A DNA stretch of 55,777 nucleotides, taken from Akkermansia muciniphila (GTDB taxonomy: Bacteria > Verrucomicrobiota > Verrucomicrobiia > Limisphaerales > UBA9464). A program made the translations under genes and the position numbers. Positions 1 to 55,777 of this stretch are shown here, in pieces (within the stretch, counting starts at the first letter, position 1; each line of letters opens with the position of its first letter). A model generated the notes under the pieces. The model saw nothing but the letters and a program-made list of their open reading frames with translations, searched no databases and was not told the origin of the DNA. Where the stretch lies: assembly GCA_945898055.1 (NCBI GenBank), contig CAMDGV010000027.1, positions 1 to 55,777 of the forward strand, in the 5' to 3' direction.

Positions 1-44
1 GTTGGCCAGTGTGCCGGGTTCCCACGACTAACCTTCTGAAAACC

Positions 45-623
45 ATGACTATGGATTCAGATCAGCAAGCAAAAGAATGGTGCCAGAAGGCCGCCCTAGG
101 TGACCGGGACGCCGCCGGTGAATTACTGAGGCATTTTCATGTGCTTATCTTTGCCTACCTCAGAAGGTTGGCGGTGGATGAAGACTCCGCCGAGGATCTT
201 ACCCAACAAACCTTCTGCAAGGTGTGGCAATCGATTAGCCAATTCCGCGGCGGGTCCAGTGTTTCCACATGGATGCATCGGATTGCCTACCGCACCTACG
301 TTGATTGGGTTCGACAGGTGCGGCCTGCCACGGAACAAACGGAGATTTGGTGGCAGCAGATTTCCGCGCCCGGTCCGGACCCATCTCAACATCTGGCTGA
401 TGCTGAGATCGCCCGCCAACTTTACGCCTTTGTGGACGCCCTCCCCGATGCGGAACGTCAGCCCATCCACCTGCACTACTACCAAGGGCTGTCGCTGGCA
501 GATACCGCCAAGGTACTGGACGTCCCACTCAGCACGTTGAAGTACCGGGTGCGGGCCACCCTTGACCAACTGCGCCAACAGTTGGCTCGGCTATCCATCA
601 CGGTTGAGTCCCTGCCGGAATAA
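45..623 (+). CDS. ECF-type RNA polymerase sigma factor (sigma-70 family)
   Basis: The 192-residue product has the two-domain layout of an extracytoplasmic-function sigma factor. Region 2 lies at about residues 15-85, including the core segment AEDLTQQTFCKVWQ and the STWMHRIAY helix. After a short linker comes region 4 (about 125-180), with LPDAERQPIHLHYYQGLSLA and a helix-turn-helix ending in LSTLKYRVRATLDQLR. Family knowledge: such factors redirect RNA polymerase to a small regulon and are held by a cognate anti-sigma factor. The next gene starts 13 bases downstream and encodes a membrane-anchored protein, as expected for a sigma/anti-sigma pair. I took the ATG at 45; an in-frame GTG at 9 is possible, and no stop precedes it in the window, so the gene could begin further upstream. 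Its target genes cannot be read from the sequence. Confidence 0.9.
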   Translation: MTMDSDQQAKEWCQKAALGDRDAAGELLRHFHVLIFAYLRRLAVDEDSAEDLTQQTFCKVWQSISQFRGGSSVSTWMHRIAYRTYVDWVRQVRPATEQTEIWWQQISAPGPDPSQHLADAEIARQLYAFVDALPDAERQPIHLHYYQGLSLADTAKVLDVPLSTLKYRVRATLDQLRQQLARLSITVESLPE

Positions 624-636
624 AATCAGCAAAAGT

Positions 637-1821
637 ATGAACTCCCCAATAAACCTCGAAGACGCCCTGCGTGCTGCCACCCAACCTCAGCCCCACAGTT
701 CGTTGCTCACCCGTTTGGAACGTGACATCGTGTTACCTTCGCCATCCCCTGCCCCAACCCGGCGCGGTTGGAGGGCGGTGCTCCTACCTCTTTCGGCCGT
801 CGCGGGTGTAAGTCTGCTGGCCGCGCTGGCTGTGTTCTCGCTCAATATTGCCTCGGTCTGTTCCCTCGCCGCATCAGCTCAGGCTCTAAAGAATATTCGG
901 ACAGTGAAGATCACCTCGCGGGCCCGAAGCGGAACCCTTCATGCTGTAATGATGGATCAGTCAAAGGGCACGAACAGCTGGCCGAACTATTCCACATCAT
1001 TGCATCCAGCCAATAATTTCGAAGTGACGGAAAATTGGTTAGAATTGGTTCCTGGCCAGCCGCTTCGCACAAGGGCACGTGCGTCGTGGCCTGGCGGCGA
1101 AACTTGGCGTGCAGGCGGTTGGGAGCTGACCGTGCGAGGCGACACCGGGGCACGGGAGTTCCGCCTGAAAAACCAGCCGTTCCAAGTCGCCTCCGTAGCT
1201 AGCTACCTTGCTGATCCCTGCTCGATCGGGTTGCAGGAATCCCTCTCACCCGTCGAGTCTATCCACAGCTCCACCAACCAGACGATCTGGTGGGGACAAA
1301 CCGATTATGTATCCTTCGCTGACGAACAGGTCCGTTTCCGGTTCGCTATGGATAAGCAGACTGACCTCCCTTTGCTCTGGCAGAAACTCAACAAGGGGTT
1401 TCCTGGATATCCTGAGGAATTCGTCATGATGGAACAGGAGTTCTCTAACTACAACGACCCTATTCCCCAGGAACTCCTCAATTTCCAAGTCACGGACGCC
1501 GATCTTGCCCCGTTGGGTTTGACCCGGGCCGAACTGGACCAACTGTCCACCAACTGCTTCTCAGTTCATTTGACCGGAACGACAGGGCAGGAACTGCGCG
1601 TGGAGATGCACGACGACGCAGGTCCTCGTTCACTCACAGGCAAGCTACCATTCGCCTTCATCGTCGAGCAGCACGGCCCTTGGAAAATGCGCGCCCGGTT
1701 CACCGATGGTCAGGCTCACGATATCGGGGTCACTTGGAATGGTACGGGTATGGATTCAGTCGGCCGGGGCCTGGTGTTGGAGCAATCTTCCGATCGAGTC
1801 GAGACGCGCACGGAGTACTAG
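637..1821 (+). CDS. Putative membrane-anchored anti-sigma factor / sensor
   Basis: A 394-residue protein with a short polar N-terminal segment (about 1-45), one hydrophobic transmembrane helix (about 47-69, ending AALAVFSL) and a long C-terminal domain of about 320 residues predicted to lie outside the membrane. That layout, and its place 13 bases after an ECF sigma gene, suggest it sequesters the sigma factor at the membrane and releases it on an extracytoplasmic signal. No zinc-binding anti-sigma motif (HxxxCxxC) is visible in the N-terminus, so the call rests on context and topology. The outer domain has no feature I recognise; it resembles the uncharacterised sensor domains encoded beside ECF factors in Planctomycetes and Verrucomicrobia. 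The ATG at 637 fits the TM topology better than an upstream in-frame start inside the sigma gene. Confidence 0.65.
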   Translation: MNSPINLEDALRAATQPQPHSSLLTRLERDIVLPSPSPAPTRRGWRAVLLPLSAVAGVSLLAALAVFSLNIASVCSLAASAQALKNIRTVKITSRARSGTLHAVMMDQSKGTNSWPNYSTSLHPANNFEVTENWLELVPGQPLRTRARASWPGGETWRAGGWELTVRGDTGAREFRLKNQPFQVASVASYLADPCSIGLQESLSPVESIHSSTNQTIWWGQTDYVSFADEQVRFRFAMDKQTDLPLLWQKLNKGFPGYPEEFVMMEQEFSNYNDPIPQELLNFQVTDADLAPLGLTRAELDQLSTNCFSVHLTGTTGQELRVEMHDDAGPRSLTGKLPFAFIVEQHGPWKMRARFTDGQAHDIGVTWNGTGMDSVGRGLVLEQSSDRVETRTEY

Positions 1822-1847
1822 CCGGTCGTTCGAATCCAGTCCCTTAA

Positions 1848-1876
1848 GCTCGCATCCTGCTGGGTGCGGGCTTTTT
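1848..1876 (+). terminator. Intrinsic terminator after the sigma/anti-sigma pair
   Basis: GCTCGCATCC pairs along its whole length (three G-U pairs) with GGGTGCGGGC across a 4-base loop, followed directly by five T. It lies 27 bases after the stop of the anti-sigma-like gene and would end that two-gene operon. Confidence 0.8.
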
Positions 1877-1911
1877 CGTCGGCTGAGAGCAGGCCGTCAA
1901 GTTCAGGGATT

Positions 1912-1940
1912 TTCCACTCCAAAAAGCAATTTCCTATCAA
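1912..1940 (-). repeat. Dispersed motif, copy 1
   Basis: Read on the minus strand it is TTGATAGGAAATTGCTTTTT followed by GGAGTGGAA. Close relatives occur at 2420-2441, 9631-9665 and 54036-54059. The TGA inside the motif is the stop codon that ends the AAA-ATPase remnant, so the motif sits exactly at the remnant's 3' edge. Confidence 0.55.
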
Positions 1941-2224
1941 TTTTGCTCGCGGCGGCGAAACTCCGAGTAGGATCGATAGTATTCGTCAAAAATCATCCCT
2001 AAATCAGCCGCTTCCAACTCCCCCAAGCGCTCGTCCTCGAAGTTGAAATACACCAATCGTGCACGCGCCACGCCCTCTGCCAACCGCGCGGCGCATCCCG
2101 ATCACGGCCGCGCCTTCCCCTCCAAGGCGGTCGTCTCCGCCTCCCTCGGGGGGAACTGCGGAAAAGGAACTTCAATGGCGTCGCCAAGCTTCTGACGGAT
2201 GGCTTCTCGAAGACGGTCGCTCAT
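1937..2224 (-). pseudogene. Remnant of an AAA-family ATPase (AAA_14/DUF4143 type)
   Basis: On the minus strand an ATG at 2224, preceded by a GGAG ribosome site, starts MSDRLREAIRQKLGDAIEVP and runs to GKARP before a stop. In other frames the reading continues as VIGMRRA (the start of a Walker A region) and then ARLVYFNFEDERLGELEAAD, ending EFRRREQN and a stop at 1937. These pieces match in order the N-terminus, P-loop approach and beta-strand after the P-loop of AAA_14/DUF4143 ATPases. The GKT part of Walker A is missing and at least one frameshift separates the pieces, so the gene is dead. Only about 95 of the usual 400 or so codons remain. Full-length relatives are cytoplasmic ATPases of uncertain role, often found in mobile or toxin-like settings. 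Confidence 0.7.
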
Positions 2225-2419
2225 GGAGGCTCCTCTGTATTGAAAGCAGTCTTCTGTAAAGACCGTTCACCCAAGCCCATCTTCGTTCTCTCTTCGCTAC
2301 AAGGGATGCATCCTATCGGTGCATTCATAAGAGCCACCCGTGGAGAGGAAGTGGAAGTCACTACTGACGTCTGCGTTTAGAACGCAACATGAAATCCATC
2401 CTCTCTTTTCCCTTCCCTA

Positions 2420-2441
2420 GCAAAAATGCAATTCCCTATCA
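2420..2441 (-). repeat. Dispersed motif, copy 2 (diverged)
   Basis: Minus-strand reading TGATAGGGAATTGCATTTTT is a two-mismatch relative of the motif at 1912-1940. It lies just beyond the 3' end of yaeQ, in a spacer without another recognisable feature. Confidence 0.4.
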
Positions 2442-2443
2442 GC

Positions 2444-3007
2444 TTAAGGACTGGACGAACCCAAAAGTCGCTTTGGCGTGACTTCGATGGAGTGGGTCCC
2501 ATCGTCAATCCAGATCGCGGTGTCCTGTACCGTGATCTGCAACTCCATTGTTCGCTGGGCTAATAAAGCCAAGGCTTTACTTTGCTCCGCTGGAATCTGC
2601 CATACCCAAAGATTTTGGGTGCGGGTAAGTCTGGTCTCTAAATCCCGCCACCAAATTGCGGTGCTCGTGCCGAAACTAAACACGCTCATTCGATCGACCC
2701 GCGCGGTTGTCCGTAAGATCCGTTTCTCATCAGGTTGTCCCACCTCAATCCAGTGGAGGATGCGACCCATCGGATTTTTTTGCCAAAGGCTCGGTTCATC
2801 GGGTTCCCACATATCTTTAGCAAATTCAAGTGCCCCTTGATCCGGGTTCGTTGGGGAATTGAGGGCGAAGGCAAGTAGGCGAACGGACAACCGTTCATCC
2901 GTCTCTGAAGGATGCCGAGCCAGAGTCAAAGAGTGATCCGTGTAAACATTATGATCGAGGTCGGAGAATTGAATCCGAACTTTGTAGATAGTTGCTTTGA
3001 GGGCCAT
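2444..3007 (-). CDS. yaeQ: YaeQ family protein
   Basis: The 187-residue product begins MALKATIYKVRIQFSDLDHN and carries the family hallmark LTLARHPSETDERLSVRLLAF. Further along are PDEKRI, AIWW and the closing RTMELQITVQDTAIWIDDG, nearly collinear with E. coli YaeQ. YaeQ is a small cytoplasmic protein with a PD-(D/E)XK nuclease-like fold; its cellular role is unsettled. The ATG at 3007 is chosen because it starts exactly where family members start. An open frame extends 38 codons upstream but shows no homology. The gene stands alone on the minus strand, with a long spacer on the left and a convergent-looking gap of 279 bases from the amidase gene. Confidence 0.93.
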   Translation of the reverse strand: MALKATIYKVRIQFSDLDHNVYTDHSLTLARHPSETDERLSVRLLAFALNSPTNPDQGALEFAKDMWEPDEPSLWQKNPMGRILHWIEVGQPDEKRILRTTARVDRMSVFSFGTSTAIWWRDLETRLTRTQNLWVWQIPAEQSKALALLAQRTMELQITVQDTAIWIDDGTHSIEVTPKRLLGSSSP

Positions 3008-3286
3008 GGCTGCGATCGCAGTTGTCTCTTTACCACCAGGGGCAATCAAGGGAAAAGAGTCGGGCTTTTCCCTCAACGGTTCATTAGTCAAAGCAACACA
3101 CTCCGACGCACAGCCTGTCAAGTCGGACCGCCGTTCTCAGTAATAATAACCCAAGGAAGGAGTTTGCCGTGAAGCTAAAAAAGAGTCGACCCTACTTCAT
3201 AACCGCTGAATTAAAACCCGAGTGTTAAAAGAGCGCCGTGATCGAAAATGCCCTCGGGGAGATTTCTTCGGCAGCATTTTGTGGAG

Positions 3287-4675
3287 CTAACCGCCCGCGA
3301 GCTTTAAGCCAGCAGATTTACCTAGGATTTGGTCCGTCGTTAACATCGGTCTCGGGATGGGTGCTCCGAAGGGTAAGTGCTCGGAGAGCCATTCGGCGAA
3401 TGACCACAGCCGCCCATCGGCTCCTTGGTTGGCAAGACATTGGAAGCCTGTCCCTGGGTTTTCCTGGGTTACCCAAGGAAGGGTCAACGCCGGAAGCCCT
3501 CCAAGGCTCATTGGCGCGGTCAAACGAAGCAGGCGAGAACGAGTTGCACTTTGGTCAGAACCCACTTTCAGAACCCGCATGGCTGACGCTGGGGCGACGA
3601 GAATATCGTATTCAGCGAAGAGATCCTTAAATCCTCGGTTAAATCGCTGACGTTCTTCTTGAAGCTGGTTGTAGCGGTCGAGACTGACCCCCGCGCCCAT
3701 CTTAAGTCGGGCGAGAATCGCAGGATCATAGGCCGCTGCGTAATTTTTCAAAAAAGAGGTATGATCCGCATGAGCTTCATAAGCCTGTATGAGAATAAAC
3801 AAATCGCTCGCCTTTTCCCAACCGACCATTTCCACGCGATCTACCTTCGCACCTGCGTCGGTTAAGGTTTCAGCGAAGTGATTTAAGGCGTGCAAAACTT
3901 CCCCTTCTGCCGCCTCCAACCAAGCCCCAGTGAGGATGGCCACGCGCGGTATTTTTTGCCAACGAGGAGAGTCAATTTCAGGATGGAGGGTGCGCGCGAC
4001 AAAAGGGAGATCGTCGATAAACCGTTGCAACCAGCCCAACGTGTCGAAAGACCGCGCAAGTGGGAAACTCCCAGTTGAATCCCCAAGGCCCACCGAACCT
4101 CGGTACGAGACCAACCCGCAGAGAGCAGCGGGTACCCGAAGAGATCCGCCGGTATCGGTACCAAGCCCGACCATGGCGGCTCCCATAAGAACACTCGCTG
4201 CCGCTCCCGAACTAGATCCGCCGGTGAGTCGATCCGGATACCCCGGTTGGATGCAATCGCCGAAGCATCGATTCTCTCCGGTGATACCATAAGCAAATTC
4301 ATTTAAGGTTGTCTTCCCGGTAAAGACCACATTGCGAGACCGCCACAGTGCCGCGTAAGTGGAGTCGACACTTGGGACAGGCCGAGTGCCTGCATAAAAA
4401 GGCGAACCACAGGTGGTGGGTAATTGAGCAACATCGAAGAGATCTTTTACCGAAACTGGGACGCCCCAGAGAGGGCCGTTCGCTGGTTTCTCACTGAGGG
4501 CTGTGGCGCAGGATCGTGCGCCTGTTTCATCTAACCAAACAAAAGCGCGACAACGCGTTTGAGCCCGCGCATTCACCAAGGCGGATTCCGTCACCTGAGT
4601 CACTGAGATTGTGCCTTGGTGAAAAGCTCGGGAAAGATCTCGGATGGATAATTGGTTGATCGGTAGCAGATTCAT
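3287..4675 (-). CDS. Amidase (amidase signature family)
   Basis: A 462-residue enzyme with the full amidase-signature layout. The catalytic Lys is K77 in GVPVSVKDLF, the Ser-rich loop is GGSSSG at 152-157 (cis-Ser about 154), and the nucleophile is S178 in GTDTGGSLR. The family hydrolyses carboxylic amides through this Ser-Ser-Lys triad; members range from GatA to nitrilase-pathway amidases. No gatB or gatC lies nearby and the C-terminal half is not typical of GatA, so I call a general cytoplasmic amidase of unknown substrate. The ATG at 4675 starts MNLLPINQLSIRDLSRA, matching the usual first helix. A TTG at 4804 would add 43 unsupported residues. Confidence 0.9.
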   Translation of the reverse strand: MNLLPINQLSIRDLSRAFHQGTISVTQVTESALVNARAQTRCRAFVWLDETGARSCATALSEKPANGPLWGVPVSVKDLFDVAQLPTTCGSPFYAGTRPVPSVDSTYAALWRSRNVVFTGKTTLNEFAYGITGENRCFGDCIQPGYPDRLTGGSSSGAAASVLMGAAMVGLGTDTGGSLRVPAALCGLVSYRGSVGLGDSTGSFPLARSFDTLGWLQRFIDDLPFVARTLHPEIDSPRWQKIPRVAILTGAWLEAAEGEVLHALNHFAETLTDAGAKVDRVEMVGWEKASDLFILIQAYEAHADHTSFLKNYAAAYDPAILARLKMGAGVSLDRYNQLQEERQRFNRGFKDLFAEYDILVAPASAMRVLKVGSDQSATRSRLLRLTAPMSLGGLPALTLPWVTQENPGTGFQCLANQGADGRLWSFAEWLSEHLPFGAPIPRPMLTTDQILGKSAGLKLAGG

Positions 4676-4838
4676 AATGCCGACGGAGGGCTTAGAGAGT
4701 GAGGGTAATTCCGTTATTTGTCCCGCTCTCAACTTTTCTTGCAGAAAATTTCGAGGGAGAGTATCGAGAAACTCGGCTCTCCGACGTTTTCGGTGGCTGA
4801 GCAAAAACCGACAGTCTGAGTTTCCGGTCTACGAGTGG

Positions 4839-4868
4839 GAACGATGGGGCAGGCGACTCTATTCCTAC
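4839..4868 (+). repeat. Isolated diverged copy of the 10-kb minisatellite unit
   Basis: GAACGATGGGGCAGGC followed by gactct and ATTCCTAC matches the core of the tandem array at 10146-10536 with a few substitutions. It lies in the spacer upstream of the amidase gene, about 5 kb from the array. Confidence 0.5.
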
Positions 4869-4959
4869 TTGAGCCTTGCGTGGACGGCCTTCAATGCGAG
4901 GTCGCAAATGGGCGGTAGCGAGGGGAATCGAACCCAACCATAGGCTCGCACTGTCTTCT

Positions 4960-6087
4960 TCATTTCAGCTTCCGGACGCGCACTTCGCGCAACAGGAACT
5001 GGGGTTCCTCGTGCAGCGCGGCATGAAGAGCAAAGCCAATGCGCCCAGAGGGATGAACCTTATAGTGTTCGATCGTGCCCACCTGAGGCGGGTTCTTTTC
5101 AGACATCACTACCGCGCTCGCGTTGAATTGGCTGAGTTGGAAGCCGTTGATCCAAACGAGGATCTCTGGATCGGGACCGACGCAACGAATCCTGACAATA
5201 TTCCAGAAAGCTCCATCCCATTCCTTGAGAAAGTCGATCAACTGACCGCACTGGAGCAACTTGTCGCGGGTTACCCCGTCATAGTTAGAGCGGCCGTCAT
5301 ACTGAAGGTGGAAGTGAGCACCGGCCCCAACGCCTCGCTCCTCGCGAGTTTCGTAGAGCATGAAGGGGCGGGAGGCGCCAGCGGCAGATTTCGGGAAGCC
5401 GATCGTTCCCTCTTCGAGGTGGTCCAAGCTGAGGGCGATTCCCTCTCCCGTTGCACTGGCCCGGAGCAGGAGGCTGGCGGAGGTCTTCCAAGAGGAACGG
5501 TATTCAAAGGTGAATTCGAAGTCGGTAAAGACCGCCTCGCTGATTAGGGTTTGAGTAACGCCAGCGCCGGGCGCCGACCCCGAAAGAACCTTGCTTTTGA
5601 CCTTCCAACCCGCAGTGCCCATCGGAGTGGCTGCTGCAGGGAGAATCGACCAACCCTTTAAACTGTCACCATCGAACAGAGACACCCATTCCCTTTGCCC
5701 TTGGGTCGAAAGTTCGACTTTCTCAACCTGTTTGATCCACATGATCTGACTGCCTCGCAGCGGGGATTCCTCAAGAAAATTATAAACATTTTGCGCTTTG
5801 GAATAGTCGCCAGTGATCCGCAGCGGCAGATCGTAAGTGATTTTGCCGTCTTTCACAACGCCGGCCGCCGCCAAGGCGTCCCAGATGTAATACATGTGGG
5901 AAAAGTAGTAGAGGCGCTGATCCGTCCTGAAATGAATCAAGTCGTCATTATCGACGTAGAGCTTGCCCACTTCTGAAAACTCGCGGCCCATGACCCCACC
6001 ACGTACCACCAGCGGGTTCTCAGCGGCCAGCACCGACCGGCCGAGGATCAACAGAGTCAGCACTCCAGCAATCCAACTTCGCATCAT
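4960..6087 (-). CDS. Secreted DUF1080 (3-keto-disaccharide hydrolase-like) protein
   Basis: A 375-residue protein with a signal peptide (residues 1 to about 21, MMRSWIAGVLTLLILGRSVLA). The C-terminal two thirds are the DUF1080 beta-sandwich, beginning WVSLFDGDSLKGWSIL at about 133 and ending QFLLREVRVRKLK. DUF1080 (Pfam 3-keto-disaccharide hydrolase) is a concanavalin-like sugar-binding or hydrolase domain, greatly expanded in Planctomycetes and Verrucomicrobia. The first 110 residues are not part of that domain and I do not recognise them. Its ATG overlaps the stop of the DUF1552 gene by four bases, so it is the last gene of a three-gene operon. The product is expected outside the inner membrane. 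Confidence 0.85.
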   Translation of the reverse strand: MMRSWIAGVLTLLILGRSVLAAENPLVVRGGVMGREFSEVGKLYVDNDDLIHFRTDQRLYYFSHMYYIWDALAAAGVVKDGKITYDLPLRITGDYSKAQNVYNFLEESPLRGSQIMWIKQVEKVELSTQGQREWVSLFDGDSLKGWSILPAAATPMGTAGWKVKSKVLSGSAPGAGVTQTLISEAVFTDFEFTFEYRSSWKTSASLLLRASATGEGIALSLDHLEEGTIGFPKSAAGASRPFMLYETREERGVGAGAHFHLQYDGRSNYDGVTRDKLLQCGQLIDFLKEWDGAFWNIVRIRCVGPDPEILVWINGFQLSQFNASAVVMSEKNPPQVGTIEHYKVHPSGRIGFALHAALHEEPQFLLREVRVRKLK

Positions 6088-7490
6088 AGCAGCACCTCGG
6101 AGAGGGGCCCTTCTTGGACACCGTGGTCCAGTCCGGGAATCTTGAAACCGAAATCGTCCACGGGATGTCCGGCCGCGTGGAGAAGGGTGTTGTGGATCGC
6201 GTTGATCGTGCGATGACCCTTGTTATCGAAATCGGCATAGGTGACACAGCGCCCGCCGAGCTTCAGTCGGCGGCTCCCTCCAAGCAGGACGTAAGGCCAT
6301 TCCTGACAACTGGTGTGATGTTCGTTCGCGTTGTCACTGAGATAAACAATGACCGTGTTGTCCAGCATCGTTCCGGATCCTTCCGGGATGCTCTCCAGTT
6401 TCTTCAGGGTGCGGGCGATCTGTTCAAAGTGGAAGGCACGAATTTTTTCCGAGGCATCAATCGCCACTTTTTCACGATTGTAGAGGGCGTGACCGATGGT
6501 GTGCTTCTCCATCCCAACTCCAAGTTTGTCGAAGACAATCGAAAAATCCTGGTGACCGACCCCCGAAGCGATGGTGGCGACGTTGGTAAGACCAGTGACC
6601 AGAGCCGTGGTAGCCATTTCGAAATGACACTCCAAACGGTCGACCGGATTGCTGGAGTGGTATTTGTCCGTCATCGGCTTGATGCGATTCTTGATGTTGG
6701 GATCAAGGCCGGCAATGGCTGAATGACGGTGACCGATGTGCTCGTAGGCTGAGAGATAGCGATCCAGCTTCTCCTTTTCCAACGAACCGAGTCGCTTCTG
6801 TACTGCGCGGATGTCGTCTTTGACATAATCTAGCAAATGCGTTTTAACCTTGAGTCCCTCCCGGTCTCCGATGGCGGCGAACATGCGTTTATAGGCGACC
6901 TGCGGGTTCAAAATCGTTGCGACTGGGGTGTTAGCAGCCGAGGCTGAACTGTTGAAAGTGATGTCGAGATTTATCCTTTGCGAAATCCCGAGAACGATGG
7001 TTTCGAACAGTACCGGGTTTTGGCGTCCCAGCACACAGTCGACGGTGGGGCCGAGAATATGCTTGGCGTCCCTCGTGTTGTAACAGCCGAGAGCTCCGTA
7101 GTACGTCGAGTGGCCAGCGCCGGCAATGCGTCCTGAAATCCCCTGGAGAATCAGCATCCGATCCACATAGTCCGAGACCGGTTGCAAAGCCCGCGGTAGA
7201 TCTCCAGCGCCAAATGTTTCCTCCACCGTTCTCTTGCGCTTGCCCATCGGTTGAAGAGTCAGGTTCGTTGGATGAACTTGGTTGGGCGGGCAGCCGTTGC
7301 CCTCGAGAACGAACAGAAAACGAGTCGGTTGCGCGCGTCCCTCGACCTCTGCGTGCAGCTTCGCCAGGAGAGGATGGATCAACACCGAACCTGCGGCGGA
7401 CAGACAGAGGCCACGCAAAAACTCGCTACGGCTGAAAAGTCGGGATTCGGGCATGGCAGATCGATGGGCGTCTCGTTTATTTATGGGCAT
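6084..7490 (-). CDS. DUF1552 family protein
   Basis: A 468-residue protein that begins with a secretion-type N-terminus (LFSRSEFLRGLCLSAAGSVL) resembling a Tat signal but with only one of the two arginines (SR-SEFLRG). The body carries DUF1552 features: FVLEGNGCPP, LQGISGRIAGAGHSTYYGAL, the HFEMATTALVTGLTNVAT stretch and a C-terminal DNTVIVYLSDNANEHHTSC. DUF1552 proteins are extracytoplasmic, of unknown activity, and almost always encoded next to a DUF1587/1592/1588/1585 cytochrome, as here: the partner ends 5 bases upstream. The ATG at 7490 is preferred; the frame is open for another 105 codons inside the upstream gene, but without homology. Confidence 0.88.
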   Translation of the reverse strand: MPINKRDAHRSAMPESRLFSRSEFLRGLCLSAAGSVLIHPLLAKLHAEVEGRAQPTRFLFVLEGNGCPPNQVHPTNLTLQPMGKRKRTVEETFGAGDLPRALQPVSDYVDRMLILQGISGRIAGAGHSTYYGALGCYNTRDAKHILGPTVDCVLGRQNPVLFETIVLGISQRINLDITFNSSASAANTPVATILNPQVAYKRMFAAIGDREGLKVKTHLLDYVKDDIRAVQKRLGSLEKEKLDRYLSAYEHIGHRHSAIAGLDPNIKNRIKPMTDKYHSSNPVDRLECHFEMATTALVTGLTNVATIASGVGHQDFSIVFDKLGVGMEKHTIGHALYNREKVAIDASEKIRAFHFEQIARTLKKLESIPEGSGTMLDNTVIVYLSDNANEHHTSCQEWPYVLLGGSRRLKLGGRCVTYADFDNKGHRTINAIHNTLLHAAGHPVDDFGFKIPGLDHGVQEGPLSEVLL

Positions 7491-7495
7491 GATTA

Positions 7496-9490
7496 TCAGT
7501 TTTTCGAGATTGGGTTTGAACGTTGGATGAAGGAATCTGAGACGAGTAGCTCCAAGATCGCCACTTTGAGGCTGCCTTGGTCCTGGTGATAAGCACGCTC
7601 CATTTCGCGCAGAGTTCTGGCATCTCCGAGAGTTTCGTTCCGGCCGCAGAAGAAGCGAAACACGTGCCGAAGAAAAACTTGGTGGACCCGTTTCGAATCG
7701 GCGAGGCGATGCATCAATTCGACCGGATTGGCAACGGTTTCTCCATTCAATTCGCCGGCCGTGACGACCGGACGTTCCAGCTCGTTGGTCCGGTGCTTGC
7801 CCCAAAGGTCAAACTGCTCCAAGGGCAGCCCGAGGGGATCCATCCGCTGGTGACATTTCCAGCATTCTGCTTTGCGAACCACCTCCATTTTTTCTCTCAG
7901 TGTGAGCTTGGGATCCGATGGAAATCTCGCGTCCACTTCCACCGGGGTCTCTGGGATCACGCCTCCGAGGAGTTTGGTCTGAATCCATCGTCCGCGCTGA
8001 ATAGCCTGATTCTTCGTGTTGTCAGAAAAGGCAATCAGCCAGGCCGGATGCGTGAGGATGCCGGCGCGTTGGCCTTTGAAGTTGTGCCACTCGGGATCTT
8101 TCCGGAGGTCTTCCTTCTTCACGTTGTAGCACGTGTGATAAAAGCGGTGTCCATTGGCTTGATCCTGGTGCCATTTCGCAGCATTCGAATAATTGAACGC
8201 ACCCCGGACGCTATATTCGCTCGACGTGAGCAACTCCCTCACCACGTTTCGGTCTCGTTTGACAATGCGGGAGACGAATTTTTCCGCATCCTCAATGATC
8301 CACTCGGGCCGATATTGAAAAAGATCTTTGTCTTTGAACACGAAAGCGGCATCGCCATATTGAAAATATTCGGCCATGAAACGCAGAATGCGCTGATGCG
8401 CGGCCTCGTCATCAATCCACGGGCGGATCAGTTTCTTCAACTCGTTTCGATCTTTGGCATTGTATTCGAGGAGAGCTTTCACCCTTTGCGGAGTCGGCCC
8501 CGTCAGGTTGAGGGCCAGCCCTACCGCGTAAGCGTATTCAAGTGGCGCGAGATTAACGACTTCGCCCGCGGCTGACGCCATCGGTCCGACTTCGAATCGG
8601 AAGAGCGTCTCGGGTCGCAGGTAGGTTGCGGCGATCATCGTCTCATTGGCTATCTCGACGCTGGAGTCCGTCGCGGCATTCTGCTGGAGCGCCAGCAGCA
8701 GCCGACGTTCTGCGTCCGTCGGGTCTCGGTTGTAGAGTTTCTCAAACTGCTCGTCGAGCAGCCTGCTCCACTTGGCCTCGCCCGGCGGCAGGCTGTGGTA
8801 GTCGCGAAGGGAACCGGAGGTGAGTTGAGCCGCCGCCAATTCTTCGGCGAGCCTGATGAGAAGTTCAGTTTCCGTCAGGCCAAAGTCATGGATGCTGGAA
8901 AAATCCTTCAAATTATGTGCCGGACCCTTGTAAGGAAACGCGGGGTGCATGAGGCCCGACTGCGGGACGGGAAAAGTCGCGACCGGAACAAACTTGATGA
9001 CGTCTTGATCCGCGACTCGATTGACCCGCTCGGAAAAACTCTCCGGGCTGTAGCGCCAGAGGCGCCGCGCAGGGGGAGCCAATTGCTTGTCGATGAGCTC
9101 CGCCTCGAAGAGGGCTTCGTGATCCACATAATTGCCGTATCCCGGAAGGGATTTTTTATCAAGGGTCGTGGCTCCACTGGCGCTGATGGTCTGGCTCAGA
9201 AAAGCGAGCATCTGCTTACGAACTTCTTCTGGCGGCTGTTTTTCATCGTCCGGCGGCATTTCCCCTAGGTGCAACTGGTCGTAAACGGAGAGCAGCACCT
9301 CCCGTTCAAACGAGCCGTCGCGAAGGAAAGGAGCCAAGTTGATCTTGCCCTTCTGCTTTTTGTCATTGTGGCAATCGAAGCAGTAGGTCTGAACGAACTC
9401 ACGAGCAGCAACAACAGGCGAGGTAGGCTTGGCGCCCTCGGCGAGGGCAAGCCCAGCAAGAAAAAAGAATGCGATCGAGATTATACGCAT
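7496..9490 (-). CDS. Secreted DUF1592/DUF1588-type cytochrome c domain protein
   Basis: A 664-residue protein with a signal peptide (1 to about 18) and a c-type heme motif C37-F-D-C40-H41 in a planctomycete cytochrome module (ending LHLGEMPP). Next follow DUF1587 (YGNYVDHEALF), DUF1595 and DUF1592 (the central RPETLFRFEVG and YAYAVGLALNLTGPTP). DUF1588 carries a second CxxCH (ECWKCHQRMDPLGLPLEQFD) and DUF1585 closes the protein. This domain order is diagnostic of the large extracytoplasmic heme proteins of Planctomycetes and Verrucomicrobia, usually linked to polymer degradation, though their chemistry is not established. It is the first gene of the minus-strand operon with DUF1552 and DUF1080. 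Confidence 0.9.
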   Translation of the reverse strand: MRIISIAFFFLAGLALAEGAKPTSPVVAAREFVQTYCFDCHNDKKQKGKINLAPFLRDGSFEREVLLSVYDQLHLGEMPPDDEKQPPEEVRKQMLAFLSQTISASGATTLDKKSLPGYGNYVDHEALFEAELIDKQLAPPARRLWRYSPESFSERVNRVADQDVIKFVPVATFPVPQSGLMHPAFPYKGPAHNLKDFSSIHDFGLTETELLIRLAEELAAAQLTSGSLRDYHSLPPGEAKWSRLLDEQFEKLYNRDPTDAERRLLLALQQNAATDSSVEIANETMIAATYLRPETLFRFEVGPMASAAGEVVNLAPLEYAYAVGLALNLTGPTPQRVKALLEYNAKDRNELKKLIRPWIDDEAAHQRILRFMAEYFQYGDAAFVFKDKDLFQYRPEWIIEDAEKFVSRIVKRDRNVVRELLTSSEYSVRGAFNYSNAAKWHQDQANGHRFYHTCYNVKKEDLRKDPEWHNFKGQRAGILTHPAWLIAFSDNTKNQAIQRGRWIQTKLLGGVIPETPVEVDARFPSDPKLTLREKMEVVRKAECWKCHQRMDPLGLPLEQFDLWGKHRTNELERPVVTAGELNGETVANPVELMHRLADSKRVHQVFLRHVFRFFCGRNETLGDARTLREMERAYHQDQGSLKVAILELLVSDSFIQRSNPISKN

Positions 9491-9630
9491 AATTGGAAGG
9501 TCTGTTGTTCATTAACTGAACTGATAGAAAGTTGCTGTCTGGACGCTCCTCAGGGCAGGGAGAATTGCCTTTGGGTCGGGTTCATTAGCGGTCACACTGC
9601 CATTTTGTGAGCCGTTGCCAAGATTCGCTT

Positions 9631-9665
9631 TTCCACTCCACGCCAGAAAAGCAATTTCTTATCAA
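9631..9665 (-). repeat. Dispersed motif, copy 3
   Basis: Minus-strand reading TTGATAAGAAATTGCTTTTC continues to a GTGGAGTGGAA tail like that of copy 1. The region 9491-9839 holds no gene I can support; this motif is its only recognisable content. Confidence 0.5.
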
Positions 9666-9839
9666 TAATTCAGCGACCCCCGAAGGCCAGACCCGGAGGC
9701 AGCAGCTGACGCAAGAGCCGAACCGAGCGCTCATCGCCGACGGTAATTGGGGGTGTCGTCGTTTTGCAGGAGAAAGATAGGAAATCCCGCGAGCATTTCG
9801 TGAAAAACGCGGCGGAACTTTGTAAATTAGAGCGGTCGC

Positions 9840-9869
9840 GAACTATGGGGCAGGCTACCTATTCCTCGG
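9840..9869 (+). repeat. Isolated copy of the minisatellite unit
   Basis: GAACTATGGGGCAGGCTACC followed by TATTCCT is identical to the core of the tandem array that starts about 300 bases downstream. It lies on the other side of the IS66 remnant, so unit copies flank the remnant. Confidence 0.7.
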
Positions 9870-9951
9870 TGAGGGTGCGGAAGCTGCTTTCTTGTCGTTT
9901 CACGACATCGAGGGCGCCATACCCCGAGGGCGGACGGAGCGATCCGAGATC

Positions 9952-10137
9952 CTACGCTCGGGCGGGCTTTCGATAATTCCACGGCAGCCAGCGGCTGGGA
10001 TGGGCGGCCACCGCCTCCGAGTTGCACGCCAGCGCCAGCAGGTACTCGAAGGGGATGGCCCCGCTGCTCCGACAGGTTTGAATCAGGCTCATAAAGATGT
10101 CCCCCACCTTCGCGCCGTTGACCGTTTCATAACCCAT
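9952..10137 (-). pseudogene. IS66 family transposase, C-terminal remnant
   Basis: On the minus strand about 61 residues read ETVNGAKVGDIFMSLIQTCR, then IPFEYLLAL and RWLPWNYRK before the stop. This is the conserved C-terminus of IS66 (TnpC-type) transposases: the VGDLFMSLIHTC and PFEYL segments and the final WLPWNY. The rest of the transposase, its catalytic DDE core and the accessory tnpA/tnpB genes are absent. The reading frame is cut off upstream exactly where the tandem repeat array begins, so the array or a deletion at its edge replaced the rest of the element. Confidence 0.8.
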
Positions 10138-10145
10138 GGTGGTGT

Positions 10146-10536
10146 GAACTATGGGGCAGGCTACCTATTCCTACAGTGGGGCCATGAACTATAGGGCAGG
10201 CTACCTATTCCTACGGTGGGGCCATGAACTATGGGGCAGGCTACCTATTCCTACGGTGGGCCATGAACTATGGGGCAGGCTACCTATTCCTACGGTGGGG
10301 CCATGAACTGTTGGGCAGGCTACCTATTCCTAATGGTGGGGCCATGAACTATGGGGCAGGCTACCTATTCCTACGGTGGGGCCATGAACTATTGGGCAGG
10401 CTACCTATTCCTATGGTGGGGCCATGAGCTATTGGGCAGGCTACCTATTCCTATGGGGGGCCATGAACTATTGGGCAGGCTACCTATTCCTATGGGGGCC
10501 ATGAACTATGGGGCAGGCTACCTATTCCTATGGGGA
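10146..10536 (+). repeat. Minisatellite: 10 tandem copies of a 38-41 bp unit
   Basis: The unit core is GGGGCAGGCTACCTATTCCT, followed by a G-rich spacer (ACGGTGGGGCC or variants) and ATGAACTAT. I count ten copies in direct orientation. Core bases are nearly invariant, while the spacer varies in G-run length (38 to 41 bp) and the first G of the core is T in several copies. The array is open in several frames but contains no recognisable protein. Isolated copies lie at 4839 and 9840. I see no long dyad in the unit, so it is not an obvious REP palindrome or a CRISPR array (there are no unique spacers). Confidence 0.92.
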
Positions 10537-10595
10537 TGCTAGATAAAAAGGGCGGGTGGTCGGGTATTAGGCAAGCGAGGCCGTCTGGCTCCTTG

Positions 10596-10615
10596 TAGAA
10601 CGAGGTTCTATTTTT
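10596..10615 (+). terminator. Small hairpin with T-run
   Basis: TAGAAC pairs with GTTCTA across a GAG loop and is followed by TTTTT. The 6-bp stem is short and A/T rich, so it is a weak intrinsic terminator at best. It would insulate the ThuA-like gene from the repeat array. Confidence 0.45.
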
Positions 10616-10641
10616 GGCCTGTCGTTTGCGTCGAATTAAAG

Positions 10642-10661
10642 AATCTAGAACAATCTAGAAC
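10642..10661 (+). promoter_or_regulatory. Perfect 10-bp tandem repeat upstream of the ThuA-like gene
   Basis: AATCTAGAAC occurs twice head to tail, one helical turn apart, 46 bases before the ATG at 10708. That spacing is typical of a regulator bound on one face of the helix. No regulator can be named. Confidence 0.35.
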
Positions 10662-10707
10662 AAACGCTGGCCTGCATTGCTCCGGAGTTGCACCATCCCA
10701 AAATTCC

Positions 10708-11577
10708 ATGAAACGAATTATTCTTTCATTGAGCGCTTTATGCCTCGCGGCTTCGACTCTCTTAGCAGCCGACAAATCCATCATTTTAATTGCGGGTACC
10801 CCAAGTCATGCGCCAGGCGATCATGAGTTTCGGGCTGGATCTATTCTCTTGGCGGGTTGCCTGAATCAGTTGCCTGGCATCCACGCTACCGTAGTGAGTA
10901 ATGGTTGGCCCTCAGATGTCAGTCTTCTTAAATCCGCGGATGGGATCGTGGTTTTTTCCAACGGAGGTCAATCGCATCCTGCGATTAAACCGGATCGCCT
11001 TAAATTGATGAACGAACTTTCGGCCCGTGGCGTGGGCATTGGGACGGCGCATTATGGGGTCGAGGTTCCTGCCGGTGATCCGGGCTTTGCTATGCTCGAC
11101 TGGACGGGTGGATACTTTGAAATGTTTTGGAGTGTAAACCCTACTTGGACAGCTGACTTTAAATCAATTCCCATACATCCGGTGACTCGGGGCGTGAAGC
11201 CTTTCTCCATTTACGACGAGTGGTATTATCATATGCGATTTACCCCGGATCGTCGCGGTATTACGCCGATTCTCTCAGTGGTGCCATCCGCTGAAACACT
11301 GAATAGGCCTAATGGCCCACATAGCGGCAATCCCTTCGTTCGAGCAGATGTCGCAAAAGGCGAACCGCAGGTGCTGATGTGGACCTATGACCGACCTAAT
11401 GGAGGTCGCGGGTTCGGCTTTACCGGGGGGCATTATCATAAGAATTGGGGCGAACCCAATTTTCGCCGAATCGTTCTCAATGCTCTCCTTTGGATCGCCA
11501 AGGTGGAAGTGCCTGAGGGCGGTGTTCAATCGACGGTGACCCCTCTGCAACTTTCCGCAAATCTTGATCCTAAGTGA
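10708..11577 (+). CDS. Secreted ThuA-domain protein
   Basis: A 289-residue protein with a clear signal peptide (MKRIILSLSALCLAASTLLA, cleavage near residue 20). A ThuA-like domain follows, with the characteristic LIAGTPSHAPGDHEFRAG start, ADGIVVFSNGGQSHP in the middle, GIGTAHYGVEVP, and the C-terminal RGFGFTGGHYHKNW and NALLWIA. ThuA has a class I glutamine-amidotransferase-like fold without the usual catalytic Cys. It was first linked to trehalose utilisation, and secreted forms are very common in this group of bacteria beside sugar-processing genes. It lies 37 bases before a P-type ATPase gene on the same strand; the two may be cotranscribed without sharing a function. Confidence 0.9.
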   Translation: MKRIILSLSALCLAASTLLAADKSIILIAGTPSHAPGDHEFRAGSILLAGCLNQLPGIHATVVSNGWPSDVSLLKSADGIVVFSNGGQSHPAIKPDRLKLMNELSARGVGIGTAHYGVEVPAGDPGFAMLDWTGGYFEMFWSVNPTWTADFKSIPIHPVTRGVKPFSIYDEWYYHMRFTPDRRGITPILSVVPSAETLNRPNGPHSGNPFVRADVAKGEPQVLMWTYDRPNGGRGFGFTGGHYHKNWGEPNFRRIVLNALLWIAKVEVPEGGVQSTVTPLQLSANLDPK

Positions 11578-11614
11578 TCGCCTTGGACTCCTGAACTAAG
11601 GAGGGTCTCTTTCT

Positions 11615-14389
11615 GTGGCTGACATCCTGAATCGGGAGGGGGGCAACCGCTGTGGGTACTGCGCTGCTCCACTGCCGGCGGAGGCTCTTTCGACACCCCA
11701 AAATAGTTCGCTCTTTTGTTGTTATGGATGCCGAATCCTCGGTGAGCATCCTGCTCATTTTCAAGATCCAAACCGCGTTGTAACCCTCGATGGCTCGGGA
11801 TCGTCGCCTTGGTTTCGGATCGGCCTTGGGGCTGTCATTGCCAGCCAAACGATGGTCTACGGATTCGCCCTCAATCTTTCTCAACCTGACGGATCCATTC
11901 GCCTTCTTTTACATGGCGCTCTGATGGCCTCCGCTCTGGCTGTTGGCGCAATCCTTGGCTGGCCTCTGGCAAGGGCCTCTTGGGATTGCGCCTGCCGACG
12001 CACTGTCGGCGTTGAGTACTTGTTTCTTTCCGGTGTCCTCGGGGCCTTTGCCGCTTCTGTCTGGTCTAGCATTACTGGGATCGGTGCTGTTTATTACGAG
12101 GTCGTCGCCGTCTTATTGACCGTTTATACTGCGGGCAAAAGTTTAACTGCGACCGCCCGCCGGAAGGCTTTAGCCGAAACAGATCGCCTCCGCCAAACTT
12201 TCGCTAGCGCGCGCCGTGAAGATGGACGCCAAGTGCCAGTGACCGAAATCATCGCTGGCGATTGTCTGCTCGTCAGACCCGGCGAACCCATTTCGGTCGA
12301 CGGTAAGGTTTTGTCAGGTACCGCCTTTGTGAGGGAATCGCCTCTAACGGGTGAACCAGGGCCGGTCGTCAAACGACTCGGTGATACCGTTTTAGCAGGT
12401 AGTTTCTCAGAAGATGGCGAACTACGGATTGAGGCCTTAATAGACGGACGATCGCGTCGAATTGATCGTCTCTTGGATCAGATGGAATCGGCCAGGGGAT
12501 CGCTCTTGGGTACCCGAGCACAAGGGGAGGCTGACCGTCTTGCCGCTTGGTTCCTGCCCATTGTTCTTCTGACCTCGATCGGCACCTTTATTTTCTGGGG
12601 TCTTCAAGGGAACTGGCGCCCCGGTTTGTTTCATTCTCTTTCTGTCCTGCTGGTTGCCTGTCCCTGTGCTCTTGGGTTAGCCACTCCCTTGGGCCTCTGG
12701 CAAGCCCTCGCCACTCTTGCCGCCCACGGTGTGGTTGTTCGTGAGGCTGCTACGGTGGAGCGTCTAGCTGAAATCAATCGAGTCGTTTTCGATAAGACAG
12801 GAACCCTCACCGAAAGTGCGATGTCGCTGCTCGATTTTGTTGCGGTGGATCCAGAGCGACGCCAAGAACTTTTTGCTGGGGTCGTCGCGATTGAAGCCCG
12901 GAGTCGGCATCCCATCGCGCGCGCGTTTCAAAATTATCAGAGGGATGATGTTCCGCTTCCTGCGGTCCATGACTTCCGCGTTACTCCAGGTTGTGGCATT
13001 GAGGCTGAGCTAAGCGGGGTTGGAGCCGAGGGAATTCGGCAGAGTTGGCGGGTTGGGACGATTGATTGGATTTGTGGATCTGTCGAAAAGGCCGAGAAAA
13101 TCCGTTGCGAACTCCTTTGCCAAGCGATTCCGTGCTCCACAGAAATTTGGGTTTCTGTGGGAGGTGCTCCTGTCGCTATGGCCCGGGTCCGCGAGCAGAT
13201 TCGCGATTCGGTTAAGGATCTCATTGATCCCTTGCGACACTTAGGGTTATCGATCCAAATTCTTTCAGGCGATCGGCCTGACCGAGTGGGTACAACCGTA
13301 GACGCTTTAGATCGAACGATTCCGTGGGAGGGAACTCTCACTCCGGAAGGCAAAGCGTCTCGAATTCGTGTTCTGCAAGAGGGTGACGGTCGCGTGCTCT
13401 TCGTGGGGGATGGTTTAAATGATGGCCCAGCGCTGAGAGAAGCCTATGTGGGAATGGCCTTGGCGGAGGGAGACGCACTGACTCGGGAGGCTGCAGATGC
13501 TATTATTTGCGGTAATGATCTTCGACGCGTCGTCTTCGTACTGACCTTGGCTCGGCAGGTTCGGAATTCCATTCGCAGCAACCTGCTTTTTGCCACTGTT
13601 TACAATGGACTGGGCATGCTCCTAGCCGCCACTGGGCATTTACATCCGGTGGCAGCGGCGTTGCTAATGGCGGGAAGCAGTGCGGTAGTTGGGTGGCGTG
13701 CGTGGCGACACTCCGATTGCCTTCCATCGATTGCCATCCAATCGCCTCGTTTTCCTTGGATGTTGACCGCCACCTTAGCTCTGCAAGTTCCTATGCTGAC
13801 CTTGCTGGGAAACCTTCCCTTGCAGCAGGTCGCCACCCTAACTCTCGGGTTTAGTTGTCTCATTTGGGCTAGTATTGTCTGGAGAAGGCGCCTGAAATTT
13901 TCGCTTGATGGCGCTGGGAGCACGTTTATCGAGATGACTTTCTCGATGCTGGGTCCTTCGAGTTTGGGAATGTTGATTGGTTGGTGGGTAGAGGTAGATT
14001 TCGGGCCGGTAATGCGAGAGGGGCACTGTCTCTGCTGTGGAGGGATGGGGCTAACTGAAGGGGGATGGAAAGTGCCTTGGATGGCTCTAGGAATGATCGC
14101 CGCTGGGTTGCCTGGAATGTGGTTGGGATTGTCCCGATGGGGTAGTTTTTTCGGTCGATGGCCTGCTCTTGGATTGGTCGCCGCAGGCATGGTCTTGGGA
14201 ATGAATTGGGGCGCTATTAAGGTCCTCGAATGGATGGGCCCGAGGCACCCTTGGCAGTTTACTGGAGCTTTTCTTGGAATGATCTGCGGTATGTTACTAG
14301 GAATGGGCTTCAGTTGTGCTTTAGCCGAGGCAGGCAAGTCAATGCCCCTGAATCGCACGACTAAAATAGTCGGAAAGCAGACGAGCTAG
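11615..14389 (+). CDS. Heavy-metal (copper-type) P1B ATPase with C-terminal membrane extension
   Basis: A 924-residue membrane pump. The N-terminus has a CcoI/FixI-like cysteine cluster (C13-x2-C16 and C35-C36-x2-C39) but no HMA copper-binding domain. The P1B core follows: the LTGEP actuator loop, the metal-site CPC at 349-351, the phosphorylation motif D393-KTGT, SRHP, and the hinge GDGLND at 598-603. CPC pumps carry Cu(I) or similar ions across the inner membrane, and the CcoI branch supplies copper to cbb3 oxidase. No cco genes lie in the window. After the last normal TM pair (about 700) an extra 180 or so residues add further hydrophobic helices and a HCLCCGG segment that I cannot assign. 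The GTG start is fixed by AAGGAGGG at 11598, 9 bases upstream. Confidence 0.88.
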   Translation: MADILNREGGNRCGYCAAPLPAEALSTPQNSSLFCCYGCRILGEHPAHFQDPNRVVTLDGSGSSPWFRIGLGAVIASQTMVYGFALNLSQPDGSIRLLLHGALMASALAVGAILGWPLARASWDCACRRTVGVEYLFLSGVLGAFAASVWSSITGIGAVYYEVVAVLLTVYTAGKSLTATARRKALAETDRLRQTFASARREDGRQVPVTEIIAGDCLLVRPGEPISVDGKVLSGTAFVRESPLTGEPGPVVKRLGDTVLAGSFSEDGELRIEALIDGRSRRIDRLLDQMESARGSLLGTRAQGEADRLAAWFLPIVLLTSIGTFIFWGLQGNWRPGLFHSLSVLLVACPCALGLATPLGLWQALATLAAHGVVVREAATVERLAEINRVVFDKTGTLTESAMSLLDFVAVDPERRQELFAGVVAIEARSRHPIARAFQNYQRDDVPLPAVHDFRVTPGCGIEAELSGVGAEGIRQSWRVGTIDWICGSVEKAEKIRCELLCQAIPCSTEIWVSVGGAPVAMARVREQIRDSVKDLIDPLRHLGLSIQILSGDRPDRVGTTVDALDRTIPWEGTLTPEGKASRIRVLQEGDGRVLFVGDGLNDGPALREAYVGMALAEGDALTREAADAIICGNDLRRVVFVLTLARQVRNSIRSNLLFATVYNGLGMLLAATGHLHPVAAALLMAGSSAVVGWRAWRHSDCLPSIAIQSPRFPWMLTATLALQVPMLTLLGNLPLQQVATLTLGFSCLIWASIVWRRRLKFSLDGAGSTFIEMTFSMLGPSSLGMLIGWWVEVDFGPVMREGHCLCCGGMGLTEGGWKVPWMALGMIAAGLPGMWLGLSRWGSFFGRWPALGLVAAGMVLGMNWGAIKVLEWMGPRHPWQFTGAFLGMICGMLLGMGFSCALAEAGKSMPLNRTTKIVGKQTS

Positions 14390-14434
14390 CGAGTTGATGA
14401 CAAGATTGGGAGTCTTTCGATCGGCAGGCAACGG

Positions 14435-16012
14435 CTACCGTTGGACCACAAATCCAGCATCAGCCCAGTCACCAAAATCTTCTCGAGACCCATTGCCCGC
14501 ATCCATCGCGATTAAGCTCAATCGTTTAGCTCCGGACGGGATTGGGACATTGAAGTGCCAGGCCGCTGTTTTTATCCGCATCACTGGACTGACCGCCGCC
14601 TCCTGGCCATCGATCAGTACTTTGAAAACGATGCTAGGAAATTGAGCAAGGTTGGATCCGTTGCTGATATCGACCACATTTTCGTCGGCACCTGCTAAAC
14701 CCACAAAACGTCGAAATTCAGGACGAATCTCATAGACGACCTCGCAAGGAGCATGCACGCCCAAGCCGTGGGTATAGGTAGACCGATTGATTTTGAGTGG
14801 TTTACCCAAATTGGATCGATCCACCTGCGGTGATTGCGTGGCACCAGAATAACGAGGAGTCCCGCCGTGGGTGTGACCAAACCCAACACTTCGCATTGGC
14901 TTCAAATCTCCAATGAAGACATCTGGCTGGGGCGGCTTGGGATTATTTTTAGCGAAATTACCCTCGGATTCTAAACAGACTGCGCGCCCCTTGTGAAAAG
15001 CAGATACTCGGATTGCGGTTGTTTCCTTTACTTGAAACGGGCCGGTGTAGCGGATCGATTTCGCCGTGGGCACCGATCCATCCATCGTGTAGCAAATCTC
15101 CGCGTCCGGTTCCAAGGGGGCGGTCAAGGTCACTGTTATGGGTTGTTCGAAAAGGTGAGGACGTAGACGCGTACCCCAAGGAGCGATACGGACAGGATCA
15201 ACGACCCAAGATGAATTCCATTTCCCTAACCGAGCCAGTTCTTCCTGTAAATGAATGGTCGGGGCGAGATGCTTTTCAAAATGTTCCACGACCTGTTCCG
15301 TATTGAGGTCGGGAGTAAAATTTCGAGCAGGATCATAGCCAGGATGGGCATCAGTCATGTCGCGCGCCAAAACACACTGGAGTCCCGCTGACTTCATCGC
15401 TTTCAGTCCCATTGGCTTTCCTAACAAACAAACCTGAGTATGAAAACCCACATAGATCAAATGAGTTAGTCCGTACTTTTGGCAAAGCGCGTACACTTCG
15501 GACTGCGTGTCGGGCATCCAATCATTGGGGCCAATAATCAACTCCGGATGCATTCCATCCCATCCGAAATTTCCGCCACACCGCTCTCGCCCGCAGGCGC
15601 AACCACCGGCATCGGGTACCGGTGGGCACGTTACATTGATAACGTTGGGAACAGTCACCGTGGGAAGAGTAAACACCGCGTCCCGTTGGGGGTAGCCTAC
15701 GTAATTATCCACGACGTCGCTGGGGCAGAGAAACACCGGCATTCCCAGTTCACGCGCGGCGGCCAGTGCCTTGTTGATTCTAGGAACAAAGGCATCCACG
15801 CGCATGGTGGCAGTCTTGCACCAATGATAATTCCATACATCCACCGCAATGACCCCAATCCGCTTCGAATCCACACTTTCATGAGTAAGCCCCACCTTGC
15901 CGCTAATAGGGTCTCGGGTTTGCAGGGTCCAATTGATCGGCACCGCTGTTGCGGTGAAAGCGAGCGCGCTTAGAAGCCCGATCGTCAGCAGGAACTGGGG
16001 TAACTTTGGCAT
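14435..16012 (-). CDS. Secreted isochorismatase-like hydrolase with chitobiase-C and NPCBM domains
   Basis: A 525-residue protein with a signal peptide (about 1-23). The isochorismatase-like cysteine hydrolase domain spans about 50-250, with Asp58 in GVIAVDVW and a candidate nucleophile Cys195 in GFHTQVCLLGKP. A CHB_HEX_C-type segment follows (ICYTMDGSVPTAKSIRYTGP). The C-terminal NPCBM carbohydrate-binding domain contains INRSTYTHGLGVHAPCEVVY and FVGLAGADENV. The isochorismatase fold hydrolyses amides or ethers, and the extra domains point to a carbohydrate-bound extracytoplasmic substrate. The combination fits PVC-group secretomes. The insert CACGRERCGG at about 138-147 is Cys-rich and could hold a metal. 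It is convergent with the P-type ATPase gene (45-base gap) and 53 bases downstream of the metalloprotease gene. Confidence 0.83.
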   Translation of the reverse strand: MPKLPQFLLTIGLLSALAFTATAVPINWTLQTRDPISGKVGLTHESVDSKRIGVIAVDVWNYHWCKTATMRVDAFVPRINKALAAARELGMPVFLCPSDVVDNYVGYPQRDAVFTLPTVTVPNVINVTCPPVPDAGGCACGRERCGGNFGWDGMHPELIIGPNDWMPDTQSEVYALCQKYGLTHLIYVGFHTQVCLLGKPMGLKAMKSAGLQCVLARDMTDAHPGYDPARNFTPDLNTEQVVEHFEKHLAPTIHLQEELARLGKWNSSWVVDPVRIAPWGTRLRPHLFEQPITVTLTAPLEPDAEICYTMDGSVPTAKSIRYTGPFQVKETTAIRVSAFHKGRAVCLESEGNFAKNNPKPPQPDVFIGDLKPMRSVGFGHTHGGTPRYSGATQSPQVDRSNLGKPLKINRSTYTHGLGVHAPCEVVYEIRPEFRRFVGLAGADENVVDISNGSNLAQFPSIVFKVLIDGQEAAVSPVMRIKTAAWHFNVPIPSGAKRLSLIAMDAGNGSREDFGDWADAGFVVQR

Positions 16013-16065
16013 GAGGATATTTGAAAGAATACAGCATTACTCAACGATCGCGCCAGCCCAAAGAC

Positions 16066-19000
16066 TCACGGTTTGCTTAATCGAAAAAAGCGAGTGCTAT
16101 TGGTCGCCGAAACAACGGTGAAATTTAACCCGGCCTCAGTCCCCATCGGGCCCTCTCCAAGCTGCCAAAGGCCATCGGGAACATCTGACTCTTGAAGCAC
16201 ATATCCAATCGCGGTGATCGTCCATGCAATCCGCAGCGAACCCGATTGAGGCGTAAGAACGATCGCTGGAGCCCTCTGGGTTGGTCGTAACAATCCTGAA
16301 ATTCGTAAGTTAAATCGCATATCGGAACTGTTCGTACTGGATTGATGTACTTCGACCGCAAGAATATTGCTTCCTCCCACAAAAAGCGTTGAGGGAAGTT
16401 CTGCCTCAAAGAGGGCTGTTTCATCGGTCCCACCTGTTGCGGATGAGGCCAAGGTGCTCGCAAGCAAGGTTCCTGTGGGCATATTACTGCGAAAAATCTC
16501 ACGCCCATTTAAATAAACTGCGGCACCATCATCTCGAATTAAACCCAGCGTAATGGACTGAAATCCTGATAAATCATCGATTCGGAAAGAATGCCGGAAC
16601 CAAGTCGTAATGTATTTAGCCGACGCGACTCCGCCATATCCTACGGTCGTTATAATGTTGTCATCGCCGTAGCCCAAAGGAGCGGCACCGCGACTCCAAC
16701 CCGTGTCATCAAAGGACGATTGACGCCAGGCGCTTGTGGTCAAGTTACCCTTGTCGTAATACCGCCACTGAGCGCCCAGTGGAACGATCGAAACAGTCGC
16801 TAAATCACCCGCGGCAAAGCTTTCGAAATCCACCCCTGTTTGATTCGCTTGAACTGACACTGGATTGGTGAAGCCGGCCGAATTGAACATCAGTCCCTCA
16901 CTAATTGCTTTCACGGTGTAGATGCCTCGAGTCAAGCCCGTTAAAGTATAGAATCCATCACTATCGGTGTAAGCCTGCCGGGTATTAGAAACCTCCACAC
17001 GAATACCCTGCAGGGGGTGACCTCCTCGGGTGACTTGCCCAGCAATTCGCACGGTTGCGGGGTTTCCTACTCGGATTGGAATGGAACGAATCGCAACCCC
17101 ACCTTTCATATCGCTGACCCGGCAATAAGCCACATACTCGCCGACGGTGGTCCAAGCATGAGTGACTTTTGGCGTATTGGCAGCGATGATTGTTCCATCG
17201 CCAAAATCCCAGGAATAAGCCAAGGGATCCTTCTCTGGATCGGTGGCCGTGGCGGTGAGTGTCACGACTCCATTCACTGGAAGACTGGTGGATGAAGCCT
17301 CCAGTAGGGCGATGGGCGGAAGGTTGTTGGTAAACCGCCCAATTTGGATCACCACATCCAAGGATTCAGGCACAGTGCCACCCTTGGCTACCGGTGTGAT
17401 ATGGATGTCACTGGCGGTGTCGGAAAAAGTGCGCCCGATCAGCAGTGCTGAATCATTTTTCCCATCGGCTGTTCCGGGTGTTGTGTCGAGCAACAAAGAA
17501 GATTGATTACCGGACCGCGCCCATCGAAGACCTAATCCTGACATAAGAGCGGGGCGATCAGTAAACTGCTGACGGAACTCCAACCAGTAGTTCGTCTGGT
17601 TATTCTTGGCGATACGAAGGGCTCGGGTGGTTGCTGCATTGGTTAGATCATGAGCCCAGACTCGATAGGTGCCGCTGCTGGTCACCGTGCGAACCTCGGC
17701 TGTTGGCATCCATCCGAGATAGTTTTTGTAGCGCGCGTTAAAATGTCTTTTGCCAGCCCCAGCGTTCCCCATGGTATCGAAACTGTCTCCATATGCCACA
17801 TTACTCCCAGCACCGGTAACGCTTTGCCCGCCGGTATCCCAAAAGTTAGCATGAAGGAGTCCGAGATTATGCCCGAGTTCATGGGATGGCACGCCGCCAG
17901 AGGCATCGAAGGAAGACCGAATCCAGGCCCCTGGCGCACCAATATAACCCAATCCAGCCCAGTTAAAGCCAGGCACCGCTCCCATACAGATCAGGTCAAA
18001 ATCGAAGAGGGCCGTATTAAACCCAGCTGTTCGAGCGGCAGCGCGTGCATCTGTCCGTAGAAGCGACGCATCGCCCGCTCCATACACAGCCGCGGTTTTG
18101 GGCATTCGCAGAGTTGCGGTGAGTGCGCTTCCTGATCCCAAGGGCTGAAATCCAGTCTTCCCAAAACTTTGTTCGCGATAGAAAGAATTAATGCCCGCCA
18201 GCATGTTGGTCGCAGTCGCAGCAGAGAGGGGGACCCCCGGCAAGTCGCTGAAATCAACTCGGAGAATCAAGAGACGTTTGATGCCACCGGTATAAGCGGA
18301 TTTCATCCGGAAGGTTCCCTCCACATCGAGGCCATTCCCGGAATCATTCAAACCAGCTAAGGCCTTGGCGGTGACTTCTTGCAAATGAAGGTCTCCACAG
18401 AGCCAAGCAATTTCACCCCCTGTATCGATGGCAGTCGCAGTGCCGAACTCGGCTGCGGCTGTTCCGGCAACCGAGCAGACGGCGTCGGCAAGGGTTCCGT
18501 TAAGTTGCTCTCTTTCTTCAGACTCCAGCCTTCGAATTGGGTTTGGATCCAAAGCAAAGAGACCTCCCAAGGCGATGCCGTGAAGAGGAATATCGGTGAG
18601 GGTACTACGTTCAAGGGCAACTCCGAAGGTGTAGGCTCGCCAAGCACGTTCGCCGAGTGAAACCGTTCGATAGAGAGGGGTCGTTGGGGGCTGATCAGCA
18701 GCCTTACCGATGGCCGCTAAGACACCAAAATCGCCGCGTCCACTCAGGGGTTCTTCGATCAGAGCAACGAGTGAAAGAGGGAGTTTGCCCCTCAGGTGCC
18801 GAGGAATTGCCTGCAAAAGAGCGTGTTCAGGATCCGCGGAAATTAGGTCCAACATCTCCACATGACGCTCGGTAGCGATTTGAATTCCCTCGATTTCTAA
18901 TTCCTGACGAGCACTCGAGTTGGTCGCGGCCGTGTAGCGAGAACACCAGTCGCTGAAGCGTTGGAAAACAAGCTTCTCTGACTTAGAAGACCTTTGATTT

Positions 19001-19221
19001 TTTTTGACTAACTCTCGATGAGAAGAAGTTTTGTTTGTGACTAAGTGAACTGGTTTCGCGGGCCATTCTAAAACAGGAGGCTTATCCGAAGCACTGATGG
19101 GAGACTTGGAATCCCGCCCTGAGGAGTTTGGCGACGGGTTGATTACCGAGTGATCAACAAAAAAAACAAAGACGATCGCCACCAAGATTATTAAGAGAAA
19201 TCGAGCTATCGGAGAGGTCAT
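16066..19221 (-). CDS. Large secreted zinc metalloprotease with PKD and regulatory-like domains
   Basis: A 1051-residue protein with an N-terminal hydrophobic anchor or signal (residues 7-22). The active site is the extended zinc motif HELGHNLGLLH, with H447, E448, H451 and H457, as in M6, M12 and other metzincin-like secreted proteases. Downstream come a PKD domain (LTATATDPEKDPLAYSWDFG), a carboxypeptidase-regulatory-like fold (ITVKAISEG-type repeats, DGFYTLTGLTRGIYTV), and a C-terminal beta-rich domain (ITLGLIRDDGAAVYLNGREI) common in planctomycete and verrucomicrobial exoproteins. It likely degrades protein outside the cell. The gene is transcribed divergently from the DUF1549 gene; 222 bases separate the two start codons. 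Confidence 0.85.
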   Translation of the reverse strand: MTSPIARFLLIILVAIVFVFFVDHSVINPSPNSSGRDSKSPISASDKPPVLEWPAKPVHLVTNKTSSHRELVKKNQRSSKSEKLVFQRFSDWCSRYTAATNSSARQELEIEGIQIATERHVEMLDLISADPEHALLQAIPRHLRGKLPLSLVALIEEPLSGRGDFGVLAAIGKAADQPPTTPLYRTVSLGERAWRAYTFGVALERSTLTDIPLHGIALGGLFALDPNPIRRLESEEREQLNGTLADAVCSVAGTAAAEFGTATAIDTGGEIAWLCGDLHLQEVTAKALAGLNDSGNGLDVEGTFRMKSAYTGGIKRLLILRVDFSDLPGVPLSAATATNMLAGINSFYREQSFGKTGFQPLGSGSALTATLRMPKTAAVYGAGDASLLRTDARAAARTAGFNTALFDFDLICMGAVPGFNWAGLGYIGAPGAWIRSSFDASGGVPSHELGHNLGLLHANFWDTGGQSVTGAGSNVAYGDSFDTMGNAGAGKRHFNARYKNYLGWMPTAEVRTVTSSGTYRVWAHDLTNAATTRALRIAKNNQTNYWLEFRQQFTDRPALMSGLGLRWARSGNQSSLLLDTTPGTADGKNDSALLIGRTFSDTASDIHITPVAKGGTVPESLDVVIQIGRFTNNLPPIALLEASSTSLPVNGVVTLTATATDPEKDPLAYSWDFGDGTIIAANTPKVTHAWTTVGEYVAYCRVSDMKGGVAIRSIPIRVGNPATVRIAGQVTRGGHPLQGIRVEVSNTRQAYTDSDGFYTLTGLTRGIYTVKAISEGLMFNSAGFTNPVSVQANQTGVDFESFAAGDLATVSIVPLGAQWRYYDKGNLTTSAWRQSSFDDTGWSRGAAPLGYGDDNIITTVGYGGVASAKYITTWFRHSFRIDDLSGFQSITLGLIRDDGAAVYLNGREIFRSNMPTGTLLASTLASSATGGTDETALFEAELPSTLFVGGSNILAVEVHQSSTNSSDMRFNLRISGLLRPTQRAPAIVLTPQSGSLRIAWTITAIGYVLQESDVPDGLWQLGEGPMGTEAGLNFTVVSATNSTRFFRLSKP

Positions 19222-19443
19222 GTTTGAAGGTGCCTATTCGAATTTACTGAAACAATATCACCGATAATCAGCTCTATTAGCGTTGATGTAAAGTCCTCGA
19301 CTTAACCTGCCTCACCCGGACTCCGATCACACGACCTTAAAAGGTGTTGCCGCGATTTACAATTTTACATCTTTGACTCGTCAAACGAGCTTTTGTGGTA
19401 CACTTTAGAATTATATTATTTTTGACATTGTGGCGACCGCCAA

Positions 19444-22400
19444 ATGCCTGAGATGAATCTTGTTCTTCCAGCGATGAAACCTTCATTTTTTCAGCGAGTA
19501 CCGAACGTCCGCTGGCGGACAGTGGCTCTTGTTTGCAGTATGCTGATTGCCTTTCCGTCCGTTGGGGCCCCCCTTCCGGAGAAGGTGGATTTCAACCGAG
19601 ATATTCGGAGGATTCTGTCAGAGAACTGTTTGACGTGTCATGGGCCAGATTCGAAGCCGCGTAAAGCCGGTGGGACGGTGCTTCGATTGGACGTAGCGGA
19701 GAGTGCTTATGCCGATCGCGGGGGGATCCGGGCTATTATCCCGGGGCAACCGAACACCAGTGAAGCCCTGCGGCGGATGACCTCAAAGGATCCCGACGAT
19801 TTGATGCCCCCCCCAGATTCGGGCAAGAAGTTGACGGCAGAAGAGATTTCATTGGTACGGAAGTGGGTGGAACAAGGCGCTACTTATTCGCGTCATTGGG
19901 CCTATGTGAAACCAGTTAGGGCCGCGGTTCCGGCGGTAATGGACACCGTCTGGGGGAGAAGTCCATTGGATGCATTTATCGTAGCCCGTTTGGAGCGCGA
20001 AGGACTGAAGCATGAAGTTGAAGCGGACCGTGAAACCTTGATTCGACGAGTGGCATTGGACCTGACTGGCCTTCCGCCCACCGTAAAAGAATTGCAGGAA
20101 TGTTTAATGGACACTCAACCTGGAGGGTATGAGCGTTGGGTGGATCGATTACTGAAGAAGCAGACTTATGGTGAGCATTGGGCGAGGCAATGGTTGGATT
20201 TGGCGCGGTACGCGGATTCGGCGGGTTATGCGGATGATCCGGCCCGAACCATCTGGGCCTATCGGGATTATGTGATTCGTTCGATCAATGCCAATAAGCC
20301 ATTCGACCGTTTTACCTTGGAGCAGTTGGCTGGGGATTTACTTCCGGAGGCCGGTGATGATGAGATTATAGCGACAGCATTTCACCGAAATACCCAGACC
20401 AACAACGAAGGTGGAACTAACGACGAGGAATTTCGCAATGTCGCGGTGGTGGATCGGGTAAATACGACGATGGCCGTCTGGATGGGGACAACGATGGCCT
20501 GCGCGCAGTGTCATAACCACAAGTTTGATCCGATCAGTCAGGATGATTATTTCAAACTGTTCGCCGTGTTTAATAGCACCGCAGACGCGGACAGAGGAGA
20601 TGAGTCACCGACCCATGCTCTGTATACCCCTGAACAGAAGCTCAAGCTCAAGCAATGGAAGTCAGGAATTGCCCGCATTGAAGGCACTCTTCAAACGCCG
20701 ACTCCAGCGCTCGATCAAGAGCAACTGACTTGGGAGAAAGGGTTGGCGACAGATCTCGCTTGGGAACCGATTTCGTTGCCCTCCATCAACTCCAAGGCCG
20801 GGGCCAAGGTGAAGGCGGATGCGGATGGATCTGTGCATCTTGCACGAGGCGGGCTGACCGATACGTACAGTGTCGAATTGCCAACAATGGTATCACAGAC
20901 GGTGACGGCGGTGCGCTTGGAAGTGTTGCCCGAAGAGGGCCCTCCGTTGCGAGGCGTTGGAAATGCCGGAGGTGCGTTTGTGGTCACTGGGGTGCGTGGC
21001 GCCTTGATTCCACCGCTAGACGCGCTTCCAAGAGCTCGATTTGTGCGCATTGAATTGCCTGGAAAGGAGAAAATACTTTCCTTAGCCGAGGTTCAAATTT
21101 TTCAAGGAACAAACAATATCGCTCGAAACGGGGAAGCCAGTCAAAGCACCACAGCCTATGATGCGACGGCAGCGCGGGCGATTGACGGTAATACCGACGG
21201 ACATTTTGAAGGGGCTAAGTCGACCACCCATACCGCGGTTTCAAAGGATAATCCGTGGTGGGAGATCGATCTTAAATCGGCGCAACGAGTAAACCGGGTC
21301 GTTGTCTGGAATCGAACCGACGGTGCTGGCGAACGTCTTTCGGGATTCAAAATTCTTCTTTTAGACGAGCAACGGCAGCAGATCTGGGAGCAACCCTTGA
21401 TCACCAAGGCGCCCTCGCCGAGTTTCGAGCTTCGGACCGATGGGGAACGAGCGATCCAGTTTGCCTCAGTGGTGGCTGATTATGCGGAAAAAGATTTCCC
21501 CGCAGCTACAGTTCTCGAAAACAAAGATCCGCAGAATCGAGGGTGGGCCGTCGGTCCAAAGCTAGTTGAGGCTCATTCCCTGACCCTGTTTCTTCAGACC
21601 CCATTAAATATCGGGGCTGGGACCAATATCGTGCTCAAGGTCGAACAGAATTCGAAGTTTGAGTATGCCACTATCAGTCGGATGCGATGGCTTAAATCGA
21701 CCGATCCGCATGCGGCAGAATTCGCCCGTGTACCGTCATCCATGTTGGCTTTACTCAAACTGGATTCGGCACGGCGAACCGAAACTCAACGTGCAGAGGT
21801 ACGGAACTACTTCTTGTCGGTCACCCCCTCTTTGGCGCCTGAGCGCGAGCAGTTAGCCCGATTGAAAAAGAGTATTGAGGAGACGAAGCCTATTACCACG
21901 GTGCCGGTGCTCCGCGAGTTAGCTCAAGATCAACGGCGCAAGACCCGACTGCAGCGGCGTGGTAATTACTTGGACCTTGATCACGAAGTAAAAGAGGGAT
22001 TACCGCAAACATTTCATCCGGCAGCAGACGATCTTCCAGCCGATCGATTGTTACTAGCGCAGTGGTTGGTTTCGCGTGAAAATCCGCTGACCGCGCGGGT
22101 GGTGGTCAATCGATTATGGGAATCGATCTTCGGCACTGGAATGGTCCGAACGGGTGAAGAATTTGGCTCACAAGGGGAACTTCCTACCCATCCGGAGTTA
22201 CTGGATTGGTTGGCCATGGAATTGATGGAGCGAAACTGGGACATCAACCATTTGATTCGTCTTCTAGTGACTTCTGCGACGTATCGCCAGTCGTCTCGTG
22301 TGAGTTCAGAAATGGCAACTTTGGATCCGGACAATCGGCTGTTGGCTCGAGGGCCGCGCTTCCGACTTTCGGCGGAAATGATCCGTGATCAAGCGCTGTT

Positions 22401-22980
22401 AGTTGCGGGGCTCTTGAGTCCGAAGATGTATGGACCTTCGGTTCGGCCCCTGCAGCCGAAGCTGGGACTTTCGGCGGCATTCGGTAGCGGGACCGATTGG
22501 GAAACAAGTGGAGGCGAAGACCGATATCGGCGGGCCCTCTACACCACCTGGCGTCGATCAAGCCCTTATCCATCGATGGCGGCCTTTGACGCTCCGAATC
22601 GTGAAGTGTGCCAAATTCGGAGGGAACGATCGAACACACCTTTGCAAGCCTTGGTCACCCTGAACGATCCTGTTTATATGGAGGCCGCTCAAGGGTTGGC
22701 ACGTCGTTTGGTCGCGGCCGGATCGACTCCTGCCGACAGGATTGAACACGGCTATCGTCTTTGTCTCAGCCGCAGTCCTTCGTCAGCGGAGTTAACTCGA
22801 ATGAGCGACTTCTTTTCGAAATCTTTGGAGCGATTTAAGGCGGATGAGGTGAAAGCAAAAGAGGTAGCGACCAAGCCCTTGGGAGAACCGCCGGCTGGGA
22901 GTGATCTAGCAGAACTTGCAGCATGGACGCTGGTCGGGAATGTTTTGCTGAACCTCGATGAAATATTGATGAAACGGTGA
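19444..22980 (+). CDS. PSCyt1/DUF1549/DUF1553 heme protein with F5/8-type domain
   Basis: A 1178-residue extracytoplasmic protein. The signal-like hydrophobic stretch ends near residue 42. The planctomycete cytochrome module carries C62-L-T-C65-H66 and ends LMPPPDSGKKLTAEE. DUF1549 follows (LDLTGLPPTVKELQ, YGEHWARQWLDLARYADS, CAQCHNHKFDPISQDDYF). The middle contains a discoidin/F5/8-type domain (about 545-650, WWEIDLKSAQRVNRVVVWNR), and DUF1553 closes the protein (VNRLWESIFGTGMVRTGEEF, LDWLAMEL, SSPYPSMAAFDAPNRE). The CAQCH inside DUF1549 is a second possible heme site. The family pairs with DUF1501, whose gene starts 19 bases downstream. The biochemical role is unknown; the inserted sugar-binding-like domain suggests polysaccharide contact. 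Confidence 0.92.
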   Translation: MPEMNLVLPAMKPSFFQRVPNVRWRTVALVCSMLIAFPSVGAPLPEKVDFNRDIRRILSENCLTCHGPDSKPRKAGGTVLRLDVAESAYADRGGIRAIIPGQPNTSEALRRMTSKDPDDLMPPPDSGKKLTAEEISLVRKWVEQGATYSRHWAYVKPVRAAVPAVMDTVWGRSPLDAFIVARLEREGLKHEVEADRETLIRRVALDLTGLPPTVKELQECLMDTQPGGYERWVDRLLKKQTYGEHWARQWLDLARYADSAGYADDPARTIWAYRDYVIRSINANKPFDRFTLEQLAGDLLPEAGDDEIIATAFHRNTQTNNEGGTNDEEFRNVAVVDRVNTTMAVWMGTTMACAQCHNHKFDPISQDDYFKLFAVFNSTADADRGDESPTHALYTPEQKLKLKQWKSGIARIEGTLQTPTPALDQEQLTWEKGLATDLAWEPISLPSINSKAGAKVKADADGSVHLARGGLTDTYSVELPTMVSQTVTAVRLEVLPEEGPPLRGVGNAGGAFVVTGVRGALIPPLDALPRARFVRIELPGKEKILSLAEVQIFQGTNNIARNGEASQSTTAYDATAARAIDGNTDGHFEGAKSTTHTAVSKDNPWWEIDLKSAQRVNRVVVWNRTDGAGERLSGFKILLLDEQRQQIWEQPLITKAPSPSFELRTDGERAIQFASVVADYAEKDFPAATVLENKDPQNRGWAVGPKLVEAHSLTLFLQTPLNIGAGTNIVLKVEQNSKFEYATISRMRWLKSTDPHAAEFARVPSSMLALLKLDSARRTETQRAEVRNYFLSVTPSLAPEREQLARLKKSIEETKPITTVPVLRELAQDQRRKTRLQRRGNYLDLDHEVKEGLPQTFHPAADDLPADRLLLAQWLVSRENPLTARVVVNRLWESIFGTGMVRTGEEFGSQGELPTHPELLDWLAMELMERNWDINHLIRLLVTSATYRQSSRVSSEMATLDPDNRLLARGPRFRLSAEMIRDQALLVAGLLSPKMYGPSVRPLQPKLGLSAAFGSGTDWETSGGEDRYRRALYTTWRRSSPYPSMAAFDAPNREVCQIRRERSNTPLQALVTLNDPVYMEAAQGLARRLVAAGSTPADRIEHGYRLCLSRSPSSAELTRMSDFFSKSLERFKADEVKAKEVATKPLGEPPAGSDLAELAAWTLVGNVLLNLDEILMKR

Positions 22981-22999
22981 ACCCTGATTCGAACTTAAT

Positions 23000-24454
23000 A
23001 TGAATCCTCAACTCGAAAATCTCCGGAATTTGACCCGTCGCCATTTCTTAGCGAAAGGTGCCAATGGAATTGGGGCTTTGGCTCTTGGTTCGTTGATGAA
23101 GAGCAATCTCTCAGGCGCGACGGTTCCCTCTTTAGCCGATCCATTGACTCCGCGGATGCCTCACTTTGCCGGCAAAGCGAAGCAAGTGATCTATTTGCAC
23201 CTCACCGGATCGCCTCCTCATTTGGATTTGTATGACTACAAACCAGAATTGATCAAACGGACCGGTCAAGACTGTCCCGATGCTTTCCTGAAGGGCAAAC
23301 GATTCGCTTTTACCTCTGGGATCCCTAAACTCTTAGGGACACCACGGACTTTTGGTCAGTACGGTAAAGGAGGGGTTTGGCTTTCCGACGCGATTCCTCA
23401 TCTGCATTCGGTTGCCGATGAATTGTGTGTCATTCGATCGATGACGACCGATCAGTTCAATCATGCGCCGGCCGAGTTGCTGGTGTACACCGGATCCCCA
23501 AGGCCTGGTCGTCCATCCATGGGTTCTTGGGTCACCTACGGATTAGGTTCCGAGAATCAGAATCTACCCGGTTTCGTAGTGTTAATTTCTAGTGGGGTTC
23601 AACCTAACGGGGGTCGCAATTCATTTGGAAACGGGTTTTTGCCTTCCGTCTATCAGGGGATTCAATGTCGATCCAAGGGAGATCCAGTGCTCTATGCCTC
23701 GGATCCGACCGGCCTCGACCGCGCCACGCGTCGCTCGAGTTTAGATGCACTCAAGGATCTGAACGAAATGCAGTCGCGTGAACTGGGTCATCCGGAGACG
23801 GCCACCCGAATTGCTCAATACGAGCTCGCCTTTCGTATGCAGGCGTCGGTTCCTGAGGTGATGGATATCACCCGAGAATCAGCCAACACCTTGGAAGCCT
23901 ACGGCGCAAAACCGGGTGATTCTAGCTTTGCCAACAATTGCCTACTGGCCCGTCGTTTGGTTGAGCAAGGTGTCCGGTATGTGCAGTTATTCGATTGGGG
24001 TTGGGATTTTCACGGGACGGGTCCCGGCGAAGATCTTCGCGGGGGACTTACTAACAAGTGTGCGACCATGGACCGGCCGGTGGCGGCTTTGCTCAAAGAT
24101 TTGCGTCAACGCGGTCTGCTGGAGGAAACATTAGTGGTGCTCGGCGGCGAGTTTGGGCGCACCCCATTTCGAGAAGGGCGTACTGCTTCTGGCAATATTC
24201 TCGGACGGGATCACTTTCCAGACTGTTACTCAATGGTTGTCGCCGGGGGCGGCATCCGTGGTGGAACAATGTATGGCGAATCCGATGAACTAGGATTCAC
24301 TCCGGCGGTAAACAAGGTCAGTGTTCACGATCTTCAAGCGACCTTGTTGCATCAATTAGGGTTCAATCACGAACGATTGACCTATCGATTTCAAGGACGA
24401 GACTACCGACTAACCGATGTCGAGGGCGAGGTAATCCGTGGGATTATAAGCTAA
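23000..24454 (+). CDS. DUF1501 (sulfatase-fold) Tat-exported protein
   Basis: A 484-residue protein with a twin-arginine leader (LTRRHFLAKGANGIGALALG). The DUF1501 body shows VIYLHLTGSPPHLDLYDYKP at the start, RPSMGSWVTYGLG and LPGFVVL, then RYVQLFDWGWDFHG, VVLGGEFGRTPF and GRDHFPDCYSMVVAGGG. The fold belongs to the alkaline phosphatase/sulfatase superfamily, with a metal-ligand-like GGEFGRT loop, but the activity is unknown. It is nearly always coded beside a DUF1549/DUF1553 protein, and the 19-base gap here supports cotranscription with that partner. Confidence 0.92.
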   Translation: MNPQLENLRNLTRRHFLAKGANGIGALALGSLMKSNLSGATVPSLADPLTPRMPHFAGKAKQVIYLHLTGSPPHLDLYDYKPELIKRTGQDCPDAFLKGKRFAFTSGIPKLLGTPRTFGQYGKGGVWLSDAIPHLHSVADELCVIRSMTTDQFNHAPAELLVYTGSPRPGRPSMGSWVTYGLGSENQNLPGFVVLISSGVQPNGGRNSFGNGFLPSVYQGIQCRSKGDPVLYASDPTGLDRATRRSSLDALKDLNEMQSRELGHPETATRIAQYELAFRMQASVPEVMDITRESANTLEAYGAKPGDSSFANNCLLARRLVEQGVRYVQLFDWGWDFHGTGPGEDLRGGLTNKCATMDRPVAALLKDLRQRGLLEETLVVLGGEFGRTPFREGRTASGNILGRDHFPDCYSMVVAGGGIRGGTMYGESDELGFTPAVNKVSVHDLQATLLHQLGFNHERLTYRFQGRDYRLTDVEGEVIRGIIS

Positions 24455-24646
24455 GCCGAATAAAGATTTTGTAACTCTTCAGGTTAGGCGCGAACAAGGG
24501 TGAACGTTCAATATCCGAGTCTTTGAGTTCTTGCTCTTGGATAATCTGAGCGCTTTCTATGCCCTCGCCTATCGGATCCGTCGTCAGTTGAGTTCAGAAG
24601 AAAGGTCCGTTCGCTCACGAAAAACTTCGCACGAGCCACCTGACTC

Positions 24647-24713
24647 ATGACACTCGGGTCCTAGCTAGACCCTTGGAGGACTTCGACCGAGGTCCAACTG
24701 ACAAAAGTGTCAT
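24647..24713 (+). ncRNA. Candidate structured RNA (closed multi-branch hairpin) upstream of iscX
   Basis: ATGACACT at 24647 pairs perfectly with AGTGTCAT at 24706-24713. It encloses two hairpins: GGGTC/GACCC (24656-24672, 7-base loop) and GGACTTC/GAGGTCC (24678-24695, 4-base loop, one G-U pair). Three nested or adjacent perfect stems in 67 bases are unlikely in a spacer by chance. It begins 112 bases before the iscX start codon, so it could be a cis-regulatory leader, a small RNA, or a dyad for DNA binding. It matches no riboswitch consensus I know. The rest of the spacer 24455-24758 shows nothing recognisable. Confidence 0.35.
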
Positions 24714-24758
24714 TCTCGATATGGACGACAGACAGTTTTCAAGGCATTGCTATCGCTG

Positions 24759-24959
24759 ATGAAACTAACTTGGAAGGATCATGAGGAAATAGCTTGGTCG
24801 CTTTTTGATAAATTTCCTGAGCAGAACCCACTCAAACTCAGCTTCCCAAAATTGCATGCCATGGTTCTAGCTCTTGAGGGTTTTGACGATAAGCCTGAAG
24901 CATCAAACGAGAAGGTTTTGGAGAACATCCAAATGGCCTGGCTCGATGAGACCCACTAA
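24759..24959 (+). CDS. iscX: IscX (YfhJ) iron-sulfur assembly accessory protein
   Basis: The 66-residue product has the same length as E. coli IscX and its signature features: KLTWKDHEEIAWSLFDKFPE at the start, KLHAMVLALEGFDDKPEASN in the middle and the acidic end NIQMAWLDETH. IscX is a small acidic cytoplasmic protein that binds the cysteine desulfurase IscS and iron and modulates Fe-S cluster assembly. It usually ends the isc operon after fdx; here it stands alone between a DUF1501 gene and thrS, with no isc or suf genes in the window. The ATG at 24759 matches the family start; a TTG four codons earlier is less likely. Confidence 0.88.
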   Translation: MKLTWKDHEEIAWSLFDKFPEQNPLKLSFPKLHAMVLALEGFDDKPEASNEKVLENIQMAWLDETH

Positions 24960-25082
24960 GAACAGCCTGGCCCTTTTTTATCTTTGACCTTGGTCAGATC
25001 TAAATTTGGGTTGCCTGACTGTGGACTGTCGGAACAAAGTCTCTTAATGCTCCGCGTGTCAATCGCCTCTGGGGTCACCCGA

Positions 25083-25154
25083 TAGCGTCCGATCAGGAAA
25101 TTTCTGAACCGGACGCTAATCCGCCTCGTACCTAAACGGGTTCGAGGCGTTTTT
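25083..25154 (+). terminator. Two hairpins ending in a T-run between iscX and thrS
   Basis: First hairpin: TAGCGTCCG (25083) pairs with CGGACGCTA (25110-25118), with an inner TCAG/CTGA stem. Second hairpin: CGCCTCG (25122) pairs with CGAGGCG (25143-25149) and is followed by TTTTT. The second is a strong intrinsic terminator. It lies 163 bases after iscX and 81 before the thrS start, so it may end the iscX transcript or act as an attenuator in a thrS leader. I see no T-box core, so a T-box is not supported. Confidence 0.7.
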
Positions 25155-25234
25155 ATTCCTATGCCGCGCCACAACTCACAATACCGGAAAATCTCGCCCT
25201 CTCAGATGCCTACACACAGGAGCCATTCCCTTCA

Positions 25235-27253
25235 TTGCCCGTAACCGTTTCCATGCAAAACCAAGATCATCGACCCACTTTCGAAACCGCTAAATCTGAT
25301 GTCGAACGTAAAACACTCGAGCAACGTGACCAAATGGGTGAACTGGAGCGGATTCGTCATTCCACCGCCCATATTCTGGCGGCGGCTGTTCTTCGAATCT
25401 GGCCCGACGCGATCTTGGACATTGGCCCGCCCACAGCTGAAGGCTTTTACTATGACTTCGATCTAAAACACCGGTTTACTCCGGAAGACTTTCCAAAGCT
25501 TGAGGAGGAGATGAGGAAGATCATCAAGGAAAATCAGATCTTCCAGAAATCAACCAAAACCAGAGAGGAAGCCCGCGCCCATTTCGAGGCTTTAGGACAA
25601 ACCTTTAAATTAGCCCGTCTCGGAGATATTCCAGAGGGTGAGGTGATCAGTTTCTTTCAAAACGGGGAGTTTGCAGATCTTTGCGCCGGTCCGCACGTGA
25701 TGCGAACCGGCAATGTGAAACCAGGTGCCGTAAAAATCCTCAAAGTGGCCAGTGCCTACTTCCGTGGTAACGAAAAGAACCCGCAACTCCAGCGGCTCTA
25801 CGGCACGGCCTTTAAGAATAAAGAGGAATTAGAAAATTGGCTGAGAATGCAGGAGGAATCCAAGAAACGGGATCATCGTCGGATCGGGGCAGAAATGGGT
25901 CTCTTTGCTTTCGACGCAGAATACGTCGGTCCCGGTCTGGCTCTTTGGTTGCCCAAGGGCACGGTGCTGGTAGAGGAACTTGAGCGATTAGCCAAGGAGA
26001 CTGAATTTCAGGCAGGGTATGTTCGCGTAAAAACCCCACATCTTGCCAAAGAGAAAATGTACACGACCTCAGGGCACTTACCCTATTATGCAGACTCGAT
26101 GTTTCCTCCCATCGAAATGCTGGAGGATAACGAACGTCGTCATCGGGACGATCTTACCGAAAAACGAGCCGACCTCCTGAAACTCGAGCAAGGCCTCACT
26201 CAGGCTATCTCGCCGAGTCCCACCGGCTACACCTTGGAACAAGTGCGACACGACATCCAAAAGCTGGAGGCTGAAATCACGCTTTTAGGCGGTCGCTACT
26301 ATTTGAAGGCGATGAATTGCCCGCATCATCATCGTATTTTTGCGGCGGAACCGCGCAGTTATCGCGATCTCCCTCTCCGACTCGCGGAATACGGAACTAA
26401 TTATCGTTACGAACAGTCCGGCGAACTCTTTGGCCTGATGCGCGTTCGTTCCATGAATATGAACGACGCTCATCTCTATTGCACCGCCGAGCAATTCGCC
26501 GACGAGTTCCGTGCGGTCAACGATATGTACCTTAAATACTTCGGAATCTTCGGAATCGAGAAGTATCAAATGCGATTCAGTACTCACGACCCCTCTCGTC
26601 TGGGACTTAAATTTGTCAATGAACCGGAGCTTTGGAAAAAAACGGAGGATAGGGTCCGCCAAGTCCTGATCGAATCGGGCATTAACTACGTAGAGGTCCC
26701 CAATGAGGCGGCTTTCTATGGCCCAAAAATTGACGTGCAAGTCTGGAGTGCGATCGGACGAGAATTTACAATCGCCACTAATCAAGTTGATTTCGCCGTA
26801 CCTGCCCGCTTTGGGCTGACTTATCGCGATCGTGATAACACCGACAAAACGCCGCTCTGCATTCATCGTGCTCCGTTGGGAACTCACGAACGTTTCATTG
26901 GCTTTTTAATCGAACATTACGCCGGAAACTTCCCTCTCTGGCTTGCCCCAGAACAGGTTCGCGTCCTCACTCTCAATGACGACCCTGCCTTGGTCGATTA
27001 CGCCAAAAGCCTCGTTGCCGAACTACGAACTCAGTTCGTTCGGGTCGAAGGCGATTGGACTGCGAGTCCGGTTAAAGCGAAGATCTCCGATGCTGAAACT
27101 TCCAAAGTTCATACCATGCTGGTCATTGGACAAAGGGACCTCGAAGCGGGTGCCGTCAGCGTCCGACTCCATGGCAAGGGCAACCTCGGGGTCAAACCTC
27201 GTGCTGAGGTCATTGCCGAGATCCTAGCCTCTATTCGCGAGCGTCGCCCTTGA
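25235..27253 (+). CDS. thrS: Threonyl-tRNA synthetase lacking the TGS domain
   Basis: A 672-residue class II synthetase that charges tRNA-Thr in the cytoplasm. The editing domain comes first (RHSTAHILAAAVLRIWPDA with its HxxxH, and the LCAGPHV Cys/His), followed by the catalytic core with zinc ligands in MNCPHHH, NMNDAHLYC and CIHRAPLGTHERFIGFL, and an anticodon-binding domain at the end. The usual N-terminal TGS domain is missing: only about 38 residues precede the editing domain. Between the motif 2 approach (YYADSMFPPIEMLEDN) and YYLKAMNCPHHH there is an insertion of about 50 charged residues with coiled-coil character. The TTG at 25235 is 12 bases after an AGGAG-like site; the ATG at 25253 is an alternative start. 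Confidence 0.95.
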   Translation: MPVTVSMQNQDHRPTFETAKSDVERKTLEQRDQMGELERIRHSTAHILAAAVLRIWPDAILDIGPPTAEGFYYDFDLKHRFTPEDFPKLEEEMRKIIKENQIFQKSTKTREEARAHFEALGQTFKLARLGDIPEGEVISFFQNGEFADLCAGPHVMRTGNVKPGAVKILKVASAYFRGNEKNPQLQRLYGTAFKNKEELENWLRMQEESKKRDHRRIGAEMGLFAFDAEYVGPGLALWLPKGTVLVEELERLAKETEFQAGYVRVKTPHLAKEKMYTTSGHLPYYADSMFPPIEMLEDNERRHRDDLTEKRADLLKLEQGLTQAISPSPTGYTLEQVRHDIQKLEAEITLLGGRYYLKAMNCPHHHRIFAAEPRSYRDLPLRLAEYGTNYRYEQSGELFGLMRVRSMNMNDAHLYCTAEQFADEFRAVNDMYLKYFGIFGIEKYQMRFSTHDPSRLGLKFVNEPELWKKTEDRVRQVLIESGINYVEVPNEAAFYGPKIDVQVWSAIGREFTIATNQVDFAVPARFGLTYRDRDNTDKTPLCIHRAPLGTHERFIGFLIEHYAGNFPLWLAPEQVRVLTLNDDPALVDYAKSLVAELRTQFVRVEGDWTASPVKAKISDAETSKVHTMLVIGQRDLEAGAVSVRLHGKGNLGVKPRAEVIAEILASIRERRP

Positions 27254-27265
27254 CGTTCAACTTCA

Positions 27266-27291
27266 GTCAATGAGGTTCATCCCTCATTGAC
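27266..27291 (+). terminator. Perfect 10-bp hairpin after thrS
   Basis: GTCAATGAGG pairs with CCTCATTGAC across a 6-base loop, 12 bases after the thrS stop. No T-run follows, so it may be a weak terminator, an mRNA 3'-end stabiliser, or a protein-binding dyad. Confidence 0.45.
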
Positions 27292-27373
27292 CCGCGGTGC
27301 CGCTCGCGCTTCTTTCCGCTGCTTATTTTGCCATTGGAAAGGATCTCACAATCTCTATCCTCGAAATTATCCA

Positions 27374-30058
27374 ATGCCTTTTCAGCACTCCATCTTTCGT
27401 CTAGTCATTGTATTCTTTGCGGTCGTAGTGAATGGAGTCGGCGCCAATCCGAGCGACACCCGACATTGGGCTTATCAAACGCTGACCAATCCCTCGGTCC
27501 CTTCCAGTACTAGCCCCGATCAAGTCAATCCAATTGACGCTTTCATCGGGGTCCGCTTGAAAAAAGCGGGGCTCTATCCATCTCCGCCCGCAGACCGCCC
27601 AACTCTCCTTCGTCGCATTAGTTTCGATCTCATCGGTCTCCCCCCTGCCCCTCAGGAACTCGCTGCCTTTAGTGCCGATACAGCTCCCAACGCCTACGAA
27701 CGAGCGGTAGAAAGGCTTCTCGCCTCACCTCGCCATGGTGAACGTTGGGGACGTCACTGGATGGATGTTGCTCATTTCGCCGAAACCCACGGCAACGACC
27801 AAGACCGAGTCCGCACTGGAGCTTGGCCCTATCGGGATTACTTGGTTCGTGCTTTTAACGTCGGGACTTCTTATTCACGTTTTATCCAAGAACAGACCGC
27901 CGGCGATATTCTTTTTCCGAGTGACCCTCAAGCCACGGTGGCTCTCGGTTTTCTTGCCGCTGGGCCTTGGGATGAAAGCTCCCTGCGCGATATTCGAGAA
28001 GATACCCTCGACCGGCAGATCGCCCGTTACTTGGATCGCGATGATATGCTGGGCACGGTGATGAGCGTCTTTAATAGCACTACGGTCCAATGTGCTCGCT
28101 GTCACGACCACAAATTCGATCCCATTTCCCAACAGGATTACTACGCTCTGCAAGCTGTCTTCGCTGGAGTCGATCGCGCGCATCGCGCCTATGATGAAGA
28201 TCCACTGATTCACCTACGACGACAGGAACTTCTCTTGCAACGGCGACGCTTGCAACGCTCCGACACCAACCTGCTTTCTTCTCCGAAAACGGGTCGGGAA
28301 GTCGCTGCGTGGTGGTCTGCTAACCAGCAAACTTCAATCCAATGGACCACGCTGATTCCAACCCAGTCGACCTCCATGGCGGGAACGACTTTGGTGCCCC
28401 AAAAGGACGGATCCCTCTTGGCGACGGGAGCCCTACCCGAACGAGACACTTACACCCTCAGTTTCCCTGCACCTGACTTCCCTGTCACGGCCCTTCAACT
28501 GGAACTACTCACCGACGCGTCGCTACCAAAACAAGGGCCTGGGCGGCAAAAAGAAAATGGCAATCTCCACCTGAGCGAGGTTCAGGTTTTCCTTTCCGAC
28601 CCTACCTCCTCTCAACGGGTCCGTCTTGATCTCGTCAATCCAACCGCCGATTTTAATCAAGAGGGTTGGACCATTTCACACGCCATCGATGGCAACGAGA
28701 AGTCGGCTTGGGGCATTGATCCTCAAGAAGGCAAACCCCATCGCGCTTACTTCGAACTCAAGACCTCGCTTCCCACAAAACAAGGTTCGCTTTTCACAGT
28801 CGTCCTGCAGCAAAACCACGGCGGCGGCCACCTCATTGGGCGCTTCCGGATTTCTTGCACTGATGTCCGCACTCCAGTCCGAATACTTCCCCCTGAAATC
28901 ACTGGATTGATCAGTCAACCCTTGGGTCAAGTTGGATCAGAATCTTGGAATCAGGTCGCTCGATTTGTCCTCAAAGAACAAATTTCTAAAGCTCTCAGCG
29001 CCCTGCCGCCACCGTCTCAAGTCTATGCTGCAGCGAGCGAATTCGAACCCGATGGCAGTCTACAGCCTTCCTTGCGGGCCCGACCGATTCATGTCCTGAC
29101 TCGGGGAGAAATCACCCGCCCCGGCCAAGAAGCCGCACCTGGATCTCTTTCCTGCATTCCTGAACTGCAACCCCGCTTTCAATCGTCACAGGGCAACGAA
29201 GAATCTGCCCGCCGCGCCGACCTAGCCCGCTGGTTAACTCACCGTGATAACCCGCTTACTTGGCGCTCTATCGTTAATCGGGTCTGGTTACTGCACTTCG
29301 GGCGTGGTTTGGTGGAAACCCCAAATGACTTCGGTAGAATGGGAGGGACCCCTTCTCATCCAGAGTTACTCGATTGGTTGGCTGTCTGGTTTCGGGACAA
29401 GGCCCAAGGTGATTTGAAACAGCTTCATCGACTCCTGACGACCAGCGCCACTTATCGGCAACAAACCGGACCTGTGCAAGCGGTTGCTCTCTCTCATGAT
29501 CCTGAAAACCGACTCTTTTCTCATATGAACCGTACTCGACTCGACGCCGAATGCCTCCATGATGCGATGATGCAGGCCAGTGGTCGATTAGACCTCCGAA
29601 TGGGCGGATCCAGCGATAAACAATTCGATTTGAAACCGGGTATCCATGTCACGCCCCGTCTTGATTATTCGAAATTTGACATCGACTCGTTCGGTGGCCA
29701 ACGACGAAGCGTCTATCGCTTCCTTTTCCGTACTCTGCCCGACCCATTTATGGACGCTCTAGATTGTCCTGCTGGCGATCAACTCCTCCCTTCTCGCAAT
29801 AATAGCATCACCGTCCAACAAGCACTTTCTTTGTGGAATAGTGCCTTTGTCACGCGTCAAGCTGAGCATCTCGCTCGTCGACTCAGTCGGGAAAACAGCG
29901 CTGAGGAACACCAAATCCAGCAGGCTTTTGAATGGGTTTTTAGCCGCGCTGCCTCGCCTCAAGAATGCCAAGAATTTCTACAACATAGTCGCCGCCACGG
30001 CCTCGCTAATACCTGTCGCCTACTCTTTAATGCCAATGAGTTTATCTTCGTCAACTAG
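27374..30058 (+). CDS. DUF1549/DUF1553 protein without N-terminal cytochrome module
   Basis: An 894-residue extracytoplasmic protein with a signal peptide (FRLVIVFFAVVVNGVGA, cleavage near 26). It goes straight into DUF1549 (ISFDLIGLPPAPQELAAF, HGERWGRHWMDVAHFAETHG, CARCHDHKFDPISQQDYY). A central segment resembles an F5/8-type sugar-binding fold, and DUF1553 follows (IVNRVWLLHFGRGLVETPND, LDWLAVWF, PDPFMDALDCPAGDQL). The CxxCH in DUF1549 is the only heme-type motif, because the N-terminal PSCyt1 module found in the paralog at 19444 is missing. The stop lies 4 bases before the DUF1501 partner gene. The ATG at 27374 gives a proper signal peptide. Confidence 0.9.
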   Translation: MPFQHSIFRLVIVFFAVVVNGVGANPSDTRHWAYQTLTNPSVPSSTSPDQVNPIDAFIGVRLKKAGLYPSPPADRPTLLRRISFDLIGLPPAPQELAAFSADTAPNAYERAVERLLASPRHGERWGRHWMDVAHFAETHGNDQDRVRTGAWPYRDYLVRAFNVGTSYSRFIQEQTAGDILFPSDPQATVALGFLAAGPWDESSLRDIREDTLDRQIARYLDRDDMLGTVMSVFNSTTVQCARCHDHKFDPISQQDYYALQAVFAGVDRAHRAYDEDPLIHLRRQELLLQRRRLQRSDTNLLSSPKTGREVAAWWSANQQTSIQWTTLIPTQSTSMAGTTLVPQKDGSLLATGALPERDTYTLSFPAPDFPVTALQLELLTDASLPKQGPGRQKENGNLHLSEVQVFLSDPTSSQRVRLDLVNPTADFNQEGWTISHAIDGNEKSAWGIDPQEGKPHRAYFELKTSLPTKQGSLFTVVLQQNHGGGHLIGRFRISCTDVRTPVRILPPEITGLISQPLGQVGSESWNQVARFVLKEQISKALSALPPPSQVYAAASEFEPDGSLQPSLRARPIHVLTRGEITRPGQEAAPGSLSCIPELQPRFQSSQGNEESARRADLARWLTHRDNPLTWRSIVNRVWLLHFGRGLVETPNDFGRMGGTPSHPELLDWLAVWFRDKAQGDLKQLHRLLTTSATYRQQTGPVQAVALSHDPENRLFSHMNRTRLDAECLHDAMMQASGRLDLRMGGSSDKQFDLKPGIHVTPRLDYSKFDIDSFGGQRRSVYRFLFRTLPDPFMDALDCPAGDQLLPSRNNSITVQQALSLWNSAFVTRQAEHLARRLSRENSAEEHQIQQAFEWVFSRAASPQECQEFLQHSRRHGLANTCRLLFNANEFIFVN

Positions 30059-30062
30059 ACTT

Positions 30063-31520
30063 ATGCTCGGCTCGCGTCCCCAATCTTATCCCCCGTTTCT
30101 ACTATCCCAACCGTCTCGCCGTGAGTTCTTGGCCCGTCTAGGCGGGGGATTAGGTTCAACGGCTCTCGCTCAACTTCTCGCATCAGACCATCCACCGATC
30201 AAGGGCTCCGATGGATCCGTCACCGCTCACCATCCGCCCAAGGCGAAACGGGTCATTCAACTTTTTATGAATGGCGGAGCCAGCCAAATGGATTTGTTTG
30301 ACTATAAGCCCGCCCTTTTCAAACAAGCCGGCCAACGCTTTGATCCGGGTCAAGGCCTCCGGGTCGAAGCTCCAACCAGCGCCCCCGGCACTGTCCTCAA
30401 ACCTCCGTTTGAACTTCGGCAACACGGCCAATCAGGTCGCTGGGTTAGCAACCTCTTGCCTCGCCTGGCTGAGCAGGTCGACGACCTCGCCTTTCTAATG
30501 GCGATGCAGTCACGCACCAATGTCCATGGCCCAGGAAGCTACCTCATGAATACAGGATTCCTCTTGCCTGGCTTCCCTAGCTTTGGCACTTGGGTCAACT
30601 ATGCGTTGGGCTCGGAATGCGACAATCTCCCCGGCTTTATCGTGCTCCCCGATGCTAAGGGGCTTCCTTACAATCAGAAGGGTAACTTTAGCTCTGGATT
30701 CCTGCCGGTTAGCCATCAAGGCACCCTCATTCAAGCAGGTAGTACCAGTCCGATCCATGATCTCCGCGCGCATCCCAGCGCCGAATATATCACACCAGAG
30801 GCCGATCACGACGGACTCGATCTTCTGCATCGCTTTAATCGTCAGCACGCCCAACAACATCCAGACGACTCCCGTCTTGAAGCGCGAATCCAGTCCTACG
30901 AACTCGCTGCACGAATGCAGTTGAGCGCGCCGGAAGCTTTCAGTCTGCAAGGCGAATCGACCGTCACTCAACGCCTCTATGGACTTGATAATACCGTCAC
31001 CGAAGACTTCGGTCGTCGCTGCTTGTTGGCCCGGCGATTGATCGAACGCGGTGTCCGCTTTGTGCAGGTCTGGAGCGGAACGGGCGGCCCTACTGGCAAC
31101 TGGGATAACCACTCCAATATTCAAAAAGAGCTCCCGCCGATGTGCGCTTCGATCGATCAACCCATCGCCGGACTTCTGCTCGACCTAAAAGCAAGGGGCC
31201 TTCTGCAAGACACCTTAGTTCTTTGGAATACTGAGTTTGGCCGAATGCCGTTTGCTCAAAGTAGCGAAGGTCGCGATCACAATGGGGGCTCCTTTGTTGG
31301 ATGGATGACCGGAGCTGGGGTCAAACCAGGCGTGTCTTATGGTGAAAGTGACGAATGGGGATGGAAAGCCGCCCGAGATATCACCACGACCTACGACTTT
31401 CATGCCACCGTTCTTCATCTCCTTGGACTCAATCACGAGCGACTCACCTTCCGCCACAATGGCTCGAATCGCCGTCTCACTGACGTCCATGGTTCAGTGA
31501 TTTACCCACTGCTTGCCTGA
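30063..31520 (+). CDS. DUF1501 Tat-exported protein (second copy)
   Basis: A 485-residue paralog of the protein at 23000-24454. It has a twin-arginine leader (PSRREFLARLGGGLGSTALA), VIQLFMNGGASQMDLFDYKP, FPSFGTWVNYALG, LPGFIVL, RFVQVWSGTGG, VLWNTEFGRMPF and GRDHNGGSFVGWMTGAG. The activity is unknown; the fold belongs to the alkaline phosphatase/sulfatase superfamily. It is translationally close to its DUF1549/DUF1553 partner (4-base gap), which supports a functional pair. The ATG at 30063 is chosen; ATGs at 30030 and 30036 would overlap the upstream gene and add residues that look unlike a leader. Confidence 0.9.
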   Translation: MLGSRPQSYPPFLLSQPSRREFLARLGGGLGSTALAQLLASDHPPIKGSDGSVTAHHPPKAKRVIQLFMNGGASQMDLFDYKPALFKQAGQRFDPGQGLRVEAPTSAPGTVLKPPFELRQHGQSGRWVSNLLPRLAEQVDDLAFLMAMQSRTNVHGPGSYLMNTGFLLPGFPSFGTWVNYALGSECDNLPGFIVLPDAKGLPYNQKGNFSSGFLPVSHQGTLIQAGSTSPIHDLRAHPSAEYITPEADHDGLDLLHRFNRQHAQQHPDDSRLEARIQSYELAARMQLSAPEAFSLQGESTVTQRLYGLDNTVTEDFGRRCLLARRLIERGVRFVQVWSGTGGPTGNWDNHSNIQKELPPMCASIDQPIAGLLLDLKARGLLQDTLVLWNTEFGRMPFAQSSEGRDHNGGSFVGWMTGAGVKPGVSYGESDEWGWKAARDITTTYDFHATVLHLLGLNHERLTFRHNGSNRRLTDVHGSVIYPLLA

Positions 31521-31605
31521 TCTCAGATCCTTCCAAAAATGTCCCTCCAATTCTCTTTTTGAGGTTCGCCTCGGCGAATCAGGTCGGCCTAAGCTCTCCG
31601 CAACA

Positions 31606-32412
31606 ATGAGCCCCGAGAGCATTTTGGAAATCGTCGGATTGCGGATCAAACGCAGCGGGGTTTCTATCCTTGAAGATATCCATTGGCGCATTCAACCGGG
31701 CGAACACTGGGTCCTCCTCGGAGGTAATGGTTCTGGCAAAACCAGCCTTCTTTCCGCTCTCACTGGGTATCTGATGCCCACTGCCGGACAAATCCGATTT
31801 CTCAATCAACAATACGGTGCCTGCGATTGGCGTGAACTTCGCCTCAAAATCGGTATCGTTAGTTCCTCGGTGCGCCAAATGATGAACGAGACCGAACCCG
31901 CTCTTGATTCAGTGGTCAGCGGTCGTTACTCCATCATCGATTACTGGGGGAAACCCAAGCGCTCCGACGCGTTGAAGGCCCGCGGCCTCTTGGAACAGGT
32001 CGATGCCGCACACCTCGCTCAACGCCCTTGGGCTGTCCTATCACAGGGTGAACGTCAACGAATCTTGATCGCGCGCGCGCTCATGGCCGACCCTCGCTTC
32101 TTGATTCTCGACGAACCCTGCGCCGGTTTAGATCCCGTGGCGAGGGAACATTTCTTGGGATTCCTCGATCGCCTCGCCGCTCGACCGAACGCCCCCACCC
32201 TTGTTCTCGTAACTCATCATGTCGAAGAAATTACCCCTGTCTTTAGCCACGCTCTACTTCTGCGTGCCGGACGAATCGAGGCGAGTGGACCGCTCCGCAT
32301 CTCGCTGACTTCCGAGACGCTGAGCCGAATGTTTGGCGGCCCGGTCCGGTTGAGTCGTTCTCAAGGTCGTTTTCGACTTCAAATTCCCAATTCCACGGAC
32401 CGGATTCTTTGA
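31606..32412 (+). CDS. ABC transporter ATP-binding protein
   Basis: A 268-residue ABC ATPase with Walker A GGNGSGKTS at 39-47, the signature LSQGERQRILIARAL, Walker B RFLILDEPCAGLD and the switch His in VLVTHHVEEI. The sequence is closest to the ModF/YlmA-like branch of stand-alone ABC ATPases. No permease or binding-protein gene adjoins it, so substrate and direction are unknown. Its 3' 159 bases overlap the tail of the convergent pseudouridine synthase gene. Both C-termini are read from the same DNA, but this one looks family-like to its end (MFGGPVRLSRSQGRFRLQ). The ATG at 31606 starts just before the first nucleotide-binding strand. Confidence 0.9.
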   Translation: MSPESILEIVGLRIKRSGVSILEDIHWRIQPGEHWVLLGGNGSGKTSLLSALTGYLMPTAGQIRFLNQQYGACDWRELRLKIGIVSSSVRQMMNETEPALDSVVSGRYSIIDYWGKPKRSDALKARGLLEQVDAAHLAQRPWAVLSQGERQRILIARALMADPRFLILDEPCAGLDPVAREHFLGFLDRLAARPNAPTLVLVTHHVEEITPVFSHALLLRAGRIEASGPLRISLTSETLSRMFGGPVRLSRSQGRFRLQIPNSTDRIL

Positions 32413-33258
32413 CGCTCCTTTTTCAGGCAAAACCTTCTCCGGCACTGTTACCGCTCCGACCTTGACCGAAGTTCCTCCGCCGGGTTTCGGAGTGCGACGG
32501 ACAAAGCGGGATCGAACCTCCTCCGGTACGGATGCCGGATCAAATCCATGCCGTCGGCAAAACTCATCCACTGGCGCCACAATGACCGTAGGTTTCTTCA
32601 GAAAGGGATCGGGGTACTCCAGACGAATCGCCCTGAGCGCAAGACCGTACATATCCTTGCGACCATACAAAATATCTCCCGTAACTGGGCAACCTGAATG
32701 GGCCAAATGAATACGAATTTGATGCGTTCGACCGGTCACTGGCCGTGCCAACACCAAAGCTCTGTGCTCCCGCGCTTGGATCACTTCAAAGGAAGTCTCG
32801 GCTTCCTTGCCATCCACAGAATCGACGCGATGACGCCCATGCTCTAGGGGATCGGGTCCTAAGGGTTCTCGGCAAATCCAATTTTTAAGTTTAGGAACAG
32901 AATCAGTGATCGCTAAGTAGACCTTTTTGACGGACCGCTCGGAAAACACCCGCGAATAGGCAGCCATTCCACCCTGACTTTTAGAAAAAAGAAGAACCCC
33001 CGTTGTCGGAGCATCCAACCGATGAACGAACCGTAGAAATTTTAGATTCCGAGAAGCGGCCCACCATTCTGCTGACTCGATGTCATCGACCAAGGCACGG
33101 TGTAAATTACGCTCATGATGCTCGGCATCGTCCGGTCCAAGCATCCAACCCGCTGGCTTGTCAATGGCTAGGACCCCACGGTCCTCATACAGAATTGCGA
33201 CAGACGTGCCGTCTGGGAGTTCGAATCGATCTGGTTTAGCCACACCCAATGAAAGCAC
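32254..33258 (-). CDS. RluA-family pseudouridine synthase with read-through tail
   Basis: A 334-residue protein. The catalytic domain has the RluA signature HRLDAPTTGVLLFSKS, with the catalytic Asp in HRLD, plus VLAIDKPAGW, KVYLAITD and RPVTGRTHQIRIHLAHSGCP. Such enzymes convert uridine to pseudouridine in rRNA or tRNA in the cytoplasm; the exact site cannot be told. No S4 domain precedes the core. After about residue 260 the sequence becomes a low-complexity basic tail, whose last 52 residues are antisense to the ABC ATPase gene and look non-homologous. Loss of an ancestral stop codon would explain both the tail and the convergent overlap. The start is GTG at 33258, with other weak starts within 15 bases. 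Confidence 0.88.
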   Translation of the reverse strand: MLSLGVAKPDRFELPDGTSVAILYEDRGVLAIDKPAGWMLGPDDAEHHERNLHRALVDDIESAEWWAASRNLKFLRFVHRLDAPTTGVLLFSKSQGGMAAYSRVFSERSVKKVYLAITDSVPKLKNWICREPLGPDPLEHGRHRVDSVDGKEAETSFEVIQAREHRALVLARPVTGRTHQIRIHLAHSGCPVTGDILYGRKDMYGLALRAIRLEYPDPFLKKPTVIVAPVDEFCRRHGFDPASVPEEVRSRFVRRTPKPGGGTSVKVGAVTVPEKVLPEKGASKNPVRGIGNLKSKTTLRTTQPDRAAKHSAQRLGSQRDAERSTRLDSSGTQK

Positions 33259-33326
33259 AAAGATAGCCGAAAATCACGCCCTTCCTGATCATTGCCTTAA
33301 ATTAATTCTGGAATTTTAGAAATTGG

Positions 33327-34226
33327 GTGTACTCTCATTTGGTGCAAATTGAATCCTTCAAAATTTTCTGTGATCTTGCTGAGACTGAGTCTTTCACCAA
33401 AGCCGCCCAGATTAACGCCATCACTCAAAGTGCGGTTAGTCAACAAATCACTTCAATGGAGCGGCAACTTAAGGCTTTGCTGATCGAACGTAGCAAAAAG
33501 AAATTTCGACTCACTCGCGAGGGTGAACTTCTCTACCAACAGGGAAAACAGATTATCCAATCTTTTGAATCCCTCGTTCATCAACTTCAAGAAGTTCGCA
33601 ATGTGATCTCCGGCACGATCCGAGTTGCCACCATCTACAGCATTGGGCTGCACGACCTTCAGCCCTACGTTAAACGGTTCTTAAAAAAACATCCCATGGT
33701 CAAGGTTCACGTGGAATATCACCGCGCTAATCAGGTCTACGACGATGTCCTCGGCAATGTGGTCGACGTCGGACTGGTCGCGTATCCTGTCAACGATTCA
33801 AAACTAGAACTTGTCTCTCTGCGGGAGGAAAAGCTAGTGGTTATCTGCCATCCAAGCCACACCTTCGCTAAGTCGAAAAACCTCAAAATTCAACAGCTTC
33901 AAGGACAAAAGTTTATCGGCTTCGAACCCGATATTCCGACTCGGAAAGCGATCGATAAGGAATTTCGTGAACGTAGTATTGTTGTCCGTCATGTTATGGA
34001 ATTTGACAATATCGAAACGGTAAAACGGGCGGTGGAAATCGAAGCGGGGATCAGCATCGTTCCGGCCGGGACCGTCGCCCAAGAGGTGTCGAAAAACACC
34101 CTCGTCGCTCTCGAATTTTCAGATGTCGTGCTGACTCGTCCCGTCGGACTCATTCACAAAAAAAATAAAGTTCTCTCCCCAGCAATCAAACAATTCATTG
34201 CCTCACTTCACGAAATCCACTCCTGA
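33327..34226 (+). CDS. LysR-family transcriptional regulator (CysB/Cbl-like)
   Basis: A 299-residue DNA-binding regulator. The N-terminal winged helix-turn-helix reads IESFKIFCDLAETESFTKAA, AITQSAVSQQITSMERQLK and FRLTREGELLYQQGKQII. It is followed by the two-lobed effector-binding domain (GTIRVATIYSIGLHDLQPYV, VDVGLVAYPV, GISIVPAGTVAQ). The family controls nearby or unlinked genes in response to small ligands, often acting as an activator from a divergent promoter. The divergent neighbour here is the pseudouridine synthase gene, which is an unlikely target. GTG at 33327 is used; a GTG at 33342 is also possible. The ligand is not predictable from sequence. Confidence 0.9.
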   Translation: MYSHLVQIESFKIFCDLAETESFTKAAQINAITQSAVSQQITSMERQLKALLIERSKKKFRLTREGELLYQQGKQIIQSFESLVHQLQEVRNVISGTIRVATIYSIGLHDLQPYVKRFLKKHPMVKVHVEYHRANQVYDDVLGNVVDVGLVAYPVNDSKLELVSLREEKLVVICHPSHTFAKSKNLKIQQLQGQKFIGFEPDIPTRKAIDKEFRERSIVVRHVMEFDNIETVKRAVEIEAGISIVPAGTVAQEVSKNTLVALEFSDVVLTRPVGLIHKKNKVLSPAIKQFIASLHEIHS

Positions 34227-34481
34227 ATTTATTTTGCCCCGTTAAAGCCGTGTTACCGATTGCTCTTCACCGCAATTCAGAGTCGAGACTGTCGGATTGG
34301 CCTAATTTCTCTTCTTGTTTAAATCCCACTCCGGACGGTTTCTCCCAACCTTAGATCTAGTCATTGGCTTAAACTTAAACCGTCACCACAGCAGTCAAGG
34401 TCAGGTTCAATCAAACGGGACTCGTCCCCCCAGACGATCAGATGTTTTCCCAATTCTAAGGAGCAGTCTTACCGACTGAAC

Positions 34482-34964
34482 TCAGGTCGAAAATGTGGAT
34501 CGATGCCCCCAGTGCTCGACGTGGAATTCAGGGGTCCTCAAGACTTCAGCAATCCACACCCACTCCCTCTCAAACGGGGGAAATAGGACATCGCCTTCAA
34601 CCGTCCGATGGATCCGGCTCAAAAAAAGATCAGTGCACTCAGGAAGAAGTTGGGCATAAATATCCCCGCCGCCACACAACCAAACACTTCGTGACTCCCT
34701 CCGCACCGCCTCACGAAGATGGGTCACCTCCGCAAATTCGCGGACTCCATCGACAGAATTCAAGGTCCGACTGAGTACCCATGTCTCCCGGCCGGGGAGT
34801 GCGCGGCCAATTGATTCAAAGGTCTTTCGTCCTTGAACCAAAACCCCGCCCAGAGTCATTGCTTTGAACCATCGAAAATCCGCAGGAACATGCCATGGTA
34901 TCGCTCTCCCATTTCCAATAATTCCATTCTCGGAAACCGCAGCGATCGCACGTAACCGAGCCAT
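34482..34964 (-). CDS. folA: Dihydrofolate reductase
   Basis: The 160-residue product has the full DHFR layout: the N-terminal strand RLRAIAAVSENGIIGNGRAI, the PWHVPADFRWFKAMT helix with the folate-site Asp (D29), VLVQGRKTFESIGRALPGRE, the VWLCGGGDIYAQLLP NADPH loop and DLFLSRIHRTVEGDVLFPP. It reduces dihydrofolate to tetrahydrofolate with NADPH in the cytoplasm. Its start lies 26 bases downstream of the infC stop on the same strand, so it is likely cotranscribed with infC. No thyA adjoins it, although the two are often linked elsewhere. The 255-base spacer to its left (34227-34481) shows nothing recognisable. Confidence 0.95.
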   Translation of the reverse strand: MARLRAIAAVSENGIIGNGRAIPWHVPADFRWFKAMTLGGVLVQGRKTFESIGRALPGRETWVLSRTLNSVDGVREFAEVTHLREAVRRESRSVWLCGGGDIYAQLLPECTDLFLSRIHRTVEGDVLFPPFEREWVWIAEVLRTPEFHVEHWGHRSTFST

Positions 34965-34990
34965 GTCAGCGAAGCATCATAGAACCCACC

Positions 34991-35743
34991 TCAAGGGGTC
35001 GGTTCCACGGGGCCTTCGGGCGAAGTATCTGTACCCGAAATATGGTTTTGGTCGACCACTGGATCTCGGGCCACCTCAGTTGAAACACGCGCAACCGGCT
35101 TCGAATCATTCTTTTTAGGCTTCTCAGAAGTCTCCGGTTGAGGCGGGGCTTTGTCATCGATCGGCGGAACTGACTCTTCGTTCGGATCCTTAGCCCGCTT
35201 GTTCTTTGGCAACGGACTGATCATGACATTGATCGCTCGACCGATTAACTTCGGCGGGAAATCAGCGGCCCCCCAAGGAAGCAACTTATCTAAAAACTTA
35301 ACCATCACTTCTTTGCCGATCTCGGTGTGCGCCATCTCACGTCCACGAAAACGCAGGGTTGCCTTAACCTTCATATCCTCGCAAAGAAATCCCACGGCGT
35401 GCTGGAACTTAATTCCCAAATCATGCGGATCGATACGGGGCGATAACTGAACTTCTTTTACGATGTTCAGGTGTTGATGCTTTTTACTATCGCGCTCTTT
35501 TTTGGACAATTCGTACTTGAACTTGCCATAGTCGATGATCCGGCAAACCGGCGGGACAGCGTTCGGGGCCACTTCCACCAAATCCACCCCCGCTTGACGC
35601 GCCAAATTGATGGCTATAGCTAAGTCAACGACCCCGACTTGGCTCCCATCTACCCCGATAACACGGACATCCCGTGCACGGATCTTACCATTGATACGAT
35701 GTAAGGGTTGACCCTGCTGGTGGCGAGTAAACGGGCGATTCAA
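34991..35743 (-). CDS. infC: Translation initiation factor IF-3 with C-terminal extension
   Basis: A 250-residue protein. The N-terminal domain (HRINGKIRARDVRVIGVDGS, DLVEVAPNAVPPVCRIIDYG, KFKYELSKKERDSKK) and the C-terminal domain (VKEVQLSPRIDPHDLGIKFQ, KVKATLRFRGREMAHTEIGK) are both complete. IF-3 binds the 30S subunit and checks the start codon. The start is TTG at 35743, placed 7 bases after GGAGG. Rare start codons are typical of infC, which is autoregulated through start-codon discrimination. Beyond the normal end (about residue 178) it has a hydrophilic, Pro/Lys/Glu-rich tail of about 70 residues. The usual downstream rpmI and rplT are absent and folA follows instead; thrS, often adjacent, is 8 kb away. 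Confidence 0.95.
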   Translation of the reverse strand: MNRPFTRHQQGQPLHRINGKIRARDVRVIGVDGSQVGVVDLAIAINLARQAGVDLVEVAPNAVPPVCRIIDYGKFKYELSKKERDSKKHQHLNIVKEVQLSPRIDPHDLGIKFQHAVGFLCEDMKVKATLRFRGREMAHTEIGKEVMVKFLDKLLPWGAADFPPKLIGRAINVMISPLPKNKRAKDPNEESVPPIDDKAPPQPETSEKPKKNDSKPVARVSTEVARDPVVDQNHISGTDTSPEGPVEPTP

Positions 35744-36058
35744 GGGATCGCCTCCGGGTGAGTGTAGATCATGCGTTCAAACAAACTGTCCAACTGTGCT
35801 CTTAAGGTTGATTGGCTATAGAAAAACTGAAGCCTCTGGGCAAGCTGAAACTGTACCCCTCCCCAGCGTCGAGCTAACATTATCAAGTGCCACCTTAAAT
35901 TTCTAGCGCAGTTCAAATTCGATTTTTTGATTTCCATCGATGCATAAGTGGCTCACTAAGTGGCCTAAACACTGTACTTTACAAGAATCGTGGGGTCTTC
36001 CTAGCAGGTGACCTGAATCGGCACAAGGTCATCCACCGCACCCTAAGGAACGGGTTAC
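35744..36058. other. 315-base spacer, infC leader side
   Basis: No gene is supported here. It holds the 5' leader of infC (minus strand), with the GGAGG ribosome site close to 35753, and the region 3' of the symporter gene. I see no convincing terminator or consensus promoter. Confidence 0.5.
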
Positions 36059-37852
36059 TCAATTTTGAAATTTTAACTTCTTTAAGTACTTGGGTAATCG
36101 GATTGCACAGAGGACCGCAACTGTGATTGCAACACAACTCTGCATCCAACGCCCGTAGAGCAACCAACCACCAGCAAAGATCAACGCCCAAATACCGATC
36201 GACGACAAAATCGTGCAAATCACCCCCGGTAAGATATCAGATCGTTTTGACCCATTTAAGTCGTTCATCTGAATTCGCTGATGCTCTCCATGTTCCACCA
36301 CCACCTGCCAACCCAGTCCGCCCGGTTGCACCCGTCGAAAGAAGTGGCTCAATCGCTCCTCAGAGGTGGGCTTAGTCACCAAAGCCGTGACGATTGAAAA
36401 ACCGGTTGTAACTCCCACTCCGATTAACATCTGCATCCAATCCGGCAATACACTGGGACTGCCAAAATGCCAAAATAAGGCCATACCAAAAGAAGAAATC
36501 ATCGCAACAATCTCTGCTACTGCGTTAATCCGCCACCAGAACCAACGAAGGATCAAAACCAAACCGGTGCCCGCACCGATTTGCATCATCAATTTGAAAT
36601 TCGACAGAGCATCCTGCATCTGTAGGGCCAGCAGGCACGCCGCAACCGTCAAAACGACGGTTGAGAGGCGACCCAACCACACTTGCTCAGCATCGGTTGC
36701 TTTCGGGCGAAAAAAACGAAGATAGAGATCATTAACTACGATCGAAGAACCGTAGTTCATCTGGGTAGACATCGTGCTCATGTAAGCCGCAGCTAATGAA
36801 GCAACCATCAACCCCATCAGGCCGGGGGGAAGAAAGGTCATCATCGCCGGATAGGCTAAATCATCCTGAATAATCTTAGGATCGAGATGCGGAAATTTCT
36901 CTCGTAATGATGCCAAATCAGGAAAGACCACCAGTGAAGCCAAAGCCACGAGAATCCACGGCCACGGCCTCAACGCATAATGCATCACATTAAAGAAGAG
37001 GCACGCGCCGAGGGCATGCTTTTCGTTCTTCGCCGCCAAGAGACGTTGCGCCACATAACCGCCCCCTCCTGGTTCTGCCCCCGGGTAATAACTGCTCCAC
37101 CACGTCACCAACAACGGAATCATAAACACCGCCATCACTAGATCCGGATCTGCAGTGGAAAAATTGGGAACAATCTCCATTTTAGCCGCTACCCGCGGAT
37201 CTGCCAGTAGCTTGGTCAATCCACCTACTTGCGGAAGTTGTGTCACAAAAACTGCAGCCCAAATAGCACCAATCATGGCGATCACAAATTGAAACAAATC
37301 GGTCAAGAGCACACTCGTCAACCCCCCAGCCATACTGTAGGCCACCGTAACAATGGAGGCGATAGCGATGGTTTTAACTGGGTCGAGGCCAAACATCACT
37401 CCCCCGATTTTAATGGCCGCCAATGTCACATTGGCCATTACCAGCACATTAAACAAGACCCCTAAATAAACCGCCCTAAATCCTCGCAAAAAAGCGGCTG
37501 GTTTTCCAGAATACCGAAACTCGTAAAATTCAATATCGGTTCGCAGTCCGCTCCGACGCCATAGCTTTGCAAAAAGAAAGACGGTACTCGTGCCGGTCAA
37601 AAGGAGGGCCCACCAAATCCAGTTCCCAAACACCCCATCACGCCGCACAATGCCCGCCACTAAATTTGGGGTGTCGGTGGCAAAGGTGGTCGCTACCATC
37701 GAAGTTCCTAGCAACCACCAAGGCATGGTCCGGCCACTCAGAAAATAGCTCTCGTAACTCGTCCCCGCAGAACGCCCCGCGAAGAATCCAATCCCAATGT
37801 AGAGCGCAAACGCTCCAAAAATAATGGTCCAATCTAAAATTTCTAGATGCAT
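36059..37852 (-). CDS. Sodium:solute symporter (SSS family)
   Basis: A 597-residue multi-pass inner-membrane protein with SSS features: the first helix DWTIIFGAFALYIGIGFFAG, SYESYFLSGRTMPWWLLGTS and TFATDTPNLVAGI, then VAYSMAGGLTSVLLTDLFQF and the later LAAAYMSTMSTQMNYGSSIVVNDLY (the sodium-site region with its Ser/Thr cluster). About 13-15 hydrophobic segments are visible. The family couples Na+ entry to uptake of sugars, amino acids, nucleosides or similar. The nearest PVC homologs I can think of are annotated as Na+/glucose-type or uncharacterised, so I leave the substrate open. A hydrophilic loop at about 480-545 precedes the last helices. ATG 37852 is chosen because it starts right at the first helix; the gene stands alone. 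Confidence 0.9.
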   Translation of the reverse strand: MHLEILDWTIIFGAFALYIGIGFFAGRSAGTSYESYFLSGRTMPWWLLGTSMVATTFATDTPNLVAGIVRRDGVFGNWIWWALLLTGTSTVFLFAKLWRRSGLRTDIEFYEFRYSGKPAAFLRGFRAVYLGVLFNVLVMANVTLAAIKIGGVMFGLDPVKTIAIASIVTVAYSMAGGLTSVLLTDLFQFVIAMIGAIWAAVFVTQLPQVGGLTKLLADPRVAAKMEIVPNFSTADPDLVMAVFMIPLLVTWWSSYYPGAEPGGGGYVAQRLLAAKNEKHALGACLFFNVMHYALRPWPWILVALASLVVFPDLASLREKFPHLDPKIIQDDLAYPAMMTFLPPGLMGLMVASLAAAYMSTMSTQMNYGSSIVVNDLYLRFFRPKATDAEQVWLGRLSTVVLTVAACLLALQMQDALSNFKLMMQIGAGTGLVLILRWFWWRINAVAEIVAMISSFGMALFWHFGSPSVLPDWMQMLIGVGVTTGFSIVTALVTKPTSEERLSHFFRRVQPGGLGWQVVVEHGEHQRIQMNDLNGSKRSDILPGVICTILSSIGIWALIFAGGWLLYGRWMQSCVAITVAVLCAIRLPKYLKKLKFQN

Positions 37853-37976
37853 TAAAAGCAAAGAATGCAGCGAATTCCATTTTCTGCCAACAACTCTAAA
37901 TTGCACCTAAACCTTTCGACGACCCGCTTCTCTGGCCACACTTGGTCCCCCCTTTTCTAAACGCTACCCTCGATCT

Positions 37977-39179
37977 ATGTCGTTACGACGCATACTCATC
38001 GCCGACCACGTGAGCAAGGTCCTTGGCGGGGCCGAAATCAATCTGGTCGAACTCCTCAATCATCCCAACGTCTCATCAGCTTGGGATGTCACCGTCGCCT
38101 GCGCACCCCAGAGTCCCCTCGATCGCGCTCTGGCAGATTCGGGCATCCGCCGTGTTCCTTACGGCTTTGCTCCTGCCCTAAATGAACTAAGGGTTATCGG
38201 ACGTGGCTTGGCTCCTCTAGCCAAGATTCGAGGGTTTCTGGAATTAAGGAAGGCCACTCGGCACTTAGATCAATTGCTGCGCCAAGTCCGTCCTGATGCA
38301 GTCCTCACCCCGACCAACAAGGATCACTTCGCTGCAGGGGCGGCGGCGCGTCCTCTCAAGATTCCTTCGCTCTGGTGGGTGAACGATCTCCTTATCCCTG
38401 AATTTTTTAGTTGGCCCATCCGACGACTCTTCTCTTACAAGGCTCAGAAACTTGCCACGCACCTGCTGCCGGTCTCGGCCGCTGGCGCTGATGCTCTCGT
38501 CGCTGAGGGGCTTCCCCTAGCTCGGATCACCCCTGTGCTGAATGGGATTCCTCTCGACCGTTATGCCCGCAGCAAAAACAGCGATCTGCGACAAAACCTT
38601 CAAATCCCCGCGGATCACCCGCTCTTCGGTGTCATCGGGCGCATCACCCCTTGGAAGGGCCAAGATCTCTTTATCCGCATTGCTCAGGCTTGGTGCGCTT
38701 CCAGGCAAAAGGGACACTTTGTCATCATCGGAAAAGCGTTTAATGAGGATGCCCCTTTCGAAAATGCTCTGCGCCAACAAATTACCGAGGCTGGGCTCTC
38801 CAAGCGGGTTCATTTTACCTCATTCCAATCCGATAGCGTCAATGCCCTGTCGGGCTTAGATGCCCTCCTCCATACTTCCACCCGGCCCGAACCCTTTGGA
38901 CGCGTCATCATCGAAGCGATGGCCACTGAAACTCCGGTTATCGCCGCACGGGCTGGGGGGGTCCCGAGCATCATCACTGCTGATCACGACGGCCTTCTCG
39001 CTACTCCCGGTGACGTTAATGACTATCTCCGACTACTGATGGCCTTGCATGATAATCCTCTCCGCGCCGCGAGCCTGCGGTTGGCAGGTCTGGAAACCGT
39101 TCGATCCCGCTTTAGCATCGACCGTGTCTTCACTGACTTTGAGTCTATCCTCGCTAAGCTACCCCCCGTCCCGATCTAG
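37977..39179 (+). CDS. Glycosyltransferase family 4 (GT-B fold)
   Basis: A 400-residue cytoplasmic or membrane-associated glycosyltransferase. The N-terminal lobe opens with LIADHVSKVLGGAEINLVEL. The C-terminal lobe carries the GT4 signature: FGVIGRITPWKGQDLFIRIA, HFVIIGKAF, then the nucleotide-sugar site TRPEPFGRVIIEAMATETPV followed by IAARAGGVPSIIT. It transfers sugars to a lipid or glycan acceptor; donor and acceptor are not predictable. No other glycan gene adjoins it, the nearest being the sugar-modification genes at the right end, 15 kb away. It is divergent from the symporter gene and convergent with the B12-dependent regulator gene. The 223-base spacer to its right holds no clear terminator. 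Confidence 0.9.
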   Translation: MSLRRILIADHVSKVLGGAEINLVELLNHPNVSSAWDVTVACAPQSPLDRALADSGIRRVPYGFAPALNELRVIGRGLAPLAKIRGFLELRKATRHLDQLLRQVRPDAVLTPTNKDHFAAGAAARPLKIPSLWWVNDLLIPEFFSWPIRRLFSYKAQKLATHLLPVSAAGADALVAEGLPLARITPVLNGIPLDRYARSKNSDLRQNLQIPADHPLFGVIGRITPWKGQDLFIRIAQAWCASRQKGHFVIIGKAFNEDAPFENALRQQITEAGLSKRVHFTSFQSDSVNALSGLDALLHTSTRPEPFGRVIIEAMATETPVIAARAGGVPSIITADHDGLLATPGDVNDYLRLLMALHDNPLRAASLRLAGLETVRSRFSIDRVFTDFESILAKLPPVPI

Positions 39180-39402
39180 CTAGCTCAGGCGAAGACCTTC
39201 GGGCCAGAGGATGATCAGCGAAAAATCTACCTCTTGTACTAACTGCTTGAATCCGCCCGGCCGCAGAGTGCCTCGAAATCAACCAATACTGTCAACTCCA
39301 CCAGAACAATGCCCATCCCTACGGACACCGAAAAGCCGAAGTCCTCTCCGAATTAACAGAGAAGACGGCCTTTGTTATCCATGCTTGGGGAGAAGAACGA
39401 TT

Positions 39403-40347
39403 TCATCGTTTCGCTTTCTTTGCGGGTTTGCGCAAGGCGTCCAAGAGTGAAGAGAAGTGTGAGAGATCTTTCACTTGGGTCGCACCGATTTTTTCCAAAG
39501 CGTCCTCGTAAGCCAGCATGGCGCGCCCACCGACGAAGAGCGTGACTTCCGCCGGCAGCGACTCGCGCAACCGCGTCAATTCGCCCTCCAGCCGCGGATC
39601 GTCCTCGGGATAGATTAGGCTCAAGGCCACAGCCCGTGCGCGATTTTGTCGCGCGGCACCGGCGATCTCGGCCGCCGGAAGGCTGGCGCCGAGGTAGATG
39701 ACGTGCCAGCCGAGGTTCGCGGCGGCGGCACCGACGAGCAACGCGCCGAGTTCATGAAACTGTCCGGCGGGAGTGGCGACAACGAGCACCGGGGCGCTGT
39801 CCGTGCCGGCGATGGGCCGCGCCGCGTCACTAAGAAAAGTCCGAATGATCGCGCTGGCGAAATGCTCGTGCGCGGCGGTGATGGTGCCGTCGCGCCACAA
39901 GTCGCCCAAGGTATGGAGGAGCGGAGCGAGCAACCGTTGCAACAGGCCTTGCGCTCCCAGTTCGGTCGCGGCACGTTGCATCGTTTCCCCGAGCGCGCGG
40001 GCGTCGAATAATTTCACGGCCGCGACGCAGTCGTCGAGGTAGGTCGGAGCGTCCGGAGCCGCGGTCAGCGCACGTGGGGCGGGGCGTTTCACGCCACGCG
40101 ATTGCTTCGACAGCTCGCGGAGCTTTTCCGTAGGCAACTTTGCGACGTGGCCAATGCGATGCCCGTTCTGCGTGATGTCGCGGAGCAGGCTTAAGCGCTC
40201 GATCTGCTCGTCTGAGTAAAGTCGGCGATTGGTCCCGGTGCGCTCAGGCCCAACGGCGTCGTAGCGTTTCTCCCAAATCCGGATGACATGCCCGCTCAGT
40301 CCCGTGCGCTGGATGACTACTTTGATTCCTTGGTGGGCTTCAGCCAT
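39403..40347 (-). CDS. carH: CarH/LitR-type B12-dependent photoreceptor repressor (MerR family)
   Basis: A 314-residue regulator with three parts. A MerR helix-turn-helix at 1-75 reads KVVIQRTGLSGHVIRIWEKR and RRLYSDEQIERL. A four-helix B12-binding-2 domain carries the diagnostic W151-x9-E161-H162. A Rossmann cobalamin domain has H198 in QFHELGALLVG as the candidate lower Co ligand. In characterised CarH proteins adenosylcobalamin drives tetramer formation and DNA binding in the dark, and light cleaves the Co-C bond and releases DNA. All those residues are present, so light sensing is likely. It is divergent from the lipid operon at 40914. The ATG at 40347 is chosen; a GTG at 40359 would overlap the predicted operator at 40353, so CarH probably represses itself as well. 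Confidence 0.92.
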   Translation of the reverse strand: MAEAHQGIKVVIQRTGLSGHVIRIWEKRYDAVGPERTGTNRRLYSDEQIERLSLLRDITQNGHRIGHVAKLPTEKLRELSKQSRGVKRPAPRALTAAPDAPTYLDDCVAAVKLFDARALGETMQRAATELGAQGLLQRLLAPLLHTLGDLWRDGTITAAHEHFASAIIRTFLSDAARPIAGTDSAPVLVVATPAGQFHELGALLVGAAAANLGWHVIYLGASLPAAEIAGAARQNRARAVALSLIYPEDDPRLEGELTRLRESLPAEVTLFVGGRAMLAYEDALEKIGATQVKDLSHFSSLLDALRKPAKKAKR

Positions 40348-40352
40348 AAAAC

Positions 40353-40374
40353 TAGACACAAATTCGACAAATCA
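40353..40374. promoter_or_regulatory. Candidate CarH operator A (two 11-bp direct repeats)
   Basis: TAGACACAAAT is followed at once by TCGACAAATCA: the shared TnGACA core recurs exactly 11 bases apart, ending 6 bases before the carH start codon. CarH of Thermus binds tandem repeats of about this period. The match to that architecture is an inference from spacing and motif. Confidence 0.5.
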
Positions 40375-40487
40375 GCAACGCTTTGCAAGTGATGACTTTC
40401 AGAAAGCAGATAAAAGAACCAACAGTAGGCTCGAAAATTGAGATTTATGCCGCAGAAAGCCAGCCCTACCGGTCTTAGAATTATTTT

Positions 40488-40523
40488 GAGACGAACTGTT
40501 GACAAACACCCAAACGTTAGACA
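40488..40523 (+). promoter_or_regulatory. Candidate CarH operator B and operon promoter
   Basis: GAGACGAACTG is followed at once by TTGACAAACAC, so GACRAAC recurs exactly 11 bases apart. TTGACA at 40499 is a perfect -35 box; a further TAGACA lies at 40518. A -10 box 17 bases downstream would be CAATTT, which is weak. CarH bound here would cover the -35 box and block the operon on the right. Confidence 0.45.
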
Positions 40524-40673
40524 ATTTTTCAGCACATTTCAGCAACTGCAAAGTAATAATCTGGTCATGAAGACGAAACGTGAACATCCAATGCAGCTTC
40601 CCAAAGCTGCCTCCCTTCTGGGTAGTTCTCCGGGTTCACGCCGAGACAAGAAACAAGGCAGGCCTTCCGAACC

Positions 40674-40823
40674 ATAAAACTCAATCGCCTCCTGACCTTG
40701 ACCGCAATCGTCTCCACCCTAGCTCTTTTCGGAATCGCGCCCGCTGAACCCCAGCCCGCCAGCAAAGACATCGTCGCCATTCCCACCTACCACGTCGTCG
40801 ACACTGAACTGCTGCCGAAGTAA
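40674..40823 (+). CDS. Small secreted peptide, possible non-standard ATA start
   Basis: From the ATA at 40674 the frame reads KLNRLLTLTAIVSTLALFGI and then ends VVDTELLPK, 49 residues in all. It looks like a signal peptide (basic start, 12-15 residue hydrophobic core, APAEP cleavage region) followed by a short polar tail. An AAGGCAGG ribosome-site-like stretch lies 11 bases upstream, at the proper place for a start at ATA. No ATG, GTG or TTG occurs at that point, so either an unusual start is used, the start codon was mutated from ATG, or it is a coincidence. It sits at the head of the light-cluster operon. I know no family for it. Confidence 0.4.
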   Translation: MKLNRLLTLTAIVSTLALFGIAPAEPQPASKDIVAIPTYHVVDTELLPK

Positions 40824-40913
40824 CCGACTTCTGGCGAGAGGGGATCGACTGTTTCTCCGTCCGACCTGATCCAAAATTTACCACCAACCCTTCCAAATCC
40901 TAACCTTCAAACT

Positions 40914-41108
40914 ATGTTTCAAAAAGTTGACTATCCATTTCTTATCGCGGCCTTCGCGAGCTTCCTTGCGAGTGTCGGTCTTTGGTTCCTAGTGAGTCAT
41001 GACTATGGTGCCTACGTGGGAATCTGGGTGCCGAGCATTCTCACTCTTTGGGTCGGCGTGCGCCTCGTGCTCCTATCGCGTGCCTTCAGCAACACGAGAA
41101 AGAATTGA
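40914..41108 (+). CDS. Small two-helix membrane protein
   Basis: A 64-residue protein with two hydrophobic helices (about 8-27 and 33-54) and a short basic C-terminus (SNTRKN). It belongs to no family I recognise. Its stop is only one base before the next small gene, with which it would be cotranslated. As the first well-supported gene of the CarH-divergent operon it may be an accessory membrane peptide. I infer no function. Confidence 0.6.
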   Translation: MFQKVDYPFLIAAFASFLASVGLWFLVSHDYGAYVGIWVPSILTLWVGVRLVLLSRAFSNTRKN

Positions 41109-41109
41109 T

Positions 41110-41316
41110 ATGGCCATTTACATCCTTCCCATTTTTTGCTTTGGGGTAGTCATCACTGGCATTGTCTTACTCGGAATCAAGCAGGCGTCTGATTTAACAA
41201 AACAGTTGGATGCGCAAGCCAATCAATCGGGGTCCGGATCTGGCGGTGCGCACTATGTCTCGGTCGGCCAGGGAACCGCTCCGTTGAAGCCGCTGGCTGG
41301 AACGGCCCGCCCATGA
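41110..41316 (+). CDS. Small single-helix membrane protein
   Basis: A 68-residue protein with one N-terminal transmembrane helix (about 3-24, YILPIFCFGVVITGIVLLGI) followed by a flexible Gly/Ser-rich tail. I know no family. Its stop overlaps the ATG of the SDR gene (ATGA at 41313), a strong sign of cotranslation with the lipid-modification genes. Confidence 0.6.
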   Translation: MAIYILPIFCFGVVITGIVLLGIKQASDLTKQLDAQANQSGSGSGGAHYVSVGQGTAPLKPLAGTARP

Positions 41317-42077
41317 GTCAGTCCACCCAACGCCCCGCCGTCCTAATTCTCGGAGCGACCGGCGGAATTGGCTGTGCGCTGGCGCGGCAACTCTCCCGCC
41401 TCGACTACGCACTGAGCCTCGGGTCACGGGGTGGCGAACGGCTGGACAGCCTCTCTGCAGAGTTGACGGCTCACTCCTGCACGTTCGCAGCCACCGACTC
41501 AGCCTCTGTGGATGCCTGCATCAACAGCGCCTTCCAGAATCACGGTCGGTTGAATGGCGTGGTCAATTGTGTCGGTTCCCTTTTACTTAAACCTGCCCAC
41601 ACCACCACCGACGAGGAATGGGCCGGCGTGCTCGCGACCAATCTTAATTCCGCGTTCTACATTCTCCGTTCCGCAGCAAATCGAATGATGCGCGACGGCG
41701 GCGGTAGCATCGTGTTGATGTCCTCGGCTGCAGCCCAGCGCGGCCTGATTAACCACGAGGCCATCGCCGCAGCCAAAGCCGGGGTGATCGGCCTCGCGCA
41801 ATCTGCCGCTGCGACCTATGCCCGCTACAATATTCGCGTGAACTGTGTCGCGCCCGGCCTTACTCGGACCCCACTCACCGAGCCGCTCACCCGATATGAG
41901 GCGTCGTTAAAAGCCTCCGCCGCGCTGCACCCGCTCGGCCGCATTGGCGAGCCCGAAGAAGTAGCGAGCGCCATTCGTTGGTTTCTCGATCCGCAACAGT
42001 CATGGGTGACTGGTCAAGTGCTCGCGGTGGATGGCGGCCTCAGTTCCGTCCAATCCCGCATGAGCACCCATTCATAA
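41313..42077 (+). CDS. Short-chain dehydrogenase/reductase-like protein lacking the catalytic Tyr
   Basis: A 254-residue Rossmann-fold protein with the NAD(P) motif GATGGIG at 14-20, a NCVGS motif, Ser137/138 and Lys155 of the SDR active site, and a C-terminal GRIGEPEEVASAIRWFLD and VTGQVLAVDGG typical of FabG-like enzymes. The usual Tyr four residues before the Lys is Ile151 (EAIAAAK), so classical SDR catalysis is doubtful. Members of this family recur in light-regulated cyclopropane-synthase operons of other bacteria, which suggests a conserved, perhaps non-classical, role in fatty-acid modification. It overlaps its upstream neighbour by 4 bases. Confidence 0.88.
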   Translation: MSQSTQRPAVLILGATGGIGCALARQLSRLDYALSLGSRGGERLDSLSAELTAHSCTFAATDSASVDACINSAFQNHGRLNGVVNCVGSLLLKPAHTTTDEEWAGVLATNLNSAFYILRSAANRMMRDGGGSIVLMSSAAAQRGLINHEAIAAAKAGVIGLAQSAAATYARYNIRVNCVAPGLTRTPLTEPLTRYEASLKASAALHPLGRIGEPEEVASAIRWFLDPQQSWVTGQVLAVDGGLSSVQSRMSTHS

Positions 42078-42304
42078 ATGCGGAGCCTAGACCCTCTCCA
42101 ATCTTGAGAACCACACTCGACCATGACAATCAGGCCCCTCGGAATTTTCCCGCCGTGGGCCGCCCGTCAACCGGCCGTGCGAGGTATCCGGAACGGGGCT
42201 CTCGCAATCGTTTCGAATTCCTCAACTTGGGAATCTTTACGGCCACCCTAGACGTGGCAGAACTCTCACCGAGAAGGTTTGCCCCAGCGCTCGAGATAAA
42301 GGGC

Positions 42305-42589
42305 CGACAATTTCTCGTCTCAGGGTTCTTCGTCAGCACGGTGGCACTGCTCCACAGAACGTTCTTTAGAAATTCGCTCGTGCACGCTTTAGACACTCTT
42401 GACGAGGGCTGGCACAACAATTACCACCGCTGCATGACCGCCGCGAGGCCGGGCTTCTCTTGGTGGACGATCGACGAGACCTATTACCTGCTCAACGCGC
42501 TTTCCTGGACCAGGCTCATTTGGGAGTTGAAGACGGTTCCCTCAAGCCTTTACGAGGAAGCCACACGGCGCCTGGAAACAGCCACCTAA
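42305..42589 (+). pseudogene. C-terminal remnant of a fatty-acid desaturase
   Basis: About 95 residues read GFFVSTVALLHRTFFRNSLV, then LDEGWHNNYHRCMTAARPGF and WWTIDETYYLLNALSW before the stop at 42589. This is the C-terminus of an acyl-CoA (delta-9 type) desaturase, with the third histidine box HNNYHR. Normally the NSLxH helix and the GEGWHNNHH box are separated by 15-20 more residues (the RYxTxDxSRN part). Here they are nearly joined, so an internal deletion is likely. The N-terminal two thirds, with the other His boxes, are absent. The open frame extends upstream to 41978 but without homology. It sits between the SDR and FAD genes, where a desaturase would fit a furan or cyclopropane fatty-acid operon. 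Confidence 0.75.
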
Positions 42590-42604
42590 CTTCCACGCGA
42601 TCCC

Positions 42605-43879
42605 ATGAAAACCCTCGCCATCATCGGCACCGGCATCGCGGGTCTCGGCTGCGCACATTTTTTGCACAAGCGCTTCGACCTCACGCTCTACGAGCAGAAC
42701 AACTACGCGGGCGGGCACACGAACACGATCGTGGTTGGGGAGGAAGGGAGGGAGGTGCCGATCGACACCGGGTTTATGGTTTTCAATCACGTCACCTATC
42801 CGCATCTGACGCGCCTCTTCCGAGAGTTGAATGTCGAGACCTACCCGACAGAGATGTCCTTCAGCGTGCAGCACCGGCCGAGCGGGCTGGAATACAATGG
42901 CGGAAGTCTGAACCTGCTCTTCGGCCAACGGCGCAATCTGGTAAACCCGCGGCACTGGCGGATGCTTGCGCAGATCAACCGCTTCAACCGCGAGGCAGTG
43001 CCGGCCCTCAAAGACGCGCAGTTTGCCAACCACAGCCTGCGCGACTACGTGGTTGAGCGCGGCTATGGCGACGACATGCTGCACCGTTATCTCGCCCCCA
43101 TGAGCAGTGCGGTGTGGAGCACGCCGCCGGACAAAATGCTCAACTTTCCCGCAATGACGCTTCTCCGCTTCTGGCACAATCACGGATTCCTAGGGCTCGA
43201 TACGCAGCATCCGTGGTTCACGGTCACCGGCGGCGCCAAATCTTATGTCGCCAAGATCATCGCGCCATTTCGCGACCGAGTGCAGCTCGGAAGGAAAGCA
43301 GTGCGAGTGACGCGAGCGGAAGGTCGCGTAACGGTCAATTCGGCGGATGGAACGTCGCGTGATTTCGACAAAGTCATCCTCGCTTGTCACGGTGATCAAG
43401 CACTCAACTTGCTCGAACATCCGACGGCCATGGAGAGTCGCCTGCTCCGCGAGTTCCACTACCAAGCCAACGTGGCGACCCTGCATACCGACCCATCCTT
43501 CATGCCGAACACCCGACGTTGCTGGGCCGCATGGAACTACCGGCTCGATGGCAGCGACGACGGCGGAGTCCTCCCGACCACGCACTACTGGATGAACCGC
43601 CTCCAACGCCTCTCCGAGCGGCAGGATTATTTCGTCTCGCTCAATGCACACGAACGCATCGCGCCGGAAAAAATTTTGCGCCGGATCGACTACGAACATC
43701 CCCTCTTCAACCTCGCCGCCATCGCCGCGCAAAATGAACTGCCCGCCCTAAATCGCCTCTCGCCCGAACAATCCACCTACTACGCTGGCGCCTGGTTTAA
43801 ATATGGCTTCCACGAAGACGGCTTCGCCAGCGCCCTAGAATGCGCCCGGGCCGTGACTGGAGATCCGATCTGGTCATGA
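42605..43879 (+). CDS. FAD-dependent NAD(P)-binding oxidoreductase (COG2907 type)
   Basis: A 424-residue flavoprotein with the N-terminal dinucleotide fold IIGTGIAGLGCAHFL and the acidic strand end LYEQNNYAGGH. A long amine-oxidase-like body follows (EVPIDTGFMVFNHVTYPHLT, VTGGAKSYV, VILACHGDQAL), ending in YYAGAWFKYGFHEDGFASAL, a FAD-contact segment. This family is encoded next to DUF1365 and cyclopropane-synthase-like genes in many bacteria, with a proposed role in fatty-acid oxidation or furan-ring formation. Its stop overlaps the DUF1365 ATG (43876). It starts 15 bases after the desaturase remnant. Confidence 0.92.
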   Translation: MKTLAIIGTGIAGLGCAHFLHKRFDLTLYEQNNYAGGHTNTIVVGEEGREVPIDTGFMVFNHVTYPHLTRLFRELNVETYPTEMSFSVQHRPSGLEYNGGSLNLLFGQRRNLVNPRHWRMLAQINRFNREAVPALKDAQFANHSLRDYVVERGYGDDMLHRYLAPMSSAVWSTPPDKMLNFPAMTLLRFWHNHGFLGLDTQHPWFTVTGGAKSYVAKIIAPFRDRVQLGRKAVRVTRAEGRVTVNSADGTSRDFDKVILACHGDQALNLLEHPTAMESRLLREFHYQANVATLHTDPSFMPNTRRCWAAWNYRLDGSDDGGVLPTTHYWMNRLQRLSERQDYFVSLNAHERIAPEKILRRIDYEHPLFNLAAIAAQNELPALNRLSPEQSTYYAGAWFKYGFHEDGFASALECARAVTGDPIWS

Positions 43880-44673
43880 ACTCATGTCTCTACGAATGCA
43901 CCGTGATGCATCATCGGCTGGAGCCGAAGGAGAACCGTTTCCGTTACGGAATCTTCATGTTTGCCCTCGATCTCGATGAACTCGATGCGCTCGACGTGCG
44001 CGGATTCAGTCGCAATCGCTGGAACATCTATACCTTCCGCGACCGCGACCATCTCACGCTGCCCGGTCTGGAAACGGCGAGTCTCCGCGAGAATCTCAGC
44101 ACATGGCTGGCGAATCAGGGTGTCCACCTTCCTGCCGGAGGACGCGTCATGCTGGTCACTCTCCCGCGCGTGCTCGGCTATATCTTTAATCCCGTCTCCT
44201 TCTACTTTTGCTCCGACGCCACCGGCGCTCCGCTCTGCGCCGTTGTCGAGGTGGGGAATACCTTCCGCGAACTGAAGCCGTATCTCCTGCGCGCGCCAGA
44301 GGTCGATGGCCGCTTCCGCCTCGTCACGCCGAAGCACTTCTACGTCTCACCTTTCTCCGCGCTCGACCTCTGTTTCGACTTCAATCTGCGCGTCCCCGCC
44401 GAGACCCTCCACCTGCACATCGACGACCGCGCGGGCGAACGTCCCGTGCTGCTCAGCGCGCTCACCGGACGGCGCGCGCCGCTCACTTCCGCGCGATTAC
44501 TCTGGCTCACGTTCAAGTATCCCCTGATCACGCTCAAAGTGATCACGCTCATCCACTGGCACGCGCTGCTCCTCTGGCTGCGCCGCCTGCCGTGGCACCG
44601 CAAGTCCGCCCAAGCCGGACTCCAACGCGACGTCTTCCATCCGCATTCCTCCATCGCTCCAAAGATCCCATGA
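43876..44673 (+). CDS. DUF1365 family protein
   Basis: A 265-residue protein with hallmarks of DUF1365: SCLYECTVMHHRLEPKENRF at the start, MFALDLDEL, then LVTLPRVLGYIFNPVSFYFC and VVEVGNTFRE, and the LVTPKHFYVSPFSALDLCFD segment. No enzymatic role is established. The gene is a near-constant partner of cyclopropane-fatty-acid-synthase-like genes and the COG2907 oxidoreductase, so it probably acts on membrane lipids. The neighbours overlap by four bases on both sides (ATGA), giving tight cotranslation. The C-terminus has a hydrophobic helix that could touch the membrane. Confidence 0.92.
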   Translation: MNSCLYECTVMHHRLEPKENRFRYGIFMFALDLDELDALDVRGFSRNRWNIYTFRDRDHLTLPGLETASLRENLSTWLANQGVHLPAGGRVMLVTLPRVLGYIFNPVSFYFCSDATGAPLCAVVEVGNTFRELKPYLLRAPEVDGRFRLVTPKHFYVSPFSALDLCFDFNLRVPAETLHLHIDDRAGERPVLLSALTGRRAPLTSARLLWLTFKYPLITLKVITLIHWHALLLWLRRLPWHRKSAQAGLQRDVFHPHSSIAPKIP

Positions 44674-45962
44674 ATCACGGCCTCACCATTGCCGATCCGC
44701 TCCCGCAGACTCGCGCGAAAACCAGATCCGATCTCTATCAGCGCCTCGTGTTCGCCAGTTTTGCGAAGATGAAGGCAGGAGGCCTCCGGCTCGAACTGCC
44801 CGATGGTTCGTGCGTGCAATTCGGCACGCCAGACGCCGACGTGTGCGCGACGATTAGAGTGCTCAACCTGGCCTTCTTCCGGCGCTGCGTGCTCTTCGGC
44901 GACGTGGGTTTTGCGGAGAGTTACGTCGATGGAGACTGGGAAACGGATTCAATCGAGCGGGTCATTTCCTGGGCCATCCAGAACGTCGAAAAATCGCCGT
45001 CGATGAGCGGTTCAAAAGTGTGGACTGTCGGGCTGAATCTGCTGCGCTTCTATAACCGTGTGCAGCATCTGCTCCGACCGAACAACGAACGTAATGCCCG
45101 ACGCAATATCGCGGAACACTACGATCTCGGCAACGATTTCTACCGCCTGTGGCTCGACCCGACGATGACCTATTCGAGCGCCTATTTTACCGACGCCGGC
45201 GAATCGCTCGAGGCCGCGCAGACCGCGAAATACGATGCACTCTGCCGAAAGCTTCAACTCCGCTCGAGCGATCATGTGCTCGAGATCGGCAGCGGTTGGG
45301 GCGGCTTCGCCTGCCACGCGGTGAAGCGCTACGGCTGCCGTGTCACCACGGTCACGATCTCGCAGGCACAGCTCAAGTTTGCCCGCGAGCGCTTCGAGCG
45401 AGAAGGCGTCGCCGACCGCGTGGAGATTCGCTTGCAGGATTACCGGACGATCGAAGGCTCTTTCGACAAGATTGTTTCTATCGAGATGATGGAAGCGCTC
45501 GGCGATCGCTACCTCGCGACTTACTGCGCGAAGCTCCACCAGTTGCTCAAGCCCGACGGGCTCGTCGGCCTCCAATACATCACCGTGCCTGACTCGCGGC
45601 ACGCGGAGTTACGCCGCGGGGTGGACTTCATTCAAAAGCACATCTTTCCCGGATCGCTTGTGCTCAGTGTCGGCCGAGTCAACGAAACCCTGAATCGCAC
45701 CGGCGATCTCTTTCTGCATCACCTCGAAGACCTTGGTTCCAGTTACGCGAGGACGCTAAAGCTCTGGTGGCGGAGTTTCAATGCGCACCTCGACGGGGTC
45801 CGCGCGCTCGGCTACGACGAGCGTTTTGTTCGGAAGTGGAACTACTATCTCCAGTACTGCGAGGCCGCTTTTACGCGCCGCAATATCAGCGTCGTCCAGG
45901 CGATTTACACCCGCCCAAACAACTTTCATCTGAATACCCCAGCCGAAAAAATCTCCAGATGA
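44670..45962 (+). CDS. Cyclopropane-fatty-acyl-phospholipid synthase-like methyltransferase 1
   Basis: A 430-residue SAM-dependent methyltransferase. A Cfa-type N-terminal lipid-binding domain (RLELPDGSCVQFGTP, GDVGFAESYVDGDWETDSIE) precedes the catalytic fold with HYDLGNDFYRLWLDPTMTYS, the SAM motif VLEIGSGWGGFACHAV, the active-site region SIEMMEALG, and FIQKHIFPGSLV near the end. Cfa enzymes add a methylene from SAM across a phospholipid double bond at the inner membrane. The related UfaM branch adds a methyl group towards furan fatty acids. In the segment matching E. coli LLHTIG the His is Gln (VGLQYITV), so the product may not be a simple cyclopropane. It overlaps both neighbours by 4 bases. 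Confidence 0.92.
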   Translation: MNHGLTIADPLPQTRAKTRSDLYQRLVFASFAKMKAGGLRLELPDGSCVQFGTPDADVCATIRVLNLAFFRRCVLFGDVGFAESYVDGDWETDSIERVISWAIQNVEKSPSMSGSKVWTVGLNLLRFYNRVQHLLRPNNERNARRNIAEHYDLGNDFYRLWLDPTMTYSSAYFTDAGESLEAAQTAKYDALCRKLQLRSSDHVLEIGSGWGGFACHAVKRYGCRVTTVTISQAQLKFARERFEREGVADRVEIRLQDYRTIEGSFDKIVSIEMMEALGDRYLATYCAKLHQLLKPDGLVGLQYITVPDSRHAELRRGVDFIQKHIFPGSLVLSVGRVNETLNRTGDLFLHHLEDLGSSYARTLKLWWRSFNAHLDGVRALGYDERFVRKWNYYLQYCEAAFTRRNISVVQAIYTRPNNFHLNTPAEKISR

Positions 45963-46291
45963 TCCTGTTCCTGCGCATCGCCTTTATCTTCGTCCTCGTC
46001 GCGATGCTTGGCGTCACCAGTTGGGCGAGCTCGATCGTAGCCCTGTGGGAGACGCCGCGCGCGGTGGCCACTCATCCGTGGTTCATCGCCACGCTCTTCG
46101 ACACTTATTTCGCCTTTCTCACTTTCTACTGCTGGCTCGCTTACAAAGAAACGTCAACTCTCGCGCGGGGCGCTTGGCTGATCGCAATTCTTCTGCTCGG
46201 CAATATCGCGATGGCGATTTACATGCTGATCCAACTCTTCCGCCTGCCAACGCATGCGCGGATCGAGGAACTCCTGCTGCGTCGCAAATGA
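45959..46291 (+). CDS. DUF1475-like small membrane protein
   Basis: A 110-residue protein with three hydrophobic helices (about 5-29, 45-60 and 70-92). It has the feel of DUF1475, seen in WETPRAVATHPWFIATLFDT and YFAFLTFYCWLAYKE, with conserved Trp and Asp positions. The function is unknown. The family is known mainly from light- or stress-linked lipid clusters like this one. The ATG overlaps the stop of the cyclopropane-synthase-like gene, and its own stop overlaps the next ATG. Confidence 0.75.
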   Translation: MILFLRIAFIFVLVAMLGVTSWASSIVALWETPRAVATHPWFIATLFDTYFAFLTFYCWLAYKETSTLARGAWLIAILLLGNIAMAIYMLIQLFRLPTHARIEELLLRRK

Positions 46292-46797
46292 ACTCGCCCC
46301 CAGTGATGGAAGAGCAACCTGCGGCAGCACATCCGTCATTCTGGCAGCGGCGCGCGGTCACGCCGATTGTGGCACAGCTTCGACTAGGCATTACGCCGGA
46401 GAAGCTCGCGCTGACTCTCGCGCTCAGAGTCGGGTTGGGCATCTTTCCAATCCCCGGCCCCACCACGCTGCTTTGCGGACTCGCCGCCGTTTCCCTTCGG
46501 CTCAATCAGCCGGTGATTCAACTCGTGAATTACTTCACCTCTCCGCTGCAACTCGCGCTGATTATCCCGATCTATCGCGCCGGAGAAATTCTCTTTTTCC
46601 AGACGCCAGTCCCGCTTTCTATCCCACTCCTCTTCGAACGTTTCAAGGCCGACTTCGGCCTGTTTCTGCGCGACCCCGGGATGATAGCCGTTCAGGGCGT
46701 GGTCGCCTGGTGCCTTCTAGCATCACTGATCGTGCCGGTACTCTATTTCAGTTTTCGGGCTCCGCTCCGGACACTTGCCGGAAACCTCAAAGCTTAA
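46288..46797 (+). CDS. DUF2062-like membrane protein
   Basis: A 169-residue protein with a polar N-terminus and three or four hydrophobic helices (for example LRVGLGIFPIPGPTTLLCGL and a final AVQGVVAWCLLASLIVPVLY). The LGITPEKLALTLALRVGLGI and NYFTSPLQLALIIPIYRAGE pattern matches DUF2062 domains, which occur alone or fused to glycosyltransferases and have no assigned role. Here it is embedded in the lipid operon, overlapping its upstream neighbour by 4 bases and ending 4 bases before the next ATG. Confidence 0.72.
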   Translation: MNSPPVMEEQPAAAHPSFWQRRAVTPIVAQLRLGITPEKLALTLALRVGLGIFPIPGPTTLLCGLAAVSLRLNQPVIQLVNYFTSPLQLALIIPIYRAGEILFFQTPVPLSIPLLFERFKADFGLFLRDPGMIAVQGVVAWCLLASLIVPVLYFSFRAPLRTLAGNLKA

Positions 46798-46801
46798 CCC
46801 A

Positions 46802-47575
46802 ATGCTGACCCTCTTTCTCATCGCCCTCGGCATCGCTGCCACCTATTTTGCGGTCGCGTGGGCAGTCTGCGTGAAGATTAAGAACTACGGGTTTCTTGAT
46901 GTCGCGTGGTCTTACGGCATCGCGGTGCTCGCCCCAATTTACGCACTGATCGGTCCAGGCCATGCGCCGCGAACAGGGATCGCCACTGCCATTGGAGTCG
47001 CCTGGAGTTTACGGCTCGGCACTTTTATTCTCATCCGGGTGCTGAAGCATCACCCAGCCGAGGACGTGCGCTACGAGACGTTGCGTGCCCGCTGGCCGGG
47101 ACCCGGAATGTTCTTAGCCTTCTTCGAACTACAAGCCCTCGTCGTCGTCATCTTGTCGCTGCCATTTCTTTTCGCCGCTTTCAACCCGAGCCCGCTGAGG
47201 CTAATCGAATACGCGGGCCTGACCCTTTCCTTCCTCTCCCTCTGCGGGGAAACGCTCGCGGATTGGCAGATGAAGCAATTCAAGAGCAAACCGGCGAATC
47301 GTGGTCAGGTCTGCCAGTCCGGGCTCTGGCGTTTCTCAAGGCACCCGAATTACTTCTTTGAGGCGCTCATCTGGGTGGGCTTTGCGCTCTTTGCGCTCGG
47401 TTCGCCGCATGGATGGATCGCCCTGATTTGTCCGCTGATGATGCTCTATTTTCTGCTCAAAGTCACCGGCATCCCGTTGACCGAAGAGTATGCCATTAAA
47501 AGCAAGGGTGAGGCGTATCGCGAGTATCAGCGCACCACGAATGTGTTCATCCCCTGGTTCCGCAAGTCATCATGA
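46802..47575 (+). CDS. DUF1295 (steroid 5-alpha-reductase-like) membrane protein
   Basis: A 257-residue multi-pass membrane protein. The N-terminal helices contain [20 protein letters not shown]. The C-terminal domain has [20 protein letters not shown] and [20 protein letters not shown], the conserved end of DUF1295 and of the isoprenylcysteine/steroid reductase-like superfamily. RHPNYF is the family's NADPH/SAM-associated motif. It likely modifies lipids within the inner membrane, and the pairing with methyltransferases supports fatty-acid or lipid reduction. Its stop overlaps the next ATG (47572). Confidence 0.9.
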
Positions 47576-48603
47576 TCCCTCTCGACCACCTCCTCGAAAC
47601 GAACGTCATTCCCGATCTCGTGATCCGTCTCGGCATCCGACGGCTCCTCACCAAAACGCTGCGTGACAAGAAGAAGCTCAACGTCGAAGCGGACCAGGCC
47701 GCGCTCTTGGCCCACGTGGCCGAGCTCAAACAAAGCCCGATCGCCGTCCAGACCCGTGACGCGAACGAGCAGCACTACGAAGTGCCGACGCGCTTCTACC
47801 AACTCTGCCTCGGCCGACGGTTAAAATACAGCTCCGCGCTGTGGGACGCCAATACGACAACTCTCGACGAAGCTGAGGAGAAGATGCTCGCTCTCACCTG
47901 CGTGCGTGCCGACCTCGCCCCCGGCCAGCGCATTCTCGAACTCGGCTGTGGCTGGGGCTCTCTCTCTCTCTGGATGGCAGAGAAGTTTCCGACCGCGCAG
48001 ATCACAGCTGTCTCCAATTCGCGCACGCAAAAGGCTCACATCGATGCCGAAGCCGCAAGGCGCGGATTTGCGAATCTCGAGATCATCACTTGTGACATGA
48101 ACGCCTTCGACATCGACCGCACCTTCGACCGCGTGGTCAGCGTCGAGATGTTCGAGCACATGAAGAACTACCAAGCACTGCTTGCGCAGGTCGCACGCTG
48201 GCTGAAGCCGGGCGGCAAGCTCTTCGTCCACATCTTCACCCATCGCAAGTTGGCCTATCACTACGAAGACAAAGGCCCGGATGACTGGATGACGCGATAC
48301 TTTTTCGCCGGTGGCCAGATGCCGAGCGACGATCTCCTGCTTTACTTCCAAGACGATCTGCGCATCGAGCAGCACTGGGGGGTGAGCGGTACGCATTACC
48401 AAAAGACCGCCGAGGCGTGGCTCAAAAATATGGACGCCAACCGGCAGGAAATCTGGCCTCTCTTCGAGGAGACTTACGGTGCGGACAAGACCCGGCGTTG
48501 GTGGGCTTACTGGCGAGTCTTTTTTATGTCCTGTGCCGAGCTGTGGGGCTACCGCGGCGGTGATGAGTGGCACGTCTCTCATTACCGTTTTCGACGACCT
48601 TGA
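47572..48603 (+). CDS. Cyclopropane-synthase-like SAM methyltransferase 2
   Basis: A 343-residue methyltransferase with a short N-terminal helical region and the Cfa/MMAS-like fold: [23 protein letters not shown] motif [20 protein letters not shown], and [20 protein letters not shown] with the FEH triplet, then [18 protein letters not shown]. It differs from the upstream paralog in having no large N-terminal lipid-binding domain and in keeping FEH and VHIF. Close relatives are cytoplasmic or membrane-surface enzymes of the coclaurine-methyltransferase/cyclopropane branch. Two different methyltransferases in one operon suggest two successive methylations or two substrates. It is the last gene of the tightly overlapping run; 144 bases separate it from the propeller gene. 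Confidence 0.9.
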
Positions 48604-48747
48604 TCTCTGCTGAATCATGTCATCATCCATTGTTTTTCTGGTTTCGGGCGCAGCCATCCGGCCGAACATCCCCAAAACCCGCACGGCTCTGCACCAAGCC
48701 CAATCCAATCCGCAACCATTCGTCTCAGGCCATTAATCCACCTCTCC

Positions 48748-50025
48748 ATGAACCTAATCCACTTATTCCTTGCGACCACCTTGATCGGCGCGGCGCTTCT
48801 ACCAAACACCTCCTTGGCTGCCGAATCAGCCTGGCCCCAATGGCGCGGTCCAAACCGAGACGGACAATTCACGGGCCCGGCGTGGCCGGAGAAGCTCGAC
48901 ACGAATCATCTCCACCTCACCTGGCGCGTCGAACTGGGGCCGAGCTACTCCGGTCCCATCGTCTCAGGCGATCGCGTGTTCACCACCGAATCAAAGGAAA
49001 AGAAATTCGAGGTCGTCACCGCTCTCGATCGCACGACTGGCAAGGAACTCTGGCGTGCGCAGTGGGATGGTGCGATGACCGTGCCGTTCTTCGCCAAGGC
49101 GAACGGCGACTGGATTCGCGCCACGCCAGCTTGTGATGGCGAGAGTCTGTTCGTCGCCGGCATGCGCGACCTGCTGGTGTGCCTTGATGCGCAGACGGGG
49201 AAGGAGCGCTGGCGGTTTGACTTCGTGAAGAAGATGCAAGCGCCGGCACCTGATTTCGGCTTCATCTGCTCGCCTCTCGTGGATGGCGAGTTCGTTTACG
49301 CGCAGGCGGGAGCAAGCTTTGTGAAGCTGAACAAGCGCACTGGCGAACTAGTCTGGCGCTCGCTCATCGACAAGGGCGGCATGTGGGGCAGTGTCTTTTC
49401 GTCGCCGGTGTTTGCTGAACTCGCGGGCCGGCGGCAACTGGTCGCGCAAATGCGCGAAAAGCTTGCGGGCGTGGATCCGGCGGACGGCAAGGTGCTGTGG
49501 GAGCAACCCATTGAAGCCTTTCGTGGCATGAACATCCTCACCCCGGTCGCTGACAAGGACACGATCTTTACCAGTACCTACGGCGGCAAAACCATCGGTT
49601 TCAAAGTCGCGCAGGCCAACGGCAATTTCACCCTTACCGAGACATGGAAACATAAAGCGCAAGGCTACATGAGCACGCCAGTCGTCATCGACGGCGTCGC
49701 TTACAACCATCTCAAAAGCCAGCGCATTATGGCCATCGAAGTGGAGTCAGGACGCGAGCTTTGGACGAGCGATCAATCCTTTGGCAAATACATGAGCCTC
49801 GTGGCCCAAGGCGACCGCATCCTCGCGCTTGACCAGCGCGGACAGTTGTTCCTGTTCCGCGCGAACAAGCAAAAGTTCGAGCAGATCGACAAACGCAAAC
49901 TCACCGACGCCGAGACCTGGGCGCACCTCGCCAGCGCGGGCGATCAACTCTTTGTCCGCGAGCTGAACGCACTCACCGCCTACCAATGGCGGGGTCGTGA
50001 CTCCAAAGCTGCTTTGACTCCATGA
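48748..50025 (+). CDS. Secreted PQQ-type beta-propeller protein
   Basis: A 425-residue protein with a signal peptide (about 1-24) and, after WPQWRGPNRDGQF, a series of propeller blades with the PQQ-like WR and G-x-x-W repeats (RTTGKELWRAQWDG, AQTGKERWRFDFV, KRTGELVWRSLIDK, ADGKVLWEQPIEAF, VESGRELWTSDQS). The WPQWRGPNRDG opening is typical of the PQQ-like repeat proteins of Planctomycetes and Verrucomicrobia, many of which bind no PQQ. It is probably periplasmic. Its stop overlaps the ATG of the chimeric uvdE-tspO remnant (50022), so it sits inside the light-cluster operon. Confidence 0.88.
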   Translation: MNLIHLFLATTLIGAALLPNTSLAAESAWPQWRGPNRDGQFTGPAWPEKLDTNHLHLTWRVELGPSYSGPIVSGDRVFTTESKEKKFEVVTALDRTTGKELWRAQWDGAMTVPFFAKANGDWIRATPACDGESLFVAGMRDLLVCLDAQTGKERWRFDFVKKMQAPAPDFGFICSPLVDGEFVYAQAGASFVKLNKRTGELVWRSLIDKGGMWGSVFSSPVFAELAGRRQLVAQMREKLAGVDPADGKVLWEQPIEAFRGMNILTPVADKDTIFTSTYGGKTIGFKVAQANGNFTLTETWKHKAQGYMSTPVVIDGVAYNHLKSQRIMAIEVESGRELWTSDQSFGKYMSLVAQGDRILALDQRGQLFLFRANKQKFEQIDKRKLTDAETWAHLASAGDQLFVRELNALTAYQWRGRDSKAALTP

Positions 50026-50396
50026 GGTTAAGTTCACCACCTTCTCTCCGCCTCGGTCTCTGTTGCCAGTTCGCGGTTGAGCCCATCAAGTTCTGCACCA
50101 CGACGCCGGCGTTCCTGCGCAAGCTGGCGCGCATCGAACAGCTGCATCGTCTGTCTGAACTTTGTCTCGCCAATGCGGAAGCTCTGCTTGCTTCACTCCG
50201 CTCTTGCGCAGGGCACGGCATCAGCGGATTCCGCATCAATCGCCGGATTCTCACCCTCAAGACGCATCCCGTCGCCGCCTACGCTGTGACCGATCTTCCC
50301 GTGCATCGCTCCGCCGCGTGGCTTCTTGCTCCGTATCTGGCCTGGGGGAGCTTTGCTACGGTGCTGAACTTCACCCTCTGGCGACTGAACTCCTGA
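50022..50396 (+). pseudogene. In-frame chimera: UV-damage endonuclease N-terminus fused to TspO C-terminus
   Basis: A 124-residue open frame that joins two genes. Residues 8-83 (RLGLCCQFAVEPIKF, LSELCLANAEALLASLR, GHGISGFRI and TLKTHP) match the first quarter of UvdE/UvsE, a TIM-barrel endonuclease that nicks 5' to UV photoproducts. Residues about 97-124 (AAWLLAPYLAWGSFATVLNF then TLWRLNS) match the last transmembrane helix of TspO/MBR, a porphyrin-binding membrane protein. A deletion running from within uvdE to within tspO would give exactly this. Neither half can work: the endonuclease lacks most catalytic residues and TspO lacks four of five helices. The frame is open and translationally coupled to the gene before it, so a short product may still be made. 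Confidence 0.75.
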
Positions 50397-50411
50397 ACGG
50401 TCCCAACTCAA

Positions 50412-51002
50412 ATGACAATGCTCTCCGCAACTTCTCTCCACCCTCTCGCCGCGCTCCTCTGTGCGTGTCTTGCCATCACCCTGAAGGCTGACTCCGCCTC
50501 TAATAAAATGATCTTCGACTTCCAGGCGTCAACCAATTCCACGAAGTGGCAAGTCGTCAACGACGACGTGATGGGCGGCGTGTCCACCAGTCAGTTCCAA
50601 CTCCTCACGAACGGCGGCGCAATTTTCAGCGGAGTGGTCTCGCTGGAGAACAACGGCGGTTTCGCCTCGGTGCGCTCCAACCCCGTGCGGGAAAATCTCA
50701 GCGATACCAGCGCCTTCGCGCTCCGCGTGCGAGGTGATGGACGGCGTTACAAGTTCACCGTGCGCACCGAGGCGGGTTTCAACGCCCCGAATTATCAGGC
50801 CGAGTTCACCACGAAGCGCGGCGAGTGGGAAGAGCACCGTCTCGCCTTCAAAGATTTCATCCCGACCTTGCGCGGACGCGTGCTGACCGACCTGCCGCCC
50901 CTGATTCCTTCCAAAATCACTTCAGTGGGCCTCATCATCTCGGACAAACAAGCAGGACCGTTCCGGTTGGAGATGAGCTGGATCAAAGGGGTAACCCCGT
51001 GA
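50412..51002 (+). CDS. CIA30-domain protein (NADH:ubiquinone oxidoreductase intermediate-associated-like)
   Basis: A 196-residue protein with a weak signal-like N-terminus (LAALLCACLAI) and a CIA30 galactose-binding-like fold: WQVVNDDVMGGVSTSQFQLL, FSGVVSLENNGGFASVRSNP, FALRVRGDGRRYKFTVRTE and SVGLIISDKQAGPFRLEMSW. In mitochondria CIA30 (NDUFAF1) assists complex I assembly; bacterial versions are carbohydrate-binding-like and of unknown role, often near oxidoreductases. It lies 15 bases after the chimeric remnant, and its stop overlaps a GTG start for the next gene (50999), so it is cotranslated with it. Confidence 0.85.
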   Translation: MTMLSATSLHPLAALLCACLAITLKADSASNKMIFDFQASTNSTKWQVVNDDVMGGVSTSQFQLLTNGGAIFSGVVSLENNGGFASVRSNPVRENLSDTSAFALRVRGDGRRYKFTVRTEAGFNAPNYQAEFTTKRGEWEEHRLAFKDFIPTLRGRVLTDLPPLIPSKITSVGLIISDKQAGPFRLEMSWIKGVTP

Positions 51003-52084
51003 TACCGGAGATGAAAAGGCTGGCCCGCCGCCGGTTGTGGCTCGGCATCACGAACGTCGGCTTCTGGGTATTGACGACCTCGCTCGGCCTTTACTGGCTG
51101 GCGAGCTCTGACCCCAGCGACCTCGGCATCCGTCGTCTCAGTTTCCTATTGGGGGCGGCGGTCGCAGTGCAGGCGGTATTCGATTTCATCGGCGGCAGGT
51201 TGCTGATGCCCGAACCACGGCCCACGATCAAGGCCTTCCTTCAACGCTGGTCGCGCGGCGCGTTCGGGCATACGCTGGTGCTGACCGGAGTGGGATTACT
51301 GAGCTACGCCAGCTTCCGACTCTCCGGCGGATTCTGTTTTGCCATCCTGCTCGCGACAGCGGGATTGGCGCTCGGCCGTCGACATATCTTCCGCGCGATG
51401 AACGGTGTTGCCATCAAGGAAACTCCACATAATGGCGGAACGCTTCTGGTCGCCAACCCCACCGACCCGGCATTCACCGGGGGGATCGTAGGTTTTGGAC
51501 GTCGCGCCAAAAGCCTGATCCCAGGACGTTGGCTAGCAACTTTGCCGAAGGAGGAACTCTCCGTGGAATCAGGTCGGCGTCAGTGGCAGATAGAGAGCAA
51601 CCTGACCAGACGGGCCTTCATCTTGGTTTTAGGCTGGAATCTCATGGGCGCTTACGCCGGCTCGCTCGCCTTTAAGCTGGCCGAACGAACACCGGCCGAG
51701 GCATTGCTCGCCCACGCCTGTTGGATGACACTTTGGACGTTTGGCAGTCTGCTGATACTGCCGACGTTGAGCCGCAAAGCCGTTTTCAAGGCCGACCGCG
51801 CTGCTGCCGATTCCGGCCGCGACCCGCGACCATGGATTGCTCGCTTTCCCAACTTGGTCGGCGAAGACGGCAGTTCAAATTCCAACGTGCAAAACATCTT
51901 TTACCCGATTCCATCAGCCTCGCAGCGGTCGCGCCAACTTGAGAAACCTCTGTCAGGCTTTGTTGCAGGCAATCTGGCGCGCAGCAACCTCTACTACTCT
52001 TGGGCCACGTTCACCTTGTTGGGGCGTGCCGTGCATTGCAATGTCGGCCGCCCGGAGCTTTGGGTTTTCCCGCCCTCGGCATGA
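50999..52084 (+). CDS. Multi-pass membrane protein of unknown function
   Basis: A 361-residue protein with about six hydrophobic helices in two groups (about 18-38, 48-66, 82-98 and 102-118, then 205-227 and 240-262) separated by a soluble region. The soluble part and the end (KADRAAADSGRDPRPWIARF, FYPIPSASQRSRQL, then RSNLYYSWATFTLLGRAVHC) recall the layout of M48-type membrane peptidases (the EyrAD loop). No HExxH is visible, so it could be a degenerate relative or something else. The overlapping GTG at 50999 (GTGA with the CIA30 stop) is the likely start; a longer upstream frame is antisense to nothing useful. It probably belongs to the light-cluster operon. Confidence 0.6.
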   Translation: MIPEMKRLARRRLWLGITNVGFWVLTTSLGLYWLASSDPSDLGIRRLSFLLGAAVAVQAVFDFIGGRLLMPEPRPTIKAFLQRWSRGAFGHTLVLTGVGLLSYASFRLSGGFCFAILLATAGLALGRRHIFRAMNGVAIKETPHNGGTLLVANPTDPAFTGGIVGFGRRAKSLIPGRWLATLPKEELSVESGRRQWQIESNLTRRAFILVLGWNLMGAYAGSLAFKLAERTPAEALLAHACWMTLWTFGSLLILPTLSRKAVFKADRAAADSGRDPRPWIARFPNLVGEDGSSNSNVQNIFYPIPSASQRSRQLEKPLSGFVAGNLARSNLYYSWATFTLLGRAVHCNVGRPELWVFPPSA

Positions 52085-52145
52085 AACGGACCGCGGCCCG
52101 GTCACCCGTGTTTTCGAACTCCCGATCCAGAAATTTATACTGCCA

Positions 52146-52526
52146 ATGCAGGTCAACCAGTCCTACTCTAACGCAGTGGAAACTCTGACGATTTCTCTCC
52201 AGGCGTTGGTGGCCGCCTCGATCTTCTTCGTGTGGGTCGTGCGCTACGACAGCGCCATCCAAGACTTCAAGCGCTACGCCCTGCCGGACTGGTTGCGAGA
52301 CCTAGTGGGCATTCTGAAGCTGACGTTCTCGCTGCTCCTGCTCATCGGCATTGAGCGGAAGCCTTTCGCCATCGCCGGCGGTCTGGGCATCGCCTTCCTG
52401 ATGGGATGCGCCTTTATCATACATCTGCGGGTGAAGAATCCGTGGTTCAAGATGCTGCCCTGCCTCATCCTGCTGGCCCTTTCTGCGGTCATCGCGTGGA
52501 TCAATTACCGGCGGTTGAACCCGTAG
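52146..52526 (+). CDS. DoxX-like small membrane protein
   Basis: A 126-residue protein with four hydrophobic helices. The layout (SLQALVAASIFFVWVVRY, LPDWLRDLVGILKLTFSLLL, AIAGGLGIAFLMGCAFIIHL and a final ALSAVIAWINYR) resembles DoxX-family proteins, small quinone-oxidoreductase-associated or redox-stress membrane proteins. The match is by topology and the LPxWLRxLVGILKL segment, not by a strict signature, so the family call is tentative. It lies 61 bases after the preceding gene and directly before the photolyase remnant. Confidence 0.6.
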   Translation: MQVNQSYSNAVETLTISLQALVAASIFFVWVVRYDSAIQDFKRYALPDWLRDLVGILKLTFSLLLLIGIERKPFAIAGGLGIAFLMGCAFIIHLRVKNPWFKMLPCLILLALSAVIAWINYRRLNP

Positions 52527-52532
52527 GCCAAC

Positions 52533-52807
52533 ATAGATTTCGCTTCGACCCTCGCCTGGTTTCGGTCCGATTTGCGCCTGACCGACAATCCGGCGATTGC
52601 CGCCGCCGTAAAGCGCGGCCGCTAGACGAAGAGGAAACGTGGTCGCCGGGCGGGGCGTCACATTGGTGGTTGCATCAATCCCTCGCCGAGCTGGACGCTC
52701 AATTGCGCGCCGCACCAGCAGAAATTCTGCGGACTGCTGGGGTAGAGCTTGGAAACAATTACCCGCATCCTATGGTCAGCGACGAAACTGGCTCGCGAAC
52801 GGTTTAA
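52533..52807 (+). pseudogene. Gutted DNA photolyase/cryptochrome-family gene
   Basis: The first frame reads TLAWFRSDLRLTDNPAIAAA, the canonical photolyase N-terminus, and hits a TAG at 52623. In another frame WSPGGASHWWLHQSLAELDA continues the antenna domain, then jumps without a gap to the extreme C-terminus (ILRTAGVELGNNYPHPMV), ending at 52807. Photolyases are about 450-480 residues; roughly 90 remain. The FAD-binding helical domain is deleted and a frameshift or small deletion splits the N-terminal piece. Functional photolyases repair UV dimers with blue light and are classic members of CarH/LitR regulons, so this scar fits the operon it ends. Confidence 0.8.
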
Positions 52808-53426
52808 ACGGTTGTCGAAGTGAATTACGAGCCTTGAGAAATCAAAGGCCGCCCCGGGGCGGTTTGAACCCACCACGCGACGCCTCTGATCTAAGGCGTC
52901 GAAATCTTATTTAAACGCCACAGGAGGCGCGGAGGGGCGCTCCGATCTCAATCCTAACTCACTGAACTCGGAAGTTAAACCACGCGCGCAAACGGCAATC
53001 GAGCGCGTGCCTATTTTGGATGGTGATTTTCCAATGGCTTCAAGATCCTAAGAAGCGTGGCGCAGATCCGTCTGACCGACCGCGAGATAGACCCGAGTGT
53101 TAGAGAGAAAGCTCAGCATCTGGGAAGGCTATCAAGAATGGACCGCAGGGTTGAAGGATCCAAACAACTCAGCCTTCGAGAGTCCCGAGCTTTTAAATTC
53201 AGCGATCCGTAGTTGGATTTCAGCAAGACCACGACGCTTACGAGACGGTACCATTGAGTTCATCCGCGCAGGCGACACCCAAGTAGGACGAATTGGTGAC
53301 CATGGGGATGGGCGTACGCTTACAGTCAAGTGATCCGTAAATCGGTCAGAGTGCTCCGGTGGTATGCCGCCGCCAACGACATCACATAGGTCGCCGAGCG
53401 TCTTCGTCTGCCACCCGGATTTCTTC
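52808..53426. other. Gene-poor spacer with two hairpins
   Basis: No gene is well supported. CCGCCCCGGGGCGG (52849-52862) is a perfect 14-base palindrome, followed by TTTG, and could be a terminator. CGACGCCT (52878) pairs with AGGCGTCG (52894-52901) across an 8-base loop without a T-run. A 78-codon open frame at 53097 starting with GTG has no ribosome site and no homology I can see. Confidence 0.45.
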
Positions 53427-53693
53427 TCACGCGGAGGCGCGTAGATCGCGGAGGGAGGAGGATTGGGTTCTCTCCGCGAGATCCGCGTCTCCGCGTCCCA
53501 TCTCTTCCATAATCTCAGCCAGCCTGCGGTGGGCGATTTCCTCGCCGCCGTTGGGGTTCTTCACGGAGAGATCAAAGGTCTCCGGGTCGATGGCTGCTAC
53601 GTCCACGCTCCAGCTTTTGGGCGAGTCGGCTTTGGTCTTCTGCAGTTCGGTGAACTCAGCGAGGTTCTCGGCGGGAAAAAGGCGTTCATCGCC
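53427..53693 (-). pseudogene. hsdM C-terminal remnant (type I modification methylase)
   Basis: On the minus strand an 88-codon segment without a start reads ERLFPAENLAEFTELQKTKA, then WSVDVAAIDPETFDLSVKNP and NGGEEIAHR, before the stop at 53427. This matches the C-terminal end of type I HsdM subunits (the TKADSPKSWSVDV and DLSVKNPN stretch). The catalytic N6-adenine methylase core, with its NPPY motif, is missing. It follows the hsdR remnant on the same strand immediately after that remnant's stop. Confidence 0.65.
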
Positions 53694-54035
53694 TCACTTC
53701 CCGTAAGTGATCCCAAACACCGTCTCGGTCAGCCAGCCGCAGAAGGAGTCGTTGTCTTGAAACTGATGGCAATCATCGCATTTTTCTCGGCGTGGTAACT
53801 GTCCATATCGATCGCATCGGGAATGCCTTTGGCGAGATCTTCCTCTTTTGGGGCAGGCAGTTTGACGATGAGGAAGTTCAGGAAGATCGAGAGCTTCTCC
53901 CATTCCTGCACGCCGTAAGGCAAAATCGTCGCGAGAAAATGGTAGGTATGGGTGAATGTCTTGGCCTTGCCTTTAAAAACCACCTGCTGATCTCCGCCGA
54001 GATCGTTCACACACACGGCGACGCAGCCATCAAAC
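53694..54035 (-). pseudogene. hsdR C-terminal remnant (type I restriction subunit)
   Basis: The first frame reads FDGCVAVCVNDLGGDQQVVF, then YHFLATILPYGVQEWEKLSI and KLPAPKEEDLAKGIPDAIDM, a region near the C-terminus of type I restriction HsdR subunits. After about residue 95 a frameshift leads to the true C-terminal end FQDNDSFCGWLTETVFGITY before the stop at 53694, with an internal deletion. The helicase and nuclease domains are absent. HsdR and HsdM would form the type I restriction complex with HsdS, of which no trace is seen. The upstream edge of the remnant abuts the dispersed motif at 54036. Confidence 0.72.
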
Positions 54036-54059
54036 TGATAGGAATTTGCTTTTTTGAGG
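54036..54059 (+). repeat. Dispersed motif, copy 4
   Basis: TGATAGGAATTTGCTTTTTT on the plus strand is the same motif as at 1912 (minus), 2420 and 9631, here in the opposite orientation. It begins exactly where hsdR homology ends. Confidence 0.55.
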
Positions 54060-54225
54060 CGAAGACTAATAAAGCAAATCTCCCTTTACTCGCCCCATCA
54101 AAAAGCAAATAAAGCAAATAGAGAAAATTCCTCTCAATTTTATTCTTTACACACAACTTACTTTAGAGGTAACTTTATCTTAAGAGGCTTATGAAACATA
54201 AGCTGGCCAAAAACTACAAAGTCAA

Positions 54226-55233
54226 ATGAATCCTAAGCTGCTCGAAATATTACGTGAGCCATCAACATTCGCTGAATTAGAGCTTTACCCTGATCAGGTT
54301 GAAGGCGACGAAGTGATTGAGGGAAGGCTTGTATCAAAGGTCAGTGGCAAAACTTATTTTATTCGCGATGGGATTGTCCGCTTTGTAGGAATGGACGGAT
54401 ACACAGATTCATTCGGTATGCAGTGGAACCGATTCTCTAAAGTACAAATGGATAGTGCAAACGGAGCTAACTATTCGCGCAGGCGATTTGAGTCTGAGTC
54501 TACCTGGACCAACGAAGAACTGCGAGGTCAATGGGTTCTAGATGCTGGCTGTGGCTGTGGCCGATTTGCAGAAATAGCAGCGGCCAAAGGCGCAAATATA
54601 ATTGCTTTGGATTATTCGTCTGCCGTCGATGCTGCGCGCAGGAATATGAAAGACCGATTACCAAATACTCAGTATATCCAAGGCGATATTCTGGACTTGC
54701 CATTTGCTCCCAATACATTGCCTTTTATTTACTCGATTGGTGTTTTGCAACACACGCCTGATCCCAAACAGTGTATTTTAGAATTGCTTAAGCGGGTTGC
54801 TCTGGGTGGCCGCTTTTGTCTGACTATATATCCGAGAAAATGGACGACCTTATTTTTCAGTAAATACCTGATTCGTCCAGTGACAAAACGCATGCCAAAA
54901 CAACTTTTGCTCAAGCTCATTGAATTATCAATGCCAGTCTTATTTCCATTAACGGAGGTTCTTTTTCGGTTACCATTTGGTCTTGGCAAGATTTTCCAGT
55001 TCATGATTCCTGTTGCAAACTATGTTGATAAAGATCAATTCACTCGTCAACAGAGATACGACGAAGCCGTTCTTGATACTTTTGATATGCTATCGCCTAC
55101 TTACGACCGACCAATGCGTCAGAGTGAGCTTTGTTCGGCTTTACTGGAATCCAGTATCGACGAGAAAGACTTTCGTTTTCCAACAGACGCGATCTGTAAC
55201 GTCACGGGTAGAAAACGATTACCAAACTCTTGA
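54226..55233 (+). CDS. Class I SAM-dependent methyltransferase (surface-sugar cluster)
   Basis: A 335-residue protein. The N-terminal 60 residues resemble a Trm112-like or zinc-less leader (SGKTYFIRDGIVRFVG). The methyltransferase core follows, with SAM motif I VLDAGCGCGRFAEIAAAKGA, the acidic strand end IIALDYSSA, QGDILDLPFAPNTLPFIYSI and GVLQHTPDPKQCI. The C-terminus has a hydrophobic region (about 215-260) that could touch the membrane. Such enzymes methylate sugars or lipid-linked intermediates in O-antigen and capsule clusters. The DNA is AT-richer than the lipid operon, and an aminotransferase of nucleotide-sugar type lies on the minus strand at the window edge, which fits an acquired surface-glycan island. 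Confidence 0.88.
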   Translation: MNPKLLEILREPSTFAELELYPDQVEGDEVIEGRLVSKVSGKTYFIRDGIVRFVGMDGYTDSFGMQWNRFSKVQMDSANGANYSRRRFESESTWTNEELRGQWVLDAGCGCGRFAEIAAAKGANIIALDYSSAVDAARRNMKDRLPNTQYIQGDILDLPFAPNTLPFIYSIGVLQHTPDPKQCILELLKRVALGGRFCLTIYPRKWTTLFFSKYLIRPVTKRMPKQLLLKLIELSMPVLFPLTEVLFRLPFGLGKIFQFMIPVANYVDKDQFTRQQRYDEAVLDTFDMLSPTYDRPMRQSELCSALLESSIDEKDFRFPTDAICNVTGRKRLPNS

Positions 55234-55552
55234 ATTTCAAAGCGGGTGGAATTCCATATACTAGGCCATCCTTCTAGCCTAGAAAATTTCATATGCCTCG
55301 ATGACTTGCATGACTATAGACGCATTTTGCTTGAAATCAGAACCTGTTCGAAGATTTAAAAAATCTCATGCTTCTGTTTTACCCTCCGCGCCGCAAAGTA
55401 AATTCCTAGCAATAATTTTATTGTCAAACGAGAATGCGGACGGGGAGGGGTATTTATTTGCCGATCGTGCTATTTAATGTTAAATGAAATCGTAAAACGG
55501 CAGAAATCGGTATCTTCCATGCGAAATCCGTTATTTATGGAAGGCGCATACA
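55234..55552. other. AT-rich spacer between the methyltransferase and the DegT gene
   Basis: No gene is supported. CTTCCAT (55514) can pair with ATGGAAG (55537) across a 16-base loop, a weak dyad between two convergent genes. The stretch is AT-rich like the methyltransferase gene. Confidence 0.4.
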
Positions 55553-55777
55553 TTATTTAAAGAAGTAATTAAAAACATTTACTATCCCTTGTCTATCAGC
55601 ATTTGTTAAATTTGACCCCGACGGAAGGCACAGTCCATTATCAAATAATTTCTGCGCAACTTCACCTCCATAATATGGATAAATTGCAAAAATTGGCTGA
55701 AGATGCATTGGCTTCCAGAGCGGTCGACTTTCAATGTTTTCCTGTTCGAGGGCAAGGCGGAGATCTTCCCGTGTTCT
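55553..55777 (-). CDS. DegT/DnrJ/EryC1-type aminotransferase, C-terminal part (runs off the window)
   Basis: A minus-strand frame open from the window edge encodes 74 residues: LRLALEQENIESRPLWKPMH, then FAIYPYYGGEVAQKLFDNGL and CLPSGSNLT, ending NVFNYFFK and a stop at 55553. The RPLWKPMH, ALFxxGLCLPSGS pattern is the conserved C-terminus of PLP-dependent sugar aminotransferases of the DegT/PglE/PseC type. These make amino sugars such as bacillosamine from UDP-4-keto sugars in the cytoplasm. Only the end is visible; the start lies beyond 55777. It is convergent with the methyltransferase gene and supports a surface-glycan role for this end of the window. Confidence 0.9.
   Translation of the reverse strand, partial: RTREDLRLALEQENIESRPLWKPMHLQPIFAIYPYYGGEVAQKLFDNGLCLPSGSNLTNADRQGIVNVFNYFFK

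Follow-up and report, generated by a model that had tools for sequence, protein, structure and literature searches.

The window, the whole 55,777-nucleotide stretch analysed here, contains a gene for a CarH/LitR class I-type regulator (carH; 39403–40359, − strand) that is divergent from a co-directional run of genes at 40914–52526; all features below are on the + strand unless stated otherwise. Pfam searches recovered every gene named in an earlier, sequence-only reading, in the order given there, from the regulator and a short-chain dehydrogenase (SDR; 41313–42077; PF13561, 4e-55) through to a DoxX_2 protein. The overlaps that it described are also present, with ATGA junctions at 41313, 43876, 44670, 45959, 46288, 47572 and 50022, and there is a GTGA junction at 50999. 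Two small membrane ORFs that it had left out precede the SDR gene and have counterparts at the same positions in the same-genus locus L095: sm1 (40914–41108; 74% identical) and sm2 (41110–41316; 57% identical over 37 amino acids). At the right edge of the region, an ORF at 52406–52807 overlies a photolyase relic and is probably not a gene. Rfam gave 0 matches, and a terminator scan returned 18 sites compared with 14.1 by chance.

The regulator comprises MerR, four-helix and B12-binding domains (PF13411, PF02607 and PF02310), with two B12-binding domains reported by Pfam, and CarH 5c8d is among its best solved-structure matches (9e-26). Translation more likely begins at the ATG at 40347. The MerR DNA-binding motif RxWE(R/K)RY occurs as RIWEKRY (PF13411, 8e-14), and the two signatures from which the regulator had been called CarH are in place, namely W-x9-EH (WRDGTITAAHEH) and the lower-axial cobalamin His (PAGQFHELG). 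The B12 motif D/ExHx2G...SxT/V...GG retains its His, Gly and GG, with Q for D/E (as in 15 of 15 aligned CarH rows) and I for T/V. The residue after the Trp is Arg, and His is found there in 0 of the 15 aligned rows; this His, a bis-His ligand, is present in many but not all CarH proteins and is not essential (PMC9304148). The Arg and the Q both set the protein apart from Thermus CarH. The NCBIfam CarH model is the best in that library, at 116 bits, far below the cut-off of 400, and no equivalog claim follows. The genome also encodes a cobalamin adenosyltransferase.

Two DNA elements lie beside carH. At the carH start, a predicted CarH site consisting of a tandem 11-bp direct repeat, TNGACA-N5-TNGACA (40353–40369, no strand assigned), is the single match in the window compared with 0.06 expected; the published CarH operator repeat, also of 11 bp, is nnnnTnnACAn (PMC9304148). 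The pair occurs in 8 of the 25 distinct carH loci compared (25 being our count of distinct places) and in no locus without carH; it is missing from the other 17, including L106 and L095, and no tandem TnnACA repeat was found anywhere in L196 or L185. On the operon side, a putative promoter/operator element, TTGACA-N12-TTAGACA (40499–40523; 0.03 expected), is exact in 5 distinct places in all sequence compared, the window and four distant carH loci, and is carH-divergent in every one. Of six repeat phases at this site, L095 keeps TnnACA in six, L096 in five, L075 in three, and L078 and the window in two each; the predicted divergent operator of the window is weak. There is no sigma-70 match at this site, in a scan that found 1 sigma-70 site compared with 3.1 by chance. 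The proposal that a CarH-type regulator adjoins a fatty-acid-modifying operon stands, with DNA elements that are common to other carH loci.

The core of the run corresponds gene by gene to the pathway published for furan fatty acids (FuFAs), a tighter link than the sequence-only reading had guessed. A UfaD-like FAD desaturase of the amine-oxidase type (42605–43879; PF01593, 7e-25), a UfaO-like DUF1365 protein that would be the furan-forming oxygenase (43876–44673; PF07103, 251 bits) and a UfaM-like methyltransferase, Cfa1 (44670–45962; PF02353, 1e-85; CMAS, 287.5 bits), are all encoded, adjacent and open, and were assigned by family and context. As described in PMC7380195, UfaO contains DUF1365, UfaD-like partners are as for RSP1091/RPA2571, and UfaM, UfaD and UfaO are a set sufficient for 9M5-FuFA. 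Next come a DUF1475 small membrane protein (45959–46291; PF07343, 2e-8, 34.8 bits, profile positions 136–230 of 236), whose structure model has six helices and a mean pLDDT of 69.6, a DUF2062 membrane protein (46288–46797; PF09835, 9e-8, 32.6 bits), a steroid 5-alpha-reductase-like DUF1295 membrane protein (46802–47575; PF06966, 2e-66, 224 bits) and a FufM-like methyltransferase, Cfa2 (47572–48603; Pfam CMAS family, 148.5 bits).

Of the two methyltransferases, described earlier as Cfa-like, both match CMAS and Cfa1 has Cfa as its nearest solved structure (193 bits), but Cfa2, which is 25% identical to Cfa1, scores 279 bits against coclaurine N-methyltransferase and 106 bits against Cfa. We therefore reject a reading as two true Cfa enzymes. 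We take AT4G33110 to be a coclaurine-methyltransferase-like protein. FufM is 37.9% identical to it (PMC10940516). Cfa2 is distinct from Cfa and, by clade resemblance, probably of the type of FufM (RPA0924 in R. palustris), so that a dimethyl-FuFA would be the predicted product.

A DUF1475 scan yielded 302 related loci, 80 of which were taken for a check of gene order. The order desaturase–FAD–DUF1365–Cfa1–DUF1475–(DUF2062)–DUF1295–Cfa2 was kept in 80 of 80 loci wherever the genes were detected (tblastn matches at 1e-5, + strand), a result that is trivial for shortened loci. The desaturase was detected in 34 loci, FAD in 53, DUF1365 in 66, Cfa1 in 72, DUF2062 in 44, DUF1295 in 76, Cfa2 in 68 and DUF1475, by construction, in all 80. 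The DUF1475 and DUF2062 genes, previously regarded as a local extension, are therefore part of the conserved order. Record titles name members of the Verrucomicrobiota for 75 of the 80 loci (the others being L108, L117, L121, L137 and L146), and in our judgement MAGs have probably been misnamed in several titles (Akkermansia, Klebsiella). Among the 65 usable loci, with more than 5.5 kb upstream, FAD was detected in 48, the desaturase in 34 and CarH in 3 (L106, L120 and L140), so CarH control of this core would be the exception. A further case, G403/L078, was found separately, and the CarH proteins near the core in other genomes are distant from that of the window.

Downstream of Cfa2, the PQQ/BamB-like propeller (48748–50025; PF13360 (PQQ_2), 5e-48) had also been proposed as an extension, and its position after Cfa2 was seen nowhere else in the conserved order; however, of the 95 loci with both DUF1365 and Cfa1, 9 have a distant propeller, 25–30% identical to that of the window, between these two genes (7 distinct places). 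Eight of these nine propeller rows are 66–100% alike, and they are not close to the window propeller. The CIA30 protein (50412–51002; PF08547, 3e-51, 174 bits) falls outside the conserved unit, being present in 0 of the 80 loci, and has matches in 30 of 387 genomes of the probable phylum, Verrucomicrobiota. Of six CIA30 neighbourhoods inspected, only that of L196, an order-level relative, has another window gene at high identity: there, a CIA30 homologue (54%) and an SDR homologue (60%) lie near each other. In L200, fasciclin-domain matches adjoin CIA30. The membrane protein mem51 (50999–52084), which has no Pfam family and a structure model with a mean pLDDT of 41, was found in 2 of the 387 phylum genomes, its own included; its homologues in L095 (60%) and L185 (69%) adjoin photolyase-related (PF04244-type) genes, with DoxX-like genes no more than about 4 kb away. 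The window has a DoxX-like membrane protein (DoxX_2) at 52146–52526 (PF13564, 3e-12).

Four relics, missed by the sequence-only reading, are also present in the locus. A decayed fasciclin (FAS1) gene at 40650–40817 matches the FAS1 protein of L095, whose gene is divergent from carH (tblastn, 8e-12; the match is certain over 40650–40781 and weak from there to 40817). A decayed acyl-CoA desaturase (42134–42589) is 45% identical over 160 amino acids (1e-33) to an intact desaturase at the same position in L103; it gave no Pfam match and lacks the N-terminal half and an internal piece of 19 amino acids. A composite relic in one ORF (50022–50396) joins part of UvdE (PF03073, 2e-8) to a TspO C-terminus (PF03851, 4e-4; 20.1 bits, below the cut-off of 24). 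Finally, a decayed DNA photolyase (52545–52774) has N- and C-terminal pieces in different frames (PF00875, 2.5e-7 and 1.5e-4, the second below cut-off); cryptochrome/photolyase structures also match, and the photolyase-type protein of L185 does not. As neighbouring genes have decayed, the locus may itself be decaying.

The history of the core appears to differ from that of its genome. In a tree of 62 UfaD rows from the retrieved loci (rows with a stop or fewer than 330 aligned amino acids were left out), the window UfaD is sister to that of L106, in a clade of 15 rows of which none comes from its own family. Placing it in a clade with 10 own-family rows, which were chosen after the tree had been seen, was rejected by the AU test (p-AU 5e-16). 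The tree and this test rule out vertical descent of UfaD within its own family, and the ancestral FuFA locus of the genome is a relic; horizontal gain of the core is indicated. For CarH, a pairing of the window with L106 was not rejected (p-AU 0.068), so carH may have been transferred along with the core.

The locus belongs with the known LitR/CarH- or ChrR-linked ufa clusters. The same UfaM-, UfaD-, UfaO- and FufM-type enzymes occur in the Rhodobacter sphaeroides RpoE-ChrR/FuFA system and, for FufM, in R. palustris. An RpoE regulon table for R. sphaeroides lists phrA photolyase, cfaS, RSP_1091/1090, an SDR and a fasciclin (PMC7074977); photolyase, SDR and fasciclin are thus fellow members as in the window, where photolyase and fasciclin are relics. 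Unlike Rhodobacter, the window has a single locus beside a CarH-type regulator, not sigma-E/ChrR, and adds DUF1475, DUF2062 and DUF1295. A scan of genes from 36059 to 55230 found neither an ECF sigma factor nor a ChrR anti-sigma factor. An ORF at 9–623, 39 kb from the locus, looks ECF sigma-like by eye. In a light-inducible Pseudomonas cluster, a LitR/CarH-family regulator stands beside phrB photolyase, SDR, FAD and ufaM (PMC9758184); this LitR is class II, with the four-helix part only, and works with LOV proteins, whereas the window regulator keeps both B12 domains. An Acinetobacter plasmid cluster (L204; lipocalin–desaturase–FAD–DUF1365–Cfa–DUF1295–FufM-like) is near-identical in order to the window and a Burkholderia plasmid cluster (L203) has the same genes; unlike the window, neither has DUF1475, DUF2062 or CarH annotated in the stretches inspected. 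DUF1295 adjoins FufM-like genes in 4 of 4 inspected proteobacterial plasmid regions (of 46 matching records), two of which carry a sigma factor and an anti-sigma factor. CarH-controlled carotenoid operons likewise pair CarH with 11-bp TnnACA repeats (PMC9304148), whereas the target in the window would be membrane fatty acids. The carH genes of L096 and L098 face carotenoid-looking genes, and an SDR homologue in L098 (54%) points away from carH, ahead of such genes (carotenoid-type and ABC-F gene names were assigned by eye). CFA1, DUF1365, DUF1295 and fasciclin, families found in the window, are co-induced in the singlet-oxygen SAK1 set of Chlamydomonas, a eukaryote with a different regulator, in which CFA2 is also listed as coclaurine N-methyltransferase, resembling Cfa2 of the window (PMC4067076). 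We found no paper joining CarH, Verrucomicrobiota and these genes in the literature searched, which mostly lay outside subscription journals and preprints.

We consider, with a probability of roughly 70%, that CarH controls the locus as a photo-oxidative-stress operon, with a working core that makes FuFAs on membrane phospholipids. On this reading, CarH carrying adenosylcobalamin would occupy the TnnACA repeats that lie between carH and the operon in darkness and keep the operon off; light would destroy the cofactor and lift the repression, and a lack of B12 would have the same outcome. The genes, presumably read as a single transcript, would then act in sequence: UfaM (Cfa1) would methylate an unsaturated acyl chain, UfaD would desaturate the methylated chain, UfaO (DUF1365) would insert oxygen from O2 and close the furan ring, and FufM (Cfa2) would add a second methyl to give a dimethyl-FuFA, with DUF1295, DUF2062 and DUF1475 as putative membrane partners. 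The core, probably gained horizontally, would have been inserted between the fasciclin relic–sm1–sm2 and mem51–DoxX–photolyase relic segments, the putative ends of a native carH-linked photoprotection cluster.

It is unlikely that the FuFA enzymes escape light control, with the operon constitutive or under another promoter and CarH left over or acting elsewhere. The loss of repeat phases relative to L095, the decay of fasciclin, the first gene, the second CarH paralogue in the genome (C31:15711–16661) and the rarity of CarH near related clusters would fit such an operon; the exact TTGACA-N12-TTAGACA common to distant carH loci, the exact carH-side tandem pair, the intact carH reading frame and the recurrence of distant CarH proteins near the same core speak for regulation. 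Somewhat less likely again is a methyl-branched or cyclopropane product, with DUF1365 performing another oxidation and Cfa2 being a true Cfa or serving another lipid. Both methyltransferases do match CMAS, and enzyme identities rest on homology, but homologues of UfaD, UfaO and UfaM together are the set published as necessary and sufficient (PMC7380195), and Cfa2 resembles coclaurine N-methyltransferase more closely than it does Cfa. That the locus is a non-functional remnant of a decaying photoprotection island, its intact frames recent or neutral survivors, is improbable despite the four relics and the one at the ancestral FuFA site: all seven core genes are open and full length, the genome has no other UfaD match at 1e-40 and no other intact DUF1365 gene, and in six genes compared with L106 the first, second and third codon positions differ by 0.11–0.19, 0.07–0.12 and 0.41–0.48, a 2.5- to 6.6-fold excess at third over first or second positions, as under purifying selection.

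If the CarH-controlled FuFA operon is real, it extends FuFA synthesis to a further phylum beyond the two alphaproteobacteria described in PMC7380195, brings it under direct control by a light sensor and singles out DUF1475, DUF2062 and DUF1295 as candidate pathway parts. More speculatively, and on balance doubtfully, these three proteins could be undescribed membrane steps that tailor or move dimethyl-FuFAs in Verrucomicrobiota, and the cluster could have been recruited several times independently to direct B12-based light sensing, through CarH proteins without the bis-His ligand, such that light arms the membrane before singlet oxygen damage. DUF1295 recurs in Verrucomicrobiota, on plasmids of proteobacteria and in the algal response to singlet oxygen, and is therefore a strong candidate for supplying a missing function.

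All genes between positions 40914 and 52526 point in the same direction, away from carH (39403-40359, reverse strand), and are tightly coupled, with ATGA at seven junctions and GTGA joining the CIA30 gene (50412-51002) to the following membrane gene. Every gene named in the sequence-only reading was recovered by Pfam scans, and two small membrane ORFs (sm1, 40914-41108; sm2, 41110-41316) lie ahead of the SDR gene. A terminator-like stem occurs at 52878-52901; such sites are not enriched in the window (18 versus 14.1 by chance). The window corresponds to contig C27 in a genome of 4.63 Mb (136 contigs, 95% completeness). By eye, the ORF at its left end (9-623), 39 kb from the locus, has the look of an ECF sigma factor.

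Passages of PMC7380195 describe UfaM, UfaD (an FAD protein) and UfaO (DUF1365) as sufficient for formation of the furan fatty acid (FuFA) 9M5-FuFA, and FufM as adding the second methyl. In the window, the genes for an FAD protein, a DUF1365 protein and a Cfa-like methyltransferase (Cfa1, 44670-45962) are adjacent, and a second methyltransferase (Cfa2, 47572-48603) is encoded three genes further on. Both methyltransferases had been called Cfa-like from sequence; this holds for Cfa1, for which the nearest solved structure is Cfa (193 bits), but not for Cfa2, for which the top solved-structure match is coclaurine N-methyltransferase (279 bits) and Cfa trails at 106 bits. Given this coclaurine-type match, the Arabidopsis relative of FufM reported in part of PMC10940516 (37.9% identity) and the singlet-oxygen-induced CFA2 of Chlamydomonas, also listed as coclaurine N-methyltransferase (gene list in PMC4067076), our best reading is that Cfa2 is probably of FufM type, as judged through relatives. 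The same algal list includes DUF1365, DUF1295 and a fasciclin, and much of the gene set at the locus is therefore co-induced by singlet oxygen in the alga too. Overall, protein family and gene order give good support to the identity of the core enzymes (encoded within 42605-48603).

We scanned the DUF1475 alignment against named genomes, which gave 302 loci, and fetched the best 80, of which 75 have titles naming members of the Verrucomicrobiota. Wherever the genes were detected, the order desaturase-FAD-DUF1365-Cfa1-DUF1475-(DUF2062)-DUF1295-Cfa2 was kept in all of these best 80 of 302 loci. The DUF1475-(DUF2062)-DUF1295-Cfa2 segment is thus syntenic across these loci, and DUF1475 and DUF2062 are common in the cluster rather than specific to the window. 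Among 46 matching records, four plasmid regions from Proteobacteria were inspected; in each, the DUF1295 gene adjoins a FufM-like gene and has FAD and DUF1365 genes nearby. Two of the four also encode a sigma factor and an anti-sigma factor, one of the latter named ChrR. Literature searches returned only plant work for DUF1475 and only the alga Chlamydomonas for DUF1295 paired with DUF1365.

The CarH protein of the window carries W-x9-EH, RIWEKRY and the lower-axial His, and departs from Thermus CarH in having Q for D/E in the B12 motif and in lacking the His after the motif Trp, which gives rise to a bis-His state in Thermus CarH. Both departures occur in all 15 CarH rows aligned (the window and 14 homologues), and the CarH of L077 additionally lacks the EH pair. 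The NCBIfam CarH model scores 116 bits on the protein, below its cut-off of 400. The host genome encodes a cobalamin adenosyltransferase and a second CarH-type gene (C31:15711-16661) that is 47% identical to that of the window; CarH-type matches turned up in 39 of the 59 relatives searched, almost all from the same family. Of the 65 loci whose upstream sequence is long enough, three (L106, L120 and L140) have carH near the core, and a separate CarH search added one case (L078, genome G403). The strain record L177 (Brevifollis gellanilyticus) has the core as well, and no carH turned up in the stretch covered. Between carH and the core of L120 lie genes (4952-6112) for a sigma factor and a cyclase-like protein, making two-layer control of the FuFA core possible there. 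The CarH proteins of the window, L120 and L078 are distant from one another (window versus L078, 45%; L120 nearer the C31 paralogue, 45%), and carH and the FuFA genes therefore seem to have been united more than once.

In same-family relatives, DUF1365-Cfa1-(DUF1475)-DUF1295-(Cfa2) is kept and UfaD is mostly encoded elsewhere. An ABC-F-like gene neighbours that cluster in all six loci examined from the same genus (L032, L033, L041, L043, L047 and L052). In the host genome, the same ABC-F-like gene adjoins a relic composed of DUF1365 and DUF1295 pieces, with Cfa1 gone (C3:17401-17877, equivalent to L064 9402-9878); this is the remnant of the ancestral FuFA cluster of the genome. The window holds the sole UfaD match at 1e-40 and the sole intact DUF1365 gene in the host genome (95% completeness). 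Its UfaD shares 82% identity with the L106 counterpart. In the tree, this UfaD belongs to a 15-row clade (SH-aLRT 99) that contains no own-family rows; 7 of the 14 other rows are titled Chthoniobacteraceae or Spartobacteria. Grouping it with 10 own-family rows was rejected (p-AU = 5e-16), which indicates that the core was gained horizontally. The window carH groups with same-family rows (support 88/87), and its pairing with the L106 carH was not rejected (p = 0.068). Codon-position differences from L106 across six genes follow the pattern of purifying selection.

The locus contains four relics: a fasciclin gene at its first position, an acyl-CoA desaturase gene exactly where relatives have an intact copy, a photolyase gene and, at 50022-50396, pieces of UvdE and TspO, both related to light damage, fused in one open frame. 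Gene ends tend to survive in these relics and middles to be lost. In the same-genus genome G012 (L095), the run facing carH comprises two fasciclin genes, sm1, sm2, a photolyase-related gene (PF04244) and the membrane protein gene mem51 (50999-52084 in the window), and amine-oxidase-type and DoxX genes lie beyond. The order-level relative G353 likewise groups mem51 with DoxX-like genes and a photolyase-related gene. The mem51 protein belongs to no Pfam family and is present in 2 of the 387 phylum genomes, its own included; in both other places seen (G012 and G353), it adjoins photolyase-related genes. The ADRAAADSG stretch of mem51 is reminiscent of M48 peptidases without HExxH. In several Verrucomicrobiota-type genomes (G012, G068, G157 and G149; loci L095 7819-9007, L075, L076 and L084), fasciclin genes and carH are divergently arranged; fasciclin is not known to have been described as a carH partner. 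The simplest history is that the FuFA core was placed into the middle of a native carH-photoprotection cluster. The R. sphaeroides RpoE regulon, as tabulated in PMC7074977, includes phrA photolyase, cfaS, RSP_1091, RSP_1090, an SDR and a fasciclin, and the locus therefore looks like much of that regulon collected in one place.

The CarH repeat, as given in a section of PMC9304148, is nnnnTnnACAn in 11-bp tandem. The window contains a single tandem TNGACA pair, at 40353-40369 (0.06 expected). Such pairs occur in 11 of 185 loci, representing eight distinct places, each in a carH intergenic region, and are absent from 17 of the 25 carH places compared, L106 and L095 included. TTGACA-N12-TTAGACA at 40499-40523 (0.03 expected) was found in five distinct places in all sequence searched, each carH-divergent (the window, G012, G055, G068 and G403). 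Around it, TnnACA fills six of six phases in L095, five in L096, three in L075, and two in both L078 and the window; the predicted divergent site is shared, yet its weakness in the window speaks against tight repression. The regulator and the predicted sites together suggest light control of the locus. Most likely, light or B12 shortage would lift CarH repression, and the derepressed cell would build dimethyl-furan acyl chains protecting it from singlet oxygen. Furan fatty acids reportedly have a scavenging role, to go by the title of a 2014 study by Lemke. Searches found no literature on CarH with Verrucomicrobiota and cobalamin, and, by title, only diet, gut or livestock work on furan fatty acid with Verrucomicrobiota.

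In 9 loci (seven distinct places) of the 95 that have both DUF1365 and Cfa1, a propeller sharing 25-30% identity with the PQQ/BamB-like protein of the window (48748-50025) is encoded between the two; this arrangement is seen in L139 (7134-8264), L156, L158, L162, L040 and L058, several from the same family. Eight of these nine propellers match one another at 66-100% but are not closely similar to that of the window, and so represent a different lineage in a different place; propellers may or may not take part in the FuFA pathway. CIA30 was found in none of the best 80 of 302 loci, which rules it out as part of the conserved unit. In G353 (L196), a CIA30 gene (54% identity) sits two genes after an SDR gene (60%), and the SDR and CIA30 genes of the window may therefore be of common origin.
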